In this document: positions 1 through 64,000 of the stretch, piece by piece | Layout: each line of letters opens with the position of its first letter | Numbering within the stretch: the first letter of the stretch is position 1 | From: Hyphomicrobiales bacterium | GTDB lineage: Bacteria > Pseudomonadota > Alphaproteobacteria > Rhizobiales > Rhizobiaceae | Length of the DNA: 64,000 nt | Assembly (NCBI GenBank): GCA_900469345.1 | Contig: UBWZ01000008.1 | Span: 124,001 to 188,000 of the forward strand | Direction: 5' to 3' | Notes under the pieces: generated by a model | Database searches by the model: none | What the model was told of the DNA's origin: nothing | Seen by the model: the letters and a program-made list of their open reading frames with translations, nothing else | Program-made: the position numbers and the translations under genes

Positions 1-3000
1 GATGGTCATGAACAGGGGCAGAAACCCGCCCGAGGCTTCCCGTCCGATCACCTCGCGTCCGTCATTGAGGACGCTGGCCACGCCATGGCCGGCAAGCCCG
101 GCGAGGTAATCGACGATCGCCTTCTGGCTTTCATGGGCAAACAGCACCACGAACGGCCGGCCGTTGATCTCTTCGTTGTCGTAGTTGAACAGGCCGCTCG
201 CCGCCCGGTTCATCGACCGGATCTCGCCGGTGTCGTCGATGATCACGACGCCGTCCGTGGCGGTTTCGAGGATGGCGCGCAACTCTTCCACTTCAACCTG
301 CAGCCGCGCCGTCTGATCGGCCCGGCGGGCGGGCACCGGCATGGCCGCAGCGTCGCTGCCGTCTCCGGGTTCGGTCGGCGCCGTCTGGGCTGCCGGCGAG
401 ACGGGCATCAGCGCCAGCATCAAGGCGGTGGCATCGCCCCAGCGGACCGACTGGAGGCGCGCCGAAACGGGGATGATCTCGTCGTTGGCGCGCACCACCA
501 CCATGCCGCTCGCTTCCGTCGTCTTGTCCTCAAGATCCTGCCGCTGCAGCAGCGCGTCCAGGCCGCCGACCTCTGACAGTTCCTCGATGCTTGCGTAGCC
601 GGTGAGCTTCAGGAATTCCGGATTGCCATGGATCAGGTGATCGCCGTTGTGGACCAGCAGCGCGACCGGCATCTGGTCGATGATATCCGGAGATAGCCCG
701 ATCCGTTCCCGCACCGGTATCATCTGGCTGAGGAGCTGAAGGTCCGAAAGGCTTTCTTGTGCTTCAGCTTGAACTTCGTCCTGCGCGTCTGCTTCGGCTT
801 CGATGGGCGCGTCCGGAGCCGCCGTCTGACGGCCGGCCTCGACGTCTTCGCCGGCAGGCTCGGCCTCAGTATCAGCTGCGGCCGAAGAAACGCCCGAAAC
901 GTCGGCTGCCGGCTCTTCGAAAACCTCGTCCGCGGTCACCGCGTCTTCGGCAGCCTCAGGGGTGGCAGGCACCGCCGGTTGCTCGACGTCTGTCGCCACG
1001 GCGTCGTCATGCGCTGGCGGTTCGTCCTGCAGCTCTGCCTCCATACTCTCGCCGGATGCAAAGCCATCCTGCTGTGCGGTTTCGAGCGGCTTGTCGTCGT
1101 GGTCGGCGTCGGGTTGCTCGGCAAGCGATGCCAGAGGGGCGGCAGGATCGGCCGCCTTATCCGTCGCCGGCTCGTCATCGCGTCCGATGAACCGGTCGAG
1201 CTGCCGGGCGATCTCGCGAAACGCAGCCTGTTCGCCCGGCGACAGTCGCGAGCGATGTTCTTCGAGCTGGATGATCTTGTCGGAGTAGCGCCGGCCGGCC
1301 GTCGGCACGAGCCGCAGTGCCGGGCGCTCTCCCGCCGGCCAATCGAGACCCTCGATGGTGGCATCTCCGGCCGATGCTGCAGGCGAGGCAGGCTCTGCGG
1401 AAGCCTCGTCGTCCCCGACGCTCTCCCCGGCGGGTTCCGAAGTGTCCGTTTCCGGCTGGTCGTCGGCGGCGGCCTGCAATTCGCTTTCGCGCGCCAGCGC
1501 GTCGAGATCGGCGACACTCTCGTCGGGCGTCGGCTCTTCCGCGATGAACAGGTAGCGCTGCTCGCTCGGCTGGTCATCACCGTCGATGGCGGCGTCATCC
1601 ATGTCGCCACGCGGATCTTCGCCCCCAATATCCTCGCCCTCGATATCCTCGACGGCATCACGTTCCGGCCCGGGGGCATGGCCCTGCGGCATCAGCGACA
1701 GTCCGACGGCGTGCGGATCTTCGCTGGCATCGGCGATCCGGACGATGCCGAAACCGCGAAAACCGTCGAATTCACGGGTCCGCGTGTAGGTTGGCAGGGC
1801 CGCGAGATCCACCGGCACGGTCAGCGAGGTCCCCTCGACCGGCCACCAGATGGTTTTGCCCGACCAGGTGTCGCGCTTGTTGAGAAGCTCCGTGATCTTG
1901 CCGTCCGGGTCGAGATGGAACAGCGCCGCCAGATCGGAAAAGGCCATGCCGACGACATCCGCCGCATGGGGGCCGACAGCCGCCGCAAATTCCTTCGAGA
2001 CCTCGGTAAACTGCCCTTCGCCATCGATCTTCCAGACGAACCGGATGGCGCGCGAGTCCCGCTGGAACACGAAGCCTTCGGCAAGAACAGGTTCCGCCAC
2101 CGGCGCGTTTGCCGGAAGGTCTTCGGCGGTAAGCTCGGTCGCGTCCGGCAGCGGCGCTTCGCGATCCTGCACCGCCTGCGGAGCTGCCGTGTCGACAGCC
2201 TCCGGCTCGGGAAGAGCGTCGACGGCCGTCACTTCCTCGGCGGCAGGGACGTCAGCAACAACTGCCTCCGCATCAGGCAGGGCCGCGTGCCGATCGGCCT
2301 CCACGGGCAGGCGATCGCTCTGCGGCTCGACCGCTGGCAATTCAAATGTAAGCGTTGCTGGCTCGACGACGGAGAGAGAGCCCTCGCTCAGCTCTCCGTT
2401 GTCCGGCGCGCCAAGGTGCTCGGTTCCACCGTCCGTGTCTTCGGCGTCCAATTCGGTCTGGGCTGGGGCGTCGAGAACAAGCGAGATTTCCTCGCCGGGC
2501 TCATCTGCCTCTTCGATATCGGCGACTGCGTCAATGGCATCGGCAAACCCGTCCGGCGCCGGGATTGCCGTCTCGTGTGTCTGCTCGTCTTCGGAAGGGG
2601 CAGGGCTGCCAGCAACGCCTTGCGACGTGGTGTCGACGGTAAACAGCAGGAACAGAGCCGGGTCGTCCGACGGCATCCCGATCGCCGCCGGCAGGTAGCC
2701 CTTGATTGTCGGGATCGGCCGCTTGATCAGCCGGCTGGGCTCGGTGCTGGCAGCGCCGGTCAGGCTCCTGGCCGTCTGCGGCGAGATCTCGAGGGCAGCA
2801 AAGCCGCTGGATGCGGCAACGATCTCGCCGTCTGCACCGAGCACGGCCATATGGGTTTCCGGATCGTCGAAACCCTCGATCATCCGCGCGGCCCGGGCTG
2901 CGGCGTTGAGACGGCGGGCCTCGACGGCGGCACTGAACAGGACGGTCGACTGGCCGTGCACCTCGATCAACGCGCAGCGCGCCTGGATCACGACCCGCTG

Positions 3001-3285
3001 GAAGCCCGAAGCGACCCGGATCGTCACGTGGCGGACATCGCCCTTTTCCCGCAATTGCCGCGACGCAGCCTCGATCTGACGAAAGGCCACATCGGCGCGG
3101 TTCGGCCCCTGGTCGAGGAAGTCGTAGATGGAAGAATAGCCAAACAATCCGGCACCGGCACCGTTCGCCCACAGCGGTGCCTGCAGGTCGGGAGAAAACA
3201 GCACGACAGCGTCACCCGCGGCAAAGTGATCCCGCACGTTTTCGTGCACAGCCACGTCGATGAAAGGATATTGAACTGCTGGCAT
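1..3285 (-). CDS. cbrA: CbrA/PdhS-type PAS sensor histidine kinase, N-terminal part (C-terminus outside window)
   Basis: The frame is open from an ATG at 3285 to the window start, giving 1095 codons with no stop. It starts with a short PAS-like stretch (residues about 20-60). A long region rich in Ala, Glu, Asp and Pro follows (about 240-400 and 530-850), split by a PAS-like domain at about 400-520. A PAS domain at about 860-960 and another from about 1000 complete the visible part. The histidine kinase core should lie beyond position 1. No membrane segment is seen, so it is probably cytoplasmic. The PdhS/DivJ/PleC/CbrA kinases act on DivK to control CtrA and the cell cycle. From memory, the divergent phasin gene is also cbrA's neighbour in Sinorhizobium meliloti, which is the main reason for the symbol. 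The ribosome site before 3285 is weak. Confidence 0.7.
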   Translation of the reverse strand, partial: MPAVQYPFIDVAVHENVRDHFAAGDAVVLFSPDLQAPLWANGAGAGLFGYSSIYDFLDQGPNRADVAFRQIEAASRQLREKGDVRHVTIRVASGFQRVVIQARCALIEVHGQSTVLFSAAVEARRLNAAARAARMIEGFDDPETHMAVLGADGEIVAASSGFAALEISPQTARSLTGAASTEPSRLIKRPIPTIKGYLPAAIGMPSDDPALFLLFTVDTTSQGVAGSPAPSEDEQTHETAIPAPDGFADAIDAVADIEEADEPGEEISLVLDAPAQTELDAEDTDGGTEHLGAPDNGELSEGSLSVVEPATLTFELPAVEPQSDRLPVEADRHAALPDAEAVVADVPAAEEVTAVDALPEPEAVDTAAPQAVQDREAPLPDATELTAEDLPANAPVAEPVLAEGFVFQRDSRAIRFVWKIDGEGQFTEVSKEFAAAVGPHAADVVGMAFSDLAALFHLDPDGKITELLNKRDTWSGKTIWWPVEGTSLTVPVDLAALPTYTRTREFDGFRGFGIVRIADASEDPHAVGLSLMPQGHAPGPERDAVEDIEGEDIGGEDPRGDMDDAAIDGDDQPSEQRYLFIAEEPTPDESVADLDALARESELQAAADDQPETDTSEPAGESVGDDEASAEPASPAASAGDATIEGLDWPAGERPALRLVPTAGRRYSDKIIQLEEHRSRLSPGEQAAFREIARQLDRFIGRDDEPATDKAADPAAPLASLAEQPDADHDDKPLETAQQDGFASGESMEAELQDEPPAHDDAVATDVEQPAVPATPEAAEDAVTADEVFEEPAADVSGVSSAAADTEAEPAGEDVEAGRQTAAPDAPIEAEADAQDEVQAEAQESLSDLQLLSQMIPVRERIGLSPDIIDQMPVALLVHNGDHLIHGNPEFLKLTGYASIEELSEVGGLDALLQRQDLEDKTTEASGMVVVRANDEIIPVSARLQSVRWGDATALMLALMPVSPAAQTAPTEPGDGSDAAAMPVPARRADQTARLQVEVEELRAILETATDGVVIIDDTGEIRSMNRAASGLFNYDNEEINGRPFVVLFAHESQKAIVDYLAGLAGHGVASVLNDGREVIGREASGGFLPLFMTI

Positions 3286-3409
3286 GGGAAACCTGTCGGT
3301 GGAACCGGCAAAGGGTGAAATTAACGGATCATTAATAACCTGCTGGCCAGTTTGGGTCCACCAAGCGACCACCTAAACCGGCAACAGGGTTAATGCCGGC
3401 CGGGCATTG

Positions 3410-3438
3410 TGCACTGCAGTATAATCATTGCAATGCAC
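3410..3438. promoter_or_regulatory. TGC-rich inverted element upstream of the phasin gene (possible PhaR/AniA site)
   Basis: TGCACTGCAG at 3410-3419 and ATTGCAATGCAC at 3427-3438 form a TGC/GCA-rich imperfect inverted repeat about 90-115 bp upstream of the phasin start. Alphaproteobacterial PhaR/AniA regulators of polyhydroxybutyrate granule genes bind TGC-rich palindromes. The regulator assignment is inferred from the motif and the downstream gene only. Confidence 0.35.
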
Positions 3439-3524
3439 CCTCCGAACGACTATATTTCAGGCAAGATAACTTCGAAGCTGCCTCATTAGGCGCCGAAGTT
3501 TGCGCCGATGGAGGATGTTCAGCG

Positions 3525-3971
3525 ATGGCATACAGCACCGAAGACATGTTTTCTTTTTCCGCGTTCGACCCGGCCAAATTCGCCGAAGGCTATCGTGACC
3601 TCGCCGGCCGCGGCGCAAGCCAGTCCCAGGAAGCCTACACTAAGATGAAGGCGGCCGCAGAGGAAGCTACCCGGACGGCTGAATCCACAATTCAATCGGC
3701 CCAGGCCGGCTCCCTGGAGCTCGGTTTGCAGACGCTCGAGGCGATGCGCACCAGCGCGGACATGTCCTTGACCCACATGGAGGCCCTGATGGGGGTGAAA
3801 TCGGTGTCGGAGCTGGTGGAGCTGCAGACTTCGTTTTTCCGCCGCCAGGCCGAAGCGACCGTCGAGCAGGCGCGCGCCATCCAGAACACGGCCCGCAAGC
3901 TTGCCGAAACCGTGGCAAAGCCTGGCACCGAGGCTGCCGAAAGGATGATGGCCGGCTTCAAGGCATCCTGA
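3525..3971 (+). CDS. phaP: Phasin family granule-associated protein
   Basis: The product has 148 residues. It is Ala/Glu/Lys-rich and amphipathic helical, as in the phasin_2 family that coats polyhydroxybutyrate granules. Features include a short N-terminal segment with FSFSAFDPAKFAEGYRDLA (residues about 9-27), a long helix, and the stretch ELVELQTSFFRRQAE, which is characteristic of alphaproteobacterial phasins. There is no signal peptide or membrane segment. The frame is open upstream to 3393, but the ATG at 3525 is preferred: GAGGATG at 3511-3517 is a good ribosome site and family members begin just before the EDMFSFSAF-like motif. It is divergent from cbrA and lies upstream of tRNA-His. 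Regulation by a PhaR/AniA-type repressor is suggested by the TGC-rich element upstream. Confidence 0.88.
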   Translation: MAYSTEDMFSFSAFDPAKFAEGYRDLAGRGASQSQEAYTKMKAAAEEATRTAESTIQSAQAGSLELGLQTLEAMRTSADMSLTHMEALMGVKSVSELVELQTSFFRRQAEATVEQARAIQNTARKLAETVAKPGTEAAERMMAGFKAS

Positions 3972-4023
3972 CGGGCCGAAGGCGCAGGCACGGCAGAAAT
4001 GGCCTTTTCTCTCCGGAAGGGGC

Positions 4024-4052
4024 TTGCATAATGTGCCTGATCGCCGTATTGG
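4024..4052 (+). promoter_or_regulatory. Candidate promoter of tRNA-His
   Basis: TTGCAT (4024-4029) and TATTGG (4047-4052) are separated by 17 bp, and the predicted start lies about 23 bases before the mature tRNA. The -35 box is fair and the -10 box poor. Confidence 0.35.
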
Positions 4053-4081
4053 GACCACCGCGGCGTCAGACGCTGTTTTAT

Positions 4082-4158
4082 GCGGTTGTAGCTCAGTTGG
4101 TTAGAGCGCAGGTTTGTGGCACCTGAGGTCGGAGGTTCGAGACCCCCCAACCGTACCA
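4082..4158 (+). tRNA. tRNA-His (anticodon GTG)
   Basis: The complete cloverleaf reads as acceptor GCGGTTG paired with CAACCGT, a D-arm with GCTCAGTTGGTTAGAGC, an anticodon stem CAGGT/ACCTG with anticodon GTG at 4116-4118, a T-loop TTCGAGA, and an encoded CCA at 4156-4158. The first pair is G1:U72, the discriminator is A73, and the base before G1 is T. No G-1 is therefore encoded opposite a C73. This is the atypical alphaproteobacterial type of tRNA-His, whose partner HisRS does not need G-1. The 3' end doubles as the left copy of a direct repeat. Confidence 0.97.
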
Positions 4159-4169
4159 TTTCTCCCAAG
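4151..4169 (+). repeat. Left 19-bp direct repeat (attL-like) at the 3' end of tRNA-His
   Basis: CCGTACCATTTCTCCCAAG covers the last eight bases of tRNA-His and the next eleven. It recurs at 5674-5692 with a single C/T difference. Such repeats at tRNA 3' ends mark site-specific integration of mobile islands. Bases 4159-4174 also form a 6-bp hairpin (TTTCTC, loop CCAA, GAGAAA). Confidence 0.6.
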
Positions 4170-4371
4170 AGAAATTAGCCACTTGCAGTGATTAGAGGAA
4201 GCTAAAATCCTCAAAATTCAAATCCCCTAGACTAGCCATACCAATCGCCATAGCCCTGACAGTAGCTGCGTTTGTCCACAGAATTGGATTCGCGCCAACT
4301 TTAGGAAGGGGACCGATCGTATAACGCTGAGCAGACTCGAGCACGGGAACCTGCAAGATTCGAGACCAAGG

Positions 4372-5136
4372 TCAGAATTGAAAGCCAGTCTGATAGGATC
4401 CCTGGTCGAGACGGACGATGCCCAGGAGCGTCCATTGACGAGGGCGTTTTGCCAAGGTTCCAAGAACCAGCGCGACGCCCTTCTTCATGTACTCCTCCTC
4501 GTACTTCTCCTTCAGGCGTCGGAGCGCATCTGCCTCGCCGTAGGTCTTACTCCATCGGAAGAACGTGGCGTGGGTTTCCCAGTCGCCGCATTGATGGGTA
4601 TGCAGCCTGCCAGCTTGGTCTGTGAATGCGAAGCTCAGAGCGTAGGGGGTGGGCTCAAACGCCTCGACCTCTCGGTCGAGCATATTCACCTGCTTTGCAG
4701 CACCAATATAAGCGGCCTTCTCCACGTCAATGATCTGCTGCCGTTTCCGGCGGTGGATGAATCGGAGTGACGTTGGGCGTATCGCTGTGAGGGATCTGCC
4801 GAGCGCTGCGGCGTCCTCCACCGTTGGAGTGATGAGCGGCTCCAAAATGGCGTGCTTGTCGGCTGCACGTGATGGCCCCAGGTTCTTGAGTGTGCCTTGG
4901 AGAACTTTGCAGCTTTCTACACGCTTGTCGTGCGCATCAGGGATGAAGTCGAAGGAAACATTATCCCACCGAGTGAATTCTTCGCCGCCGTGGCGGTAGC
5001 GAATGGGATATAGGCGCTTCCACTCCCCGTCGGGAGTAACGCCTGCGCAACAGACCGTCTCAGAATATCCGCTGCTCGGGCGGGGCAGCGCCTTTACCAG
5101 GATTGTGACTTGGCAGCTTTTCCGGGTTGCGCTCAT
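4372..5136 (-). CDS. Conserved partner protein of a DUF488 gene, function unknown
   Basis: The product has 254 residues from the ATG at 5136, which follows GGACAGG. A TTG at 5154 is less likely. I recognise no named domain. The N-terminus carries ETVCCAGVTPDGEWKRLYPI, a motif shared by a family that I recall being found next to DUF488 genes. The C-terminal half has a Lys/Glu-rich helix (about residues 205-225). There is no signal peptide or membrane segment. Its first 77 bases overlap the end of the DUF488 gene in another frame, so the two are probably translated as a coupled unit. Both lie between the direct repeats at tRNA-His, which suggests acquisition together. A nucleic-acid or defence role is possible from this context but unproven. 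Confidence 0.75.
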   Translation of the reverse strand: MSATRKSCQVTILVKALPRPSSGYSETVCCAGVTPDGEWKRLYPIRYRHGGEEFTRWDNVSFDFIPDAHDKRVESCKVLQGTLKNLGPSRAADKHAILEPLITPTVEDAAALGRSLTAIRPTSLRFIHRRKRQQIIDVEKAAYIGAAKQVNMLDREVEAFEPTPYALSFAFTDQAGRLHTHQCGDWETHATFFRWSKTYGEADALRRLKEKYEEEYMKKGVALVLGTLAKRPRQWTLLGIVRLDQGSYQTGFQF

Positions 5137-5587
5137 ACCTGTCCATCTTGTCAACGAATAAGTCGAAAGAAATCAAGTCATAATCTCTAAGTTGAGTCGC
5201 GACAATCTGACGGTGGCATGTGCTCGGATCTCTCTCGTAGCACATCAGGCAGGTCAACTTCTCCATAGCGATATTTGCGACTTCCCGAACCGCCTGCTGC
5301 GCGGCCTCCGTCGCCAGATGCTTGCCAAATACTTTACGGAACGTCACGAAGTCGCCGGCACGTGCTGCCTCTCGACCGGGTTTGGGGTCGCCAAGATGCT
5401 TGGCGTGGATATATCGTATTCCATGCTTCTCCAGCCGCGCGGCTAACCCGTTCTTGGAGAATCCTTTCTTCCGCGAGACGGTCACCGCTCTGACATCGAC
5501 AAGGACCTTCACGCCGACGACCTCGAGTGTCTTAACAAAGTCGTCGATGTTCGACCCCTCGTATCCAATCGTCATCAAGCTCGGCAT
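5060..5587 (-). CDS. DUF488 family protein
   Basis: The product has 175 residues. It shows the DUF488 hallmarks: an N-terminal TIGYEGSNIDDFV, a middle segment with LVDVRAVTVSRKKGFSKN (about 30-47), and the C-terminal motif CYERDPSTCHRQIVA (about 116-130), whose Cys, Glu and CHR residues are conserved in the family. There are no membrane segments. The ATG at 5587 follows AAAGGA at good spacing. DUF488 proteins are widespread, are of uncertain biochemistry, and often occur in accessory regions with a second conserved gene, as here. The gene reads toward tRNA-His and is the promoter-proximal gene of a two-gene unit. Base use in and around the pair is more AT-rich than in the flanking genes, consistent with transfer. 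Confidence 0.85.
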   Translation of the reverse strand: MPSLMTIGYEGSNIDDFVKTLEVVGVKVLVDVRAVTVSRKKGFSKNGLAARLEKHGIRYIHAKHLGDPKPGREAARAGDFVTFRKVFGKHLATEAAQQAVREVANIAMEKLTCLMCYERDPSTCHRQIVATQLRDYDLISFDLFVDKMDRYERNPEKLPSHNPGKGAAPPEQRIF

Positions 5588-5673
5588 GTGATTCCTTTCA
5601 TCCGGACGTCGTCGTTGTCCATAATCGAGCTTGCTCGAGAATGGACTTTGACTACTCGGACCATAAGCATGTT

Positions 5674-5692
5674 CCGTACCATTTCTTCCAAG
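5674..5692 (+). repeat. Right 19-bp direct repeat (attR-like)
   Basis: CCGTACCATTTCTTCCAAG matches the tRNA-His 3' end copy at 4151-4169 in 18 of 19 positions and in the same orientation. It sits 28 bp beyond the stop of the CorA-type gene, so the 1.5 kb between the copies appears to have been inserted between tRNA-His and that gene. Confidence 0.6.
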
Positions 5693-5719
5693 CCCATCCT
5701 CGACGAAAATAGTGCTGGT

Positions 5720-6685
5720 TCAAAGCCATCCGACGCGCTTGAAGCGCCAGTAGAGATAGGCGCACAGGCTCGCGATCACGCCGAGGATCACGTAGTAGCC
5801 ATAGGTCGCCTTCAGCTCCGGCATGTTTTCGAAGTTCATCCCGTAAATCCCGGCAATGGCGGTCGGAACCGCGGCGATCGCCGCCCAGGAGGCGAGCTGC
5901 CGGGTGATCGCACCCTGGCTCTGCTGCTCCAGGAGGTTGCTGGCCTCGAACACCGAGGTGATCACGTCCTTCAGGCCGCTGACCATGCTGTCGACCCTTC
6001 GCACATGGTCGTAGACGTCGCGAAAGTATTTCTGGGTTTCCCGGTCGATGCAGGGAAGGTCGAGATTGAGAAGCTTGCCGCAGACCTCCGTCATCGGACC
6101 GAGCACACGCTGGAAGCGGATCAGCTGCCGGCGCAGGCGAAACAGGCGCTTGATTTGGTCGCGCCCGAGCACCGCGTCGAGCATGTGCTGCTCCATTTCC
6201 AGAACCCGGTCTTCCACCGTCTGGACCACCGGCAGGTACCCGTCGACGATGAAGTCGAGGACGCCGTGCAGCACGTAGTCCGGGCCTTTCCTCAGGATCT
6301 GCGGTGCCGTTTCCAGCCTCTGGCGCAACGCGCTGTGACCGCGATCGGACCCATGTCGCACCGTGATGACGTGGTGCGGGCCCACGAAGATTGCCGTCTC
6401 GCCGTATTCTATGGAATCGCCCTCCAGATGGGCGGTCTTGGCGATGATGAAGAGCTGGTCGTCGTAGACATCGACCTTCGGCACCTGCCGCCCGCCGAGC
6501 GCATCCTCGATCGCCAGGTCATGCAGCTTGAACGTCTTCTGCAGCGCGACGAGTTCAGGCTCTGCCGGGTCATGCAGACCGATCCAGACGAAACCGTCGT
6601 CACTGTCCGGCACCTTGTCGCTGCCGGCGTTAAAGGTACCGGTCCGCTTGCCCTTGTTATAGATATAAGACGCAACGATGCTCAT
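5720..6685 (-). CDS. CorA family divalent metal ion transporter
   Basis: The product has 321 residues. The N-terminal two thirds form the cytoplasmic alpha/beta and long-helix domain of CorA-type channels. The C-terminus has two membrane helices with the signature YGMNFENMPEL after the first (about residues 279-289). GMN is the selectivity motif for Mg2+ and related ions in the inner membrane pentamer. The ATG at 6685 was chosen because it gives the usual family start (SIVASYIYNKGKR). An upstream ATG at 6769 would add 28 residues of unusual composition, and neither has a strong ribosome site. The gene lies 80 bp downstream of a conserved hypothetical gene on the same strand and is probably co-transcribed with it. 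The exact ion (Mg2+, Co2+, Ni2+ or Zn2+ export) cannot be told from the sequence. Confidence 0.88.
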   Translation of the reverse strand: MSIVASYIYNKGKRTGTFNAGSDKVPDSDDGFVWIGLHDPAEPELVALQKTFKLHDLAIEDALGGRQVPKVDVYDDQLFIIAKTAHLEGDSIEYGETAIFVGPHHVITVRHGSDRGHSALRQRLETAPQILRKGPDYVLHGVLDFIVDGYLPVVQTVEDRVLEMEQHMLDAVLGRDQIKRLFRLRRQLIRFQRVLGPMTEVCGKLLNLDLPCIDRETQKYFRDVYDHVRRVDSMVSGLKDVITSVFEASNLLEQQSQGAITRQLASWAAIAAVPTAIAGIYGMNFENMPELKATYGYYVILGVIASLCAYLYWRFKRVGWL

Positions 6686-6765
6686 GTCGGGACGGAACTC
6701 TTGGCTCAGGGGCGGGACTCGGCGGATCGCCGCTCGGTGGAGAAGACCCCTGTAGATCATGACGC

Positions 6766-7242
6766 TCATGCATCGTGAAAGACTTTTCCTTCGGCCAGTT
6801 TCGACGCCTTGTGGAACACCTGTGCGAGGCGGATGCGGTCCTCGCCGAGCTTCAGGATCACGCGGTCGACCTTGCGGACGGTCGCGATATCCACGCGGCT
6901 TCGTGCATTCGCCGGCCGGCGGCTGTCGGGCATCGGCCGCACCAGGAGCGGCGCGCCGACATTCTCTTGGAACTGCGCCAGCATCATGCCCGTCTTGATC
7001 ATGCCGGAGCGGATGTGCACTCTGTTCTCCGTTGCGATCACCACCCGGAAGGCGTTGATCAGGGCGTCCTTGGTCGCCGGCAGTTCGCTTGCATCGAACA
7101 CGCTGTCGCCGGTCTCGTGCTCGCGCAGGAAGATCAGGAAGGCATCGACGAGACGATGGGCTGCCTCCAGGACGCTTGCATCGGTCGGGCCCTTCAATGG
7201 ACCTTCCGCGGTGCTTTCCCAGAGTGTCGGCAGTGAACGCAT
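6766..7242 (-). CDS. Conserved hypothetical protein upstream of the CorA-type gene
   Basis: The product has 158 residues, is soluble and mixed alpha/beta, and has no signal peptide, membrane segment or motif I recognise. The N-terminal half contains predicted helices (SVLEAAHRLVDAFLIFLREH). The middle has many basic residues and a segment rich in Asp, Arg and Val. The ATG at 7242 is preceded by GAGG at acceptable spacing. The gene is first in a probable two-gene unit with the CorA-type transporter 80 bp downstream, so a link to metal homeostasis is possible, but that is inference only. Confidence 0.7.
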   Translation of the reverse strand: MRSLPTLWESTAEGPLKGPTDASVLEAAHRLVDAFLIFLREHETGDSVFDASELPATKDALINAFRVVIATENRVHIRSGMIKTGMMLAQFQENVGAPLLVRPMPDSRRPANARSRVDIATVRKVDRVILKLGEDRIRLAQVFHKASKLAEGKVFHDA

Positions 7243-7368
7243 GGAAGATCCTCGGATTGACCGACGAGAAACGCGCGGTTTCGGTTTTGGTTCGCCGAGG
7301 GCGCGCTCGCCGCGGTCACCCGGAGATCAAAAAGTTAACAATATTTTTGTGCGCTGCAATATTAGGTA

Positions 7369-7396
7369 TTGCCGCTGCCCCAAGATCGTCTATCTA
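7369..7396 (+). promoter_or_regulatory. Candidate promoter for the structured leader/sRNA upstream of the HTH gene
   Basis: TTGCCG (7369-7374) and TATCTA (7391-7396) are 16 bp apart. The predicted start is near 7403, directly before the first of three hairpins. Confidence 0.35.
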
Positions 7397-7402
7397 TTGT
7401 GC

Positions 7403-7479
7403 ACTGGCGGCCTAGTTTCTAGGCGTCAAGTCTCTCGGGCTCAAGCCCGCCCCTTTCCCCGCCGCACCGGCGGGTTTTT
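7403..7479 (+). ncRNA. Candidate small RNA or attenuator leader with three hairpins and an intrinsic terminator
   Basis: Three perfect hairpins follow one another: GCCTAG-TTT-CTAGGC (7410-7424), CGGGCT-CA-AGCCCG (7436-7449) and CCCGCCG-CAC-CGGCGGG (7458-7474). The last is followed directly by TTTTT (7475-7479), a classic intrinsic terminator. A plausible promoter precedes them, giving a transcript of about 77 nt. The terminator sits only 15 bases before the ATG of the HTH gene. The RNA could be a free sRNA or a leader that limits read-through into that gene. No RNA family was identified. Confidence 0.5.
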
Positions 7480-7494
7480 GTGGAAGGAACGACA

Positions 7495-7740
7495 ATGACT
7501 GTTTCGATGAAAAACTTTCACGCCTCCGCCGACAACACGCTGGCGCCGGCTCAGGTTGCTCTTCTGGTTGCTGAAGCACGCCAGGCTGCCGGTTACAGCG
7601 TCGAGGATCTTTCGGTGACCACCGGTCTCGTCAACGACGAGATCGTCAGCATCGAGAACGGCACTGACCTCGACCCGGGCAAGCTGAAGCGCGTCGCTGC
7701 AGCGCTCAAGGTTCCGGTCGCGACCTTGCGTCAGGCCTGA
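7495..7740 (+). CDS. Small helix-turn-helix (Cro/CI-type) DNA-binding protein
   Basis: The product has 81 residues. After a 20-residue lead, the region 23-78 fits an XRE/Cro-type five-helix fold: LLVAEARQAAGYSVEDLS, then TTGLVNDEIVSIENG and LKRVAAALKVPVATL. It has no other domain. The ATG at 7495 follows GGAAGGAAC at 7482-7489. Because an intrinsic terminator ends 15 bases before the start, expression may depend on read-through or antitermination. The gene lies between two structured RNA candidates and converges on a LysR gene. The target is unknown. Confidence 0.72.
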   Translation: MTVSMKNFHASADNTLAPAQVALLVAEARQAAGYSVEDLSVTTGLVNDEIVSIENGTDLDPGKLKRVAAALKVPVATLRQA

Positions 7741-7744
7741 TCCA

Positions 7745-7822
7745 AAGGCTCGACCCGCACCTTAAAGGTGGAGGTCTTGTTGCTGGCCGGTTCCCTTAGG
7801 GAGCCGGCCGCATTCGTTTATG
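7745..7822 (+). ncRNA. Candidate small RNA between the HTH and LysR genes (possible suhB/MmgR, alpha-r8-like)
   Basis: Two strong stem-loops fill the 93-bp gap between convergent genes. The first has an outer stem GACC/GGTC and an inner stem CACC-TTAAA-GGTG (7752-7776). The second is GGCCGGTTCCC-TTA-GGGAGCCGGCC (7785-7809, 11 bp with one G-U pair) followed by a short T-rich tail. The loop side of the first contains GGTGGAGG. From memory, S. meliloti MmgR, a 77-nt sRNA of the suhB type, lies between an HTH gene and a LysR gene, which is the arrangement here. That match is recollection, not a computed alignment. The second hairpin may merely be a bidirectional terminator. Confidence 0.45.
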
Positions 7823-7833
7823 GGGCCGTCGCC

Positions 7834-8727
7834 CTAAAAGACGAAGATGTCTTTTTCGTCGTCGACCAGTTCCTTCAGAAACGCGACGACGGTCTTCAGC
7901 CGCAGCAGGTCTCGCGTCGTCTCGTGATAGGTCGTCCAGTAGGACCGTCGGATCGCCGCATGCGGCAGCAGGCGGACGAGTTCCGGATATTGTCGCGCCA
8001 CGTAGTCGTGCAGGATGCCGATGCCGGCGCCCGAACGGACCGCTTCCGTCTGCCCGATTGCGCTTGAAATCTCGAAGCCCGCGTTCCAGTTGCGCATGAT
8101 CTCGCCGGTAAAATCGAGCGACGGCGAAAAGATCAGGTCCTCGACATAGCCGATCCGCGCGTGACCCCGCAGGTCCTCGACCGTTTCGGGTCGGCCGTTC
8201 TGCGCGAGATAGGAGCGGGCGGCATAAAGGGAGAGCGTGTAATCGGTCAGGCGGGACGAAACGAGACGGCCCTGGTCCGGGCGCTCGATGGTGATGGCGA
8301 TATCGGCCTCGCGCTGCGACAGGGAAAAGGAGCGCGGCACCGGCACCAGCTGGACCTTCAGTTCGGGATGTCTCCGGGTCAGCCGGCCAAGCCGCGAGGC
8401 GAGAAACGAGACGCCGAAGCCGTCCGGCGCGCCGATCCTGACCGTGCCGGCAATGGCCGTGTCGACCCGCCCCGTCGCTGCCTGAGCATCGAGCATCTCG
8501 GCCTCCATACGCTCGGCGGCGCGAAAGAACGCTTCGCCCTCGACCGTCAGCATGCAGCCGTTTGTCCGCCGGATCAGCAGGCTCGTCCCGAGCGCATCTT
8601 CGAGCGCCGTTATGCGCCGTCCAAGCGTCGCATGGTTGATGCCCAGCCGGCGGGAGGCAGACAGGATCTGCCCGGCGCGGGCAGCAGCAAGAAACAGGCG
8701 GACGTCATCCCAGTTCACGGCAAGCAT
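7834..8727 (-). CDS. LysR family transcriptional regulator
   Basis: The product has 297 residues. The N-terminal winged helix-turn-helix (about 5-64) has the LysR hallmark residues, with SASRRLGINHATLGRRITALE as recognition region. The rest is a periplasmic-binding-protein-like effector domain beginning near VRIGAPDGFG (about 95). The length is normal for the family. It starts at the ATG at 8727. It is divergent from mmsA with a 101-bp shared promoter region that holds an 8-bp inverted repeat, so it probably controls mmsA and itself. The inducer cannot be read from the sequence; an intermediate of valine, propionate or inositol breakdown would fit the target gene. Confidence 0.9.
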   Translation of the reverse strand: MLAVNWDDVRLFLAAARAGQILSASRRLGINHATLGRRITALEDALGTSLLIRRTNGCMLTVEGEAFFRAAERMEAEMLDAQAATGRVDTAIAGTVRIGAPDGFGVSFLASRLGRLTRRHPELKVQLVPVPRSFSLSQREADIAITIERPDQGRLVSSRLTDYTLSLYAARSYLAQNGRPETVEDLRGHARIGYVEDLIFSPSLDFTGEIMRNWNAGFEISSAIGQTEAVRSGAGIGILHDYVARQYPELVRLLPHAAIRRSYWTTYHETTRDLLRLKTVVAFLKELVDDEKDIFVF

Positions 8728-8742
8728 CCCGATGTCGAAAAA

Positions 8743-8781
8743 TGCACAACCGATGCGTAAACAACGGCGTTGCGTTGTGCA
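8743..8781. promoter_or_regulatory. Inverted-repeat operator candidate between lysR and mmsA
   Basis: TGCACAAC (8743-8750) and GTTGTGCA (8774-8781) are perfect inverted copies with centres 31 bp apart, about three helical turns. They lie in the only gap between the divergent regulator and target. LysR regulators bind as tetramers to spaced dyads, so this is a reasonable primary site. The pairing to this regulator is inferred from position. Confidence 0.5.
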
Positions 8782-8828
8782 ATATGAGGGTTATCCTTCC
8801 CGTCAACGAAAACCGGGAGGATTAGCTC

Positions 8829-10325
8829 ATGCGTGACATTGGACATTTCATTGGCGGCCAGCGCGTTGCCGGCACCAGCGGCCGCACGGCCAACGTCTTC
8901 AACCCTGCGACAGGGGAGGTCCAGGCGACCGTAGCTCTGGCCGACCGTTCGGAGCTTCGGGCGGCTGTTGAAAACGCCAAGGAGGCGCAGCCGAAATGGG
9001 CAGCCACCAATCCGCAGCGGCGCGCACGCGTATTCATGAAGTTCGTCGACCTCCTCAACCAGAACATGGATGAGCTGGCCACCCTGCTGTCCAGCGAGCA
9101 CGGCAAGACGGTCGAGGACTCCAAGGGCGACATCATCCGCGGTCTGGAAGTCTGCGAATTCGTCATCGGCATTCCGCACCTCTCCAAGGGCGAGTTCACC
9201 GAAGGCGCCGGCCCGCAGATCGACATGTATTCCATCCGCCAGCCGGTCGGCATCGGCGCCGGCATCACGCCCTTCAACTTCCCCGGCATGATTCCCATGT
9301 GGATGTTTGCACCGGCCATCGCCTGCGGCAACGCCTTCATCCTCAAGCCGTCCGAGCGTGATCCTTCACTGCCGATCCGGCTCGCGGAGCTGATGATCGA
9401 GGCGGGACTGCCTGCCGGCATTCTCAACGTCGTCAACGGCGACAAGGCCGCGGTCGATGCGATCCTCGAAGATCCCGATATCGGCGCGATCTCGTTCGTC
9501 GGCTCGACGCCCATCGCACGCTACGTGTATGGAACGGCTGCCATGAACGGCAAGCGCGCGCAGTGCTTCGGCGGCGCCAAGAACCACATGATCATCATGC
9601 CGGATGCGGATCTCGATCAGGCCGTCAACGCCCTGATGGGCGCCGGATACGGATCGGCCGGCGAGCGCTGCATGGCCGTTTCCGTGGCCGTCCCGGTGGG
9701 CGAGGAAACCGCCAACCGGCTCGTCGAGAAGCTGACGCCCAAGATCGAGTCGCTGCGCATCGGCCCGTACACGGACGACAAGGCCGACATGGGGCCGGTC
9801 GTGACAAAGGAAGCCCAGGCGCGCATCAACGGCCTCATCGACAAGGGCGTCGAACAAGGCGCGAGCCTCGTCGTGGACGGTCGCGGCTTCAAGCTGCAGG
9901 GCTATGAAAACGGCTATTTCGTCGGCGGTTCGCTGTTCGACAACGTCACGCCGGACATGGACATCTACAAGACCGAGATTTTCGGTCCCGTCCTGTCGGT
10001 CGTGCGGGCGCAGACCTACGAGGAAGCCCTGTCGCTGCCCATGAAGCACGAATACGGCAATGGCGTCGCGATCTTTACCCGTGACGGCGACGCTGCCCGG
10101 GATTTTGCAAGCCGCATCAATATCGGCATGATCGGCATCAACGTGCCCATTCCGGTGCCGCTCGCCTACCACTCCTTCGGCGGCTGGAAGGCCTCCTCCT
10201 TCGGCGACCTCAACCAGCATGGAACGGACTCGATCAAGTTCTGGACCCGCACCAAGACCATCACCGCCCGCTGGCCGTCCGGCATCAAGGACGGCGCGGA
10301 ATTCGTCATGCCGACCATGAAATAA
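8829..10325 (+). CDS. mmsA: CoA-acylating methylmalonate-semialdehyde dehydrogenase
   Basis: The product has 498 residues and is an aldehyde dehydrogenase superfamily member over its whole length. The MmsA/IolA subfamily is shown by the start IGHFIGGQRVAGTSGR, the segment PFNFPGMIPMWMFAPAIACGN (about 151-171), and the catalytic cysteine in GSAGERCMAVS (about residue 283). The typical aldehyde dehydrogenase catalytic glutamate is absent, as in CoA-acylating members. It converts methylmalonate or malonate semialdehyde to propionyl-CoA or acetyl-CoA with NAD+ in valine and myo-inositol catabolism. The ATG at 8829 follows GGGAGGATTAG. It stands alone, divergent from a LysR gene. From memory the orthologue in S. 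meliloti is called iolA. Confidence 0.93.
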   Translation: MRDIGHFIGGQRVAGTSGRTANVFNPATGEVQATVALADRSELRAAVENAKEAQPKWAATNPQRRARVFMKFVDLLNQNMDELATLLSSEHGKTVEDSKGDIIRGLEVCEFVIGIPHLSKGEFTEGAGPQIDMYSIRQPVGIGAGITPFNFPGMIPMWMFAPAIACGNAFILKPSERDPSLPIRLAELMIEAGLPAGILNVVNGDKAAVDAILEDPDIGAISFVGSTPIARYVYGTAAMNGKRAQCFGGAKNHMIIMPDADLDQAVNALMGAGYGSAGERCMAVSVAVPVGEETANRLVEKLTPKIESLRIGPYTDDKADMGPVVTKEAQARINGLIDKGVEQGASLVVDGRGFKLQGYENGYFVGGSLFDNVTPDMDIYKTEIFGPVLSVVRAQTYEEALSLPMKHEYGNGVAIFTRDGDAARDFASRINIGMIGINVPIPVPLAYHSFGGWKASSFGDLNQHGTDSIKFWTRTKTITARWPSGIKDGAEFVMPTMK

Positions 10326-10333
10326 TGGTCTTG

Positions 10334-10366
10334 CGCGAAGAGGGTCGGCACGCCGCCCTCTTCGCG
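10334..10366 (+). terminator. Strong hairpin after mmsA
   Basis: CGCGAAGAGGG (10334-10344) pairs perfectly with CCCTCTTCGCG (10356-10366) eight bases after the mmsA stop. No T-tract follows, so it may act as an mRNA 3' end stabiliser as much as a terminator. Confidence 0.6.
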
Positions 10367-10386
10367 ATCCGACCCCTCCGCACCCA

Positions 10387-10414
10387 TTGACGTACAGGGA
10401 TACCGCTCTATTTT
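10387..10414 (+). promoter_or_regulatory. Promoter of the 43-residue membrane protein gene
   Basis: TTGACG (10387-10392) and TATTTT (10409-10414) are 16 bp apart, with a ribosome site AGGAGTGGGGA and an ATG 34 bp further on. Confidence 0.5.
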
Positions 10415-10447
10415 AGGCGGCTGAGTAGGAGTGGGGAGCTCTGTTCA

Positions 10448-10579
10448 ATGACATATGAATGGGACGTCAGGCGTGCCCGCCGCTCGCGGCTGACCAGGTG
10501 GAGCATGACCCTCGGGGCCGTTGCCCTGGCTGTCGGAATTCCGATCTGGATCATGATGGATCTCGGCCTGATCGGCTGA
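10448..10579 (+). CDS. Small single-span membrane protein, 43 residues
   Basis: The ATG at 10448 follows a good purine-rich ribosome site (AGGAGTGGGGA, 10427-10437) and a clear promoter. The peptide has a strongly basic N-terminus (VRRARRSRLTRW, residues 7-18) followed by one hydrophobic segment (about 20-42: MTLGAVALAVGIPIWIMMDL). This predicts an N-in, single-span inner membrane protein. I recognise no family. It lies between mmsA and rirA. Its function is unknown. Confidence 0.6.
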   Translation: MTYEWDVRRARRSRLTRWSMTLGAVALAVGIPIWIMMDLGLIG

Positions 10580-10736
10580 CCAGCCAATCCTTGCATCTGA
10601 TCGAGCGCGACATGCATGCTCGCGGGCTGTCTCGCAGCGCCTGTTGCCGCGGTCTTGAGAAAGGCGCCGCACGTGCGCCAAGGCCGTTTTGTCGCATGGC
10701 GGCGACCGCTCGCAAACATGAGCGAAGTTTTCTTAT

Positions 10737-10772
10737 TTTGGAATTGTTCAAAACTTCCGTAGCCTTTATATA
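10737..10772 (+). promoter_or_regulatory. Irr-type ICE box overlapping the rirA promoter
   Basis: TTTGGAATTGTTCAAAA (10737-10753) matches the palindromic ICE consensus TTTAGAA-N3-TTCTAAA at 12 of 14 fixed positions. It overlaps TTGTTC (10744-10749), which with TATATA (10767-10772) makes a -35/-10 pair of 17-bp spacing. Binding there by Irr, the haem-responsive iron regulator of rhizobia, would block the promoter. The call rests on motif, position and the downstream iron regulator. Confidence 0.6.
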
Positions 10773-10799
10773 AGCTCTTTGAGAGTCCGGGAGACGACA

Positions 10800-11285
10800 A
10801 TGCGTTTGACCAAGCAGACCAACTACGCTGTGCGCATGCTGATGTATTGCGCCGCCAATGATGGGCATCTGAGCCGCATCCCGGAAATCGCCCGTGCCTA
10901 CGGCGTCTCGGAGCTCTTTCTGTTCAAGATCCTGCAGCCGCTGAACAAGGCCGGCCTGATCGCCACCGTGCGCGGACGCAATGGGGGCGTGAAGCTTGGA
11001 CGCGCGGCCGACAGCATCACGCTGTTCGACGTGATCAAGGTGACCGAAGACAGCTTCGCCATGGCCGAGTGCTTCGAGGACGGCGCCGTCGAATGTCCTT
11101 TGGTCGACAGCTGCGGCCTGAATTCGGCACTGCGCAAGGCGCTGAACGCGTTCTTCGAAGTCCTCACGGAATACACGATCGACGATCTGGTCAAGGCGCG
11201 CCCGCAGATCAACTTCCTGCTCGGCATCGACACGGTCAACCTGCCCAAGGTCAGCGTTCCGAAGATCGCGGCACCGGCAGCCTGA
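10800..11285 (+). CDS. rirA: RirA, Rrf2-family rhizobial iron regulator
   Basis: The product has 161 residues. An N-terminal Rrf2 winged helix (about 1-65) begins MRLTKQTNYAVRMLMYCA. Three cysteines at residues 91, 99 and 105 (CFEDGAVECPLVDSC) ligate the iron-sulfur cluster in this family. RirA senses iron and cluster status and represses iron uptake genes when iron is plentiful. The length and all key residues are intact. The ATG at 10800 follows GGGAGACGAC. The promoter carries an Irr-type box, which would join the two main iron regulators of these bacteria. A 7-bp hairpin terminator follows 28 bp after the stop, so the gene is monocistronic. Confidence 0.92.
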   Translation: MRLTKQTNYAVRMLMYCAANDGHLSRIPEIARAYGVSELFLFKILQPLNKAGLIATVRGRNGGVKLGRAADSITLFDVIKVTEDSFAMAECFEDGAVECPLVDSCGLNSALRKALNAFFEVLTEYTIDDLVKARPQINFLLGIDTVNLPKVSVPKIAAPAA

Positions 11286-11313
11286 GTTCCAAGCAACTAT
11301 CATTCACGACAAG

Positions 11314-11336
11314 TGCCGGCGTCTGCCGGCATTTTT
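11314..11336 (+). terminator. Intrinsic terminator of rirA
   Basis: TGCCGGC-GTCT-GCCGGCA (11314-11331) is a 7-bp stem with a 4-base loop, followed by TTTTT. Confidence 0.85.
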
Positions 11337-11428
11337 CGTTCCGGGGACGAGGCTGGTCTCGGCGGTTGACATCGCGGAACGTTTCAGCCCCTCTGCGCCA
11401 ATCAGTCGGTGGCATGAAGGAAGTGACT

Positions 11429-11977
11429 ATGGAGAAATCGGCGAGGGCAGTCGTCGTAATGGGAGTGAGCGGGGCCGGAAAGACCTCGGTCGCTCAGGAC
11501 CTGGCCGCGCGGCTGGGCTGGACGTTCGTCGAGGGAGACAAGCTCCACCCGCAAGCCAACATCGAGAAAATGGCGCATGGAACGCCGCTGAACGACGATG
11601 ACCGCTGGCCCTGGCTCGATCTCATCGGTGCGGAACTCTCGGCATCGACGTCCCGAGGCGAGAGCATCGTCGCCACCTGCTCGTCGCTCAAGGTCAGCTA
11701 TCGCGAGCGGTTGCGCACCGCGGCCGGCGGCACGCTCTACTTCGTTTTCCTCAACGGCTCGGAAGAGCTTCTGTCGGTGCGCATGGGAGAGCGCCAGGGG
11801 CACTTCATGCCGACATCGCTCCTGCAGAGCCAGCTTGCCACGCTCGAGTCCCCGGAAGGCGAGCCGGGGGTTGTCACCGTCGATATCGACGCTTCGATAG
11901 ACGTCATTGTCGATCGCGCGATCAGCGAGCTGGAAAACCTCTGGAACGCGCCATCAGGGCAAGCAGATCGTCCCTGA
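11429..11977 (+). CDS. gntK: Gluconokinase (thermoresistant type)
   Basis: The product has 182 residues. The P-loop GVSGAGKT is at about residues 13-20. The gluconokinase signature EGDKLHPQANIEKMAHGTPLNDDDR follows at about 37-61 (HP and the N/D residues bind gluconate). A conserved GHFMP is at about 128. It phosphorylates D-gluconate to 6-phosphogluconate with ATP in the cytoplasm. The ATG at 11429 follows GAAGGA at 11416-11421. The frame stays open far upstream into rirA, but that part is not coding. No gluconate transporter adjoins it. Confidence 0.92.
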   Translation: MEKSARAVVVMGVSGAGKTSVAQDLAARLGWTFVEGDKLHPQANIEKMAHGTPLNDDDRWPWLDLIGAELSASTSRGESIVATCSSLKVSYRERLRTAAGGTLYFVFLNGSEELLSVRMGERQGHFMPTSLLQSQLATLESPEGEPGVVTVDIDASIDVIVDRAISELENLWNAPSGQADRP

Positions 11978-12046
11978 TTTCGCCAACGCGACAGAGATTT
12001 GCCTCACGTTTCTTCAGAATAGTCTGCTTAAGTGATCCAAAATTTA

Positions 12047-12066
12047 GTCTTGTGCGTTTAAGACTG
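12047..12066. promoter_or_regulatory. Inverted repeat upstream of the tetR gene (operator candidate)
   Basis: AGTCTT (12047-12052) and AAGACT (12061-12066) are perfect inverted copies 8 bp apart, in an AT-rich stretch 74 bp before the TetR gene. Size and place suit a TetR autoregulatory operator. Confidence 0.35.
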
Positions 12067-12139
12067 AAATTGGAAGGCCCGGGCTCGAGATCGTAGTTTG
12101 TCTCGGGCTGCGGGGGCAGTCTCAGGAGACGAAATTCGC

Positions 12140-12799
12140 ATGCAGGATGGTCACAATGGCGGCAGCGGTGTCATGCTTCGGCGGATGCCAAAGCAGGAGA
12201 GAAGCCGGGACCGCATCGACGAGATCCTCAAGGTTTCCATGGATCTCATCGGTCAAAAGGGCATAGACGCGGTGACGATGAAGGAGATCGCATCTCTTTC
12301 GGGCGGCCCGATTGCGTCGGTCTACCAGTATTTCCCGAACAAGTCGGCGATCATCGCCACGCTCCACGAGCGCTACATCGAGGAAGTCAGGCAGCTGGTC
12401 GCCGAACACGTCTCGACGGTCGAAAGCGTCGACGATGCGATCGACATGACCGACAAGCTCTTCGACATCTACTACGAGCTGATGCGCGCCAAGCCGGCAA
12501 CCCAGGATCTGCTCAACGCGGTCCAGGCGGACAAGGCCCTGGCGGACCGTGATGTGAGCGAGATCCGCTTCCAGGCCAACGTGATCTATGAAGGCACCAT
12601 GCGGTTCGTGCGCGAGCAGTTGCGCGAGAGCTACCGCAGCACGCTCTTCCTGATGTCGAGCATGGCGGCGGCAACGCTTCGTCTTGCCCTGATGGTGCCG
12701 GCCGACGAGGCGCGGACGATCGTGGCGCAGTTCAAGTCCGTCGTCCGGGTCCAGGCAACCTACTTCTTTACCGGCAGCTATCCGCAACAGACCGTCTGA
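12140..12799 (+). CDS. TetR family transcriptional regulator
   Basis: The product has 219 residues. The TetR DNA-binding domain covers about 18-65, with the helix-turn-helix MKEIASLSGGPIASVYQYFP and the usual FPNKSAIIATLHERY continuation. The C-terminal part is helical and ligand-binding, with no recognised ligand. The ATG at 12140 follows CAGGAGA (12123-12129). An open frame reaches back to 12098 but without a ribosome site. It converges on the puuB-like gene, two bases apart at the stops, so it is not in that operon. Control of the amine genes next door is possible but not shown. Confidence 0.88.
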   Translation: MQDGHNGGSGVMLRRMPKQERSRDRIDEILKVSMDLIGQKGIDAVTMKEIASLSGGPIASVYQYFPNKSAIIATLHERYIEEVRQLVAEHVSTVESVDDAIDMTDKLFDIYYELMRAKPATQDLLNAVQADKALADRDVSEIRFQANVIYEGTMRFVREQLRESYRSTLFLMSSMAAATLRLALMVPADEARTIVAQFKSVVRVQATYFFTGSYPQQTV

Positions 12800-12800
12800 G

Positions 12801-14102
12801 TTATAGCCCCAGCCGGTCGCGCAGCCCGTACCACCAGGCGCCGACGGCCGTCAGCGGTACGCGCAACGCGCGTCCGCCGGGGAAGGGAAGGTTGGGCAGC
12901 GATGCCCAGACGTCGAAGCGCTCTGCATGGCCGGCCACCGCTTCCCCCAGGATTTTGCCGAGAAGATGCGTCGTGGTGACGCCGTGGCCGCTGTCGCCGT
13001 GCGAGAAATAGACCCGGTTCGACAACCGCCCCATGTGCGGTATGCGCGTCAGCGTCAGCGCGAAATTGCCGCTCCATGCATAGTCGATGCGCACGTCCTT
13101 CAACTGCGGAAAGGTCTTCAGCATGTTTGGGCGGATGACGGCAGTCAGGTCCTTCGGGTCGTGTCCGCCATAGCCGATGCCGCCGCCATAAAGCAGTCGG
13201 TTGTCGGCAGTGCGACGGTAATAGTCGAGAATGTAGTTGGCGTCCTCGACGCAGTAGTTGGCCGGAAGCAGGCTTTCTATGATTTTCGCATCCAGCGGCT
13301 CGGTCGCCATCACCTGCGAGGATACCGGCATCATGCGGCCCGAGACCTCCGGCAGCAGCGGCGCCAGATAGGCATTGCCGCAGACCAGCACGTAATCTGC
13401 GCTGACCGATCCCCCGCCCGTCCGAACGAGGGGCCGCTCGCCATCCGTTTCAAGAGCGGTGACGCGGGAGCCCTCGAAGATGCGCCCGCCGAGGTTTTCG
13501 ACGGCCGCCGCCTCGCCGAGCACGAGATTGAGCGGATGGATATGGCCGCCTAAGCGATCGATCATGCCGCCTTCGTATCGGTCGCTGTCGACGTAGCGGC
13601 CGACCTCGGCCTTTGAAACCATTTCCAGCCCGCCATGGCCGTAGGTCTCCCACTCGGCCTTCGACCGCGCCATCTCCCGCACCTGCTTTTCGGTAAACGC
13701 GGCAAAGAAGCCGCCCGGCACCAGATCGCAGTCGATGGCGTATCGGGCGACGCGCTGGCGGATGATCTCTCCGCCCTCCAGCGACATTTCGGCCAGTTTG
13801 ACGGCCCGTTCGCGGCCATAGCGTCCCGCAATGGTTTCCAGATCCCGACTGTAGCCGTTGACGATCTGGCCGCCGTTGCGGCCCGACGCGCCGAAGCCTA
13901 TCCGTTCCGCCTCGAGAACCACGACAGAATAACCGCGCTCCGAAAGCTCCAGCGCTGCCGAAATGCCGGTAAAGCCCGCGCCGATGATACAGATGTCGGC
14001 ACGGATCTCCCCCTCAAGCACGGGGCGCACGCGCTTGTCACTGGCCGACGCAGCGTACCAGGAGTTGGCATGGCGGGGGTTGTCGGCAGGTTTGAAGGCC
14101 AT
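12801..14102 (-). CDS. FAD-dependent amine oxidoreductase, gamma-glutamylputrescine oxidase-like
   Basis: The product has 433 residues of the DAO (D-amino acid oxidase) fold. The N-terminal Rossmann motif ICIIGAGFTGISAALELSERG (about 37-57) ends in the ribose-binding acidic residue of VVVLEAE. FGASGRNGGQIVNGY (about 69-83) is typical of PuuB/OrdL. The C-terminal GDSGHGVTTTHLLGK completes the FAD site. PuuB oxidises gamma-glutamylputrescine to the aldehyde with release of ammonia and peroxide. It lies two bases after the puuA-like gene on the same strand, which strongly supports the pathway call. It starts at the ATG at 14102. Specificity for putrescine rather than another amine is inferred. 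Confidence 0.85.
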   Translation of the reverse strand: MAFKPADNPRHANSWYAASASDKRVRPVLEGEIRADICIIGAGFTGISAALELSERGYSVVVLEAERIGFGASGRNGGQIVNGYSRDLETIAGRYGRERAVKLAEMSLEGGEIIRQRVARYAIDCDLVPGGFFAAFTEKQVREMARSKAEWETYGHGGLEMVSKAEVGRYVDSDRYEGGMIDRLGGHIHPLNLVLGEAAAVENLGGRIFEGSRVTALETDGERPLVRTGGGSVSADYVLVCGNAYLAPLLPEVSGRMMPVSSQVMATEPLDAKIIESLLPANYCVEDANYILDYYRRTADNRLLYGGGIGYGGHDPKDLTAVIRPNMLKTFPQLKDVRIDYAWSGNFALTLTRIPHMGRLSNRVYFSHGDSGHGVTTTHLLGKILGEAVAGHAERFDVWASLPNLPFPGGRALRVPLTAVGAWWYGLRDRLGL

Positions 14103-14104
14103 TG

Positions 14105-15463
14105 CTACACCGTGCGGATATAGGCGTCATACTCCACGTCGGTGACGCGCAGCGCGAATTCGGAAAGCTCCTGTTGCTTGCAGGCCGTGTAGAGGGACCG
14201 GTATTTGGGCCCGAGCGTCACATAGGCAAAGCTCGAACGCGAAAACTGCGCCAGCGCGTAATCCCAGTTCGTCGGCAGCGGTTCGTGGCCGACCGCATGC
14301 GCGTCGCCGGTGATCGCGCCGCCGGGATTGCGCTTCTCCTGGATGCCGACCAGGGCGGCGCTGAGGATCATCGCCAGAACCAGGTAAGGATTGCTGTCGG
14401 CGCCGGCGACCCGGTGCTCGATCCGCGTTGCGGGCTTGGATGCGGTGATCACCCGCACGGCCGCCGAGCGGTTGTCGAACCCCCAGGACGCAAAGGTGGG
14501 CGCATGCTCGCTCGGCGTCATGCGGCGATAGGAGTTGGCGTGCGGCGCGAAGATCGCCATGCTCTCGCCCATGTTCTCCAAAAGCCCGCCGACGGAGTGA
14601 AAGAGGGCTTCCGACGGGCCATCCTCTCCCACATAGACGTTCCGTCCGCTCTCGTCGATCAGCGAGAAATGCACATGCATGCCGCTTCCGGCCTGGGTGC
14701 CGTAGGGCTTTGCCATGAAGGTCGCATCGAGATCGTTGGCGCGCGCCACGCCCTTGACGATGCGCTTCAGAAGCACCGCGTAGTCGGCCGCCCGCAGTGC
14801 ATCGGGAACATGGTTGAGGTTGATCTCGTACTGGCCCGGGCCGTTTTCGCGTAGCGTCGTATCCGCCGGTATCCCTTGGGCCCGTGCCGCACTGGCGATG
14901 CCGTGGAACACGTCCTCGAAATCCTGAAGTTCCGAGATCGACAGCACCTGGGTCTGGCCGGTGTGCCACCGGCCGTCCCGTGAATTGGGCGGACGCACCG
15001 GATCGAGCGCCGAGCGGACCGGATCGATCAGATAGAACTCGAGCTCGGTTGCGACGACCGGCGTTAGTCCGATCTTGGCAAAACCCTTGAGCACATTGGC
15101 AAGCACCTGTCGGGGGTCGCCGTAAAAGCCGTTTCTCTCGCTGTCCTGCATGCCGAGCAGCACCTGGGCGGTCGGCCGGTTAAGCCAGGTGACGCGCGAC
15201 AGCGTGGCCGGAACCGGGAAGCAGATCCCGTCCGGATCGCCTGTGCCTTCGGCAAGGCCCGCCGCATTGACGTCCCGACCCCAGACGTCCAGCGCGTAGA
15301 CGGAGCGCGGCATCGCCATGCCGTGGGTAAGCACGTCGAGGGCTCGGTCGCGTGGGATCCACTTGCCCCGCGGTACCCCGTTCGCATCGATCACGAAGGC
15401 CTCGAGAACCTCGATGTCCGGATTGCTCTCGAAAAAGCTCTGGGCGGCGCTGATATCATCCAT
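14105..15463 (-). CDS. Glutamine synthetase-like gamma-glutamylpolyamine synthetase
   Basis: The product has 452 residues and is a type I glutamine synthetase fold over its full length. An N-terminal beta-grasp domain (about 17-110) includes GVPRGKWIP. The catalytic domain has the metal-binding VVATELEFYLIDP (about 136-148), GQYEINL (about 208) and the ATP/Glu site around AGSGMHVHFSLID (about 256-268). These suit the GlnA3/PuuA/GlnT group, which joins glutamate to an amine rather than to ammonia. It is the middle gene of a minus-strand group with the puuB-like gene (2-bp gap) and a dadA-like gene (49 bp upstream). PuuA and PuuB start the gamma-glutamylated putrescine route to GABA. The aldehyde dehydrogenase and hydrolase of that route are not in the window. 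Confidence 0.85.
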   Translation of the reverse strand: MDDISAAQSFFESNPDIEVLEAFVIDANGVPRGKWIPRDRALDVLTHGMAMPRSVYALDVWGRDVNAAGLAEGTGDPDGICFPVPATLSRVTWLNRPTAQVLLGMQDSERNGFYGDPRQVLANVLKGFAKIGLTPVVATELEFYLIDPVRSALDPVRPPNSRDGRWHTGQTQVLSISELQDFEDVFHGIASAARAQGIPADTTLRENGPGQYEINLNHVPDALRAADYAVLLKRIVKGVARANDLDATFMAKPYGTQAGSGMHVHFSLIDESGRNVYVGEDGPSEALFHSVGGLLENMGESMAIFAPHANSYRRMTPSEHAPTFASWGFDNRSAAVRVITASKPATRIEHRVAGADSNPYLVLAMILSAALVGIQEKRNPGGAITGDAHAVGHEPLPTNWDYALAQFSRSSFAYVTLGPKYRSLYTACKQQELSEFALRVTDVEYDAYIRTV

Positions 15464-15512
15464 GAAACACCAGATAGCCCAGTCCTTGGGGCAGGGCTAG
15501 GACCAGTCGGTC

Positions 15513-16760
15513 CTAGGCTCGGAAGCGTTCGGGGCGGTAGGCGGAAATGTCGATCAGCGTCTTTTCGCCGGTGATCGCCTCCGCGATGATCTGGCCCGTG
15601 ACCGGACCAAGCGTCAGGCCGTGATGGGCGTGCCCGAAGGCAAACCACAGCCCGTCGTGACGCGGCGCCTTGCCGATCACCGGCATCATGTCCGGCGTGC
15701 AGGGGCGGGCGCCCATCCACGGCTCCTGGTCCAGCCGCTCGCCGAGCGGAAAGATATCGCGGGCCACCGCTTCCGCGCGCTCCAGCTGCACGGGCGTCTT
15801 GGGCGCGTCGCGCCGTGCAAATTCCGCACCTGTGGTCAGGCGGATGCCCTGGTTCATCGGTGCCAGGAAGTAGCCTCGCTCGGCATCCATGGTCCAGCCG
15901 TTGAGCTTGGCATTGCCCTTGGCCGCATAATGCATGTGATAGCCGCGCTTCACCCCGACCAGGAAGTTGTAGCCGAGCGGCTTCGTCACCGTGTCCGACC
16001 AGGGGCCGAGCGCGACCACCACATCCTTGGCTTCCACGGTGCCGTCGGCCACCACGACACGCCATCCCGTGCTGGTCTGCGAAAGGCTCTTCGCATCGCC
16101 GATGAGCACGCGCCCGCCCAGCTTTTCGAACAACGCCACATAGGCACGCGTCAGCGCCAGCGGATCCTTGACCGACCACGGATCTTCCCATTTCAGGCCG
16201 CCGACGAAATCGGTAGAGAGGTTGGGCTCCTGCTCGGCGATGTCTGCAGGCGTGAGTTCCTTGAAGACGACGCCGTATTCGCGCTTCAGCCGGGTCGCCT
16301 CGCCGATTTCGCTGTCGTGCTTCGCCCTTGTCCGGAACACCTCGGTCCAGCCGTTCTTGGCGATCAGATCCTGGGCGCCGGCTTCCTCGATCAGCTCGTT
16401 ATGCGTTGAAATCGAGTGTTCGATCAGCGGCGCATAGGCGCGCGCGATGAGCTGGTGGCGCGTCAGGTTGGAATGCCACCAGTATTTTGCGAGGAACGAG
16501 GTAACGGAGGGAATGGCGCGCCAGTGATAATGGGCATCGATGCGATTGTTGAGCGCATAGCGCAGGATCATGCCGAACTGCTGCGGAAAGCCGTAAGGGA
16601 CCACGCCCTCGCGTTGGATCAGACCTGCATTGCCGTAGGAAGTTTCGAGCCCCGGCGCCTTGCGGTCGACGAGGACGACCGATTTGCCTCGCCGGGCCAG
16701 CTGCAATGCCGTCGAAACACCGACGATGCCCGCTCCCAGCACGATTACATCCGCTGCCAT
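15513..16760 (-). CDS. FAD-dependent D-amino acid dehydrogenase-like oxidoreductase
   Basis: The product has 415 residues. The N-terminal FAD site VIVLGAGIVGVSTALQLARR (about 4-23) follows MAAD, and SYGNAGLIQREGVVPYGFP (about 47-65) is the DadA-type flavin motif. The C-terminal GHAHHGLTLGPVTGQIIAE closes the DAO fold. The length equals DadA, the membrane-associated D-amino acid (mainly D-alanine) dehydrogenase feeding the respiratory chain. The ATG at 16760 was chosen because the FAD motif follows at once. The frame extends to 16889, but that part has no family features. Its place upstream of the puuA-like and puuB-like genes suggests a role in amine or amino acid use, so the substrate is open. 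Confidence 0.82.
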   Translation of the reverse strand: MAADVIVLGAGIVGVSTALQLARRGKSVVLVDRKAPGLETSYGNAGLIQREGVVPYGFPQQFGMILRYALNNRIDAHYHWRAIPSVTSFLAKYWWHSNLTRHQLIARAYAPLIEHSISTHNELIEEAGAQDLIAKNGWTEVFRTRAKHDSEIGEATRLKREYGVVFKELTPADIAEQEPNLSTDFVGGLKWEDPWSVKDPLALTRAYVALFEKLGGRVLIGDAKSLSQTSTGWRVVVADGTVEAKDVVVALGPWSDTVTKPLGYNFLVGVKRGYHMHYAAKGNAKLNGWTMDAERGYFLAPMNQGIRLTTGAEFARRDAPKTPVQLERAEAVARDIFPLGERLDQEPWMGARPCTPDMMPVIGKAPRHDGLWFAFGHAHHGLTLGPVTGQIIAEAITGEKTLIDISAYRPERFRA

Positions 16761-16976
16761 GTTTTTCAGATCCCGTCTTCTAGTCTTTTTGGATGACAGA
16801 CCATGCCGCCGAGGATGCTGCGGTGCAAATGAAAAATCGCCGTCCTTCCGCGCATCCCGGAAATCTTTGTCGACGTCCGTAAGGGACAAGGCCCGCCTGT
16901 CGCGACGTGCCAGACATGATCCGCCGACGAGCGGTCAGAACTTGATGAAAGTCAAAAATGGCTTGACGATTGGCGC

Positions 16977-17004
16977 TTGATGCTTAGTACACACATTATA
17001 TGCT
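16977..17004 (+). promoter_or_regulatory. Weak promoter candidate for the MFS gene
   Basis: TTGATG (16977-16982) and TATATG (16999-17004) are 16 bp apart in an AT-rich stretch upstream of the exporter. A competing -35 (TTGACG, 16963-16968) lies just before. Confidence 0.3.
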
Positions 17005-17064
17005 GACGGCCGTTCGACCGCCGATTCCCAACTGCTGAGCGCTTCGGCGCCGTGGACCCCCTTC

Positions 17065-18528
17065 ATGACAGAAAATCGTTCTCATCGCGGACTGGTGGTC
17101 GTCGCGGTCATGGCCAGCATGGCGATGATTGCCATCGAGGCGACGATCGTTTCCACCGCGATGCCGCAGATCGCCGCCCAGCTCGGGCAGATCAACCTCT
17201 ACAGCTGGGTGTTCTCGGCCTTTCTCCTGAGCCAGACGGCGATGACGGTCGTGTTTGGCAAGCTGTCGGACATCTATGGTCGCAAGCCGATGATCCTGCT
17301 CGGCATCGCGCTGTTTCTCGCAGCCTCCGTGCTGTGTGGCTTTGCCTGGTCCATGCCCTCGATGATCGTCTTTCGCCTGTTGCAGGGGATCGGTGCCGGC
17401 GCCATCCAGCCCGTTGCCATGACGGTGATTGCCGACCTTTTCCCCGGTGCCCAGCGTGGCAAGGTCCAGGGCTATCTCGCCAGCGTCTGGGCGCTGTCGG
17501 CAGTAGTCGGGCCGCTGCTTGGCAGCGTCATCATCCACAACCTGCCCTGGGCGTGGATCTTCTGGATCAATGTGCCGGTCGGCATCCTGGCGGCGCTCGG
17601 CTTCGTTTTCTTCCTGCACGAAGAGAAGCAGTCTCGCTCGGTCTCCATCGACGTTCTGGGGGCCGGGCTGTTTGCCCTGTCGATCTCCGCCCTGATGATC
17701 GGGCTGACGGAGATGGAAAGCGCGACGTCGAGCTATACGCTGATCGCCTTTTCCGTCTTCGCCGTGGCGCTGGTCGCCTTCCTCTGGCAGGAACGCCGGG
17801 CCGAAGCGCCCATGGTGGCGCCCGATCTCTGGCTGAAGCGGCCGATCGCCTTCTCCAACATCGCGGTCTTCTTTGCCAGCATGTCGATCATGGGCCTGAC
17901 GACCTTCCTTCCCATGTACGTGCAGACGGTTCTGAACCGCTCACCGCTGGTGGCGGGTTTCGCGCTGACCGCGCTGCTGCTCGGCTGGCCGACCGGCGCC
18001 ACCATTGCCTCGCGCACCTATCACCGCGTCGGGTTGCGGCCGATCATGGTGGCCGGTTCGCTGTTGATTCCGGTCGGCACGCTGTTTCTGGCCTTCCTGT
18101 CGCCGTCTAGTTCGCCGGTTCTTGCCGGCCTAGGCTCGGCGGTGATGGGATTGGGCATGGGCCTGCTCAACATCGGCGCCCTTGTCCTGACCCAGGAAAG
18201 CGTCGACTGGTCGCAGCGTGGAAGCGCGACCGCGTCGAACGTCTTTTCGCGCAACCTCGGAAGCACGCTGGGTGCGGCGGTCCTCGGCGCGGTGCTGACC
18301 TATGGTCTGGCCCATGCGACGAACGGCCAGACAATCTCCCCGGACCAGCTTCGTACGCTGCTGAACGGCACCGGCGCCGTGTTGACGGATGGGGAGGCGA
18401 TCCGGCTGGCGCTGCAGCAGTCGCTGCACACGACCTTCCTGGTCATGCTCGTAATTGCGGTGCTGATCGTTCCGGCCTGCCTTCTGGTGCCGCATCCTAA
18501 ACGGGCCGAAGCGGTACAGGGGGCCTGA
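17065..18528 (+). CDS. MFS transporter of the DHA2 (14-helix) drug exporter family
   Basis: The product has 487 residues and about 14 hydrophobic spans. Motif A-like GKLSDIYGRKPMILLG (about 71-86) lies between spans 2 and 3. Motif C-like ALSAVVGPLLGSVI (about 148-161) is the antiporter signature of drug/H+ exchangers. IEATIVSTAMPQI in span 1 is the DHA2 hallmark (usually LDxTIVNVALP). It probably exports toxic small molecules in exchange for protons at the inner membrane. The ATG at 17065 fits the family start. No adaptor (EmrA-type) or outer membrane gene adjoins it. It is divergent from the amine catabolism genes. Confidence 0.9.
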   Translation: MTENRSHRGLVVVAVMASMAMIAIEATIVSTAMPQIAAQLGQINLYSWVFSAFLLSQTAMTVVFGKLSDIYGRKPMILLGIALFLAASVLCGFAWSMPSMIVFRLLQGIGAGAIQPVAMTVIADLFPGAQRGKVQGYLASVWALSAVVGPLLGSVIIHNLPWAWIFWINVPVGILAALGFVFFLHEEKQSRSVSIDVLGAGLFALSISALMIGLTEMESATSSYTLIAFSVFAVALVAFLWQERRAEAPMVAPDLWLKRPIAFSNIAVFFASMSIMGLTTFLPMYVQTVLNRSPLVAGFALTALLLGWPTGATIASRTYHRVGLRPIMVAGSLLIPVGTLFLAFLSPSSSPVLAGLGSAVMGLGMGLLNIGALVLTQESVDWSQRGSATASNVFSRNLGSTLGAAVLGAVLTYGLAHATNGQTISPDQLRTLLNGTGAVLTDGEAIRLALQQSLHTTFLVMLVIAVLIVPACLLVPHPKRAEAVQGA

Positions 18529-18673
18529 AAGGGCGGCTTTAAATGCGAAAAGGCCTCGCCACTCGACCGGATGTTTGTCCGGGCGGAGCGGCCAGGGCCG
18601 TGAGCTGTCTTAACAGACGGCGGAGCGGAAGTACGGCGCGGCGCCGAAAGGCGGGGCGGGCTCGCCCCGGGCC

Positions 18674-18811
18674 TTACTTCTGCTTCTTGTTGGCGTCGGT
18701 GCTGCCGGCCTGCTTGACCTGCGATCCGAGCGTCGGCGCCGCCGAAGCGGCAACCTTGTCCTTCTTCGGCTTTCGCGTTTCGCGATTGCTGCGTACTTGG
18801 CCCTTGGCCAT
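18674..18811 (-). CDS. Small basic hypothetical protein, 45 residues
   Basis: The ATG at 18811 is preceded by CAGGAG at ideal spacing. The peptide is very lysine- and arginine-rich (MAKGQVRSNRETRKPKKDK at the start, NKKQK at the end) and has no hydrophobic segment. Similar short proteins starting MAKGQ-R-NRE-KKPK occur widely in rhizobia, to my recollection, without known function. An open frame extends upstream to 19087, but the ribosome site marks the true start. Confidence 0.65.
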   Translation of the reverse strand: MAKGQVRSNRETRKPKKDKVAASAAPTLGSQVKQAGSTDANKKQK

Positions 18812-18896
18812 GGTCAACTCCTGAGGTTCGAGCGGATTGGATTGCATTTCGGCGGCAGGCATGACGGACCGGATGCGGTCCATGACGACCGGCAGC

Positions 18897-19172
18897 TTAC
18901 GGATGGAAGGCCGGCGCGACGAGCCGCAGGCCTTCGAACGTGACAGGCGTCGTGGTGGCGGCAACGACCAGGGAGATCCGCGCCGACAGCGGCCGGATGG
19001 CGCTCTTGGCGCCGGCATTTGCGTCTTCTGTCTGGTGCCGAGATCCTGCGATCCGGCTGGCGCTCGAGTGGACGTCTCTATCGCCACGAACGGCTATGCC
19101 TTCGCGATAGCCGGCCTGGCTGATACGAACGAGATTGCGCGACGTCATCGGAGTGCTGGTGTCGGAAGACAT
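18897..19172 (-). CDS. Hypothetical protein, 91 residues
   Basis: The ATG at 19172 follows AAAGGGGGA at good spacing. The product is polar and serine/arginine-rich at first, with a short mildly hydrophobic stretch (ISLVVAATTTPVTF, about 66-79) near the end. I see no domain. The main support is the ribosome site. Composition is not clearly coding, so the gene may be spurious. Confidence 0.4.
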   Translation of the reverse strand: MSSDTSTPMTSRNLVRISQAGYREGIAVRGDRDVHSSASRIAGSRHQTEDANAGAKSAIRPLSARISLVVAATTTPVTFEGLRLVAPAFHP

Positions 19173-19316
19173 GGAGATCCCCCTTTCGTTGGGGCCGGGA
19201 TGTCACCCCGATCAGCAGCGCCCTGGACCCGGCTGCTGAAGTCGTCATCATGCGCCGCGATCGCCATAAAGGCAATGGGTTGAAAGACTTGCGCAGAGGT
19301 GCAGGCATAAAAAAAA

Positions 19317-19337
19317 GGGCGCCGGAGCGCCCTTTTT
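19317..19337. terminator. Bidirectional intrinsic terminator
   Basis: GGGCGC-CGGA-GCGCCC (19317-19332) is flanked by a run of A on the left and TTTTT on the right, so it can stop transcripts from either side. It ends the gene at 19354-20268. Confidence 0.88.
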
Positions 19338-19353
19338 AAGGATGAGATGAGGA

Positions 19354-20268
19354 TCAGACGCGCGAGGTGACGATCAGGTCTTCGTCCTCGTCCCGCTGAC
19401 GTCCGCCAAGAGCAGCGGCAGCGCACGATACGAAGGCACCGACCAGCAGAGACAGCGAACCGACGAGAGCCGTCGTGGCAGCAGCCTTGCGGGCGTCATC
19501 GGCAGCCTTCTGAGCGGCGACCTTGGCATCTTCGATGCGCTTCAGGACGGTATCGACCCGGGCGCGGGATTCTTCCGGCGAAAGGCCGGTGCGAGCCGCA
19601 ACGATTCCGGCCATGTAGGCCTTGTCGTCTTCCGGAATTCCGCCGGCAACAGCGCCGTTGGCGAGGATACGGGTGATCTCTGCTGTCGCCGCACCGTTGT
19701 CGCTTTCAGCACGAGCGGAAATCTGCTGCGGACGAAGCAGCGCGTCGGTGAAGTACGACGTGGCCGGGTTGCCGGTCGAGGAACCGTCGCCCGATGAAGC
19801 GGCAGCTGCCGTACCGGCAATGCCGGCTGTCTGGGCAACGGAGCCGACAGCGGAAGCACCGGCGCCGGCAAGCGAGCTCAGCGACGAGGTGAGGAAGCCG
19901 GCAACGATCAGGGTTGCGACTGCCCAGGTGACGAAACCGTGCGCGGTGTCACGGAAGAAAACCTCGTCCGTATGCACGGCTGCCCACTTGGTGCGCAGGC
20001 GACCGGTGATGTAGCCGCCGAGAGCAGCCGAAAGCCACTGGACGACCACCAGCCAGATAGCTGCGCTGATGCCGACCGTGGCGGCAGAGTTGCTCTGACC
20101 GGACCAGGGGGAAACCATGGTCAGTCCGAGGCCGGAGCCGAACATGACCAGGATCAGGGTTACGCCGATAGCAGCCGCGGCGCCGCCGATAATCGGGCCC
20201 CAGCTGATGCCCGACTTTGAGGACTCAACCGGCATTGCCGAAGTCCCGCTGGAGTGTGCGAACGCCAT
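19354..20268 (-). CDS. Conserved membrane protein with glycine/alanine-rich spans
   Basis: The product has 304 residues. Three to four hydrophobic spans are seen: about 23-50 (WGPIIGGAAAAIGVTLILVM), 66-88 (AAIWLVVVQWLSAALGGYI), 112-135 and 272-292. Between the third and fourth lies an Ala/Asp/Lys-rich helical region (about 245-268: VLKRIEDAKVAAQKAADDARK) likely to be coiled coil in the periplasm or cytoplasm. The C-terminal tail is acidic (RQRDEDEDLI). It has no recognised catalytic motif. The family is common in Rhizobiales without a known role. It is followed by a strong terminator and preceded, 12 bp away, by the gene for a 25-residue peptide on the same strand, with which it is probably co-transcribed. 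Confidence 0.78.
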   Translation of the reverse strand: MAFAHSSGTSAMPVESSKSGISWGPIIGGAAAAIGVTLILVMFGSGLGLTMVSPWSGQSNSAATVGISAAIWLVVVQWLSAALGGYITGRLRTKWAAVHTDEVFFRDTAHGFVTWAVATLIVAGFLTSSLSSLAGAGASAVGSVAQTAGIAGTAAAASSGDGSSTGNPATSYFTDALLRPQQISARAESDNGAATAEITRILANGAVAGGIPEDDKAYMAGIVAARTGLSPEESRARVDTVLKRIEDAKVAAQKAADDARKAAATTALVGSLSLLVGAFVSCAAAALGGRQRDEDEDLIVTSRV

Positions 20269-20280
20269 TCTGGGTTCTCC

Positions 20281-20358
20281 TCAACGCAGGAAGAGAACGA
20301 GAAGAATGATGATCGGCAGTGGAATTCCGAGCAGCCAGAGAAGAATACCGCGTCCCAT
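20281..20358 (-). CDS. 25-residue hydrophobic membrane peptide
   Basis: The ATG at 20358 follows AGGAGGCTC, a near-ideal ribosome site. The peptide starts MGRGILLWLLGIPLPIIILL and is almost wholly hydrophobic with Pro residues in the middle and a terminal Arg. It should span the membrane once. Peptides of nearly this sequence are common in rhizobia, as far as I recall, but usually escape annotation. It is the first gene of a probable pair with the membrane protein 12 bp downstream. Confidence 0.7.
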   Translation of the reverse strand: MGRGILLWLLGIPLPIIILLVLFLR

Positions 20359-20485
20359 GATGAGCCTCCTAGAGTGAGTTGCCGTTTTTGTTCTGTTCGC
20401 TGCGACAATTCATCCGGTCTGATTTCGTTCCCAAAGATGTGACAGCTTATCATTCATGATGGTTTCGAAGCACTTGCCGGCGATG

Positions 20486-20956
20486 CTAGGCGTCGCGTGC
20501 TGCGGTTTTCAGAGGCGCGCGACTGAGGTCGTTGACCGCGCTGATCGCCTTGCGGAACAGCTCCAGAAACTGGGTGGTCTCCTCCGCGGTCAGGCCGCGC
20601 AGCATCACCTTCTGGGCCGCCTCGACCGCCGGCACGACGCCCTCCAGCGTGGCGTGGCCGTAATCCGTCATCTCGAGCACGTTGGCCCGCCGGTCCCGGG
20701 CACTTGCCATGCGGACGAGCAGCCGTTTCTGCACCAGCCGGTCGATCACGCCGGTAATCGTCGTGCGGTCGTAGGCGATGAGGCCGGCAAGCGTGGCCTG
20801 GTCGATCCCGGGATTTTGTTGAAGCGCAGCGAGGGCCGCATACTGGACCGGCGTCAGGTCGTAGCCCGCTGCCTCCACCTCGGCGTGAAAGATGGCAACC
20901 GCGATCTGCTGGAAGCGCCGGGCGAGATGGCCAGGCATGTCGTTATTGTCTCTCAT
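20486..20956 (-). CDS. MarR family regulator, MobR-like
   Basis: The product has 156 residues. The winged helix-turn-helix (about 38-105) includes LTPVQYAALAALQQNPGIDQATLAGLIAYDRTTITGVIDRL, with the conserved DR of the wing at ARDRRANVLEMTDYG. The length is normal. It starts at the ATG at 20956. It is divergent from an aromatic hydroxylase gene with a shared operator of TCAGTAT half-sites. The closest described arrangement I know is mobR-mobA of Comamonas, where MobR represses 3-hydroxybenzoate 4-hydroxylase and is relieved by the substrate. By that analogy it would sense 3-hydroxybenzoate or a similar acid. Confidence 0.88.
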   Translation of the reverse strand: MRDNNDMPGHLARRFQQIAVAIFHAEVEAAGYDLTPVQYAALAALQQNPGIDQATLAGLIAYDRTTITGVIDRLVQKRLLVRMASARDRRANVLEMTDYGHATLEGVVPAVEAAQKVMLRGLTAEETTQFLELFRKAISAVNDLSRAPLKTAARDA

Positions 20957-20982
20957 GCAGGTCTCCGCTCCTTGATTGACTA

Positions 20983-21004
20983 ATACTGATAGTCAGTATA
21001 CTGA
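20983..21004. promoter_or_regulatory. Overlapping palindromes, MarR operator candidate
   Basis: ATACTGA-TAG-TCAGTAT (20983-20999) is a perfect spaced palindrome, and TCAGTATACTGA (20993-21004) is a second perfect palindrome sharing its right arm. Three ACTGA/TCAGT half-sites thus sit in 22 bp, between the divergent marR and hydroxylase genes. Confidence 0.7.
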
Positions 21005-21085
21005 GTAAATCCTGTCTGGCAAAGGTGGTGCGCGCGGAAGAGGAGTGCCTGCGTGGACACCAGCTTCATCGGGAGGAGGCCGCTC

Positions 21086-23107
21086 ATGCAATTTCACCTC
21101 AACGGTTTCAGAACGGGCGATCCGCACCGGTCAGATCCTCATGTATCGGCCGGCGGAGGCGAGGACCAGCCCAGGACGGACGGCGCCCCGCGCGACGTCG
21201 ATGTGCTGATCGTCGGCTGCGGCCCTGCCGGGCTGACGCTTGCCGCGCAGCTTTCCGCCTTCCCCCATATCACCACCTGCATCGTGGAGCAGAAGCCGGG
21301 CCCGCTGCAACTCGGCCAGGCGGATGGTATCGCCTGCCGGACCATGGAAATGTTCGAGGCTTTCGGTTTTGCCGAAAGAGTTCTGAAGGAATCCTACTGG
21401 GTAAACGAGACAAGCTTCTGGAAGCCTGACGACAGCCATCCCGGCCGGATCGTCCGCAGCGGCCGGATCAACGACACGGAAGAGGGCCTGTCGGAATTTC
21501 CGCATGTCATCCTCAACCAGGCGCGCGTCCACCAGTTCTATCTCGATGTGATGCGCAATGCGCCGGGTCGGCTGGAACCCCTCTACAGCCGCCGGCTGTC
21601 GACGCTCCAGATCGATCACGCGGCGGCCAGCCACCCGGTCACGGTCCGGCTGCAGCGGGTTGATGCCAAGCACGAGGGGCAGGTCGAAACGGTCCGGGCG
21701 CGCTACGTGGTCGGTTGCGACGGAGCCCGCAGCGCCGTGCGCAGATCGATCGGCCTCTCCCTGCGCGGCGAGTCCGCCAATCATGCCTGGGGCGTCATGG
21801 ACGTGCTGGCCGTCACCGATTTTCCCGATATCCGCATGAAGGCGCTGATCCAGTCCGCCGGCGAAGGCAGCATCGTGCTCATTCCCCGCGAGGGCGGCTA
21901 TCTGGTGCGCATCTATGTGGAGATGGACAAGCTCGCCGAAAACGAGCGGGTCGCAGGCCGCAACCTGAAGGTGGACGATCTCGTCGCCGCCGTAAACCGC
22001 ATCATTCGCCCTTATACCATCGACGTGAAGGAGGTCGCCTGGTGGTCCGTCTACGAGATCGGTCAGCGGCTCTGCGACCGGTTCGATGATGTGCCGGAAC
22101 AAGAACTGGGGCACCGTCTGCCGCGGGTCTTCATCGCCGGCGATGCCTGCCACACCCATAGCCCTAAGGCCGGGCAGGGCATGAACGTGTCCATGCAGGA
22201 CGGGTTGAACCTTGGCTGGAAACTTGCCGCCGTGCTCGAAGGCCGCTCGCCGCCGCAGTTGCTCAGCAGCTATTCCGCCGAACGCCAGGCGATTGCCCGT
22301 GACCTGATCGAATTCGATCGCCAGTGGGCGGCGATGCTGAGCGCTCCTTTGAAGAGCGAGACCAACCCCGATGGGGTCGGGCCCGCAGAGGTCCAGGACT
22401 ATTTCGTCCGCTTTGGGCGCTACACGGCGGGCACGGCAACGCGTTACACGCCGTCGCTCCTGACGGGGACCGGAAGGCACCAGGACCTGGCGCACGGCTT
22501 TCCCGTCGGCGCGCGCTTCCATTCGGCGCCGGTCGTGCGGCTCTCCGACGGCAAGCCGATGCATCTCGGGCACACGGTCAAGGCGGACGGTCGCTGGCGG
22601 CTCTTCGCGTTTGCCGGCGCAGACGACACGGCAGACTCCGGCTCACCGATCCGCGCCCTGTGCGAATTCCTGGAAGCCGGCCGGACCTCGCCCGTCCAGC
22701 GCTTCACGCCGGCAGGCAGCGATGTCGATTCGGTCATCGATCTGCGCGCCGTCTTCCAGCAGCCGCATCGCGATCTGGCGCTGCAGGCCATGCCGCCGCT
22801 GCTTCTGCCGCGCAAGGGGCGCTACGGCCTGATCGACTATGAGAAGATGTTTTGCCCGGACCTGAAGAGTGGCCGCGATATCTTCGACCTGCGCGGCATC
22901 GATAGGCGGCAGGGCTGCGTGATCGTCGTGCGCCCGGACCAGTATGTCGCGCATGTGCTGCCGCTTGATGCCCACGACGAACTTGCTGCTTTTTTCGAAG
23001 GCTTCATGCTGTCGCAGCAGCCGAGGCGAACCCAGGAAGAGGCGATCAGGACCCTGTCTGCTCCGTCCGGGCTTCCGCTGCCAGACGGGCGCTCTGCCAG
23101 CGCCTGA
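21086..23107 (+). CDS. mobA: FAD-dependent aromatic hydroxylase, 3-hydroxybenzoate 4-monooxygenase-like
   Basis: The product has 673 residues. The N-terminal FAD/NADPH class A hydroxylase domain has DVLIVGCGPAGLTLAAQL (about 39-56), the middle motif VVGCDGARSAVRR (about 209-221) and FIAGDACHTHSPKAGQGMNVSMQD (about 345-368). The C-terminal thioredoxin-like domain (about 470-670) is typical of the phenol 2-monooxygenase/MobA group. It would add one hydroxyl to an aromatic ring using O2 and NADPH. The ATG at 21086 was chosen because GGGAGGAGG precedes it and MQFHLNGF is the usual start. A GTG at 21053 with its own AGGAG is an alternative. The MarR neighbour supports the 3-hydroxybenzoate assignment, but phenol or 3-hydroxyphenylpropionate remain possible. 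Ring-cleavage genes are absent here. Confidence 0.82.
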   Translation: MQFHLNGFRTGDPHRSDPHVSAGGGEDQPRTDGAPRDVDVLIVGCGPAGLTLAAQLSAFPHITTCIVEQKPGPLQLGQADGIACRTMEMFEAFGFAERVLKESYWVNETSFWKPDDSHPGRIVRSGRINDTEEGLSEFPHVILNQARVHQFYLDVMRNAPGRLEPLYSRRLSTLQIDHAAASHPVTVRLQRVDAKHEGQVETVRARYVVGCDGARSAVRRSIGLSLRGESANHAWGVMDVLAVTDFPDIRMKALIQSAGEGSIVLIPREGGYLVRIYVEMDKLAENERVAGRNLKVDDLVAAVNRIIRPYTIDVKEVAWWSVYEIGQRLCDRFDDVPEQELGHRLPRVFIAGDACHTHSPKAGQGMNVSMQDGLNLGWKLAAVLEGRSPPQLLSSYSAERQAIARDLIEFDRQWAAMLSAPLKSETNPDGVGPAEVQDYFVRFGRYTAGTATRYTPSLLTGTGRHQDLAHGFPVGARFHSAPVVRLSDGKPMHLGHTVKADGRWRLFAFAGADDTADSGSPIRALCEFLEAGRTSPVQRFTPAGSDVDSVIDLRAVFQQPHRDLALQAMPPLLLPRKGRYGLIDYEKMFCPDLKSGRDIFDLRGIDRRQGCVIVVRPDQYVAHVLPLDAHDELAAFFEGFMLSQQPRRTQEEAIRTLSAPSGLPLPDGRSASA

Positions 23108-23594
23108 GTTCAAGCTGGGCGTCCGGCAGCGCTCGATGGGCCGGCGCGAGCGGCGGTTCCGTCTGCGCGATCACCTCGCGCACGAGCTCGCGGATCTCCT
23201 TTTCGGGAACCGCGTTGCCGAGAACGGCGCGCGCCGCCTGTGCAAAGGCATCGTCCGACTTTTCCAGCCGCAACGCATGCCGCGGCTGGCCGGCGGCACG
23301 CAGCAGGGTGCTCAGCCATTTTCCATCCCACGACGGTGCACTGGCGTAGAGCGCGTGGCCGGTCAGATCCCGCAGCATCTCGTCTGCGACATCCATGACC
23401 GGCACGCCCTCTGTCAGCAACTTTCCCCGGGTAATGCCGTGGATCTTCTCCGCCTCGTAGGACCAGTCTGTCCATTCCGCAGGCGGACGCAGAAGGTGCG
23501 AAACGCAACGCCCGTCCTCGAACACCCAGGCGACTTCGATCGGATAGCTGTTCTTGCGGAGCGACGAGGCCTCGAAATCCAGAAACACGATCAT
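23046..23594 (-). CDS. DEDD-type 3'-5' exonuclease domain protein
   Basis: The product has 182 residues. Exo I motif FLDFEASSL (about 4-12) has the Asp-x-Glu pair, and Exo III motif HRALPDAQLELRRW (about 154-167) has His and Asp four residues apart, so the family is DEDDh-like. The Exo II Asp may be in SAPSWDGKWL (about 85-94). It probably removes nucleotides from RNA or DNA 3' ends. The ATG at 23594 is preferred because the motif follows immediately. The frame extends to 23666. Its last 62 bases overlap the end of the mobA-like gene on the other strand, a convergent overlap of two coding regions. Confidence 0.78.
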   Translation of the reverse strand: MIVFLDFEASSLRKNSYPIEVAWVFEDGRCVSHLLRPPAEWTDWSYEAEKIHGITRGKLLTEGVPVMDVADEMLRDLTGHALYASAPSWDGKWLSTLLRAAGQPRHALRLEKSDDAFAQAARAVLGNAVPEKEIRELVREVIAQTEPPLAPAHRALPDAQLELRRWQSARLAAEARTEQTGS

Positions 23595-23949
23595 GCCGGG
23601 TCCTGACCGGGCGAGAAGGGCTTCGTCGCGCGGGCAGGGCGCGTAGTCGGATGGAAAAGGGAGCACGACATTAAAAGGTCTCTACAGCGGTTGCATTTGT
23701 CCATTTAGCGTTTCATCGCCGGCCGGCCAGATCAATGTCAGCCGAGCTCAGCGAGGACAGCATGGTGAATAGGAGCGGAGGGCGCCGGCGGTGGACTGCG
23801 GAATCAACGCCGGGCTCGGGCGTCTTCGGCAAGACACCTCTCAAAAACCAGATCGACGCCGACAGACACGCGGATCGGATGCGCTGCTCTTGCCAGGGCC
23901 GGGAATAGCTGTCTGATGAGACTTCGTTGATTCCAACGCAGACACGGCA
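23595..23949. other. Gap between exonuclease and Nudix genes
   Basis: About 355 bp without a confident gene. It must hold the divergent promoters. One short open frame on the plus strand, 23762-23908 (48 codons, ATG after GAGGACAGC), starts MVNRSGGRRRWTAEST and shows no family. I rate it as unlikely. A GC-rich GCCGGCCGGCC stretch lies at 23718-23728. Confidence 0.4.
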
Positions 23950-24513
23950 ATGAGCGACAAGAAGAACAAGAAAAAAGCGACGAGAGACCGCATAGAAAAG
24001 CCGAGGACCGTGCTGCAGCAGCTTGCAGTTGTTCCGGACAAGCTGTTTGCGCGCCCGTTTCGCCGTCAATATGCGTGCCTGTGCTTCCGCTACCGTCCGG
24101 ACGAAGAGGGATTCGAAATCCTGGTGGTGACGTCCCGCGACAGCGGTCGCTGGATCATCCCCAAGGGCTGGCCGATGAAACGCAAGACCGCTTACGAGGC
24201 GGCCGCCACGGAGGCCTGGGAGGAGGCGGGTGTTCGCGGCACGGTGCGCAAGAAGCCGGTCGGAAGCTACACCTATCTGAAGCTGCTGGACGACGGCGAC
24301 GTGGCGCCGGTGGCGGTCAGCGTCTTCCAGCTCGAGGTCCTCGAAAGCGTTGCGAAATTCAAGGAGCAGGGCGAGCGTCAGCTTGCCTGGGTCACGCCGG
24401 ACGAAGCAGCACGGCGGGTCCGCGAGCTTGAGCTGAAATCGCTGCTGGTCGGCTTCAGGCCGCAGGGCAGAACGTCGCGTCCCTCAGGCGTTCGGAAGCC
24501 GGGAAAAAGCTAG
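23950..24513 (+). CDS. Nudix hydrolase
   Basis: The product has 187 residues. After a very lysine-rich N-terminus (MSDKKNKKKATRDRIEK), the Nudix fold covers about 36-150. The Nudix box begins at GWPMKRKTAYEAAATEA and ends with WEEAGV (about 75-97). The metal-binding EExG is intact and the usual Arg before the first Glu is Thr. The pattern PKGWP before the box resembles diphosphoinositol polyphosphate phosphohydrolase-type members, which suggests a phosphorylated nucleotide or diadenosine polyphosphate substrate. It is divergent from the exonuclease gene. No ribosome site of note precedes the ATG at 23950. Confidence 0.88.
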   Translation: MSDKKNKKKATRDRIEKPRTVLQQLAVVPDKLFARPFRRQYACLCFRYRPDEEGFEILVVTSRDSGRWIIPKGWPMKRKTAYEAAATEAWEEAGVRGTVRKKPVGSYTYLKLLDDGDVAPVAVSVFQLEVLESVAKFKEQGERQLAWVTPDEAARRVRELELKSLLVGFRPQGRTSRPSGVRKPGKS

Positions 24514-24577
24514 CTGCCAGTTAAGCGTTGCGACCAACCGCATTGGTCGTCAGGCGTTTGACCGGCCGATCTTCTCG

Positions 24578-25507
24578 CTATGCGACCTGCAGCTGCCTGA
24601 CATCCTTCGGGCCGCCACTGGTCTTGTGGGCAAGGTCGTCGAGCATCTGGCGCGCCAGTTCGGTCGCCACATGGTGGGGCAGGTGGCCGACACCATCGAG
24701 CAGTTCCACGGCCACGGTCGGATGTTTGAGCTGCAGATAGCCGATATGCCACTGCGGCTGGATGACCCGGTCTTTCGTTCCGAAGAGGACGGACAGTTCC
24801 ATCTGCGCTGGCAAATCCGGAAGCACCTGCATGTCGCGGTTGAAGGCCCGCAACTCGTTGGCCATGGTCTGGATCGCCGCCGGGCTGACCACGTGATCGG
24901 CAGGCAGGCGTTCAAGATGCACGGGCAAGGTGTTGGGGAACGACGAGGAGCGCAGCCCCTTGTCGAGGAAGAAGGCCGGCCAGCGGCCGATCACCTGCTC
25001 GCGCACGACCGCACCCAGCATAGGCGCAACGGCCGCGCGCAGCACCAGAAACGGCTTGAACGGCACCGGCCTGCAGCAGGGCGAAAGGAGCAGCATGCCC
25101 CTGATCAGGTCAGGACGGCGGCTTGCCAGATGCAGCGCTGTCGCGCTGCCGATCGAATGGGCGACCAGCAGCGTATTGCTGATGCCCATATGGTCGAGCA
25201 GGCGCTCGAGCCAGTGCGACTGGCCGATCGGTCCGCGCTCGCCGGCGCCAAGCGGTGAGCTGTATCCATAGCCTGGACGATCGGGCGCAATGATCCGGAA
25301 GTCGGTGGTTTCAAACGGCATGACGACTTCTTCCGCAAGGCTTCCGCAGCCGTGCAGCATGACCACATTGGCGCCGTCGGGCTTTCCCGCCTCCAGAACG
25401 TGAACCTGATGAGAATCGATAAGGAGATTGTCCCCGCGTCGCGGAAGGAAGGGCTGCGTCTTTGTCATGGGGCGCGAAACGCCGCAAAAGCCTCGTTGTT
25501 CCAGCAT
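24578..25507 (-). CDS. Alpha/beta hydrolase
   Basis: The product has 309 residues. The oxyanion motif is in VVMLHGCGSLAEE (about 49-61), the nucleophile elbow in LLVAHSIGSATAL (about 112-124, Ser in AHSIG), the acid in LFGTKDRVIQP (about 241-251) and the catalytic His in GVGHLPHH (about 273-280). It is a serine hydrolase of esterase or haloperoxidase-like type with an unknown substrate. There is no signal peptide. The start could be the ATG at 25507 or the one at 25468 (MTKTQPFLPRRG), and neither has a strong ribosome site. It stands alone, divergent from the large hybrid kinase. Confidence 0.85.
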   Translation of the reverse strand: MLEQRGFCGVSRPMTKTQPFLPRRGDNLLIDSHQVHVLEAGKPDGANVVMLHGCGSLAEEVVMPFETTDFRIIAPDRPGYGYSSPLGAGERGPIGQSHWLERLLDHMGISNTLLVAHSIGSATALHLASRRPDLIRGMLLLSPCCRPVPFKPFLVLRAAVAPMLGAVVREQVIGRWPAFFLDKGLRSSSFPNTLPVHLERLPADHVVSPAAIQTMANELRAFNRDMQVLPDLPAQMELSVLFGTKDRVIQPQWHIGYLQLKHPTVAVELLDGVGHLPHHVATELARQMLDDLAHKTSGGPKDVRQLQVA

Positions 25508-25622
25508 TTTTCCGAGAGCCGGCGCGTCAAAAATGCTCCATTGGTTAACCTGTGTATTTGTTTAGCCAGGCCTGCCCTTTCCCTAGGGCGGAAGCTCAAC
25601 TACATAGAATGCGCAAATTACC

Positions 25623-28600
25623 ATGGTTGCCATGACTCCCGACGCATTCGACTTTCTCGCACATGAGGGCAATCTTGCCCGACTGATCCGCAGCTTTGAC
25701 TGGGCCTCCACCTCATTGGGGTCACCGGAGCATTGGCCGGCAGTCGTCAAGGTGACGACGTCGACGATACTGCAGTCGCATGTTCCGATCGTCACCCTGT
25801 GGGGCGATGAAGGCATCATGATCTACAACGATGCCTACGCAGTGTTTGCCGGTGGCCGGCATCCGGAGCTGCTGGGCTCGAAAGTGCGAGAGGGCTGGGC
25901 GGAAGTCGCCGATTTCAACGATAACGTGATGAAGGTCGTGCTTGCGGGCGGCACGCTTGCCTATCGGGACACCGAACTGACGCTGTATCGCAGCGGCCAG
26001 CCCGAGCGCGTGTTCATGAACCTCGACTATTCGCCGGTCATGGATGATCGCGGCAAGCCGTTCGGCGTCATGGCGATCGTCGTCGAGACCACGGGCAAGG
26101 TGCGGGCGGAAAAGTGGCGGCTCGGCGAGCAGGAGCGCCTGCGCCGCATGTTCGAGCAGGCCCCGGGCTTCGTCGCGATGACCCGCGGTCCGGATCATGT
26201 TTTCGAAATGACCAACGCCGCCTATCGGCAGCTGATCGGCGATCGCGCCGTGGTCGGAATGAGCGTCCGGGAAGCTCTGCCGGATCTCGCGGACCAGGGC
26301 TATTTCGAGCTGATCGACCAAGTCTATAGCACCGGCAAGCCTTACGAAGCACGTGCGCTTCCTGCCGATCTGCGCCTGCCCGATGACGCGGGGTCGGAGC
26401 GCAAGTATCTCGATCTCATCTTCCAGCCGGTGTTCGAGGATGACGGAAGCGTCACCGGCATCTTTATCCAGGGTGCGGATGTTACCGCCCGGGTCGGCGC
26501 CAGCGAGGCGCTCAAGGCAGGCGAGCGGGAAAGCCGCCAGATCCTCGACGGCGCAATCGATTACGCCATTCTGGCGCTCGACATGGACGGCAACGTGTTC
26601 CGCTGGAACGAGGGCGCGCGGCGGATCTTTGGCTGGACCGAGGAAGAGGCTCTTGGCCAATCCTGGGAAAAGCTCTTTGCGCCGGAAGACAGGGAAGCAG
26701 ACAGGCCCCGGCAGGCGATCGACGCGGCATGGCAAGTGGGAACGGCCCACCATGATCGCTGGCATGTGCGCAAATCCGGCGAGCGCTTCTGGGCAAGCGG
26801 CACCATCAGCCGTCTGCTGGACGAGGCGGGGCAGCCCGTCGGCCTGGTCAAGGTTTTAAGGGACCGCACGGAAGAGCATCTCGCCGCCCAGGCTCTGGCC
26901 GAGGCCGAAGCACGCTTGCGGCGTGCCCAGGAAGCCGGCGGCGTCGGCGTCTTTTCGCTCGACCTGCAGACAAGCCTTCTCAATCCGACCCCCGAATTCT
27001 GCAAGATCTACGGCCTGCCCGAGACTGGTGACATTCCGATCGAGATGCTCGAGCGCCTGGTCGTCGAAGAGGACCGCGATGCCGCCTCCAATGCCGGAAG
27101 CCGCAGCACCGCAAGTTCGCCGCTCCAGGTCGAATACCGCATCCGTCGCGCCAATGACGGGCAGAAGCGGGTCATTGCCCGCAGGGGCGAGTTCGAGCGG
27201 GACGCGAACGGCAAGCCGATCCGCTTCGTCGGCGTCGTGCAGGATATTACCGAGCGCCGAAGGGCGCAGCGCGAGATCCGCGAAAGCGAGGCGCGCTTTC
27301 GGGCTTTGACGCAGGCGATCCCCAACCATGTCTGGACGGCGCAGTCGGATGGCATGATGGAATGGTTCAACGATCGGACCTACGACTATTCGGGCGCCGA
27401 AAAGGGTGCTCTCAACGGCGACAACTGGTTGCGGATCGTGCATCCGGACGACGTGTCGGCAACCTCTGCCGCTTGGCAGAAGGCGATCGCTGCCGGCGAC
27501 ACCTACCAGATGGAATACCGGCTGCGTCATCGAAGCGGGGTCTTCCGCTGGCATATCGTGCGCAGCGTTCCCATCAAGGACGAGACCGGCCGGATCGTCC
27601 GCTGGATCGGCACCAACACCGATATCGAGGAGCAGCGCAAAAGCCAGGCCCAGTTGGAAGAGCTCAACCGGACGCTCGAGCAACGCGTGACAGACCGCAC
27701 CGCCGAGCGCGACCGGATGTGGCGGCTGTCGACCGACATCATGCTGGTTGCCGACCTCCAGGCCACTGTCGTGTCGGTCAATCCGGCCTGGAAGTCGATC
27801 CTCGGTTGGGAGGAGCACGAACTCGTCGGCCGCTCCTTCATGGATCTGATCCACCCCGAGGACCTTGTGGCAACGCTCGCCGAGGTCGGCAAGCTGAGGG
27901 ATGGCGTGACCACCTTCTCCTTCGAAAACCGCTACCGCGCCAAGGACGGCAGTTACCGGATCATCTCCTGGACGGCGGTTCCGGACGACGCCTACATCCA
28001 CGCAAACGGTCGCGACGTGACGGAAGAGCGTGACGCCGCCAAGGCGCTGCGCGCCACCGAGACTGCCCTCCAACAGGCCCAGAAGATGGAGGCGATCGGC
28101 AATCTGACGGGCGGTGTCGCGCACGACTTCAACAACCTTTTGCAGGTCGTTGCCGGCAACCTCCAGCTGCTTGCCAAGGATGTGGTGGGCAACGACAAGG
28201 CGCAGCGACGCATCACCAGCGCCCTGGCCGGCGTCGATCGCGGCGCAAAGCTTGCGGCCCAGCTCCTCGCCTTTGGCCGTCGCCAGGCGCTCGATCCCCG
28301 GGTCGTCAATGTCGGGCGGCTGATCGGAACCATGGACGAGATGCTCCGCCGCACCATCGGCGAGGGCATCGAGGTCGAGACCATGGTCTCGGCCGGCCTT
28401 TGGAACACGCTCGTCGATCCCATGCAGATGGAAAACGCGGTTCTCAACCTTGCGATCAACGCGCGCGATGCGATGGAGGGGTTCGGCAAGCTGACGATCG
28501 AGGTGGGCAATGCCTATATCGACGAGACCTACACGCGCCTGCACGACGACGTTTCGGAAGGCCAGTTTGTGTCGATCTGCGTGACTGACACCGGCACCGG

Positions 28601-29657
28601 CATGCCGCCCGAGCTGATCGCCAAGGTTTTCGAACCTTTCTTCACCACCAAGCCGGAAGGCAAGGGCACCGGTCTCGGTCTTTCCATGGTCTACGGCTTC
28701 GTCAAGCAGAGTGGCGGTCACGTCAAGATCTACAGCGAGACCGGCCATGGCACGACCGTGAAGATCTACCTGCCGCGCTCCCTGCAGAACGAGGACCTGG
28801 AGGTCACGCCTGCAGAACTGACCGTCGAAGGCGGCCAGGAGACGATCCTTGTGGCTGAGGACGACGAGGGCGTGCGCGCGACTGTCGTTGAACTCCTGCA
28901 GGAGCTTGGCTACCGCGTCCTGAAAGCGCCGGATGCCAGTGCAGCCCTGACGATCATCGAGAGCGGCGTGCCGATCGACATGCTGTTTACCGACGTGGTC
29001 ATGCCTGGGCCGCTGAAGAGCGCGGACGTCGCTCGCAAGGCAAAGCAGCGCCTGCCGGGCCTCGCCGTCCTCTTCACCTCCGGCTACACCGAAAACTCGA
29101 TCGTCCATGGCGGAAGGCTCGATCCGGGCGTGCAGCTGCTTTCCAAGCCCTATACGCGCGAAGCGCTGGCGCGCAAGATCCGCTATGTGCTCGACCAGGA
29201 AAAGCAGGCAAAGCCGCGACCGGCCCAGACCGAAGAGGCACCGCTGGAAGAGGCCTCGCCTGCGGTCGTGCCAGAAGCAGCGCCGGTTAGTACCGAGCCG
29301 GCCAGGCGGCAGCTGGTCCTTCTCGTCGAAGATAACAGCCTGATCCGCATGGCGACCGCCGACATGCTCGCCGACCTTGAATACGAAGTCGCCGAAGCCG
29401 GTTCGGCCGAGGAAGCGCTTCCCGTTCTGGAGGAGGGTGGTGTCGATATCCTCGTCTCTGATCTCGGCCTGCCGGGCATGTCGGGCGAAGCCTTGTGTCA
29501 GGAAGTCCGCCGGCGCTGGCCGGCGATCGGCATCGTGTTTGCAACCGGTGCCAATGACAGCCCGGTCCTCGACGACGCCTCTCGTACGGCCCATCTGCCG
29601 AAACCGCACGGCATGACGGAGCTGAGAGCTGCCCTCGAGGCTATCCGCTCAGCCTGA
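25623..29657 (+). CDS. Hybrid sensor histidine kinase with six PAS modules and two receivers
   Basis: The product has 1344 residues and no membrane span, so it is a cytoplasmic sensor. Six PAS-type modules lie at about 25-165, 175-300, 310-425, 430-550, 560-680 and 700-805. The HisKA domain has His834 in GGVAHDFNNLLQVV. The ATPase domain (about 930-1060) has the N box ENAVLNLAINARDAM and the G motifs DTGTGMP and GTGLGLSMVYG. Two receivers follow: about 1078-1190 (Asp in LFTDVVMPG) and 1235-1340 (Asp in LVSDLGLPGM, ending SKPY and PKPH motifs). Phosphate could pass His to Asp internally. It starts at the ATG at 25623 or 25632. The next three genes on the strand are two receivers and an HWE kinase, so this appears to be one signalling group. 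Confidence 0.92.
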   Translation: MVAMTPDAFDFLAHEGNLARLIRSFDWASTSLGSPEHWPAVVKVTTSTILQSHVPIVTLWGDEGIMIYNDAYAVFAGGRHPELLGSKVREGWAEVADFNDNVMKVVLAGGTLAYRDTELTLYRSGQPERVFMNLDYSPVMDDRGKPFGVMAIVVETTGKVRAEKWRLGEQERLRRMFEQAPGFVAMTRGPDHVFEMTNAAYRQLIGDRAVVGMSVREALPDLADQGYFELIDQVYSTGKPYEARALPADLRLPDDAGSERKYLDLIFQPVFEDDGSVTGIFIQGADVTARVGASEALKAGERESRQILDGAIDYAILALDMDGNVFRWNEGARRIFGWTEEEALGQSWEKLFAPEDREADRPRQAIDAAWQVGTAHHDRWHVRKSGERFWASGTISRLLDEAGQPVGLVKVLRDRTEEHLAAQALAEAEARLRRAQEAGGVGVFSLDLQTSLLNPTPEFCKIYGLPETGDIPIEMLERLVVEEDRDAASNAGSRSTASSPLQVEYRIRRANDGQKRVIARRGEFERDANGKPIRFVGVVQDITERRRAQREIRESEARFRALTQAIPNHVWTAQSDGMMEWFNDRTYDYSGAEKGALNGDNWLRIVHPDDVSATSAAWQKAIAAGDTYQMEYRLRHRSGVFRWHIVRSVPIKDETGRIVRWIGTNTDIEEQRKSQAQLEELNRTLEQRVTDRTAERDRMWRLSTDIMLVADLQATVVSVNPAWKSILGWEEHELVGRSFMDLIHPEDLVATLAEVGKLRDGVTTFSFENRYRAKDGSYRIISWTAVPDDAYIHANGRDVTEERDAAKALRATETALQQAQKMEAIGNLTGGVAHDFNNLLQVVAGNLQLLAKDVVGNDKAQRRITSALAGVDRGAKLAAQLLAFGRRQALDPRVVNVGRLIGTMDEMLRRTIGEGIEVETMVSAGLWNTLVDPMQMENAVLNLAINARDAMEGFGKLTIEVGNAYIDETYTRLHDDVSEGQFVSICVTDTGTGMPPELIAKVFEPFFTTKPEGKGTGLGLSMVYGFVKQSGGHVKIYSETGHGTTVKIYLPRSLQNEDLEVTPAELTVEGGQETILVAEDDEGVRATVVELLQELGYRVLKAPDASAALTIIESGVPIDMLFTDVVMPGPLKSADVARKAKQRLPGLAVLFTSGYTENSIVHGGRLDPGVQLLSKPYTREALARKIRYVLDQEKQAKPRPAQTEEAPLEEASPAVVPEAAPVSTEPARRQLVLLVEDNSLIRMATADMLADLEYEVAEAGSAEEALPVLEEGGVDILVSDLGLPGMSGEALCQEVRRRWPAIGIVFATGANDSPVLDDASRTAHLPKPHGMTELRAALEAIRSA

Positions 29658-29685
29658 CAATCGCTCAGCTTATGCGGTTTTGATT

Positions 29686-29711
29686 GGAACGTGTCGCCAG
29701 TTTCCGTTGTT
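29686..29711 (+). promoter_or_regulatory. EcfG (general stress sigma) promoter candidate
   Basis: GGAAC (29686-29690) is followed after 17 bp by TGTT (29708-29711). The alphaproteobacterial EcfG consensus is GGAAC-N16/17-CGTT, so there is one mismatch. It lies 59 bp upstream of the atypical receiver gene, whose genomic company (PAS and HWE kinases) suits the general stress response. Confidence 0.4.
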
Positions 29712-29769
29712 CTTGAAGGGAAGGTGCAGATGATTTGCACCCGCCTACAAGAACTGAGGCCTGGATCTC

Positions 29770-30165
29770 ATGCGTATACTCGTCGTCGAAGATGAATGCC
29801 TGCTTGCCATGAATCTCGAATCCATGCTGGGCGATCTGGGCCATCTGGTGGTCGGATCGGCTGGAAACAGGCAGGAGGCGCTGAGCGCAGCCAATGAGGC
29901 CGACCTCGCCTTTGTCAACGTCAGGCTGAGCGACGGTGCGACGGGGCCGGAAATCGCCGAGGAGCTGCGGGCAGCGCACGGCGTCACGGTCGTCTTCACG
30001 ACCGGTAGTCCCGAAATGGTCTCCGACGATGGGGCGGAAGTGGTCAACAAGCCCTACGACGAGGAAATGATCGCCTCTGCCGTCGACCATGCCGCAGCCG
30101 CCCATCGCCGCAAGCTGCGGGCGGAATCGCTGGCGGAGATCCGTGGGCCTGCTGCTGCGATCTGA
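29770..30165 (+). CDS. Single-domain receiver lacking the phospho-acceptor aspartate
   Basis: The product has 131 residues and is one receiver (REC) domain with a short helical tail. The acidic pair is present (VVEDE, Glu7/Asp8), as are the Thr of VVFTTGS and the Lys of VVNKPYD. The position of the phosphorylated Asp is occupied by Asn50 in DLAFVNVRLSDG (codon AAC at 29917-29919). Such receivers cannot be phosphorylated normally and usually act as constitutive partners or sinks. No output domain is present. It lies 112 bp after the hybrid kinase and 32 bp before the HWE kinase gene, with a possible stress-sigma promoter of its own. Confidence 0.85.
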   Translation: MRILVVEDECLLAMNLESMLGDLGHLVVGSAGNRQEALSAANEADLAFVNVRLSDGATGPEIAEELRAAHGVTVVFTTGSPEMVSDDGAEVVNKPYDEEMIASAVDHAAAAHRRKLRAESLAEIRGPAAAI

Positions 30166-30197
30166 GCTCGCCAGTCGAAGCTGCGTTTGGCGCCCCA

Positions 30198-31430
30198 ATG
30201 TCCGTTTTGCGGGAACCTCATCAGATCGGCGACGTTATCGGATCGATGACTGAGCAGACGACATCCTTCGCTCGGAGCGATGGTCTTGCACTTGGCAATT
30301 CCAGAACCGCCCGGATCATTCTCGAGACCGAATGGTCCGGTACCGCACTCGGCAATCCACGTGATTGGCCAAACGCGTTGCTCGTGACACTGCGGCTCGT
30401 CCTCAATACCACCCAGCCGATTTGCCTTTGGTGGGGGCCCGATCTCGTCAATTTCCACAATGACGCCTATGAGCCTATGCTCGGCAACCGCAAATCCGAC
30501 GCAATCGGACGGCGGGCCCGCGATCTGTGGCCGGATGTCTGGGACGATGTGTCGCCCTTGGTCGAAAAGGCGCTGTCTGGAGAAGCAACGACCCTTTACG
30601 AACTGCCGCTGATGGTCACCCGCAACGGCTACCGTGAAAAGACCAACTGGACCTTCTCCTATTCGCCGGTTTTTGACGACGACGGCCATGTGGCAGGCAT
30701 GGTGAATATCGTCATGGAAGTGACCGAAACGGTGACGACGCGGCAGAAGCTGAGTGAGGCCTATGCCGCCGCCCAGGAGCATATCCGGGTCCAGCAGGAA
30801 CTGGTCGAGCAGCGCGAAGCGCTTCAAGCCGAACTGTCTCACCGCATGAAAAACACGGTCGCCATGACGCAGGCCGTGGTCTCCCAGTCGCTGCGCCACG
30901 CAAAGTCCATCGAGGAGGCCGTCGACGCCATCAACGGACGGCTGGTCGCGCTCACTCATGCGCAAGACCTTCTGGTCAAGGACAGTGCTCAGCGGGCCTG
31001 GTTCCGCGATGTCGTCGAGCGTACACTTGAACCTCATCGCGATCACGGTCATCGCTTTCACCTTCAGGGCCCCGACGTCGTTCTGGAAGGGCCTCAGGCT
31101 CTCGGATTGACGCTTGCCGTCCACGAACTCGCCACCAATTCGGCAAAATACGGTGCGCTCTCGGTAGAAGGCGGCACGGTTTCGATCGACTGGAGCCTTG
31201 ACGGGCACAAGCTCAGCTTCGCTTGGAAAGAAAATGGCGGCCCTCCGGTCGTGCCACCTTCGACCACGGGATTTGGGTCGCGCCTGAAGGACAGGATCGT
31301 TCCAGGCTACTTCAAGGGCAGCGGCAAGACGGTGTTCGAGCCGGACGGCGTTCGTTATTTGCTGACCGGACAGCTTGTTGTTGACGAAACGCAGTCGGCG
31401 CCATCTTTGCAGGCCGAGGGGTTCCCATGA
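30198..31430 (+). CDS. HWE family sensor histidine kinase
   Basis: The product has 410 residues. One PAS module covers about 40-180 and starts with the WSGTALGNPRDWPNAL pattern that also opens the neighbouring hybrid kinase. The coiled linker is followed by the phosphorylated His in AELSHRMKNTVAMTQAVV (about 210-227). The HWE ATPase domain follows, with LTLAVHELATNSAKYGAL (about 305-322) and WKENGGPPV (about 345) supplying the family's H and W-x-E residues. There is no membrane segment. HWE kinases are common in Rhizobiales and often feed general stress signalling. The stop overlaps the next receiver gene by four bases (ATGA), which makes that receiver its likely partner. A shorter start at 30246 is possible. 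Confidence 0.9.
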   Translation: MSVLREPHQIGDVIGSMTEQTTSFARSDGLALGNSRTARIILETEWSGTALGNPRDWPNALLVTLRLVLNTTQPICLWWGPDLVNFHNDAYEPMLGNRKSDAIGRRARDLWPDVWDDVSPLVEKALSGEATTLYELPLMVTRNGYREKTNWTFSYSPVFDDDGHVAGMVNIVMEVTETVTTRQKLSEAYAAAQEHIRVQQELVEQREALQAELSHRMKNTVAMTQAVVSQSLRHAKSIEEAVDAINGRLVALTHAQDLLVKDSAQRAWFRDVVERTLEPHRDHGHRFHLQGPDVVLEGPQALGLTLAVHELATNSAKYGALSVEGGTVSIDWSLDGHKLSFAWKENGGPPVVPPSTTGFGSRLKDRIVPGYFKGSGKTVFEPDGVRYLLTGQLVVDETQSAPSLQAEGFP

Positions 31431-31810
31431 CCGAACAACGATCGGTCCTGGTTGTCGAAGACGAGCCGCTTTTGCGGATGGACATCGTCGATTTCCTCGA
31501 GGACGCCGGCTATATCGTCTGGCAAGCGGAAAACTCCGTCGACGCCATCGACCTGCTGGTCCGTCACGGCGAGATCAGGCTTGTCATGACAGACGTCGAC
31601 ATGCCGGGCGGCATGGACGGCATCAAACTCGCAGCCTACGTCCGCGACCGCTGGCCGCCTCTCAAGATCATCGTTGTCTCCGGCTATCGAAGCGTGGCAA
31701 CCGAGGAGGTTCCGGCGGAAACGCGGTTCTTCTCCAAGCCCTACGACCCGAAGAGGATCGTCAAGACCGTTGGTACGCTGCTGGACGAAAGCAGATCTCC
31801 GAAAGAGTAG
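31427..31810 (+). CDS. Single-domain response regulator, partner of the HWE kinase
   Basis: The product has 127 residues and is a complete receiver domain. It has the acidic pair in VVEDEPLLRMD, the phospho-acceptor Asp in LVMTDVDMPGGMDG (about residue 55), and the Lys in FFSKPYDPKR. It has no output domain. The ATG overlaps the HWE kinase stop by four bases, so translation is coupled. It may work by phosphotransfer or protein contact. Compared with the receiver at 29770-30165, all catalytic residues are present. Confidence 0.9.
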   Translation: MTEQRSVLVVEDEPLLRMDIVDFLEDAGYIVWQAENSVDAIDLLVRHGEIRLVMTDVDMPGGMDGIKLAAYVRDRWPPLKIIVVSGYRSVATEEVPAETRFFSKPYDPKRIVKTVGTLLDESRSPKE

Positions 31811-31863
31811 TCGACATGGAACCAGTCGGGCGCCCGGCGGTTGGGTCGCTAGGAGATCTCCCC

Positions 31864-32169
31864 ATGCCGCCATCAAGACCTGTTTCCGAGCCGACGCCCT
31901 CCACACGAGGGATCTTGCGGCCGGCGCGTAAACAACCGTCCGCTTCGCCAGTCATGTCGATGGCAGCTCCGCGCTTGCGGGGTTATTCTTGGATGACGCT
32001 CATCTCCTCGAACATCGTCGTTCTCGGTATTTGGGTCCTGATCAACATTGGAATGTTTCCGGCCGTTCCCGCTTTCGACCCGACGTTCGTTGTCTTGGCC
32101 ATGGTCGTATCAGTCGAGGCGATTGCTGTCGCGACACTGGTAACGATCGGTCAGGCCAGGCTGTCGTGA
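31864..32169 (+). CDS. Shortened DUF1003-like membrane protein
   Basis: The product has 101 residues. A polar N-terminus is followed by two hydrophobic spans (about 47-62 and 73-93) with the pattern GIWVLINIGMFPAVPAFDP and SVEAIAVATLVTIGQ, which matches the core of DUF1003 proteins. The usual long helical tail after the second span is missing; the stop comes at QARLS. The upstream cytoplasmic part is also unlike the family. The ATG at 31864 follows AGGAG (31851-31855). An ATG at 31816 is in frame without a ribosome site. It may be a natural minimal form or a decayed copy. Confidence 0.55.
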   Translation: MPPSRPVSEPTPSTRGILRPARKQPSASPVMSMAAPRLRGYSWMTLISSNIVVLGIWVLINIGMFPAVPAFDPTFVVLAMVVSVEAIAVATLVTIGQARLS

Positions 32170-32302
32170 TTGAGTGAAAGGGTGTTCGGCCCGACGTGGC
32201 AATGCTCGCCCGGGCCGCGACGAAATCGCTGACGCCTGGGATTCAAGCCGCGCAACTTGCACGTCGCGCCATGCGGAGGGGGGGGGTTCGATGCCAAGAC
32301 CG

Positions 32303-32587
32303 TCAGGCCTTGGCGCTGGTCTCGTCGACGGAGGGCTGCTTGTTCTTGGAGTTCAGCACGAAGTCGACCGCATCACCGACGGTGAGGATCGTGTCGGCCG
32401 CATCGTCACCGATCTCGATGCCGAACGCTTCCTCGATCTCCATTACGATCTGAACCACTTCCAGTGAATCGGCGTCGAGATCATCCGCAAAGCTGGCGGA
32501 GTCGACAACCTTGCCGGCCTCAAGTCCCAACTGCTCCATGATGATCTCACGAACGCGGTCAGCCGTGTCAGATTGGGCATTTGCCAT
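32303..32587 (-). CDS. Acyl carrier protein (paralogue)
   Basis: The product has 94 residues, four-helix ACP in type, with the phosphopantetheine Ser41 in [12 protein letters not shown] and the helix III pattern [11 protein letters not shown]. It is about 15 residues longer than standard AcpP, through a C-terminal tail ([17 protein letters not shown]). The ATG at 32587 follows AAGGA. It stands alone, not beside fabG/fabF, so it is probably a specialised carrier rather than the housekeeping AcpP. The acyl cargo is unknown. Confidence 0.88.
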
Positions 32588-32721
32588 GGTCATCCTTACC
32601 GTTGAGCGAAGGCACGCAATTGCCTTGTCCGCCGCGGGCAATTTCCGCTTGCGGCGCTGTACAGGTAGGATGGCAAAACCGATTTGTCGACCTGATACCG
32701 AATTAATTCCTGTCAGGTGGA

Positions 32722-32898
32722 TCAGCAGCCGGGATTTGCCGCCACGGCGGATGAAGCCGGAGTGTCGGCGCCCGGATTATTTTCGTTGGCGGGGAAATCC
32801 GGCTGGAAGAGCGGCTGCTCGGCCAGCTTTCGGGCGGTGGCGGCAAGCGACGCAAGCTGCTGGGCGATTTCGGAAAGCTGAGCCGATGCGTCGTCCAT
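32722..32898 (-). CDS. Small helical hypothetical protein, 58 residues
   Basis: The ATG at 32898 follows GAGGA. The first 28 residues ([20 protein letters not shown] onward) make an amphipathic helix with heptad-like Leu/Ile/Ala spacing, followed by a Pro/Asn/Ala-rich tail ending in Cys. There is no membrane segment. A long structured element (32954-33019) lies in its presumed 5' leader. Function unknown. Confidence 0.55.
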
Positions 32899-33451
32899 CT
32901 GATCGTCCTCGTTGGGACGCGAGGCACGCTGTCCACTTGGCAAAGGTAAGTAATCGCGAGGGCAGGAGTTCGATGGGGGGAAAGAACTCTTTCGGGGGGA
33001 CGGGGCACTGCCCTCGCGACATCCAATAAACGGCACGCAAAAAAAATGGTTCCGCCAGTTACGAAAAAAAATCGGGCAAAATCCGAGAGATTCTTGGCAG
33101 TCGCGCTCCTGCTTGAGGGGTTGCGTGTTGCCCCCTTGAATGAGGATCTCGCCGTGCCCATCTTGGGTAGGACTTTTCCGAAGCCTTCCGATTTCCAACG
33201 CCCGGCGCGATCCGCCCGCGACGGCGTGCGCGCGGGTGAGCACAGAGTTTTCTGCTGCTCCCCGCGTCGCGATGTTCTGCCGGTGGCACCGGCACGCCAG
33301 ACTGAGTTCGGCGAATATTGGCAATTATCTGGATTGACTTACCAGGGTAATTTTCGCGTCGTAATTTCCGCGTCAGGGTAGGCTGAAGAAGGGATCTCGA
33401 TCATGGCACCGGTGAACTTGTCGATTGGCACGCACGACCTAGGTACGCTTC
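32899..33451. other. 553-bp gap with a structured element and no confident gene
   Basis: Apart from the nested inverted repeat at 32954-33019 nothing clear is seen. It contains poly-A/poly-G tracts (33040-33046, 32974-32980), a weak open frame at 33046-33381 on the plus strand without family features, and an AT-richer stretch near 33310-33350 that could hold the promoter of the small gene at 33452. Confidence 0.4.
32954..33019. repeat. Nested inverted repeat, possible RNA element
   Basis: TCGCGAGGGCAG (32954-32965) and CTGCCCTCGCGA (33008-33019) are perfect 12-bp inverted copies. Just inside, GAGTTC (32966-32971) pairs with GAACTC (32984-32989). As RNA this is a 12-bp stem enclosing a second 6-bp hairpin plus a G-rich (or, on the minus strand, C-rich) single strand. 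It lies 56 bp upstream of the ATG of the small gene at 32722-32898. Confidence 0.6.
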
Positions 33452-33619
33452 ATGGCCAATGATATCTCCCCGAAGATGACCTCCTCCGATCGCAAGCGGC
33501 TTGCGGCGGAACAGACCAACCTGACGGCACGGCAGACCGCCGATGCCGAAAAGAAGAAACGTGACGAAAAGACCGCCCGCCTTCGAGCCATCCGGCTCGC
33601 AAGCGACAAGCCGGCGTAA
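33452..33619 (+). CDS. Small charged hypothetical protein, 55 residues
   Basis: ATG 33452 to TAA 33619. The peptide is rich in Lys, Arg, Asp, Glu and Ala (for example RKRLAAEQ, ADAEKKKRDEKTARLRAIR) and probably forms one long helix. There is no hydrophobic segment. AGGT lies 8-11 bases before the ATG. I believe similar short proteins occur in related rhizobia but know no function. Confidence 0.5.
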   Translation: MANDISPKMTSSDRKRLAAEQTNLTARQTADAEKKKRDEKTARLRAIRLASDKPA

Positions 33620-33847
33620 ACGGACCCACTCGTCGACTGACTGAGGTCATGTGATCCGGACGAAAGCCCTCGGACCGGCACGACTTTAGTCAGCCCGTTG
33701 GGGTCAAAGGGCCGAAGTCGTCCAATCCGGCCCCAGGCCGGGAACCCGCCTGGTCATTGCACGTTTCGGCCTCGCTCGACGGAATAGCACCGTGAGCCGC
33801 GACGGGCATAAAACCCTGCGCGCGAACTGCGGGCGGGGGATCCAGCG

Positions 33848-33985
33848 ATGAAATCGGTAGTATTCGGCATGTTGCTCGTCATGGCGGGAATGGCGATGGC
33901 GCTGGTCTTTGTCAGCGACCCGTCGCGCCATGCGGCAGCCAGGGTTTACGTGCCGCAGATGGAAACCCTCCGCTCGAGCCAGTAG
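33848..33985 (+). CDS. Small single-span membrane protein, 45 residues
   Basis: The ATG at 33848 follows GGGGGATCC. Residues 3-22 (SVVFGMLLVMAGMAMALVFV) form one hydrophobic segment that could be a signal anchor. The remaining 22 residues are polar and probably periplasmic. No family is recognised. Confidence 0.5.
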   Translation: MKSVVFGMLLVMAGMAMALVFVSDPSRHAAARVYVPQMETLRSSQ

Positions 33986-34027
33986 TGAACCGAGAGCTGG
34001 ACCTCGATCCCGGTCGTCCTCCCGCCA

Positions 34028-34909
34028 TCAGGGTGGCGTGGCGCGGATGCGCCCGGCATTGGGCCGCCGCAGGTTGAAGAGATTGCCGGCAAGAATAAGC
34101 GCCGCCCCGACCGCTGTAATCCCGCTCACGCTTTCGGCATAGAGCAGGTAGCCCAGCAGTGCCGACAGCGGCACCCGCAGATAGTCCATCGGCATGGCGA
34201 CGGTAGCATCCGCATGGGAAAGTGCCTTCGCCATGCAGTAATGCGCGAAGGTACCCGAGAAGGCGATCACGAAGATCCATGGCCAGATCGCCGCCGACGG
34301 CCAGACCCAGACGCGCAGCGCCGGCACCAGGCCGACGATCGACTGGATGATCAGCATCCAGAAGATGATCTTGGTGGCGCTGTCGGAGCGGGTCAGGAAC
34401 TTGGTGGTGATAAACGAAATGGCGAATACGAACGCTGCCCCGAGCACGATCAGGTGACCCGGATTGAGCGGCGCCGCGCCTGGCCGCAGGATGAGGAGCA
34501 CCCCGACCAGGCCGAACAGGATGGCGACCATCTTGCGCCAGGTCAGCCGCTCGCCGAGAAAGCCGGCTGCCATCAGCGCTGCCCAGATGGGCGCGGTGAA
34601 TTCGATGGCGATCACCTGTGCCATAGGGATCATCGTCAGCCCCATCAACCAGGCGAACTGGCCGATGTAGTGCGCGACGTTGCGGCCGATATGGCTGGGC
34701 AGGATGCGGGTTGCCATCGCCCGAATCCCACCCTCGCGGTAGACCAGCGGCAGGAGCATGAAGAAGGCGATGACAGAGCGCATCTCCATCACCTGGAAGA
34801 CGTTGATCTCGCGGGTGATGGCGCGACCCGATACGGCCATGAGCAGAAGAAGGGCAATGGACGCCATCATCCAGCCGGCTGCCTTCATGGTCGACTGACT
34901 GCTTTCCAA
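34028..34909 (-). CDS. EamA/DMT family exporter
   Basis: The product has 293 residues and about ten hydrophobic spans in two repeated EamA halves, with the second half starting near LIVLGAAFVFAISFITTKFL. It is an inner membrane drug/metabolite transporter; members export amino acids, purines or other metabolites. The TTG at 34909 was chosen because GGAGG lies eight bases before it and the length is then typical. An ATG at 34888 lacks a ribosome site and a GTG at 35023 would add a polar lead. It stands alone between small genes, so no substrate hint is available. Confidence 0.82.
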   Translation of the reverse strand: MESSQSTMKAAGWMMASIALLLLMAVSGRAITREINVFQVMEMRSVIAFFMLLPLVYREGGIRAMATRILPSHIGRNVAHYIGQFAWLMGLTMIPMAQVIAIEFTAPIWAALMAAGFLGERLTWRKMVAILFGLVGVLLILRPGAAPLNPGHLIVLGAAFVFAISFITTKFLTRSDSATKIIFWMLIIQSIVGLVPALRVWVWPSAAIWPWIFVIAFSGTFAHYCMAKALSHADATVAMPMDYLRVPLSALLGYLLYAESVSGITAVGAALILAGNLFNLRRPNAGRIRATPP

Positions 34910-35134
34910 CCTTGCTTCCTCCGGCTGCGTCCGGCGAAACCGCGGCCGGATGTCGGCCGCTGCGCTGCCGCCGCTCGTCGCGTAGATAGACCGGATCGAG
35001 GGGAGGGCGATAGGCGGCCGCACGGTTTCCGCCAGGGCGTGGCCTGCAAGTCACTGTTTAGGCTTGGAAGACGCAGTTTTATCGGGCGACGCCTCGCTCC
35101 TGTGCGGGACGTCGCTCGAATGACGTTGCCGTGG

Positions 35135-35542
35135 TCAGGATTGCTCGGCTGCCGGATACTGCTGGTCGGTGACATGCTCCGCCCAGTCCACCGTCTTGCC
35201 GTCGAGGGTTTCCTGGATGGCGATATGGGTCATGGCAGTCGCCGGGCCGGCGCCATGCCAGTGCCGTTCGCCCGGTTCGAACCACACCACGTCGCCGGGG
35301 TTGATCACCTCGACCGGGCCGCCCTCGCGCTGCGTCAGCCCCGAACCTGCGGTCACGATCAGTGTCTGGCCGAGCGGATGCGTATGCCATGCGGTGCGGG
35401 CACCGGGCTCGAAGGTGACGAGCGCCGAGGTGCCCCGGCGTGCGTCGTTCGCCGAAAACAGCGGGTCGATCCGCACCGTTCCGGTAAACCAGTCCGCTGG
35501 ACCTTTCGAAGATGGCCGTGAGCCGTTTCTGTCGATCTTCAT
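35135..35542 (-). CDS. Cupin domain protein
   Basis: The product has 135 residues and a single cupin barrel. Motif 1 is [21 protein letters not shown] (about 48-68, with the His-x-His metal ligands) and motif 2 is [18 protein letters not shown] (about 80-97). It belongs to the small cupins related to carboxymuconolactone decarboxylase tails and quercetinase-like proteins. A metal-dependent enzyme or sensor role is possible. The ATG at 35542 follows AAGGAGT. It is divergent from the GFA gene. Confidence 0.85.
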
Positions 35543-35712
35543 CGTCTGTACTCCTTTGCCGGCCGCCTTTGGCCGCGGTTTTCCTCCATATAGGAGAGTT
35601 GGCGGAAAAATCCCGCGGTCGAAGCGGCAGCCGCCTCTGCGCGCCGGTTTGCCTCGCGCCTGCAACTGGCTGTACGATGGTCTCAGGCCGAGCAACTGGG
35701 GAGGAGACCAGC

Positions 35713-36105
35713 ATGGACCGATGGAGCGGCGGCTGCCTGTGCGGAAAAGTCCGGATCGTGGCGACGGGACGACCCTACCGGGTCGGCATCTGTCACTGCC
35801 TCGACTGCCGCAAGCACCATGGCGCCCTCTTTCAAGCTTCCGCCATCTTCCCGGCCGATGCCGTGACGATGCAAGGCGAGACCGGAGAGTATCGGGGACG
35901 TTTTTTCTGTCCGGGCTGCGGCTCGTCCGTGTTCGCCAGAAGCGGAGACGAGGTCGAGGTCAATCTCGGCGTGCTCGATGCTCCGGACCAGCTGACGCCG
36001 ACCTATGAGCTCTGGACGGTTCGCCGCGAAGCGTGGCTGCCGCCCTTTCCGCTTGCGCACCGCTACGAAGGGGACCGGCCGTCATCTAGCCGGTCCGAAG
36101 ACTAG
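35713..36105 (+). CDS. GFA family zinc protein
   Basis: The product has 130 residues. The glutathione-dependent formaldehyde-activating (GFA) fold is shown by GGCLCGKV (about 6-13), [11 protein letters not shown] (about 31-41) and [12 protein letters not shown] (about 66-77). The Cys clusters bind two zinc ions. The founding member adds glutathione to formaldehyde, but most short relatives are uncharacterised. The ATG at 35713 follows GAGGAGA. There is no adjacent formaldehyde gene. Confidence 0.87.
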
Positions 36106-36157
36106 CCTCTCGATACCGGCCGTAAGGAGACGCGGCTTTTGCGTGCTGGCAGCGGCC

Positions 36158-37366
36158 TCAGGTCAGCGCGTGCCCTGCGGCTTCCGACGCGCCCTTTGCG
36201 GCCGTGCCCACCCAGTCGAGCCGCGGGGCAGGGATAAGGCCGTAATTGTAGAAATTGACGCCATCGGCACCCGCCTCGAGCGCCGCCCTCACCCGTGCCG
36301 AAAGGATGTCGGGCCCGTCCACTTCCGGATAGAAGACCCTGAGACCGACACCCAGGAACCTGTCCGGCCCGACCGCCGCCCGGCCCGCCGCGATGACCTT
36401 CGCGACCTCCTGCGGGCTCTGGTGGTAGCAGCAGAGGATGGCGCCATCGCAGGCTTGCGCGACCGCCGGAAGATCGACGCCGCCGATCCAGGCCTGGCTG
36501 CCGTCGATGAGGACGATCTTCGTCGAGGGATCGGCGGCGCTGCGGATCGCGGCGATCAGGCTCGTCACCGGTTCGCTCCGCCAGGCCAGGAAGGCGTGGA
36601 GGTCCGCCTCGGCGCGGAAGGCATCGATCCCGGCCGCGGGGAAGTCGGGAAACTGCTTTTCGGGCACGGCGCGTTCGCAAAACGCTGCGATATACTGCGA
36701 GACGGTCCGGCGGGCGCCCTCGACCGGGATGCCGGCGCTCGTCGCCCGGTCAGTGCAATGCGCGCAGAAGCAGAGCGACAACAGGAAGTCGTCCTCGGCG
36801 TTCAGCCCGACACCATCCTTTTCGTGATGGTACTCATGTGCAAAACCCATGAAGCTCGGGCTTTCGAGCTCGACCATGTCGGGCCGGTAGCGTGTCGTGA
36901 TGTCCTGCACGAGCGTGACCGCGTAGTCCCGCGCAGCCGGGCTCGAGGGGCACAGGCTGTAATAGTTCGCATTGCCGAAGGCGTTGCGCGTCACGTGCTC
37001 CGGATGCAGCATGCCGAGGCGGCTGTTGTGCAGGCATACGGTCCAGCAGGACACCTTGAGGCCGGTCTTGTCTCGTGTCCGCGTCAGCGCCTCGAGCATG
37101 TCGCCGCGCTCTGCCGTATTGCGGGCCATCAGCGGCTGGATCATCTTGCCGGACCACAGCGCCGCGTCGGGCTGGAAGTAGACGGTGCCGTCCTCGGGAA
37201 AATAGGCCTTCTGCACCGGGCTTCGCGGCTGCAGGAAGCGGCCCGCATGATAGGACGTGGCAAGGCTGACGGTGTTGAGACAGGCGCGTTCCGTCAGTTC
37301 CCTGGCAAACGGCTCGACACCCTGGTCCTGAACGTCCCAGGGATAGGTCCACATCGAACGATGCAT
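36158..37366 (-). CDS. Uncharacterised TIM-barrel-like protein, possible glycoside hydrolase relative
   Basis: The product has 402 residues with no signal peptide or membrane span. Alternating strands and helices (NTVSLATSYH, KVSCWTVCLHN, PDMVELESPSFMGFAHEYHH, KIVLIDGSQAW, FLGVGLRVFYPEVDGP, GADGVNFYNYGLI) suggest a (beta/alpha)8 barrel. Acidic residues in ELESP and YPEVDG could be catalytic. A CFCAHC motif at about 200 could bind metal or be a disulfide. I do not recognise a named family. It starts at the ATG at 37366. It lies 50 bp beyond the GFA gene stop and points toward it, with a 58-residue gene upstream on the same strand. Confidence 0.65.
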   Translation of the reverse strand: MHRSMWTYPWDVQDQGVEPFARELTERACLNTVSLATSYHAGRFLQPRSPVQKAYFPEDGTVYFQPDAALWSGKMIQPLMARNTAERGDMLEALTRTRDKTGLKVSCWTVCLHNSRLGMLHPEHVTRNAFGNANYYSLCPSSPAARDYAVTLVQDITTRYRPDMVELESPSFMGFAHEYHHEKDGVGLNAEDDFLLSLCFCAHCTDRATSAGIPVEGARRTVSQYIAAFCERAVPEKQFPDFPAAGIDAFRAEADLHAFLAWRSEPVTSLIAAIRSAADPSTKIVLIDGSQAWIGGVDLPAVAQACDGAILCCYHQSPQEVAKVIAAGRAAVGPDRFLGVGLRVFYPEVDGPDILSARVRAALEAGADGVNFYNYGLIPAPRLDWVGTAAKGASEAAGHALT

Positions 37367-37442
37367 GGCGTCCTCTTAAAATGCTTGGCGAGGATTTTTA
37401 AGGCGCGATCAAGGCTCGGCCGGTTTTCGCGTGGCTTTGCCG

Positions 37443-37619
37443 CTATCCCTGGGCTGTTCCCAGGCGCGGCAGGGACCGGGCATGGGCAGCGGCTTCGCCG
37501 GAATAGGGGAAGTCGTCGCCGAGCTGGCGGTCGCCCTCAAAAACCTTGAACGCAGGCCCGTCGACCTCCACGATCTTGTAGCCGTTCACATACTCGATCT
37601 TCGGTGTTTTCCAGCCCAT
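37443..37619 (-). CDS. Small hypothetical protein, 58 residues
   Basis: The ATG at 37619 follows AGGAGA. The product is mixed and polar (MGWKTPKIEYVNGYKIVEVD at the start) with a beta-rich first half and a helix near SGEAAAHARSL. No family is recognised. It is 76 bp upstream of the TIM-barrel-like gene on the same strand and may share its transcript. Confidence 0.6.
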   Translation of the reverse strand: MGWKTPKIEYVNGYKIVEVDGPAFKVFEGDRQLGDDFPYSGEAAAHARSLPRLGTAQG

Positions 37620-37713
37620 CGGGAGGTCTCCTGTCAAGGGCTGACGCAGCAAACGAAGGAGTGCGCGTTGCCCATGCGCACCCGTGTATCATCTGTCGGG
37701 TGAAAGCGCCAAT

Positions 37714-37743
37714 TGCCTGGATATCAGATGCCTGGATATCAGA
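37714..37743 (+). repeat. Perfect 15-bp tandem duplication
   Basis: TGCCTGGATATCAGA occurs twice head to tail (37714-37728 and 37729-37743) in the gap between the 58-residue gene and the AI-2E-type gene. It looks like a recent slippage product. Confidence 0.9.
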
Positions 37744-37774
37744 CGGCGGTCAGGGCCCGCCGACAATCGTTCCC

Positions 37775-39727
37775 TCAGGCGACGAGCGGAGTCGTTTTGC
37801 TTTCGCGTGTTCGCCCTATCCGTTTGACGGCCTTGATCTCCACGGCTTGGGCATCGGTCAGCGCATTGCGGACGGCGTCGGTGATGGTGGTGACGACGAA
37901 GTCTGCATCGATGTCGGCCGCCGCCACGGGACTTGCGGGCTGACCCTCGAGGCCCGTCATGACGATCCCCACACGAAGGGACGGTTTCTGTCGCTTCAGG
38001 CGACGCACTGCCTGGCGCGCATGCGCCTTGGAGCCCGAATTGAGGAACGCGATCAGAACGGTGTCGATCTCCGCAAGGCGCAGCAGGTTTATCGTTCTGC
38101 CGTTGATCGCCGTGTGGTCCGACTGAGCGACGGTCGCACCCTGGATGGTCAGGACCTGACCGATCATCGAGGCGACCGCATCGTCCATAGCGCCTCTGCC
38201 GCCGATACACAGGACGCCGCGACCCGTGCCATCGGGAAGGAGTGGCTCTCCAACCCTTTCCCCGCTGCGGTTGGTGTCGGCTTCGTCCGCGTCGTCTTCC
38301 GGTTCCTCTTCCTCCTCGATCGCGATCTCGGCGAGATTGCCGATCAGCGTCTGGGTGGTGGCGGTGAGAAGGGTTATCTGCGCATCCGTCATCACGCCCC
38401 GCTGGCGATCCTGCTCGCCCAGCTGCAAGGCGGGAAGTCCGACTTTCTCGTAGTAATCGATAAGGTCCTCGTCCTCGAGAAAGTCTTCGGCGTTGTCGGT
38501 CGCCTCGTTCGGGTCTCCCGCAAGCAGCCTCTGGTAGAGCTTTTCATGCATCTGCAGAACCGGCTCGTTGCCGAGAAGCACATCCAGAAAGCTGAACTGT
38601 GGGACATATCGCCCCAGCACGACGAGGCAGACCGTAAGCGGTGTCGACAGCATGAGGCCGACCGGCCCCCACAGCCACGACCAGAAGATAGCGGAGACGA
38701 TGATTGCCAGCGGGGAAAGACCCGTATGGCTGCCATAGAGCCACGGCTCGACGACGTTGTTGCTGAGCAGTTCGGTGACGATGAAAAGCCCGGCGACCCA
38801 GGCGACCAGCGACCAGCCGGGAGCGATTGCGAGCGCCAGGAACAGCGGCAGGATCATGCCGATCACCGGTCCGATATACGGGACGAACCGCAGGACGAGA
38901 GTAAGGAGTCCCCAGAGGATGGCGTTCGGAATGCCAAGTACCCACAGGCCGATAGATATCGGCAGGGCGTAAAGCGCGTTCACGACCAGCTGCATCAGCA
39001 GGTATTTGCCGACCCGTTTGCCGGCATCTTGAAGGGCTGCGGTCGTTCGGTGCAGATCGCCCAGACCGACGAGTCGGATGAACCGGTCGCGCAGTTCCTC
39101 CCGCTCGAGCAACATGAAGATCACAAGCACGATGACAAGGCCTGCCGTCGCAAACGGGCTGATCAGGGGCAGAATGAAGTTTCCAAGCGTTGCGACCGGA
39201 TTGGAGCGTGTGACGATTTCCACGGGCATCGGATCGCGGCGGCTGGACTGCGGTGACGCGTCCTCTTTGCTCTCCTTGGCCGTATCCTGCATTTCCGCGC
39301 CGATCCGCTCGACGACCTTGCTGAGATGTTCGAGCACGCCATTGCCCGAACCGGCTTCGCTGAGCGCATGCACCTTGGCGACGATGTTGCGTTGGTAGGT
39401 CGGAATATTGTCGGCGAGGTTTGCCACCTGTCCGGCGACGACGAAGCCGAAGACGGCGATCACCAGGAATGCGGTAGCAACGGCAAGGAGGACGGCGGCG
39501 ATCTTGGGGACATACCGTTTGCGCAGGAAGCTGACGATCGGAGCCAGCGTGAAAGTAAGGAGGAGGGCCAACGCCAAAGGCACGAAGACCTCCTGGCCGA
39601 CGTAAAGGATGACCGCGACGCCGATGAGAATAAGGAGCGTTCGACCTGAGAGGGTCGTCGCGGGAAACGCGCCGGATCCATTCGGAATTTCCGCTCTTCC
39701 GATCGAGTTGTCGTTGATGCTGCTCAC
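37775..39727 (-). CDS. AI-2E/PerM family transporter with a long C-terminal extension
   Basis: The product has 650 residues. Residues about 28-375 are the AI-2E transporter family, with about eight spans and the conserved LWGLLTLVLRFVPYIGPVIG (about 271-290) and SNNVVEPWLYGSHTGLSPL. About 270 further residues follow. They begin with an acidic helical part (AEDFLEDEDLIDYYEKVGL, then EEEEEPEDDADEAD) and end in a Rossmann-like alpha/beta segment (GVLCIGGRGAMDDAVASMIG, TVLIAFLNSG, RVGIVMTGL). Ordinary members stop after the membrane part. The GTG at 39727, after GGGGGGCGG, was chosen. Frames upstream of it lack family features. Export of small molecules or ion antiport is known for relatives; the substrate here is open. 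Confidence 0.85.
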   Translation of the reverse strand: MSSINDNSIGRAEIPNGSGAFPATTLSGRTLLILIGVAVILYVGQEVFVPLALALLLTFTLAPIVSFLRKRYVPKIAAVLLAVATAFLVIAVFGFVVAGQVANLADNIPTYQRNIVAKVHALSEAGSGNGVLEHLSKVVERIGAEMQDTAKESKEDASPQSSRRDPMPVEIVTRSNPVATLGNFILPLISPFATAGLVIVLVIFMLLEREELRDRFIRLVGLGDLHRTTAALQDAGKRVGKYLLMQLVVNALYALPISIGLWVLGIPNAILWGLLTLVLRFVPYIGPVIGMILPLFLALAIAPGWSLVAWVAGLFIVTELLSNNVVEPWLYGSHTGLSPLAIIVSAIFWSWLWGPVGLMLSTPLTVCLVVLGRYVPQFSFLDVLLGNEPVLQMHEKLYQRLLAGDPNEATDNAEDFLEDEDLIDYYEKVGLPALQLGEQDRQRGVMTDAQITLLTATTQTLIGNLAEIAIEEEEEPEDDADEADTNRSGERVGEPLLPDGTGRGVLCIGGRGAMDDAVASMIGQVLTIQGATVAQSDHTAINGRTINLLRLAEIDTVLIAFLNSGSKAHARQAVRRLKRQKPSLRVGIVMTGLEGQPASPVAAADIDADFVVTTITDAVRNALTDAQAVEIKAVKRIGRTRESKTTPLVA

Positions 39728-40049
39728 AGCCGCCCCCCAAATATCTCGCCGGCACGACCGGCATTCAGACGTAAATGCATCAGGCAGGAAACAGATCGAT
39801 CCGCTGACACAAATATTTTGGAATTGTTGATTTCGCTGTCTGACCGCTTCAATCAAGCGTGACGGCAACTGCCGCGCCTGGATCAAGCCCGCAATGATCT
39901 CTTTGCCGCTGTACGGGCAGGCGGCCCCTTAAGGATCGAGATCGAAATCTAAGACTATAAATAACAAATTTGCTGTCGGAAGCAGCTAAATCAGCATCCT
40001 CTTAATATCTCTGTGCCTAATCTGGCCCGATATTTGAGATTGGACTGCC
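39728..40049. other. Divergent promoter region of the AI-2E-type and GGDEF genes
   Basis: 322 bp without a gene. A short GCCGG-CACGA-CCGGC dyad (39749-39763) lies 22 bp upstream of the transporter start. The part near the GGDEF gene (39945-40020) is AT-rich and likely holds its promoter, but no clear -35/-10 pair was fixed. Confidence 0.4.
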
Positions 40050-41012
40050 ATGGAAGATAAGGAACTTATCAAGCCCGATATGCTCGCATCCATGTTGATG
40101 CGGTTGTTCGAATTTGCGCCTGTGGCCATGGCCATCAGCACCAGTCACGCAAAAACCTCGAGCTATGCAAAGGTCAATGACGCCTATCTGAAGCTGACCG
40201 GGCTGCGCTGGGAGGATATCTCCGGCAGAAAGCTGACGTCCAAAGGCTCCGCTATCGACAGCCCTGCACGAGATCGCCGCCACAGGATGCTGCGCGAGCA
40301 GGGCTCCTACGTGCTTGAAGAGGTCGACCTCCGGCATGTCGATGGGTCGATCATCCCGACCTTGATCTCCGCACAGAGAACAGTCGTGGAAGGCATTTCC
40401 TTCGACGTCGAGATCATTCTCGACGTCTCTTCCCGCGTGCGACACCATCAGGAGATGGAACGGGCACTGATGGAGTCCGCGCGCACCGATTTCCTGACGG
40501 GCCTGGCGAACAGGGCAGGACTGGAAGTCGAGGTCGCAACCAGGCTCAATCTGCCTGAGTTGGATGGCTTCGCCCTGGCCTACATCGATCTGAACGGCTT
40601 CAAGGCCGTCAATGACCGACTTGGTCACCATGGCGGGGACGAGGTCCTGAAGGCAATTGCCAGTCGCCTGCGGGACAGCTTCTCGAACAGCCACTTCATC
40701 GCGCGGATCGGCGGTGATGAGTTCGTTATCCTGCTGCCAGCCCCCAGCAATCATCTCGCGTCGGTCCTCGACCATCTCAGGCAGGCGATGGACCACGTCT
40801 TGCGCCCTGTCTCGATCGAGGGGGAACTTGCCGACGTCGGCGCCGCAGTGGGCGTGGCATTCAGCCGAACCGGTGACGACGTTGCCAGCGTCATGAAGCG
40901 GGCGGACGGCTACATGTATACGGCAAAAGCGTCCGGCGAACGAATTGCCATCGTGTGCCTTGGGGCACCGTTGATTGAAGGAAGCATCGACGGCCATCGC
41001 CGGACCGCGTAA
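40050..41012 (+). CDS. PAS-GGDEF diguanylate cyclase
   Basis: The product has 320 residues. A PAS domain (about 15-135) is followed by a linker and a GGDEF domain (about 145-305). The active site RIGGDEFVILL (about 224-234) is intact, so synthesis of c-di-GMP from two GTP is expected. No RxxD inhibitory site is seen at its usual place upstream. There is no membrane segment. The N-terminal PAS motif starts LFEFAPVAMAISTS. It stands alone. It starts at the ATG at 40050. Confidence 0.9.
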   Translation: MEDKELIKPDMLASMLMRLFEFAPVAMAISTSHAKTSSYAKVNDAYLKLTGLRWEDISGRKLTSKGSAIDSPARDRRHRMLREQGSYVLEEVDLRHVDGSIIPTLISAQRTVVEGISFDVEIILDVSSRVRHHQEMERALMESARTDFLTGLANRAGLEVEVATRLNLPELDGFALAYIDLNGFKAVNDRLGHHGGDEVLKAIASRLRDSFSNSHFIARIGGDEFVILLPAPSNHLASVLDHLRQAMDHVLRPVSIEGELADVGAAVGVAFSRTGDDVASVMKRADGYMYTAKASGERIAIVCLGAPLIEGSIDGHRRTA

Positions 41013-41352
41013 CTGCATATCTTCAAGCTGACCAGATCGGACAGCGAGATCAAGCTGGACACCAACGGCTTTTAAAGCCGTCAGCCGATACGGACCAGCA
41101 GCGTCCGGTCGTCTTCGCCACAAATTTGCAGCTGACCTCCCACTGAAATTTCCGCCAGATGAAATAGGAGTCCGGCCGCGCCTGTCGCCGCACCGGAGCC
41201 ATTTGCTCTTTTTGCCTGGGCCCGAGGTTCATCGACAGGCAGGCGATCATCCCGCCTTAAGCACCGTCCGTGTCGAGTAGGTTCGACAGTCCCGGTATCG
41301 TCAGTCGCAGTTCAAGATCCTTGCGGATGAGCCGATCATTCCTTTTCAAACA
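41013..41352. other. Gap after the GGDEF gene
   Basis: About 340 bp in which I see no gene, repeat or promoter. The FecR-gene terminator begins at 41353. Confidence 0.4.
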
Positions 41353-41386
41353 GAAGCCGTGGCCACCCTTCGGCGGCCACGGCTTC
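41353..41386. terminator. Long hairpin ending the FecR-type gene
   Basis: GAAGCCGTGGCC (41353-41364) pairs perfectly with GGCCACGGCTTC (41375-41386), 12 bp, lying 14 bp beyond the stop at 41400. On the minus strand it is followed by a weak T-rich tail (TGTTTG). Confidence 0.75.
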
Positions 41387-41399
41387 TCTTCAGTGGATG

Positions 41400-42602
41400 T
41401 TAATCCCGGGTGGCTCGACCAGCCTGTCCAGACTTAGCTTGATCTCCGGTCTTGCCGTGCTTGTCCGGTTTGCCTGGCTTGTCGGGTTTCCCCGGTTTGT
41501 CAGGTTTGCCAGGATCGTCCGGCTTGTCCGGTTTGCCTGGCTTGTCCGGGTCGTCGGGCTTGTCCGGCTTGCCGGGTTTGCCTGGGTCGTCGGGCTTGCC
41601 AGGCTTGCCCGGGTCGTCTGGTTTGCCGGGTTTGCCTGGGTCGTCGGGCTTGTCGGGCTTGCCAGGCTTGCCAGGATCGTCTGGTTTGCCGGGTTTGCCC
41701 GGGTCGTCTGGCTTGCCCGGGTCGTCCGGTTTGCCAGGTTTGCCCGGATCCTCCGGTTTACCGGGCTTGCCGGGGTCTTCGGGCTTGCCGGGGTCTTCAG
41801 GCTTGGAAGGATTGTCAGGCTTGCCGGGATTGCCGGACTGCCCACCCGACGCGTCGCCGCTGCTGTTTCTCCCGCCGCCCGTGGAACTGTTGTCTGAGCC
41901 GGCACTCGCGCCTGCAGCGCTGGAGGACGAAGATGCACTGGATGGGCTTGCACCGGCGGTTCCGGTGGCCGCCGTCTGGCCACTCAGGGCCGTCGTTCCG
42001 ACCGCCGATACGCGGGCGATCGACGGTGCCACCGCCGTGACCGACGGCGCAGCGGTGATGCCGGCCACCTTCATGCCCTTGACGCTGTCAACGGTAGCGG
42101 ACTGGCCGGCGGCGACGTTCGATCGCTGCCCGCTGGCAAAGGCAGTCACCTGGACCAGCCCCCGGTTGACCGAGACCGCAGCGGTCGTTTTGGTGACCGA
42201 GACGCGAAAGATCGTGCCTTTGACGACGGCGGCCAGAAACGGTGTCTGAACTGTAGTGTGCGGCCGATCGCGTCTCTCGATCTCGAGATCGAGCACGCCC
42301 GACTTCTGGACCACCTCCGTCTTGCGGTCGAACACGCCCGAGGTGAAGACGCCTGCCAATGTGTTGGGCTGGAACGAGAGGCTTTCGACCCCACGGGCGA
42401 GCTGCGCGCGCCCTTTCGGTCCGGTCGAGATCCAGGCATTATTGGGAATGATGTCGCCGACCTTGACAGCCGTCCAGGTCTGTCGGTCGATGGTGAAGGT
42501 GACCTGCTGTGTAGCCTTTGCTACTGCCCAATCACCCTCGGCGCCAAAAGCAATTGCGGGCACCAGCGAAAGGGCCAGCAGTACAAGTCTGAGCATTAAC
42601 AC
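41400..42602 (-). CDS. Secreted FecR-domain protein with a collagen-like KPDDPGKPG repeat tail
   Basis: The product has 400 residues. A Sec signal peptide covers about 1-20 (LRLVLLALSLVPAIAFG). A FecR domain (about 50-170) has the typical WISTGPKGRAQLARG and TPFLAAVVKGTIFRVSV segments. A Ser/Ala/Gly linker is followed by about 140 residues of Lys-Pro-Asp/Glu-Asp-Pro-Gly-Lys-Pro-Gly units, alternately short and long, ending with a basic tail. The tail is low-complexity, charged and extended like a wall- or surface-spanning stalk. The FecR part normally sits in the periplasm. A GTG at 42602 fits the ribosome site GGAG; an ATG at 42596 is close. It is divergent from a CHASE2-GGDEF-EAL gene, a partner type known to co-occur with such FecR proteins. 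Confidence 0.85.
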   Translation of the reverse strand: MLMLRLVLLALSLVPAIAFGAEGDWAVAKATQQVTFTIDRQTWTAVKVGDIIPNNAWISTGPKGRAQLARGVESLSFQPNTLAGVFTSGVFDRKTEVVQKSGVLDLEIERRDRPHTTVQTPFLAAVVKGTIFRVSVTKTTAAVSVNRGLVQVTAFASGQRSNVAAGQSATVDSVKGMKVAGITAAPSVTAVAPSIARVSAVGTTALSGQTAATGTAGASPSSASSSSSAAGASAGSDNSSTGGGRNSSGDASGGQSGNPGKPDNPSKPEDPGKPEDPGKPGKPEDPGKPGKPDDPGKPDDPGKPGKPDDPGKPGKPDKPDDPGKPGKPDDPGKPGKPDDPGKPGKPDKPDDPDKPGKPDKPDDPGKPDKPGKPDKPGKPDKHGKTGDQAKSGQAGRATRD

Positions 42603-43059
42603 GGTGGAGCTCCGCTATGAGGGGAGCTCTAGGAATATCGTCCGGAGCTTAATAAGCGTTGAATGAGATTGTTCTGTTTAGACCACTGGCTTGTATATTT
42701 GCTAAGTGGCTGAGGCATGCGGCGCAGGCAGCCCCACCCGGTCTTAACGCTGTGTTTACTTTGGTAACAAGCTTTGGGGATGCAGACTCCACATCGGCGG
42801 GCAAGTGTCCAGTCACCTTTCACAGATTGATGATTGCTAAAGTATTTTAGTGTGATGTGTAGGACTGCGCTGAGCCGAAACGTCCAGTGCGTCGTCCACC
42901 TTTGTACGCTCCTCGCATAGACTGCTTTCGCTTTTACGCTCCAACGTGACCGGCACTCTACGCTTTCGGGCAGATCGAATAGAAGAGACAACAACCGGAA
43001 TGCTCGTCGGAGCCCGAACCTGTCCGCCGCGCGACGGCACCAAGCCGGAATAGAGCCAC
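42603..43059. other. 457-bp divergent regulatory region between the FecR and CHASE2 genes
   Basis: No confident gene. The FecR side is AT-rich near 42640-42710 and 42830-42850. A short dyad GAGCTCC-GCTATGAGG-GGAGCTC lies at 42607-42630, at the FecR ribosome site. The length and AT richness suggest complex control of the pair. Confidence 0.4.
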
Positions 43060-45834
43060 ATGCTTCAATCACGCAGTTGGCCATCGGGCTCGCGTCTCAT
43101 CCGGATACTCTTTATCGGCGTCATCTTCGGCCTGACCATCGGTGCCGGTCAGTTTTCGATGACGAAGGCCCTTGATGGGTCTCTTTTGAGCTTCAGGTTT
43201 GACAACGCGCCGCGCGCCGCATCGGGGAATGTCGTGTTTCTGGCGATCGACAAGCAGACGCTTGACGATGTCGGAATATGGCCCTGGCCGCGCAGCCGGT
43301 ACGCCGCTCTCCTCGACAAGCTTGCGGCGATCGGCGTCGGCGATGTTTTCATAGACGTCGATTTCAGCACGCCGTCGACACCGAGCGAGGATCAACGCTT
43401 GAGTGTGGCGCTTCGCGAATCCGGCGGCGGAACCATTCTTCCGGTGTTCAGGCAGCTCCAGTCGTCCGACGAGCAGTCTCAAACCGTCGTGACCCAGCCG
43501 CTCGCAATGTTCGCCGACAATGCCTGGCTGGCATTCGCCAATGTCGCGATGGAGGAAGACAGGACAGTGCGCCGGTTTGAGTTCGGCCACCCGTTTCTCG
43601 GCCAACAGACACAATCGGTCGCCGCCGTCCTCAGCAAAAGCCCGCTGGATGAGGGCTCCGCGCTGATAGACTATTCGATCAACCCGGCCACGGTTCCGAC
43701 GATCTCGCTGGCGGAGGTCTTCCGCGAAAACTTCGACGGCGAGCGGCTGAAGGGACGGTCGATCGTCATCGGCGCCTATGCCACCGAACTCAAGGACATC
43801 TTCCCCGTCCCGGTCTACGGCCAGTTGGCGGGACCGATGCTGCACATCCTCGCGGCCGAAACGATGTTGCAGCAGCGCCTTCTCAAGGAATTCCATCAAC
43901 TGCCGATGGAGCTTGCGCTCGATGCCCTGATCATTGCCGCAGCCCTTGCCTTGAGCCGATTTTCTCTGGCGATACCGATTGTGCTTGGAGCGGGGCTTCT
44001 CGCATTGATCGAAGCGGTCGCCTTCATCGCGCAGCGCGATTTCGGTATTGTCCTCTATACGGCAAAGGTCTGGATGATTGTCGGCCTTGGCCTTGCTCTC
44101 AGCATGTCGGAAAAGGTCGACTGGAGCCAGTTCCTCACCGATCTGGCCAATGCCGAGCAGCGCAGCATCCGCCGGCTGCTGCGAAAGATTGTCGCCGACA
44201 GTACGGATGCCGTCCTGGCATTCGATCATCGGTTCAAGATCTTCGAGGCGAGCGATTCTGCGCCGATGATGTTGGCGGGCGACGATGCCGACTACAGGGG
44301 GAAGCCGTTGGCGGAAGCCATCCCCTCCGCGCTCTACGATCTGGTCCTGAGACTGGCCGCCGATCACGACAGGCAGCCGGATGCCGTGCACAGTGGCGTG
44401 CAGAGGTTTTCCATAGACGTGAAGCGAATGGTCAGGCATCTCGAGGCGACCGTTACGATCTCCCCCCTGGACCGACCGAAAGAGGAGCTCGACAAAAATC
44501 CTCATGCCTTCATCGGCAGTGTGGTGATCAGGGACACGACGTCGCGTCAACTTTACGAGGATCGGCTGCAGTATCTGTCGTCGCACGACGATCTGACGGG
44601 GCTGATGAACCGCAGGGCGTTTTCGCAGTATTTGACGCAGGATCGTGGCGACATCTACGTCGCGGTGATCGGACTGTCCCGGTTCAGCGTCATCAATGCG
44701 ACGATGGGCCGACATGTCGGCGACGATCTCCTGCGGGGCACTGCCAATCGTCTGGAAGGTGACCGCAGGATCCTTGCAGCGAGCAGGCTGGGCGGAGACG
44801 TCTTCGCCGTTGCCGTGCCGAGCGTTTTGTTCCCGGCGCCGGAGGCGTGCGCCCAGGCTCTTATCGGCCTGTTTGACCGTCCCGTGGAAGTGGCAGGCAG
44901 AAAGTTTCACCTGACCGTTCAAGTGGGAATTTGCGCCCACGAGATGGGCGAGGAGAGCGGAGCGACGGTCGAGCGGGCGGAGCACGCTCTGGATACGACG
45001 AGGGACACCGCCGGCAGCGGCTGGCGGCAATATGAGCCGGAGGCCGCAGCCCGCCAGCATCACTCTCGGATGCTGGAAGCATCGATGCGCGACAGCCTGC
45101 AGCAAGACCAATTCTTTTTGCTCTATCAGCCGCAGGTGGATCTGCTCAGCGGCGCGCTGACCGGGGCGGAAGCACTGCTTCGCTGGCAGCATCCCGATCT
45201 CGGCCTCGTCTCGCCTGCGTCGTTCATCCCTGTCGCCGAAGCGAGTGGCTTCATCTGCGACCTCGGTCGCTGGGCGCTGACGGAAGCCTGTCGCGAAGCC
45301 GCGCGGTGGCCGGATCATCTGGGCGTCGCAGTCAACGTCGCTCCGCTTCAGATGCTGCAGGGAGATCTTGTTGCCGATGTCACGCAGGCTCTCGCGCTGT
45401 CTGGTCTCGCTCCGTCGCGTCTCACACTGGAAGTCACGGAATCCGCTTTTGTCGATCAGGTGAGCGGCGTCGTCGTGATCCTCGATGACCTTCGCCGACT
45501 GGGATGTCGCATCGCGCTGGATGACTTTGGCACCGGCTATTCGTCCCTCAGCTATATTGCCAGCTTCCCGCTCGACAAGCTCAAGATCGACCAGTCCTTC
45601 GTGAAGCGGATGGCCGGCGACCGGCAGAGCCTAGCCATCGTCGAAACGATCAGGGCACTCGCCAGCAGCCTGCATCTCGAGGTCGTCGCGGAAGGCATTG
45701 AAAGCAGGACAGACTGGGACCTTCTTTCGGGCATGGGCTGCGAAAGCGGGCAGGGCTATTTCTTCGGCAAGCCGCTTTCTTCCGACAAACTGATGGACAT
45801 CGTCCACGCCGCGCCGTGGATCGCCGCCGCTTGA
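43060..45834 (+). CDS. CHASE2-PAS-GGDEF-EAL membrane c-di-GMP protein, cyclase site degenerate
   Basis: The product has 924 residues. One N-terminal span (about 14-34) leads to a periplasmic CHASE2 domain (about 40-270, with VVFLAIDKQTLDDVGIWPWP and GRSIVIGAYA). Three spans follow (about 288-350), then a PAS-like part (about 375-500), GGDEF (about 508-665) and EAL (about 680-920). The cyclase motif reads GGDVF, not GGDEF, so synthesis is probably lost. The EAL domain keeps EALLRWQHP, the Asn in VNVAP, DDFGTGYSSLSYI and the EGIES glutamate, so c-di-GMP breakdown is expected. It starts at the ATG at 43060. It is divergent from the FecR protein, which could supply the periplasmic signal. Confidence 0.9.
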   Translation: MLQSRSWPSGSRLIRILFIGVIFGLTIGAGQFSMTKALDGSLLSFRFDNAPRAASGNVVFLAIDKQTLDDVGIWPWPRSRYAALLDKLAAIGVGDVFIDVDFSTPSTPSEDQRLSVALRESGGGTILPVFRQLQSSDEQSQTVVTQPLAMFADNAWLAFANVAMEEDRTVRRFEFGHPFLGQQTQSVAAVLSKSPLDEGSALIDYSINPATVPTISLAEVFRENFDGERLKGRSIVIGAYATELKDIFPVPVYGQLAGPMLHILAAETMLQQRLLKEFHQLPMELALDALIIAAALALSRFSLAIPIVLGAGLLALIEAVAFIAQRDFGIVLYTAKVWMIVGLGLALSMSEKVDWSQFLTDLANAEQRSIRRLLRKIVADSTDAVLAFDHRFKIFEASDSAPMMLAGDDADYRGKPLAEAIPSALYDLVLRLAADHDRQPDAVHSGVQRFSIDVKRMVRHLEATVTISPLDRPKEELDKNPHAFIGSVVIRDTTSRQLYEDRLQYLSSHDDLTGLMNRRAFSQYLTQDRGDIYVAVIGLSRFSVINATMGRHVGDDLLRGTANRLEGDRRILAASRLGGDVFAVAVPSVLFPAPEACAQALIGLFDRPVEVAGRKFHLTVQVGICAHEMGEESGATVERAEHALDTTRDTAGSGWRQYEPEAAARQHHSRMLEASMRDSLQQDQFFLLYQPQVDLLSGALTGAEALLRWQHPDLGLVSPASFIPVAEASGFICDLGRWALTEACREAARWPDHLGVAVNVAPLQMLQGDLVADVTQALALSGLAPSRLTLEVTESAFVDQVSGVVVILDDLRRLGCRIALDDFGTGYSSLSYIASFPLDKLKIDQSFVKRMAGDRQSLAIVETIRALASSLHLEVVAEGIESRTDWDLLSGMGCESGQGYFFGKPLSSDKLMDIVHAAPWIAAA

Positions 45835-45891
45835 AATCTCAAGTGGAGCGTTGAGCGGTCTGGCGGGCTTGCTGCCCAAGACGCCATTCGT

Positions 45892-46155
45892 CTACCCGGA
45901 GGGCTGCTTGCCCGGGCATATGCCGATCGTATCAGCTTTGCTGCGAATGAAGTCGAGGCCTGCGCGCTCGAATGCCTGGCGCAATTGCGCTTCCGTGGCG
46001 CGGTGCACATCGTGCCGGCTGCCCTCGTAGTCACGGATCGTGCTGCGCGACACGCCCGACTGATCGGCAAGGTCCGCCTGCGTCCAGTCCAGAAAGCCGC
46101 GGGCCGCTCGGCACAGCGCCGGAGTCAATATCTTTGGGTCTGCGGGTTGTCCCAT
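45892..46155 (-). CDS. XRE family helix-turn-helix protein
   Basis: The product has 87 residues. The helix-turn-helix lies at about 12-65: LCRAARGFLDWTQADLADQSGVSRSTIRDYEGSR, with the typical W-T/S-Q-x-x-L-A pattern. It has a short tail and no other domain. It starts at the ATG at 46155. It is divergent from the mrp operon, with 112 bp between start codons, and may control it, although small XRE proteins also regulate only themselves. Confidence 0.8.
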   Translation of the reverse strand: MGQPADPKILTPALCRAARGFLDWTQADLADQSGVSRSTIRDYEGSRHDVHRATEAQLRQAFERAGLDFIRSKADTIGICPGKQPSG

Positions 46156-46183
46156 CGGACTAAGTTACCCATATTGGTTGATA

Positions 46184-46212
46184 TTGACCATATATGTGGC
46201 TTGAAGTTAAAT
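46184..46212 (+). promoter_or_regulatory. Promoter candidate of the mrp operon
   Basis: TTGACC (46184-46189) and TTAAAT (46207-46212) are separated by 17 bp, about 56 bp before the mrpA start. Short ATAT/TGGT-ACCA dyads around 46171-46194 overlap the -35 box and could bind the divergent XRE protein. Confidence 0.45.
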
Positions 46213-46267
46213 TGCTAGGGGGCTTTCTGCTGCCGGCGGCCAAGCTTGATGGAATGTAAAGGGGGAA

Positions 46268-49201
46268 GTGACTGTTGGGGTAACGTTCGAATCCTATCTT
46301 CTCCTTATTCTTTTGGCTCTTCCCTTTATCGGCAGCCTGCTCTCCGGGCTCATCCTCAACACCACGTCACGGGATCTGCCCGTCTTCGTGGCGGGCGCGG
46401 TCACTCTCCTGGTTCTCGGCCTCACGATCTTTGCCTATGCCTCCGTCGGCACTGGTTCCGTGCTGCGCTTCGATGCCGAATGGCTTCCTCAGCTTGGGCT
46501 GAATTTCACGCTCCGAATGGACGGCCTGGCATGGATTTTCTGCATGCTGGTGTCCGCGATCGGTTTCCTGGTCGTGCTCTATGCCCGCTACTACATGGGC
46601 GAAGACGACCCGATACCGCGCTTCTTTTCATTTCTGCTGGCCTTCATGGGGGCGATGCTCGGCATCATCATCTCGGGCAATATCATCCTCCTGTCGATTT
46701 TCTGGGAGCTGACCAGCATCTTCTCCTTCCTGCTGATCAGCTACTGGCATCGCAACCCGACGGCCCGCGATGGCGCGCGTATGGCGTTGACGATCACCGG
46801 CATCGGCGGATTCTGCCTGCTTGTCGGCATGCTGCTTCTGGGCAATGTCGTCGGAAGCTACGATCTGGACAAGGTCCTCGCCTCGGGCGACGTGATCAGG
46901 AGCCATGCTCTCTACCTGCCGACGCTGATCTTCATCCTGCTGGGCGCCTTGACGAAGAGCGCGCAGTTTCCGTTCCACTTCTGGCTGCCCAATGCCATGG
47001 CGGCCCCGACGCCCGTCTCCGCGTTCCTGCATTCGGCAACGATGGTGAAGGCCGGCGTGTTTCTGCTGGTGCGCCTGTGGCCGGCGCTTTCCGGCACCTA
47101 TGAATGGTTCTTCCTCGTCGGGCTGATGGGCATGCTGACGCTGCTGCTCGGCGCATACTTCGCCATGTTCCAGCGAGACCTCAAGGGCCTGCTGGCCTAT
47201 TCGACCATCAGTCACCTCGGTCTCATCACCACGCTTTTGAGCCTCGGCAGCCCGCTCGCAACCGTCGCTGCGATTTTCCACATGCTCAATCATGCGACGT
47301 TCAAGGCGTCGCTGTTTATGGCTGCAGGCATCATCGATCATGAGACCGGGACGCGGGACATGCAGCGCTTGAGCGGGCTCTTCCGGTTCCTGCCCTTCAC
47401 GGCGACGCTGGCCATGGTGGCAAGTGCGGCGATGGCTGGTGTTCCGCTTCTCAACGGCTTCCTGTCGAAGGAAATGTTCTTCGCGGAAGCGGTGGAAACA
47501 CACGCGGATTCCATCCTCGATACGATCCTGCCCTACGTTGCGACGCTCGCCGGCGCCTTCAGCGTGACCTACTCGCTGCGGTTCATCCATACCGTCTTCT
47601 TTGGACCGGCACCGGTCGACCTGCCGAAGGCAAAGCCGCATGAACCGCCGCGCTGGATGCGCTTTCCCGTCGAGTTCCTGGTTGTCGCCTGCCTTGTCGT
47701 CGGCATCGTGCCATCGATCTCCATCGGTCCCTTCCTGCATGTCGCTGCAGAAAGTGTGCTGGGTGCCGACATGCCGGAATACAGCCTCGCACTCTGGCAT
47801 GGCTTCAGTCTGCCGCTAGCCATGAGCCTGGTCGCCATGATCGGCGGGACGATCCTTTACATCCTGCTGCGCGGCTACTTCTCCCGCTGCGAAGACGGTC
47901 CGCCGCTGTTTCGCAGGCTGCGTGGCCAGCGCATTTTCGAACGCGTGCTGGTCACTGTGTCGTGGCGCTGGGCACGCATGGCCGAGAGCCGGATGGGCAC
48001 CAGAAATCTCCAGCCGCAACTGCGCTGGGTGGTGGCAACCGGCTTCATGGCCGGATTGTTGCCGCTCGTGCTGTCGGGTTTCGAGGTCCGGCCACTCGCC
48101 TTCTCCGGCATTGATCCGGCATTCGCGATCGTCTGGCTGCTGGGAACGGCGATGGCGCTCGGGGCTGCCTTCTCCGCGAAGTATCATCGCCTTGCGGCAC
48201 TCGTCATGCTGGGCGGCGTCGGGCTGATGGTCTGCATCACCTTCGTCTGGCTGTCGGCGCCGGATCTTGCGATCACCCAGCTGCTGGTCGAGATCGTCAC
48301 CACCGTGCTCATCCTTCTCGGCCTGCGTTGGCTGCCGAAGCGCAATGCAGACTCCCCTGATGCGATCACGTTGCGCGGCCGTTTCCGCCGCTTCCGCGAC
48401 CTTGTACTGGCCATCGGCTGCGGCGTCGGCATGTCGTTCATTTCCTTTGCCGTCATGACGATGCCGGTCCCGGATGCCATCGCCACCTATTTCCTCGATA
48501 ACGCCTATGCGCAGGGCGGCGGACGCAATGTCGTCAACGTCATCCTCGTCGATTTCCGCGGCTTTGATACGCTGGGTGAAATCGCCGTGCTCGGCGTCGT
48601 CGCGCTGACCGTCTACGCGTTGCTGCGGCGTTTCCGCCCGGCCGCCGACAGCATCGACATGCCTGAGCAGCAGCGCATCCAGAACAGCTTCGATGAGGAA
48701 CGGCCGGAGCGGTCGCTCGGCGATACGGTGCGCGACTACCTGCTCGTGCCGTCGGTGATCATGCAATGGATGTTCCCGGTCGTGCTGACGCTCTCGGTCT
48801 ATCTGTTCATGCGCGGCCACGACATGCCGGGCGGCGGTTTCTCCGCCGGCCTGACGCTGTCGATCGCCTTTCTGCTGCAGTATCTGGCCGGTGGCACGCG
48901 CTGGGCGGAAGACCGTATCCGCATCCTGCCGCTGCGCTGGATGGGGCTCGGGCTGTTGACGGCAGCTGCCACCGGCATGGGGTCCTGGCTGCTCGGCTAC
49001 CCGTTCCTGACATCGCATTCGCGCTATCTCGATCTGCCGCTGATCGGCAAGGTTCCGGCCGCCACCGCGCTGCTGTTCGATCTCGGCGTGTTTTCGCTCG
49101 TCGTCGGATCGACGGTGCTGATCATGGTGGCGCTCGCCCACCAGTCCATCCGCATCAACCGCCTGAGGGCGATCGACGCGGCCAGGGCGGAGGAAAGCTG
49201 A
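46268..49201 (+). CDS. mrpA: MrpA-MrpB fused subunit of the Na+/H+ antiporter
   Basis: The product has 977 residues. The first about 500 are NuoL-like with many spans and LLSIFWELTSIFSFLLISYW (about 140), PFHFWLPNAMAAPTPVSAFLHSATMVKAG (about 236-264, the proton channel lysine) and LGLITTLLSLG. Further spans and the MrpB-type C-terminus (about 830-970, with PVVLTLSVYLFMRGHDMPGGGFSAGL) complete the fused MrpAB type used in alphaproteobacteria (PhaAB). It is the main proton and ion path in a seven-subunit cation/proton antiporter that helps pH and sodium or potassium tolerance. The GTG at 46268, close behind a GGGGG stretch, was chosen. The stop overlaps mrpC by one base (TGATG). Confidence 0.92.
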   Translation: MTVGVTFESYLLLILLALPFIGSLLSGLILNTTSRDLPVFVAGAVTLLVLGLTIFAYASVGTGSVLRFDAEWLPQLGLNFTLRMDGLAWIFCMLVSAIGFLVVLYARYYMGEDDPIPRFFSFLLAFMGAMLGIIISGNIILLSIFWELTSIFSFLLISYWHRNPTARDGARMALTITGIGGFCLLVGMLLLGNVVGSYDLDKVLASGDVIRSHALYLPTLIFILLGALTKSAQFPFHFWLPNAMAAPTPVSAFLHSATMVKAGVFLLVRLWPALSGTYEWFFLVGLMGMLTLLLGAYFAMFQRDLKGLLAYSTISHLGLITTLLSLGSPLATVAAIFHMLNHATFKASLFMAAGIIDHETGTRDMQRLSGLFRFLPFTATLAMVASAAMAGVPLLNGFLSKEMFFAEAVETHADSILDTILPYVATLAGAFSVTYSLRFIHTVFFGPAPVDLPKAKPHEPPRWMRFPVEFLVVACLVVGIVPSISIGPFLHVAAESVLGADMPEYSLALWHGFSLPLAMSLVAMIGGTILYILLRGYFSRCEDGPPLFRRLRGQRIFERVLVTVSWRWARMAESRMGTRNLQPQLRWVVATGFMAGLLPLVLSGFEVRPLAFSGIDPAFAIVWLLGTAMALGAAFSAKYHRLAALVMLGGVGLMVCITFVWLSAPDLAITQLLVEIVTTVLILLGLRWLPKRNADSPDAITLRGRFRRFRDLVLAIGCGVGMSFISFAVMTMPVPDAIATYFLDNAYAQGGGRNVVNVILVDFRGFDTLGEIAVLGVVALTVYALLRRFRPAADSIDMPEQQRIQNSFDEERPERSLGDTVRDYLLVPSVIMQWMFPVVLTLSVYLFMRGHDMPGGGFSAGLTLSIAFLLQYLAGGTRWAEDRIRILPLRWMGLGLLTAAATGMGSWLLGYPFLTSHSRYLDLPLIGKVPAATALLFDLGVFSLVVGSTVLIMVALAHQSIRINRLRAIDAARAEES

Positions 49202-49539
49202 TGGAACTGGTTCTCTCGATCGCCATTGGCGTCATGACCGCATGCGGTGTGTGGCTGATCCTGCGGCCGCGCACCTACCAGGTCATCGTCGGTCTCTCGC
49301 TGCTGTCCTATGCGGTCAACCTGTTTATCTTCGGCGTCGGCGGGGTGAAGAGCAACCTGCCGCCGATCCTCCAGGACGGCGTCGATCCCGGCACGCTCAC
49401 CGATCCCGTGCCGCAGGCCCTGGTGCTGACGGCCATCGTCATCGGCTTTGCCACCACTGCGCTGTTCCTCGTCGTCATGCTCGCCTCGCGGGGTCTCACC
49501 GGCAACGACCATGTGGACGGGAGAAACGACCCGAAATGA
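49201..49539 (+). CDS. mrpC: Mrp antiporter subunit C
   Basis: The product has 112 residues and three spans, NuoK-like. The typical GLSLLSYAVNLFIFGVGG (about 37-54) and DPVPQALVLTAIVIGFATTALFLV (about 67-90) are present. It forms part of the membrane arm of the Mrp complex. It overlaps mrpA by one base and mrpD by four (ATGA), which shows tight translational coupling. Confidence 0.93.
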   Translation: MELVLSIAIGVMTACGVWLILRPRTYQVIVGLSLLSYAVNLFIFGVGGVKSNLPPILQDGVDPGTLTDPVPQALVLTAIVIGFATTALFLVVMLASRGLTGNDHVDGRNDPK

Positions 49540-51167
49540 ACGCCTGGACCCATCACCTGATCATTGCGCCGATCCTGGTGCCGTTGCTGGCCAGCGCCCT
49601 GCTGCTGTTCTTCGACGAGCGCAAGCGGGTGCAGAAGGCGATGATCAGCCTTGTCTCGACCATCATCCTTCTGGCCATCGCCTTCATCCTTTTCCGCATC
49701 GAGGGCGGTCCAAACAGTTTTGACGGGGTCTACTTGCTCGGCAACTGGGCGGCCCCCTTCGGCATCGTGCTGGTGGTCGACGGGCTCTCGGCCCTGATGC
49801 TGCTGCTGACGGCCCTGCTGGGGCTTGCGGCATTGGTCTTTTCGCTGGCCCGCTGGCATGCGGTCGGGGCCCATTATCACAGCATGTTTCAGCTGTTGCT
49901 GGTCGGACTGAACGGCGCCTTTCTGACTGGTGACCTGTTCAACCTGTTCGTCTTCTTCGAGGTGATGCTGGCCGCTTCCTACGGGCTTCTCCTGCACGGC
50001 TCCGGTCCGCTACGGGTCAAGGCCGGCATGCACTACATCGCCGTCAACCTGGTGGCCGCCTTCTTCTTCCTGATCGGCGTCAGCCTGATCTACGGCACGG
50101 CCGGCACGCTGAACATGGCTGATCTCGCGGCCCGCATTCCGCAGATCGAGCCGGATCGCCGCATGCTGATGGAGGCCGGGGCCGGCGTGCTCGGCGTCGC
50201 CTTTCTCATCAAGGCCGGCATGTGGCCGCTCTGTTTCTGGCTACCGACCGCCTATAGCGCCGCCGCGGCACCCGTGGCCGGTATCTTCGCGATCCTCAGC
50301 AAGCTCGGCATCTATGTCATCCTGCGCCTGACCATGCTGCTGTTCGCCGACGGCCCCTCTGCAGGCTTCGGCTCCGAGGTGCTGCTGTTCGGCGGTATGG
50401 CCACACTTGTCTTCGGCACGATCGGCGTGCTGGCGTCGCAGGCGCTCGGCCGGCTCGCCGGCTACTCGGTGCTTGTCTCCTCCGGCACCATGCTGATGGT
50501 CCTCGGGATCAGCGACGGGGCGATCTCGTCCGGCGCGCTGCTGTACCTTGTCAGCTCGACCTTCACCATCGGCGCCCTGTTCATGCTGATCGAGCTCGTC
50601 GAGCGCGGCCAGGATGCCGGCGCCCACGTGCTGACGGTGACGATGGAAGCCTATGGCGATGGCGAGGGGCAGCAGGCGGAAGAGGAGGAGGGCGTCATGA
50701 TGCCAGGCACCATGGCCATCCTCGGCACCTGCTTTGCCGCATGCGCGATCCTCCTGTCCGGCCTGCCGCCGCTCTCGGGCTTCATCAGCAAGTTCGCCAT
50801 GCTGTCGGCGATGATGGGCACGGGCGCCATCGGCACGCCGCTCGGCCCGGCTGTCTGGACCTTGATCGTGCTGGTCATCCTGTCCGGGGTCGCGGCGCTG
50901 ATCGCCATGACCCGCGTCGGCATCCGCACCTTCTGGAGTTCGCTCGAAGGCACCGTGCCGCGGGTTCTCGTCATTGAACTGGTGCCGGTGATGTTCCTGC
51001 TGGCGCTGACCATGATACTGACGATCCAGGCGGGTCCGGCGATGCGCTACATGGATGCCACTATCCGCACGCTGTCGCAGCCGTCCGTCTACATCGATGC
51101 CGTACGCAACGCCGCAAGGGTGGAGGGCTGGAAGAAACCCGGCGATGCCGGAACGGGAGAGCCGTGA
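49536..51167 (+). CDS. mrpD: Mrp antiporter subunit D
   Basis: The product has 543 residues and about 14 spans, NuoM/N-like. GDLFNLFVFFEVMLAASYGLLL (about 131-152) has the conserved Glu of the first half channel and LIKAGMWPLCFWLPTAYSAAAAPVAG (about 225-250) the Lys and Trp-Pro motif. It carries a proton path with MrpA. The acidic insert EGQQAEEEEG (about 378-387) is on a loop. It starts in the mrpC stop (ATGA) and ends in TGATG with mrpE. Confidence 0.93.
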   Translation: MNAWTHHLIIAPILVPLLASALLLFFDERKRVQKAMISLVSTIILLAIAFILFRIEGGPNSFDGVYLLGNWAAPFGIVLVVDGLSALMLLLTALLGLAALVFSLARWHAVGAHYHSMFQLLLVGLNGAFLTGDLFNLFVFFEVMLAASYGLLLHGSGPLRVKAGMHYIAVNLVAAFFFLIGVSLIYGTAGTLNMADLAARIPQIEPDRRMLMEAGAGVLGVAFLIKAGMWPLCFWLPTAYSAAAAPVAGIFAILSKLGIYVILRLTMLLFADGPSAGFGSEVLLFGGMATLVFGTIGVLASQALGRLAGYSVLVSSGTMLMVLGISDGAISSGALLYLVSSTFTIGALFMLIELVERGQDAGAHVLTVTMEAYGDGEGQQAEEEEGVMMPGTMAILGTCFAACAILLSGLPPLSGFISKFAMLSAMMGTGAIGTPLGPAVWTLIVLVILSGVAALIAMTRVGIRTFWSSLEGTVPRVLVIELVPVMFLLALTMILTIQAGPAMRYMDATIRTLSQPSVYIDAVRNAARVEGWKKPGDAGTGEP

Positions 51168-51643
51168 TGCTGCCCTATCCGATCCTCAGCATATGTCTCG
51201 CCCTGATGTGGATGCTGCTCAACAGCTTCAGCCTTGGCCATCTGCTCCTCGGCGCGACGGTGGCGATCTTTTCCGGCTGGGCGCTCGCATCGCTTCGGCC
51301 CGACAAGCCGAAGCTGAAGAAGTGGTACCTGTTGCCCAAGCTGTTCGGCCTCGTCTTCGTCGACGTCATCCGCTCCAACATCGCCGTCTCCTGGGTGCTG
51401 CTGCAGGGCAAGCGGCGCAAGGATACCTCCGGCTTCGTTCTGGTGCCGCTGAAGATCGAGGATCCGACGGCGTTGGCCGTCATGGCGGTGATCCTGACCG
51501 CGACGCCGGGATCCGCCTGGCTGGAATACGACAGCGGCGACAAGACCGTGCTGATCCATGTGCTCGACCTCATCGACAAAGAGGCCTGGATCGCCAACAT
51601 CAAGCAACGCTACGAGGCTCTTTTGATGGAGATCTTCGCATGA
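51167..51643 (+). CDS. mrpE: Mrp antiporter subunit E
   Basis: The product has 158 residues. There are two N-terminal spans (about 5-45), then a cytoplasmic alpha/beta domain with TATPGSAWLEYDSGDKTVLIHVLDL (about 106-130), the MrpE hallmark. The ATG at 51167 shares one base with the mrpD stop, and a GTG at 51164 is also possible. GGGAGAG precedes. It is needed for assembly and function in characterised systems. Confidence 0.92.
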   Translation: MLPYPILSICLALMWMLLNSFSLGHLLLGATVAIFSGWALASLRPDKPKLKKWYLLPKLFGLVFVDVIRSNIAVSWVLLQGKRRKDTSGFVLVPLKIEDPTALAVMAVILTATPGSAWLEYDSGDKTVLIHVLDLIDKEAWIANIKQRYEALLMEIFA

Positions 51644-51921
51644 GTGCCATCATTCTGTTTACCGCGGTCTCGATCGCCCAACTGCTGCTTGCGGTGGCGA
51701 TGCTGATCGCTTCGATGCGGATATTCGTCGGCCCGCGCGCCCAGGACCGCATCATCAGTCTCGATACGCTCTATATCAGCGCCATGCTCCTGCTCGTCAC
51801 CTTCAGCATCGGAACCGGTCGCACGGTCTATTTCGAGGCGGCGCTGGTGATCGGCCTGCTGGGTTTCGTGGCGACACTGGCGCTGGCCAAGTTCCTGATG
51901 CGCGGCGAGGTGATCGAATGA
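51640..51921 (+). CDS. mrpF: Mrp antiporter subunit F
   Basis: The product has 93 residues and three spans. GPRAQDRIISLDTLYISAMLLL (about 31-52) is the conserved MrpF segment with the functional Asp. The ATG overlaps the mrpE stop by four bases, and the stop overlaps mrpG likewise. Confidence 0.93.
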   Translation: MSAIILFTAVSIAQLLLAVAMLIASMRIFVGPRAQDRIISLDTLYISAMLLLVTFSIGTGRTVYFEAALVIGLLGFVATLALAKFLMRGEVIE

Positions 51922-52274
51922 CCGAGCAAGTCCTCGACCTGCCGCTCTGGGCGGCAATCGCAGTGGCCATCTTCCTCGTCCTCGGCGCGTTGCTGACGCT
52001 GATCGGCACCATCGGCTTCCTGCGCCTGCCGACCTTCTACGAACGACTGCATGCACCGACACTCGGCACCAGCGGCGGTGTCGGCGCGATCCTGCTGGCC
52101 TCGATCATCTATTTCTCGGTCGGCACAGGGCGGCTCGTCGTCCACGAGATCCTTATCGGCCTGTTCGTCAGCATCACCACTCCGGTGACGTTCATGCTGC
52201 TGGCCCGCGCCGCCCTCCACCGGGATCGCGCAGAAAAGGATCCCGACGTGCCGGCCAAAGCCCCCGCAAAGTAA
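51918..52274 (+). CDS. mrpG: Mrp antiporter subunit G
   Basis: The product has 118 residues and three spans. GTIGFLRLPTFYERLHAPTLGTSGG (about 29-53) is the MrpG signature. A charged tail (HRDRAEKDPDVPAKAPAK) ends the protein. It is the last subunit of the operon. An open frame for a 51-residue peptide starts with the next base after its stop. Confidence 0.93.
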   Translation: MTEQVLDLPLWAAIAVAIFLVLGALLTLIGTIGFLRLPTFYERLHAPTLGTSGGVGAILLASIIYFSVGTGRLVVHEILIGLFVSITTPVTFMLLARAALHRDRAEKDPDVPAKAPAK

Positions 52275-52430
52275 ATGGCAAAAAACAATGACGCTGAAGG
52301 CACCCGGGTGCGCACGCTCCCGGAACGAGCACCCGCGCCCGATACCCGGCGCCACTTCATGGCAAATCCTGCGGGTCCGGCAGCAGTCCCGCGCGTCGAT
52401 CAAGTCATGATCGGCGGCAGCGATGAATAA
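52275..52430 (+). CDS. Possible 51-residue protein at the end of the mrp operon
   Basis: An ATG follows the mrpG stop without a gap and the frame runs 51 codons to TAA at 52428-52430. The peptide is polar (starting MAKNNDAEGTRVRTLPERAP) with no hydrophobic segment or family. No proper ribosome site is seen, so translation would depend on coupling to mrpG. It could be non-coding. Confidence 0.35.
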   Translation: MAKNNDAEGTRVRTLPERAPAPDTRRHFMANPAGPAAVPRVDQVMIGGSDE

Positions 52431-52529
52431 TTCTGCAACTAACCGCAACCAGCAATCGTGCCGTCGCAGAAATTTTAACTAAAATGCTTGAGGATCCAGT
52501 GCAATCGCACCGAACGGGAAACAACACTG

Positions 52530-54227
52530 ATGACACGCTTCTTGAGCTCTAACGCCGCAAAAGTACTGGACGCCCTGGACCTCTCCTTCGCCGTGATCGA
52601 ATTCGATGTCGAAGGCAATATCCTGAAGGCCAACAAGAATTTTTGCGACCTGATGGGCTATAGCGAGACCGAACTGCGTGGCAAGCATCACCGCATCTTC
52701 CTGGATTCGGACTACGCGGCGTCTTCGGAATACCGCGCCTTCTGGGCCAAGCTGCGCAGCGGTGAATTCGTTTGCAGCGAATTTACCCGCATCGCGAAAG
52801 GCGGGGCCGAGATCTTCATCCGCGGCAACTACAATCCGATCAAGAACAGCGCTGGCAAGGTGCTGAAGATCATCAAGTTTGCCAACGACATCACGCAGAC
52901 CAAGCTGCACGGGATCGACACCGGCGCCAAGATCGACGCGATCTCGAGAGCGCAGGCGACGATCGAGTTCAAGACGGACGGGACGATCCTCTCGGCAAAC
53001 GAGAACTTCCTGAAGGCCCTCGGCTACAGCGCAACGGAGATCGTCGGCAAGCATCACAGCATGTTCGTCGACCCGGCCTTTGCGTCCAGCCCGGACTATG
53101 CGGACATGTGGCGCAAGCTGAATGCCGGGGAATTCGTGGCAGGCGAATTCAAGCGGGTCGGCAAGGGCGGTCGCAGTGTTTTCATCCAGGCCTCCTACAA
53201 CCCGGTTTTCGACTTCAAGGGTCAGGTCATCAAGGTTGTCAAATTCGCAACCGATGTCACCGATCGCGTCGAAAACGTCGACTTGCTGGCCGGCTCCCTG
53301 AAAAGCCTGGCAGAGGGCGACCTTTCGCAGAACATTGAAAAACCGTTCATTCCGTCGCTCGACATGCTTCGTCGCGATTTCAACGCAGCGTCCACGAAAC
53401 TGCGGGCGGCCATGAAGACGGTGATGACCAACGCCGAAACCATTTCGGCAGGGGCACATGAAATCCGCACTGCCGCCGATGACCTCGCCAAGCGAACCGA
53501 GCAGCAGGCAGCCTCGGTGGAAGAGACCGCAGCCGCGCTGGAAGAGATCACGACGACTGTGAAGGATTCCAGCCGCCGAGCCGAAGATTCGGGCCAGCTG
53601 GTGGGCCGCGCAAAGACCCATGCGGATCATTCCGGCGAGATCGTCAGCGAAGCCATTGTCGCCATGGACAAGATCAATCAGTCGTCCAGCGAGATCTCCA
53701 ACATCATCGGCGTGATCGACGAAATCGCCTTCCAGACGAACCTGCTGGCGCTGAACGCGGGTGTGGAAGCCGCCCGAGCGGGGGAGGCCGGAAAGGGCTT
53801 CGCGGTGGTCGCTCAGGAGGTGCGCGAGCTTGCCCAGCGCTCGGCATCGGCGGCCAAGGAGATCAAGACGCTGATCACGGCTTCGGGCGCACAGGTGGCG
53901 AGCGGCGTGTCCCTGGTCAGCAAGGCGGGTGAGGCTCTTCAGGAGATCGCCAGCAACGTCCAGGACATCAACAAGGACATCGGCGCCATCATTGAATCGG
54001 CCCGTGAGCAGTCGACGGCCCTCAGCGAGATCAACCGCGCCATCAACCTGGTCGACCAGGGCACCCAGCAGAATGCGGCGATGGTCGAGGAGCAGACAGC
54101 GGCAAGTCATGAGCTTGCAGAGGAAGCCAAGGCCTTGTTTGCGCTGCTGGACCAGTTCCAGTTTAATGATCGCGCGGCGCCGGCACGGCCCTCTGCAACC
54201 AGGGCCTATTCGCAACGCGCCGCTTGA
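52530..54227 (+). CDS. Soluble chemoreceptor (methyl-accepting protein) with two PAS domains
   Basis: The product has 565 residues and no membrane span, so it is a cytoplasmic receptor. Two related PAS domains lie at about 12-125 and 135-245; both have the FKRVGKGG or FTRIAKGG strand and HHRIFLDSDYA- or HHSMFVDPAFA-type motifs found in Aer/McpY-like receptors. A HAMP-like linker (about 250-310) and a signalling domain (about 320-545) follow. The hairpin tip reads EIAFQTNLLALNAGVEAARAG. Gln/Glu pairs in the flanking helices (EQQAASVEETAAALEEI) are likely methylation sites. The ATG at 52530 was chosen over 52488 because the PAS domain follows directly. It resembles S. meliloti McpY in domain plan. 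A redox or energy signal is likely. Confidence 0.92.
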   Translation: MTRFLSSNAAKVLDALDLSFAVIEFDVEGNILKANKNFCDLMGYSETELRGKHHRIFLDSDYAASSEYRAFWAKLRSGEFVCSEFTRIAKGGAEIFIRGNYNPIKNSAGKVLKIIKFANDITQTKLHGIDTGAKIDAISRAQATIEFKTDGTILSANENFLKALGYSATEIVGKHHSMFVDPAFASSPDYADMWRKLNAGEFVAGEFKRVGKGGRSVFIQASYNPVFDFKGQVIKVVKFATDVTDRVENVDLLAGSLKSLAEGDLSQNIEKPFIPSLDMLRRDFNAASTKLRAAMKTVMTNAETISAGAHEIRTAADDLAKRTEQQAASVEETAAALEEITTTVKDSSRRAEDSGQLVGRAKTHADHSGEIVSEAIVAMDKINQSSSEISNIIGVIDEIAFQTNLLALNAGVEAARAGEAGKGFAVVAQEVRELAQRSASAAKEIKTLITASGAQVASGVSLVSKAGEALQEIASNVQDINKDIGAIIESAREQSTALSEINRAINLVDQGTQQNAAMVEEQTAASHELAEEAKALFALLDQFQFNDRAAPARPSATRAYSQRAA

Positions 54228-54529
54228 CGTCGGCGACGCACGGCACGGCCGTGCTGGACAGAGGGAAGAGTTCAAGGGAGATCGAATCACCCTTGAGCTC
54301 ACCTGCCTCCAGCAGCCTTTAAAGCCTCGAAGGGAGATCGAAGCAGGCCTACAGCCCGCTGACGGCACGGCGCTGCCGCGCGCGCCGTGCGTGCTGACAG
54401 GGACACGTGAGAAGTAACTCTGGGTTTTATTCCGCATGTGTCGGTTGTCGTTGCATGCACTCGTATTCCCATCTTGTCGAAGGCGCATAAGACGGGTAGT
54501 CAGATTCGAAGTGGTTGAAGACTGCTGTC
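54228..54529. other. Gap after the chemoreceptor gene
   Basis: About 300 bp without a gene. A hairpin TCAAGGG/CCCTTGA (54272-54296) may end the chemoreceptor transcript. A GC-rich dyad with ACGGCACGGCG and GCGCCGTGCGT lies near 54363-54394. The later part (54410-54520) is more AT-rich and probably contains the promoter of the secretion cluster. Confidence 0.45.
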
Positions 54530-54555
54530 GCTGCAACCGGTGAGTCGGTTGCAGC
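54530..54555. promoter_or_regulatory. Perfect 10-bp inverted repeat upstream of the secreted oxidoreductase
   Basis: GCTGCAACCG (54530-54539) and CGGTTGCAGC (54546-54555) are perfect inverted copies six bases apart, 46 bp before the start codon at 54602. It could be an operator or a hairpin in the 5' leader. Confidence 0.5.
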
Positions 54556-54601
54556 AGTGCATGAGCCAGCGAGGAATAGCCGAGTGCTGAAGGTATTGAC
54601 G

Positions 54602-56179
54602 ATGCGCACCACCCTGGTTTTTCCGCTGTTGCTCGCCTGTCTCTTCGTCCGGCCGGCCTTGGCTGTGGAATGCACGACCGCTGACGTCGTCGTCTATGGC
54701 GCAACGCCCGCAGGCATTGCTGCGGCCATCCAGGCGGGAAGGCAGAAAAAGAAGGTCATTCTACTCGAGCCGACGCAGCATATCGGCGGCATGATGACCA
54801 GCGGCCTCAACAAGACCGATGCGTCTCCTCGTCTCGGAGTCTATGGGGGGATCGCACAGGAATTTCTGGATCGTGCGAAAGCGCACTACCAGACCACCGA
54901 CCCGATCCGCATCTATTTCGAATCGAGCTGGGCGGAAGACACTTTCAAGCGGCTTTTGGCGGCAGCCAACGTCAGTACCGTCTACGGCCAGCGGGTTCTC
55001 AGCGTGGTGAAGACCACCTTCATCAAGAGAATCTCCATGACATCCGGCCGCAGTTTCTGCGGCTCCGTGTTTGTCGATGCGAGCTACGAGGGCGACCTGA
55101 TGGCCAAGTCGCAGGTGAGCACGATCCTTGGGCGAGAGAGCAAGGCGCAGTACAAGGAAGCCGATGCCGGCGCCCAGCCACTCGTCAAGCCGACTGTAGG
55201 AAGCAGCGTAGTGACAGTCGATCCTTACGTCGTTCCTGGCAATCCGGGAAGCGGTCTTCTGCCGGGTATCATTAGCTACAAGCAAAAATCCACCGGGTCT
55301 GCCGACAGCTTGCTGATGGCTTTCAACTATAGGCTCTGCGTCACGGACAATCCAGCGATCAGGGTACCGTTTTCGGCTCCAGCCGACTATGATCCCCAGC
55401 AGTACGAAGGTCTTGCAAGGTTTATTGCAGGGCTCCAAGCTGGTCAGCATGAGGTTTCGAACCGATACTTCATTGGAGATGGCACCACGGTCGGAAATAA
55501 GTATGATGTCAATTCCAACCCTTGGTTCTCGACAGACGTGATGCACTTGGGTGCATCCTATGTGAACGGAACCGAGGCTCAGCGGGAGCAGATCCGGAAG
55601 AAGATAAAGACCTATACAATGGGCTACTTGTGGTTCGGACAGACCGATCCGCGGGTGCCCGAGGCGGTCCGTCAGGAGACTGCCCGGTTCGGCTATTGCG
55701 CTGACGAGTTCAAGGACAACGGAAATTTCCCCTATCAGCTTTATGTCCGCCAGGCCCGACGGCTGGTGGGCCAGTATGTGCTGACGGAAAACGACATCGT
55801 CAAGAAGACCAAGTTCGCGGATACGATCGGCCTGGGATATTACACCATGGATCAGCACGGCATGCTGAGAACCGTCCTCAACGGGGCTGTTGCAGACGAA
55901 ACGAGACCCGGAATTTCCGCCGGCCCCTACGAAATCCCGTTCCGCGCCATGCTGCCCAAAACTACCCAGACCAAGAATCTTCTGGTTCCGGTAGCGCTAT
56001 CGACAAGCCATGTAGCCTACACCTCGGTTCGGGTCGAGCCGACCTATATGGTGCTCGGCCAGGCGGCAGGCATGGCGGCTGCCCTCGCTCCTGGCGGCGA
56101 TCTGACCCAGATCAGCATCAAGACACTGCAAAGCAAGCTGGTCGCCGCCAAGCAGGTGCTTCACTGGACGAAGAACTAG
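54602..56179 (+). CDS. Secreted FAD-dependent oxidoreductase (FAD_oxidored type), possible T2SS cargo
   Basis: The product has 525 residues. A Sec signal peptide (MRTTLVFPLLLACLFVRPAL, cut after ALA near residue 22) is followed by a Rossmann FAD site DVVVYGATPAGIAAAIQAGR (about 28-47), the GGMMTSGLNKTD segment (about 62-73) and VDASYEGDLMAKS (about 158-170). The C-terminus has VEPTYMVLGQAAGMAAALA. This plan matches the FAD_oxidored family (PF12831), which includes xanthan lyase-like annotated proteins. The ATG at 54602 was chosen because the signal peptide begins there; an open frame reaches 54515 through an inverted repeat. The type II secretion genes begin 46 bp after its stop on the same strand, so it may be the exported substrate. 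The reaction is unknown. Confidence 0.8.
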   Translation: MRTTLVFPLLLACLFVRPALAVECTTADVVVYGATPAGIAAAIQAGRQKKKVILLEPTQHIGGMMTSGLNKTDASPRLGVYGGIAQEFLDRAKAHYQTTDPIRIYFESSWAEDTFKRLLAAANVSTVYGQRVLSVVKTTFIKRISMTSGRSFCGSVFVDASYEGDLMAKSQVSTILGRESKAQYKEADAGAQPLVKPTVGSSVVTVDPYVVPGNPGSGLLPGIISYKQKSTGSADSLLMAFNYRLCVTDNPAIRVPFSAPADYDPQQYEGLARFIAGLQAGQHEVSNRYFIGDGTTVGNKYDVNSNPWFSTDVMHLGASYVNGTEAQREQIRKKIKTYTMGYLWFGQTDPRVPEAVRQETARFGYCADEFKDNGNFPYQLYVRQARRLVGQYVLTENDIVKKTKFADTIGLGYYTMDQHGMLRTVLNGAVADETRPGISAGPYEIPFRAMLPKTTQTKNLLVPVALSTSHVAYTSVRVEPTYMVLGQAAGMAAALAPGGDLTQISIKTLQSKLVAAKQVLHWTKN

Positions 56180-56225
56180 TCATGGGCGTCGCAAGATAGC
56201 CCGGAGCGGGATCGATAGACCGACA

Positions 56226-57191
56226 ATGATCGCCGAAGCACGTGATTTTTGGGATTGGTGGCGAAGCGAACTGGCAGCCGGTTTCGGCCAATTCATTGCG
56301 ACGTCACGGAAACGCGACGCAGGCGAACCTCATGAGTTGTCGCCCGGCTCGACCCAATTCGACCCTGCCGCGACGATCGACCTCAGCCGCTACGATCCAG
56401 ACGATCAGTCACTGCTGTTCCTCGGCAGGCATCTCACGATCAGTCTAGGCGATCGACGTCTTCCCTTTAGTCGCGCGCAGGACGTCGCGATGGCAGTTGC
56501 AACGACAAACACGCCTTTTCGGGCCAGCGAGATCATCCTGCTGCCGAAGGGGCAGGACATGAACGCGTTTGCGCTGATCAGGAAGGACATGCTGCGACCA
56601 CTGCTCGACGACATCATGGCGAGCGGCAAGCGGGTGGCGAGGCTCGGTATCCTGGACGGTGGCAACATCGTCTGGGTCTCAAGCCGCGCGCTCGAAAATC
56701 TCCACCCGCTGTTTGCCCCTTTGCGTCGCCGCAGGATCGGCGTTGGGACTGCCGCAACGCTTCTACTGCTGACGGCCGTCGCCACCTACGGCCACGTTTT
56801 CTACCGCTATGCTGAGGCGGAAGCGGAGATTGCGCAGATCGTGGAGACCAATACGGCGGAAGCGCTTGCGGTTCGAAAGCTCTTGGATCGGCAGAAAAAC
56901 ATTCTCGCCTATGCAGAAGCGGCCCGTCTTGCAAAGAACGAGGCAATCCCGGTCGTCGAGGTGTGGGAGGAATTGACGCGGCGGCTGCCAGATGATGTCT
57001 GGGTCACCGATATGGGCATCGACGCTGACAGCGTCGTGTTGACCGGCTTTGCACAGGCGTCTGCCGCTCTGATCGGCGAGATCGGCGCCTCAGGCCTTCT
57101 CAAGGATGCCGCCTTCACGGCGCCCGTCGTGCGCATGCCGGATGACGCCGGCGAGCGCTTCGAACTGCGTGCCCGGATGCGCAGACCATGA
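56226..57191 (+). CDS. gspL: Type II secretion protein GspL-like (PilN domain)
   Basis: The product has 321 residues. A short actin-like cytoplasmic part (about 1-165) precedes one span (about 172-192, IGVGTAATLLLLTAVATYGH). A periplasmic ferredoxin-like PilN domain with a coiled start (about 193-320) follows, with VEVWEELTRRLPDDVWVTDMGI. It is shorter than classical GspL (about 400). It links the ATPase GspE to the inner membrane platform. It is the first T2SS gene here, 46 bp after the oxidoreductase gene, and overlaps gspM by four bases (ATGA). Confidence 0.82.
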   Translation: MIAEARDFWDWWRSELAAGFGQFIATSRKRDAGEPHELSPGSTQFDPAATIDLSRYDPDDQSLLFLGRHLTISLGDRRLPFSRAQDVAMAVATTNTPFRASEIILLPKGQDMNAFALIRKDMLRPLLDDIMASGKRVARLGILDGGNIVWVSSRALENLHPLFAPLRRRRIGVGTAATLLLLTAVATYGHVFYRYAEAEAEIAQIVETNTAEALAVRKLLDRQKNILAYAEAARLAKNEAIPVVEVWEELTRRLPDDVWVTDMGIDADSVVLTGFAQASAALIGEIGASGLLKDAAFTAPVVRMPDDAGERFELRARMRRP

Positions 57192-57787
57192 CCGAGCTCC
57201 TCATTTCTTTGATGAACACATCCCGCGCAATGCAGCGCGTAACGGCATTTTCCTTGTTCGCGCTGATTTTGCTGGGTCTCTTCTGGCTGGTAAGCTGGTC
57301 CGCTTCCGTTCTCGATGCCAAGGCAGACCATATCGAGACCCTGCGCGAAGACGCATATCGTCTGAGCGAGGTCATCCGACGGCGTCCGCAGGCCTCGCCG
57401 GCGGCGCTCGATCCGGACCCAGCGGTGTTCACGCAAGGGGAGAGCGTTGCCGTCATTCAGGCGAAGCTGCAGGAACGGCTGAATTCGGTGTCGGCCGCGA
57501 CGGGAGCGTCCGTCCTGTCGGTTGTCGGAATCCCACAGGCGGTCGCGGATCATGTCAGCTATGTCGGTTTGAAAGCGAGTTTCCAGGGTAGCCTTCCGGC
57601 GGTCCACGAAGTCGTTCGTCAACTCGAGTTTTCAGTGCCGCCGCTCATCATCCGACAGGCGAAATTTCACGGTGAGAACCAGCTGTCGGCAGGCGGTCTC
57701 TCCGAGCCGATCCAGCTGTCGGCCGAGATCGTGGTCCTTGCAGCCGTTGATCCAGGGCTCGGTTCCGTTGAAAAGGTCAAACCCTGA
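57188..57787 (+). CDS. gspM: Type II secretion protein GspM-like
   Basis: The product has 199 residues. A span (about 19-40, VTAFSLFALILLGLFWLVSW) follows a short cytoplasmic lead. A periplasmic coiled coil and a ferredoxin-like domain follow, with VREV-type VHEVVRQLEFSVPPLIIRQAKFH (about 140-162). This is the GspM plan, partner of GspL in the inner membrane platform. It starts in the gspL stop and shares one base with the next gene. Confidence 0.82.
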   Translation: MTELLISLMNTSRAMQRVTAFSLFALILLGLFWLVSWSASVLDAKADHIETLREDAYRLSEVIRRRPQASPAALDPDPAVFTQGESVAVIQAKLQERLNSVSAATGASVLSVVGIPQAVADHVSYVGLKASFQGSLPAVHEVVRQLEFSVPPLIIRQAKFHGENQLSAGGLSEPIQLSAEIVVLAAVDPGLGSVEKVKP

Positions 57788-58329
57788 TGTCGGCGACCGG
57801 CGGCAAAGGAATTCTGGCTCTGGTGAGCGCGGCGCTGGCGCTTGGGGCACTCGTGTGGATGAACGTCAGCATTGCTTCCAAGGTCATTGACATCTCGCCC
57901 CGTGCTCCCGGCTCCCCACACTCGATCCAGACACCTCCAAATGCACCCGTCGAAGACGCGAGCAGACCGGAGCCGGAGCTGTCACAAACCTTGCTACGAC
58001 CGATTTTCAGCCCGACGCGAACGGACTTCGTGCCAGTGAGCGAGCCTTCGGAGCCACCGCTTGAGCCGGCAATCAGCGAAGACACCGAGACTGCAGTCCT
58101 GCCCGCGCCCTTGGAATTCAAGGGGACGCGGGTACTGAAGGGAAAGTTTTCTGCTCTGGTATCGGCCGGCGACGGCATGGCTGAATGGCATGAGCAAGGT
58201 TCCGTGGTCGGAGGATGGACAATCAAGTCGATTTTCGCCGACAGGCTGTTTATCATCGCGGGTCAGCACACGGAGGTGCTTTCGCTTTATGGCAATGACC
58301 CACCCGTGCCCGATGAATCGACGCAGTGA
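57787..58329 (+). CDS. Type II secretion GspC/GspN-like protein
   Basis: The product has 180 residues. There is one N-terminal span (about 9-30), a Pro/Glu-rich linker (about 38-95), then a small beta domain (about 105-175) of the homology-region type, beginning LEFKGTRVLKGKFSALVSAGDGMAEWHEQGSVVGGWTIKSI. LLRPIFSPTR (about 69-78) is the usual entry of GspC/GspN periplasmic parts. There is no PDZ domain. It should join the inner platform to the GspD secretin. Its end overlaps gspK by 17 bases. Confidence 0.7.
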   Translation: MSATGGKGILALVSAALALGALVWMNVSIASKVIDISPRAPGSPHSIQTPPNAPVEDASRPEPELSQTLLRPIFSPTRTDFVPVSEPSEPPLEPAISEDTETAVLPAPLEFKGTRVLKGKFSALVSAGDGMAEWHEQGSVVGGWTIKSIFADRLFIIAGQHTEVLSLYGNDPPVPDESTQ

Positions 58330-59140
58330 CAAGGTCAGCGATGCGGCCGGTGGCGAGCAAGGTTTCGCCCTCCTTGCCGTTCTGGGGCTCCTGCTGCTGT
58401 TTTCTCTTTTTCTCGGGGCATTCGCAGCCGCGGCCAGGCTGGATCTCCTGACCGCGCAAAACAGCTATGCGCGCACCAGGCTCGCCTTTGGCGCGGAGGC
58501 ATTCGATGCCTATCTCGCCTGGCGTCTCGGTGCCGATTTAAGTTTCAAGGCGGATGCCGATCGTGGCCGCTACGGTCTGCAGCAATGTCTACTGGCGCAA
58601 GGCTCTTTCGTCGTTTCCCTGCTGCCTCACACCCGTCTGATTAACCTCAATACGGCCGACAAGGCATTGCTGATCTCCGGGTTGAAGCAGGCAGGCCTCA
58701 GTGAAGCAGAGGCGGACACGGCTGCCGATGACGTGCTTCGTTACCGCTCATCCCAGCAAGATCCAGCAGATATGGCCGCCGAAGAGGCCGTAAAACATGC
58801 GCCGTTCGAGGATCTTGTCGAACTGCACGATCTTGCGGCGCTTGAGAGCATTCCACTGCGCCTCCTTTCGCGGCTCTTTTCGGTCGTGGACGGGATGTCC
58901 GTCCTCCCGGCGACCGGCCAGGCCGCGGGTCCTTCCCGGACCTATACGATCCAGACGGCGTTGTTCAACGATCAAGGATGGGCGGAACGGGCAGCCATCT
59001 TCGCCGTCGGTGAGGACGGCGGGAGCAGTCAGCTCGCCAGCCTGGACTACGGCGCTCCGCCCGAGAGGCCTGTGTCTTCAGAAGGATGTTCCGTCCTCGG
59101 CGAAGCTGGCGCCGAGATCCTCGCAAAGGGGTTTGAATGA
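58313..59140 (+). CDS. gspK: Type II secretion minor pseudopilin GspK
   Basis: The product has 275 residues. The prepilin signal is EQGFALLAVLGLLLLFSLFL (about 15-34), with cleavage after Gly and no Glu at +5, which is normal for GspK at the pseudopilus tip. The large globular part has LINLNTADKALLISGLKQAGLS (about 104-125), the helix-hairpin-helix-like region of GspK. The ATG at 58313 overlaps the previous gene by 17 bases. The stop overlaps gspE by four. Confidence 0.88.
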   Translation: MNRRSDKVSDAAGGEQGFALLAVLGLLLLFSLFLGAFAAAARLDLLTAQNSYARTRLAFGAEAFDAYLAWRLGADLSFKADADRGRYGLQQCLLAQGSFVVSLLPHTRLINLNTADKALLISGLKQAGLSEAEADTAADDVLRYRSSQQDPADMAAEEAVKHAPFEDLVELHDLAALESIPLRLLSRLFSVVDGMSVLPATGQAAGPSRTYTIQTALFNDQGWAERAAIFAVGEDGGSSQLASLDYGAPPERPVSSEGCSVLGEAGAEILAKGFE

Positions 59141-60759
59141 GCACTCCACGACCATCGCCCACCGAGTTCCTGGACTTCCTCTTCCGGTCAGGACGGATTC
59201 CGCCAGAAGCGGTGAGCCGTGCTCAGGCGGCGCATCGAACCACCCGGCAGCCGCTCGATATCATCATCCGGGAACTCGGCCTTCTCGCTGAGGCCACGGT
59301 TGCCGACGAGATGGCCCGCTATCTCGGTCTCGGAGCTCTCGGGCAGATCCCTTCGGATGGCGAGACAGATCTGCTCGAGCGCGTGGGGCTCGATTTTGCG
59401 ACCGAAAAGGCGATGATACCGGTCGGGACCGGCACGGCAGAGCCTCTTCTCATCGTGGCAGATCCATTCGATCGCGACAGCATCGAGGCTGCCCAGTATT
59501 TCCTCGATCGACCACTGCGCCTCCACGTCGCGGCCCGCAGTCTCGTCGATGACTATCTGGCAAGGGTGCGGAGCAGCCGATCTGCTGAAGCCAGGCATGA
59601 CACGGAACAACTTGCGGCGACGGATGTCGATCTCGAACGTCTTCAGGATTTCGCGCGGGATGCCCCGGTCGTCAAGTTCGTGTCGCGGATCATCCAGAGG
59701 GCGGTGGATGAGAGGGCGACGGACGTCCATCTTGAGCCCGGTGTCGATACTCTGAGGGTAAGGTTCAGACGCGACGGCCTTCTTTCGGAGGAGGAGCAGG
59801 TTTCGATTGCGCTTCACGCCGGTGTAGTGAGCCGGCTGAAAATACTGGCTCGCCTGAACATCGCGGAAAGACGCCTTCCCCAGGATGGTCGGCTTCGCCT
59901 GTCGGTCCGCGGCCAGGATGTCGATTTTCGACTGTCCGTCATGCCCACCGTCCATGGCGAAACCGTCGTGCTGCGTATTCTCGACCGCGAGACGGTTCGC
60001 CTTGAATTGCCGTCGCTGGGCTTCGACGCGGCAGCCTGTGCCAAGATCAGGGCCATAACCCGTCGCCCGAACGGAATGCTGCTGGTGACCGGGCCGACGG
60101 GCTCCGGCAAGACGACCACGCTCTATTCCATCCTGGCGGAACTCAACCGACCGGAGGTAAAGATCTTCACTGTGGAAGACCCGGTCGAATACCGCATGAG
60201 TGGGATAACCCAGCTGCAGATCGATCCCACCATCGGCCTCACCTTCGCATCCGCGCTTCGTTCCGTTCTGCGTCAGGATCCCGACATTCTCTTGGTCGGA
60301 GAAATCCGCGACCGGGAAACCGCCGAAATCGCTATCCAGGCCGCGCTTACGGGACATCTTGTTCTTTCGACCTTGCACACCAACAGTGCCGTCGGCGCGT
60401 TCAGTCGGCTGAGAGACATGGGCATCGAGCCCTTCCTGATGGAAGCCACTTTGCGCGGTGTTATCGGGCAGCGGCTGGTTCGCCGAACCTGCGTCGCCTG
60501 CGGCGGCTTCGGGGAGGGGGCAGGCTGCACGGTCTGTGGAGGAATCGGGTTTAACGGGCGTCAGACAACCTTCGAACTTCTGCAAATGTCTGATGCGGTT
60601 CGGCGTCTGGTCGTGGGTGATGCCAGCGCGGCGGATATCGAATTGGCGGCGATCGAAGAGGGAATGGTGCCGATGCGGGACCATGCCCGCCAGCTCGCCG
60701 CAGAAGGCGTGACGACGCTCGAGGAAGCCATACGGGTCGTCGATTTGGAGGGGGCCTGA
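59137..60759 (+). CDS. gspE: Type II secretion ATPase GspE
   Basis: The product has 540 residues. The N-terminal GspII_E domain (about 1-150) is followed by the ATPase: Walker A LVTGPTGSGKTTTLYSILAE (about 316-335), the Asp box FTVEDPVEYR (about 345), Walker B ILLVGEIRDRETAEIA (about 386-401) and the His box LVLSTLHTNSAVGAFSRL. A tetracysteine zinc site CVAC...CTVC lies at about 451-469. It powers pseudopilus assembly from the cytoplasmic face. It starts inside the gspK stop and shares one base with gspF. All motifs are intact. Confidence 0.95.
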   Translation: MSTPRPSPTEFLDFLFRSGRIPPEAVSRAQAAHRTTRQPLDIIIRELGLLAEATVADEMARYLGLGALGQIPSDGETDLLERVGLDFATEKAMIPVGTGTAEPLLIVADPFDRDSIEAAQYFLDRPLRLHVAARSLVDDYLARVRSSRSAEARHDTEQLAATDVDLERLQDFARDAPVVKFVSRIIQRAVDERATDVHLEPGVDTLRVRFRRDGLLSEEEQVSIALHAGVVSRLKILARLNIAERRLPQDGRLRLSVRGQDVDFRLSVMPTVHGETVVLRILDRETVRLELPSLGFDAAACAKIRAITRRPNGMLLVTGPTGSGKTTTLYSILAELNRPEVKIFTVEDPVEYRMSGITQLQIDPTIGLTFASALRSVLRQDPDILLVGEIRDRETAEIAIQAALTGHLVLSTLHTNSAVGAFSRLRDMGIEPFLMEATLRGVIGQRLVRRTCVACGGFGEGAGCTVCGGIGFNGRQTTFELLQMSDAVRRLVVGDASAADIELAAIEEGMVPMRDHARQLAAEGVTTLEEAIRVVDLEGA

Positions 60760-61967
60760 TGCCGACTTTCCTCTACAAGGGCTTTACGAGCGACGGCCAT
60801 CGACGCGTCGGCCGGATCGACGCAGCAGATCCCGCCGATGCGCGGCGTCGCCTGAAGTCGCAGCATCTCGCCGTTGCCGAGCTGACAGCCTCGTCCGGTT
60901 CACCATCCGCGCGCCTGCAGCTGTCGCAGCTTCTAACGCGGCGGTTCGATCGCACGCGTTTTTTTGCAAACCTTTCCGTGTTGATGGATGCCGGGCTGGG
61001 GTTCGATCAGGCAGTCCAGGCCGTCCGAGACGCGTCCGATGGTGCCGCCGACAGAGCTTTGCTTCAGGCTGTCAGTGAAACGATTGCCGAGGGCGGGTCA
61101 CCATCGGTGGCGCTCGGCAAGCTCGGGGTTCTCAATGACGACATGCTGGCGCTGGTTGCCAGCGGAGAGCGAACCGGTCGACTGGCGCAGGTCATCAAGG
61201 CGGTCGCGACCGATCTCGAACAAGGCGACCTTCTCCGGCGAAACATGATCGAGGCCGCGATCTACCCGGCATTCCTGTTTGTGATGATGTTGGGCGCGAT
61301 CGGTGTCGTGACGTTCGTCCTCGTCCCGACGCTGGAACCGATTTTCGAAAGCTCGGACAGGCCCGCCCCGATGATCATCGGTCTCCTATCGATGCTCGGC
61401 GCGGGATTGAGCGCACCCCTGACGGTGGCGGCGATCGCTGCCCTGCTCGGGAGCATCCTCGCCCTCAGCCTCCTGCGACCCGCCGTCGTGGGGCGCTGCG
61501 TGAGCCGACTTGTCATCAGGCTTCCATTGCTGGGTAGGGTCTTGGGCCAGCTGGCGCTGACCCGTTATCTTCAGAGCCTGTCGCTGCTGCTGGAAAATGC
61601 CGTGCCTCTGCCAGAAGCGCTTGCACTGAGCGCGAGATGCACGGCCAGGGCATCCACCCGGGAACAACTGCTCGTCATCCGCGATGCTGTTGTTTCAGGC
61701 AGGCGACTGTCGGAAGCGATGGGCGACGCCCGCCTGTTTCCAAGGTCTGTCGTCTCCCTGGTCAGCATCGGTGACGAAGTCAACCGCCTGCCCGCCGTCC
61801 TTGCCAATGCCGCAGACGTCTTGCGCTCGGACAGTCAGCGGCTCCTCGCCCGGCTGACGGCATTGATGACACCGGTGATCACCATCGTGATGGGTTTGCT
61901 GATCGGCAGCCTGGTGATTTCCGTCATGAGCGCTCTCCTCAGTATCAACGAGTTGAGCCTGCAATGA
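60759..61967 (+). CDS. gspF: Type II secretion inner membrane platform protein GspF
   Basis: The product has 402 residues. The N-terminus YKGFTSDGHRRVGRIDAADP is typical. Two T2SSF domains lie at about 65-190 and 265-390, each with a membrane span after it (about 168-192, 215-240 and 370-395). The conserved LLRRNMIEAAIYPAFLF (about 153-169) is present. It is the polytopic core of the inner membrane platform. It is coupled to gspE and gspH by one- and four-base overlaps. Confidence 0.94.
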   Translation: MPTFLYKGFTSDGHRRVGRIDAADPADARRRLKSQHLAVAELTASSGSPSARLQLSQLLTRRFDRTRFFANLSVLMDAGLGFDQAVQAVRDASDGAADRALLQAVSETIAEGGSPSVALGKLGVLNDDMLALVASGERTGRLAQVIKAVATDLEQGDLLRRNMIEAAIYPAFLFVMMLGAIGVVTFVLVPTLEPIFESSDRPAPMIIGLLSMLGAGLSAPLTVAAIAALLGSILALSLLRPAVVGRCVSRLVIRLPLLGRVLGQLALTRYLQSLSLLLENAVPLPEALALSARCTARASTREQLLVIRDAVVSGRRLSEAMGDARLFPRSVVSLVSIGDEVNRLPAVLANAADVLRSDSQRLLARLTALMTPVITIVMGLLIGSLVISVMSALLSINELSLQ

Positions 61968-62449
61968 AGGACGGAACGGAACGAGGCCGTGCGCCCGACC
62001 GCCACCGGGCCGGGTTCAGCCTTCTGGAGATGCTGGTCGTGCTTGCCGTGATCGGCTTGCTGGCGTCCCTGGCAGCCCCCGCTTTTCGGTCGGTGGTCAG
62101 GGCCACGCCGTTGAGCGTAGCGCGAAGCACGCTCCTCATGGTCCAAAAGGCGCGGCTGATCGCGCTGAAGACGGGCGTGCCGACATTGGTCGCCTTCGAC
62201 GCCAGAACCCGCCGGATAGAGTCAGAGTCTGGCGGCGATGTCCTGCAGGTGCCCGAGGCCATTTCCTTTTCCCTGATCTTCGGTTCGAACGACACGGCTG
62301 CAGCGGATGCGGGCAGCGTCGTCTTTTTCCCTGAAGGGACGTCGAGTGGCGGTCAGGTGACATTTTCGGGCGCCAACGCGCCCGGCGCCGTCGTGACGGT
62401 GAACTGGCTTACCAGTGTTGCAGACCTGCGGGAGGGGGGTGGGCTTTGA
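61964..62449 (+). CDS. gspH: Type II secretion minor pseudopilin GspH
   Basis: The product has 161 residues. The type IV prepilin signal RAGFSLLEMLVVLAVIGLLA (about 15-34) cuts after Gly and has Glu at +5. A GspH/FimT-like beta-rich head (about 55-150) follows, with VPTLVAFDARTRRI and SVVFFPEGTSSGGQVTF, the closing motif of the family. It overlaps gspF and gspI by four bases each. Confidence 0.9.
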   Translation: MKDGTERGRAPDRHRAGFSLLEMLVVLAVIGLLASLAAPAFRSVVRATPLSVARSTLLMVQKARLIALKTGVPTLVAFDARTRRIESESGGDVLQVPEAISFSLIFGSNDTAAADAGSVVFFPEGTSSGGQVTFSGANAPGAVVTVNWLTSVADLREGGGL

Positions 62450-62805
62450 ACGGGACAGGCAGCCAGGCCGGCTTTACGCTCCTCGAAACGTTGATCGCGT
62501 TTCTCATCGTGTCTGTCGCTCTCGGCATTGCCGCCCAGACGGTCTTTATCGCGACCAGGAGTTTCGAGACTGCTGCCGGATTGCATCGGGCGGAGGATCT
62601 TGCGCACCAGCTGCAGCTCGAAACGCAAGCGGAGGGATTTGCCGCGCAGGAGGGCACCAGGGGCGGCATGCGCTGGCGCTTGCTGACGACGCCCATCGAC
62701 CCGGGCGCAAAAGCTGCCTTCGTCACGCTCGACATCACAGCAGGCTCGGGCCGGCGTTATACGTTTCTGCTGTTTAGACGTGACCTTGGCGGGCGGGATC
62801 CATGA
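62446..62805 (+). CDS. gspI: Type II secretion minor pseudopilin GspI
   Basis: The product has 119 residues. It starts at TTG (62446), overlapping the gspH stop by four bases (TTGA), with GGAGGGGGG about eight bases upstream. No ATG occurs before the prepilin signal. The signal QAGFTLLETLIAFLIVSVAL (about 7-26) has Glu at +5. A short GspI head follows (MRWRLLTTPID about 72). It is a minor pseudopilin of the tip complex. Confidence 0.87.
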   Translation: MNGTGSQAGFTLLETLIAFLIVSVALGIAAQTVFIATRSFETAAGLHRAEDLAHQLQLETQAEGFAAQEGTRGGMRWRLLTTPIDPGAKAAFVTLDITAGSGRRYTFLLFRRDLGGRDP

Positions 62806-63440
62806 ACACGTCCGTGCCACGTCCTGCTGCGGCCGGTGATGCCGGCTTCACGCTTGTCGAAATGCTGGTCGCGCTCTGTGTGACAGCGCTGATTTCCGGT
62901 CTTCTTTCGGCCGCCCTCGTGCAATTGCGGCCCATGAGCCGGATCATGCAGGTGAGTGGAGACAAGCGCGAATTGATCGCCGCGGCCGATTATCTCGAAA
63001 GACTGCTCCATGCGAGCCGGCGGCTGCCTCTTCTGCAGGTGGATAGGCAGGAGAAGAGGCTGTTTGAAGGATCGGCGACCGAGATCAGGATGGTTGCCGT
63101 CACCTCCGCCGGCACCCGTCAACCGTCCCTGCGGGACATCGACCTGATCTTGGAGAAAACCCAGACAGGCGCCAGGCTTGTCCAGATCGACAGGCCACGC
63201 CGCCTGCCGCCGCAACCCGGCCGATCCGTCATCATCCTGTCGGATGTCGAGACGGCAGGGTTTTCGTACTTTCACCCCGCTCTGGACGGAAACCCTGGAT
63301 ACTGGTCCCCGGTCTGGAATGATCCCAACCGCCTGCCTGCTGCTGTCCGGCTTGTCCTGTCGGCGTCCCGATCGGGCCGGCAGATCACGGAGGAGCGACT
63401 TGTCCTTCTGCCCCGCTATGCGGATCTAGTTGCTGAGTAG
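62802..63440 (+). CDS. gspJ: Type II secretion minor pseudopilin GspJ
   Basis: The product has 212 residues. The prepilin signal DAGFTLVEMLVALCVTALIS (about 13-32) has Glu at +5. The globular part has many basic residues and the GspJ-like ITEERLVLLPRYADL close. Its 3' end overlaps the convergent gspG gene by 15 bases. It is the last gene of the plus-strand T2SS run. Confidence 0.86.
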   Translation: MNTSVPRPAAAGDAGFTLVEMLVALCVTALISGLLSAALVQLRPMSRIMQVSGDKRELIAAADYLERLLHASRRLPLLQVDRQEKRLFEGSATEIRMVAVTSAGTRQPSLRDIDLILEKTQTGARLVQIDRPRRLPPQPGRSVIILSDVETAGFSYFHPALDGNPGYWSPVWNDPNRLPAAVRLVLSASRSGRQITEERLVLLPRYADLVAE

Positions 63441-63878
63441 ATCCGCATCCTGATCCCTGCCGCCCGGCTTTTTGTCTTTGCCGAGGGAGATGATCTCGAA
63501 GGGCTTTGACTGCGCGGGGCTGCTGTATTGATAGGGGGTGCCCCAGGGGTCCAGGAACGTTCCGCTGTTCTTGATATAAGGTCCGTTCCAGGGCGCGCCG
63601 TCCGCCGGTCGCGAAGCAAGGGCTGCAAGGCCCTGGTCCGTTGTCGGGTAGTTGCCGGTATCGATGTAGAAAAGTTCGAGAGCGCTCTCGAAATTCTTGA
63701 TCTGAGCCTTCGCGGTATCGACCTTTGCCGCACCCAGGTATCTCAAAACCTGAGGCGCGACGATGCCTGCGATCAATCCGATAATGGCGAGAACGACGAG
63801 CAGCTCGACCAGCGTAAAGCCGGCCTCGTCGCCTCGGTAATGTCCATCTCGGCTGCGCGGATTTGGTCGTGGGGTCAT
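63426..63878 (-). CDS. gspG: Type II secretion major pseudopilin GspG
   Basis: The product has 150 residues. The prepilin signal EAGFTLVELLVVLAIIGLIA (about 18-37) is followed by the GspG-specific YIDTGNYPTTDQGLAALASRP (about 70-90), YIKNSGTFLDPWGTPYQY (about 101-118) and an acidic GGRDQDADL calcium-site-like end. It forms the pseudopilus shaft. It is encoded on the opposite strand to the other T2SS genes, coupled by four bases (ATGA) to the prepilin peptidase gene upstream, and overlaps gspJ at its 3' end. Confidence 0.95.
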   Translation of the reverse strand: MTPRPNPRSRDGHYRGDEAGFTLVELLVVLAIIGLIAGIVAPQVLRYLGAAKVDTAKAQIKNFESALELFYIDTGNYPTTDQGLAALASRPADGAPWNGPYIKNSGTFLDPWGTPYQYSSPAQSKPFEIISLGKDKKPGGRDQDADLLSN

Positions 63879-64000
63879 GATACGAGCCCGATCGGGTTGA
63901 GGTTGAAGAAAGCCAGGTTCCAGGTGGCGACGAGCGAGGCAGCCAGGAAGGGACCGAAGGGCAGACGTTCGCGCCAGCGCGCATAACCCGAGAGCGCTCC
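63875..64000 (-). CDS. Prepilin peptidase (GspO/PilD-like), C-terminal end only
   Basis: The last 41 codons before a stop at 63875-63877 read GALSGYARWRERLPFGPFLA and then a hydrophobic span (AASLVATWNLAFF). ERLPFGPFLA before the last helix is typical of type IV prepilin peptidases (A24), which cut and methylate pseudopilins. The rest is outside the window. The stop overlaps the gspG ATG, so the two form an operon. Confidence 0.78.
   Translation of the reverse strand, partial: GALSGYARWRERLPFGPFLAASLVATWNLAFFNLNPIGLVS

Follow-up and report, generated by a model that had tools for sequence, protein, structure and literature searches.

A short islet beside tRNA-His, probably left over from a phage-derived integrative element, with a candidate defence gene pair as retained cargo

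When a short stretch of DNA lies directly behind a tRNA gene, is bounded by copies of the tRNA 3' end and encodes no integrase, the question arises of whether it is a minimal mobile islet moved by the enzyme of another element or what is left of a larger one. Both readings had been put forward for a 1.5 kb islet at tRNA-His in the window considered here (the whole stretch of DNA analysed, 64,000 nucleotides, from a Hyphomicrobiales bacterium). The answer was sought in the boundaries of the islet, in the same locus of related genomes, in larger relatives and in the gene pair carried as cargo.

The islet and its tRNA-His target

ARAGORN identified tRNA-His(GTG) at positions 4082-4158 as the sole tRNA of the window and, given this span, the left copy of a 19-bp repeat (4151-4169) consists of the last 8 bases of the tRNA and of 11 bases downstream. 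The right copy (5674-5692) has the same orientation, is identical at 18 of the 19 bases and lies at a spacing of 1,523 bp, confirming the repeat of the original prediction; the tRNA 3' end recurs at the far boundary of the islet, with the tRNA part accounting for 8 bp of the 19. With up to two mismatches allowed, the repeat was matched at these two places only in the 4.9 Mb genome, and when the 3 kb beyond the tRNA were resampled 3,000 times with a first-order Markov model, a tRNA-tail repeat of 19 bp with at most one mismatch never arose. The features of the locus are the following.

4082-4158, plus strand: tRNA-His(GTG), the insertion target (ARAGORN), its 3' part presumed to be element-supplied
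4151-4169, plus strand: left repeat copy, last 8 nt of the tRNA and start of the left arm
4159-4371, plus strand: left (attL-side) arm, non-coding, 48% GC, aligning to the left end of the Sinorhizobium fredii element
4372-5154, minus strand: PDC-M19B-like protein, 260 aa (PADLOC PDC-M19B, E 5.1e-34)
5060-5587, minus strand: DUF488 protein (PDC-M19A), 175 aa, first of the overlapping pair (Pfam PF04343, E 6.2e-31; PADLOC PDC-M19A, E 2.8e-30)
5588-5673, no strand: upstream region of the gene pair; blastn homology to the S. fredii element stops at about 5599, with weaker similarity beyond
5674-5692, plus strand: right repeat copy, read as 8 nt of displaced native tRNA 3' end and native flank
5720-6769, minus strand: corA-type transporter gene (PF01544), the native tRNA-His neighbour in genomes G016 and G005

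Between the repeat copies, the two overlapping minus-strand ORFs at 4372-5154 and 5060-5587 are those with family matches, the six other ORFs having no Pfam match below E 0.1 (best value, 0.14). Neither an integrase nor a relaxase was found among the two main and the six further ORFs (by Pfam, and by PADLOC for the main two), so that the integrase expected of an autonomous integrative element or satellite is absent from the ORFs between the repeats, as had been stated. The earlier description of a 'DUF488 gene pair' holds for the presence of two genes and fails for the family of the second, since this partner (M19B, for which an internal start near 5136 is likely) has no Pfam match at E up to 1. 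The AT-richer non-coding DNA that had also been described is represented by the left arm, the 48% GC of which compares with 57% for the genes and 62% for window positions 3001-20000, islet included.

The tRNA-His locus was mapped in all 57 genomes available for the genus, the contig of G027 stopping soon after the tRNA. In G016 and G005, the best two DNA matches outside the window genome for the segment preceding the tRNA, empty sites were found: the distance from the tRNA CCA to the corA 3' end is 34-36 bp, compared with approximately 1.56 kb in the window, which from about position 5714 onward aligns with G016 at 83% and with G005 at 78%. The DUF488/M19B pair lies at tRNA-His in only two of the 57 genomes (the window genome and G045), rather than in all relatives, and the downstream repeat corresponds in islet-free relatives to the native tRNA 3' end, as insertion predicts. 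The proposal of an insertion at tRNA-His is strengthened by these empty sites and by the presence of the same cargo, or of the same end, at tRNA-His in other genomes.

The partner protein of G045 has approximately 92% amino acid identity to that of the window. There, the pair is placed directly at tRNA-His, without the left arm and in a different flank, namely between the tRNA and a presumably NrsF-like gene; in six related genomes with a called ORF the NrsF-like gene is found less than 170 bp from tRNA-His and the pair is absent. As the flanks of the pair differ between G045 and the window, separate arrivals are likely. Weaker M19B relatives are present in G030 and G051, away from tRNA-His. 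In G047 (L062), corA is 1.49 kb from tRNA-His, with a 432-aa minus-strand ORF in between (+96 to +1394), for which no relation to the islet was found; it appears oxidoreductase-like by eye, and it is possibly another insertion at the same place.

That the pair belongs to an ancestral tRNA-His neighbourhood, lost in the relatives, with the repeat arising by chance, is hardly credible: its patchy distribution would fit such a history, as nothing else does, and two genomes of 57, with two different flanking contexts, the empty sites of G016 and G005, a repeat never reproduced by resampling and the homology of the islet to the end of an integrative element, described below, all speak against it.

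Larger relatives and the structure of the element ends

A larger relative was found through protein search in S. fredii USDA 205, where tRNA-His is followed by the same left arm, by the pair and by further DNA up to the end of the contig, approximately 37.5 kb on. Islet positions 4159-5599 align with S. fredii positions +2 to +1452 at 74% identity (over 1,461 bp), covering the left arm and both genes, which identifies the left part of the islet as the end of such an element, its leftmost 215 bp or so being a conserved element end. The S. fredii right end gave, against positions 5561-5700, only blastn matches of chance length, as a remnant deprived of that end should, and it is the left end that carries the parentage; the deletion junction is presumed to lie between about 5600 and 5674.

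A second S. fredii contig carries a displaced tRNA-His half, TTGTGGCACC to CCA, which begins TTGTGGCACCTGAGG, the duplication thus starting in the anticodon loop. At 22 bp past this half lies a LysR gene; its product shares 74% identity with the LysR of the window (over 293 aa) and is of a family that is found near tRNA-His in many genomes of the genus. Just inside the attR end is a 519-aa integrase (PF00589, E 2e-5, which is below the curated cut-off; phrog_1, E 3.2e-12). The two element ends have in common an exact 23-bp repeat and an inverted TTGTCCACA, which may be interpreted as integrase arm sites. The left arm of the islet holds one CCATACC (4236-4242), where S. fredii has two adjacent units, and TTGTCCACA (4272-4280); both motifs are present at both ends of the S. 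fredii element and would also be arm-type sites of the integrase. As the two ends are on different contigs, we infer that they belong to, and join into, one element. Its sequence (L260/L261) includes McrBC, an RNase H/AAA helicase-like protein and weakly ZorA/ZorB-like genes, which gives it the look of a defence island set in a frame of phage origin.

G022 has the same non-coding left end (identity to the window, 68% over 186 bp; to S. fredii, 73% over 193 bp), but in this genome the cargo differs and consists of a 252-aa protein with no Pfam match at E 0.001. Comparison of the locus among relatives, as originally proposed, has therefore yielded alternative cargo (G022) along with empty sites. 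Within the G022 insert (L059, approximately +23 to +1065 after tRNA-His), the start of the 252-aa protein looks signal-peptide-like, and a degenerate tRNA-like sequence was seen by eye on the opposite strand near the right side of the insert (approximately +1115 to +1180). A tRNA-like remnant had also been considered in the islet itself, to the right of tRNA-His (about 4190-4242, with a T-loop-like TTCAAATCC); G022 and S. fredii have other letters there and conserved blocks elsewhere in the alignment, and for this reason the reading of the region as an element end was retained. In DNA searches with the left arm, 394 family genomes (8 of them listed under the window genus) gave the window genome and two short weak matches. 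A 28-base pattern with up to three mismatches matched the window genome alone, and a 19-base pattern matched nothing in IMG/VR. In the genus of the window, nothing intermediate was found that combines this left arm and the pair with some of the phage genes, which counts against the remnant reading.

The phage connection is provided by L205 (IMG/VR contig 3300046520_000239, 53 kb, classed as linear), of which 16.8 kb were read. It carries the pair (M19B identity, 68%) in the gene order integrase, attP, pair, and has matches to an endolysin, an integrase and a DNA-transfer (ejection) protein, the PF00589 match of the integrase being below the Pfam cut-off. The pair adjoins a tRNA half site, which we read as tRNA-Thr. 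Eleven of the 18 L205 proteins searched match the S. fredii pieces, and the matches are split: the pair and three neighbours are on the attL-side contig, and six, in order, precede the integrase on the attR-side contig. The order in S. fredii is that of L205 opened at attP. The other seven proteins, including the endolysin, the DNA-transfer protein and the integrase, are unmatched in the S. fredii stretches, so that the S. fredii element shares the phage frame and may not be a full prophage but an island of phage origin.

In the genus itself, the islands of G023 and G014 resemble the window in having tRNA-His as target. They differ from the islet in carrying an integrase, of the same family as that of S. 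fredii (42% identity), and tRNA repeats of 51 bases (100% and 90%) that start from the anticodon stem and are 21-26 kb apart; no M19B relative was found in them. The integrase is at the far end of the islands (G023, L083/L094; G014, L084/L095), and genes of the defence type are found near both ends (AAA_15/DUF3696, GmrSD, and one DNA methyltransferase-like by eye). ICEs adjoining tRNA-His are mentioned for Mesorhizobium in PMC8627217.

Against this background, the right copy of the islet repeat lacks the anticodon-to-T-arm part that is duplicated in the S. fredii and G023/G014 elements. The 42 bases where a half-tRNA would precede it show no resemblance to one (Smith-Waterman score, 6, matched by 144 of 300 shuffles). 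It is read here as a truncated attR. Beyond the CCA, it agrees with the left copy for 11 bases (one mismatch), a match that simple truncation does not need and that can be a product of chance in T-rich tRNA flanks.

These features bear on the proposal of a minimal mobile islet or satellite, a short cargo between functional att sites whose crossover would fall within the 19-bp repeat and whose integrase would be supplied in trans by another element. A non-chance repeat at both boundaries is what it predicts; small cargo forms do occur at tRNA-His in three genomes of the genus (window, G045, G022), the pair having different downstream neighbours in the window and G045 and the shared left arm of G022 being joined to a different 252-aa ORF; integrases of tRNA-His islands exist in the genus, and the window genome has six Phage_integrase matches elsewhere. 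However, in the larger relatives the tRNA duplication begins in the anticodon stem or loop, a region missing from the right copy, one of the two S. fredii CCATACC arm repeats is missing as well, the right-side repeat of the tRNA tail was not seen in G045 or G022, and relatives of the S. fredii or G023 integrase were absent from the window genome at E 1e-20. This part of the original prediction is therefore disfavoured, and it is now regarded as unlikely. A broader version, in which tRNA-His of the genus is home to a family of cargo islets without an integrase, linked by a common element end (window, G022) or by common cargo (window, G045) and moved in trans by integrases of other elements through an unusual crossover at the last tRNA bases, is a long shot; if it were true, a defence cassette would hop between hosts without a recombinase of its own. 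The presence of the pair at tRNA-His in G045 without the left arm does imply that small forms recur, and these could be something other than remnants.

The DUF488 and M19B pair

The gene pair fits the PADLOC candidate defence pair PDC-M19, in which the M19A (DUF488) and M19B genes are adjacent; it is alike in the profile matches of both proteins and in the gene overlap, and differs from this system, which is listed as a candidate, by its location on a tRNA-anchored remnant. AlphaFold2 models of M19B and DUF488 have mean pLDDT values of 90.5 and 90.2, respectively. The top Foldseek matches of M19B are mostly OB-fold nucleic-acid binders, baculovirus LEF-3 (E 7.8e-4) being the sole one below 0.001; telomere end-binding proteins, POT1 and SSBs are among the further matches, with low whole-chain TM-scores. 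On the basis of the model, M19B is a probable dual OB-fold, nucleic-acid binding protein. For DUF488, Foldseek gave nothing at E 0.001 or better, and sequence searches of solved structures revealed no credible relative of either protein. The invariant residues of DUF488 in 50 sequences include Asp31, Arg33, Cys116, Glu118, Cys124, His125 and Arg126, a set compatible with an enzyme. In the literature searched, no paper was found on PDC-M19 or on DUF488 with a dual OB or OB-fold protein, and among the available portions of papers on DUF488 with defence or phage none was judged to describe this pair.

Pairwise dN/dS values were 0.03-0.11 where they could be calculated, four of the six M19B comparisons yielding no ratio; the purifying selection may stem from life in the element and not in the host. 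The two genes have different closest relatives: window DUF488 is closest to that of S. fredii (91.5% aa), and window M19B to that of G045 (92.5% aa), with only 67% to S. fredii, which indicates that recombination has acted on the pair. M19B was also observed in two forms, 65-68% identical, compared with 82-92% for DUF488 (window versus L116 and L205), a pattern that suggests exchange or diversification of M19B. Discordance of this type would be expected if the cargo had come within a chromosomal segment taken up through homologous recombination, with a relative already bearing the remnant as donor, rather than through decay in this lineage. We consider such an arrival quite improbable, because the islet is bounded by the tRNA 3' end and by the native corA side, and G045 lacks the left arm and has a different flank.

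The pair is widespread. A scan of a species-genome collection confirmed 195 related stretches, and relatives were found on 55 viral contigs. In 77 of the 80 loci kept from the 195, a DUF488 match is present (those without it are L138, L175 and L194), and 76 of these matches start upstream of the M19B match at a distance of 418-505 bp; for L184, the best M19B match was at another place. The viral integrase survey with PF00589 was made on 37 of the 55 viral records: a Phage_integrase match was obtained in nine of the 37, at less than 2 kb from M19B in five, at the opposite end of the contig from M19B in one and 8.7-40 kb apart in three. An HMM grown from three integrases and applied to 135 loci recovered only the L205 integrase itself. 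A tRNA lies within approximately 1.5 kb beyond the M19B 3' end in five of the 80 loci (His twice, Thr, Ser, Glu), always on the opposite strand, compared with three of 80 (L131, L166, L184) within 1.5 kb on the DUF488 side. By these counts, the pair is repeatedly, though not universally, placed next to an attachment site, and no enrichment is shown.

Two further observations concern other genomes. In Microvirga alba (L145), tRNA-Thr(GGT) is found on both sides of an M19 pair, 8.6 kb apart, which is possibly another tRNA-bounded island. Gordonia phages (TimTam, Nymphadora and others; seven phage records) have a weak M19B relative (29%), at a place where the annotation has gene 43 (hypothetical) and gene 44 (immunity or transcriptional repressor).

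Origin of the islet

Taken together, the islet is most probably a decayed remnant of a phage-derived integrative element that has kept cargo from the end of the element. This view is supported by the insertion between tRNA-His and corA, by the homology that links the left arm and both genes with the S. fredii element and by the reduction to 8 bases, in the right copy of the window, of a tRNA duplication that in the larger elements starts from the anticodon region; of the alternatives first put forward, that of a remnant which kept its cargo is the one best supported. In the proposed sequence of events, the parent element would have inserted at tRNA-His by means of a tyrosine integrase with the anticodon loop as its site of action. 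The pair would have been end cargo, as in the larger relative, where attL lies on one side of it and further phage-related genes on the other, the integrase being located at the opposite end of the element. One or more deletions would then have joined the DNA upstream of the pair to the displaced tRNA half, 8 bases inside it, with loss of the remaining element, integrase and crossover region included. With these lost, the islet would be fixed in place, and probably it can no longer be excised by an integrase of the S. fredii type. The pair would have stayed intact owing to a benefit for the host: it would probably be a two-protein antiphage system, in which the sensing or binding of nucleic acid would fall to the dual OB-fold protein and the enzymatic role to DUF488.

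As what is left of a phage-derived element, the islet would be an object of a known kind. The islet resembles a CIME in having no integration or transfer genes, and the closest known remnants in its tRNA target, in the left end and cargo that were kept, in the loss of the integrase and in the flanking repeats. It differs from those derived from an ICE or IME in that the parent looks phage-derived, only approximately 1.5 kb remains and the right att is missing the region that the larger relatives have in duplicate, which makes it probably not a functional attR. Rousset et al. (2022, PMC9122126) describe hotspots in prophages and satellites where antiviral systems are lodged beside int. Like these hotspots, the islet holds candidate defence cargo in a slot at the end of the element, with the integrase or att site close by; unlike them, it concerns alphaproteobacterial elements, with a slot that in L205 abuts attP opposite int and a defence role that is a predicted one.

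Thus, the tRNA-His locus offers an example of a candidate defence pair beside an attachment site that would have outlasted the element that brought it, and a comparable series made up of a larger relative, a relative on a phage contig, a remnant and an empty site. For a pair found well beyond the window, in species genomes and on viral contigs, the prediction that M19B, a protein with no Pfam family to place it, is a dual OB-fold nucleic-acid binder makes its function directly testable.
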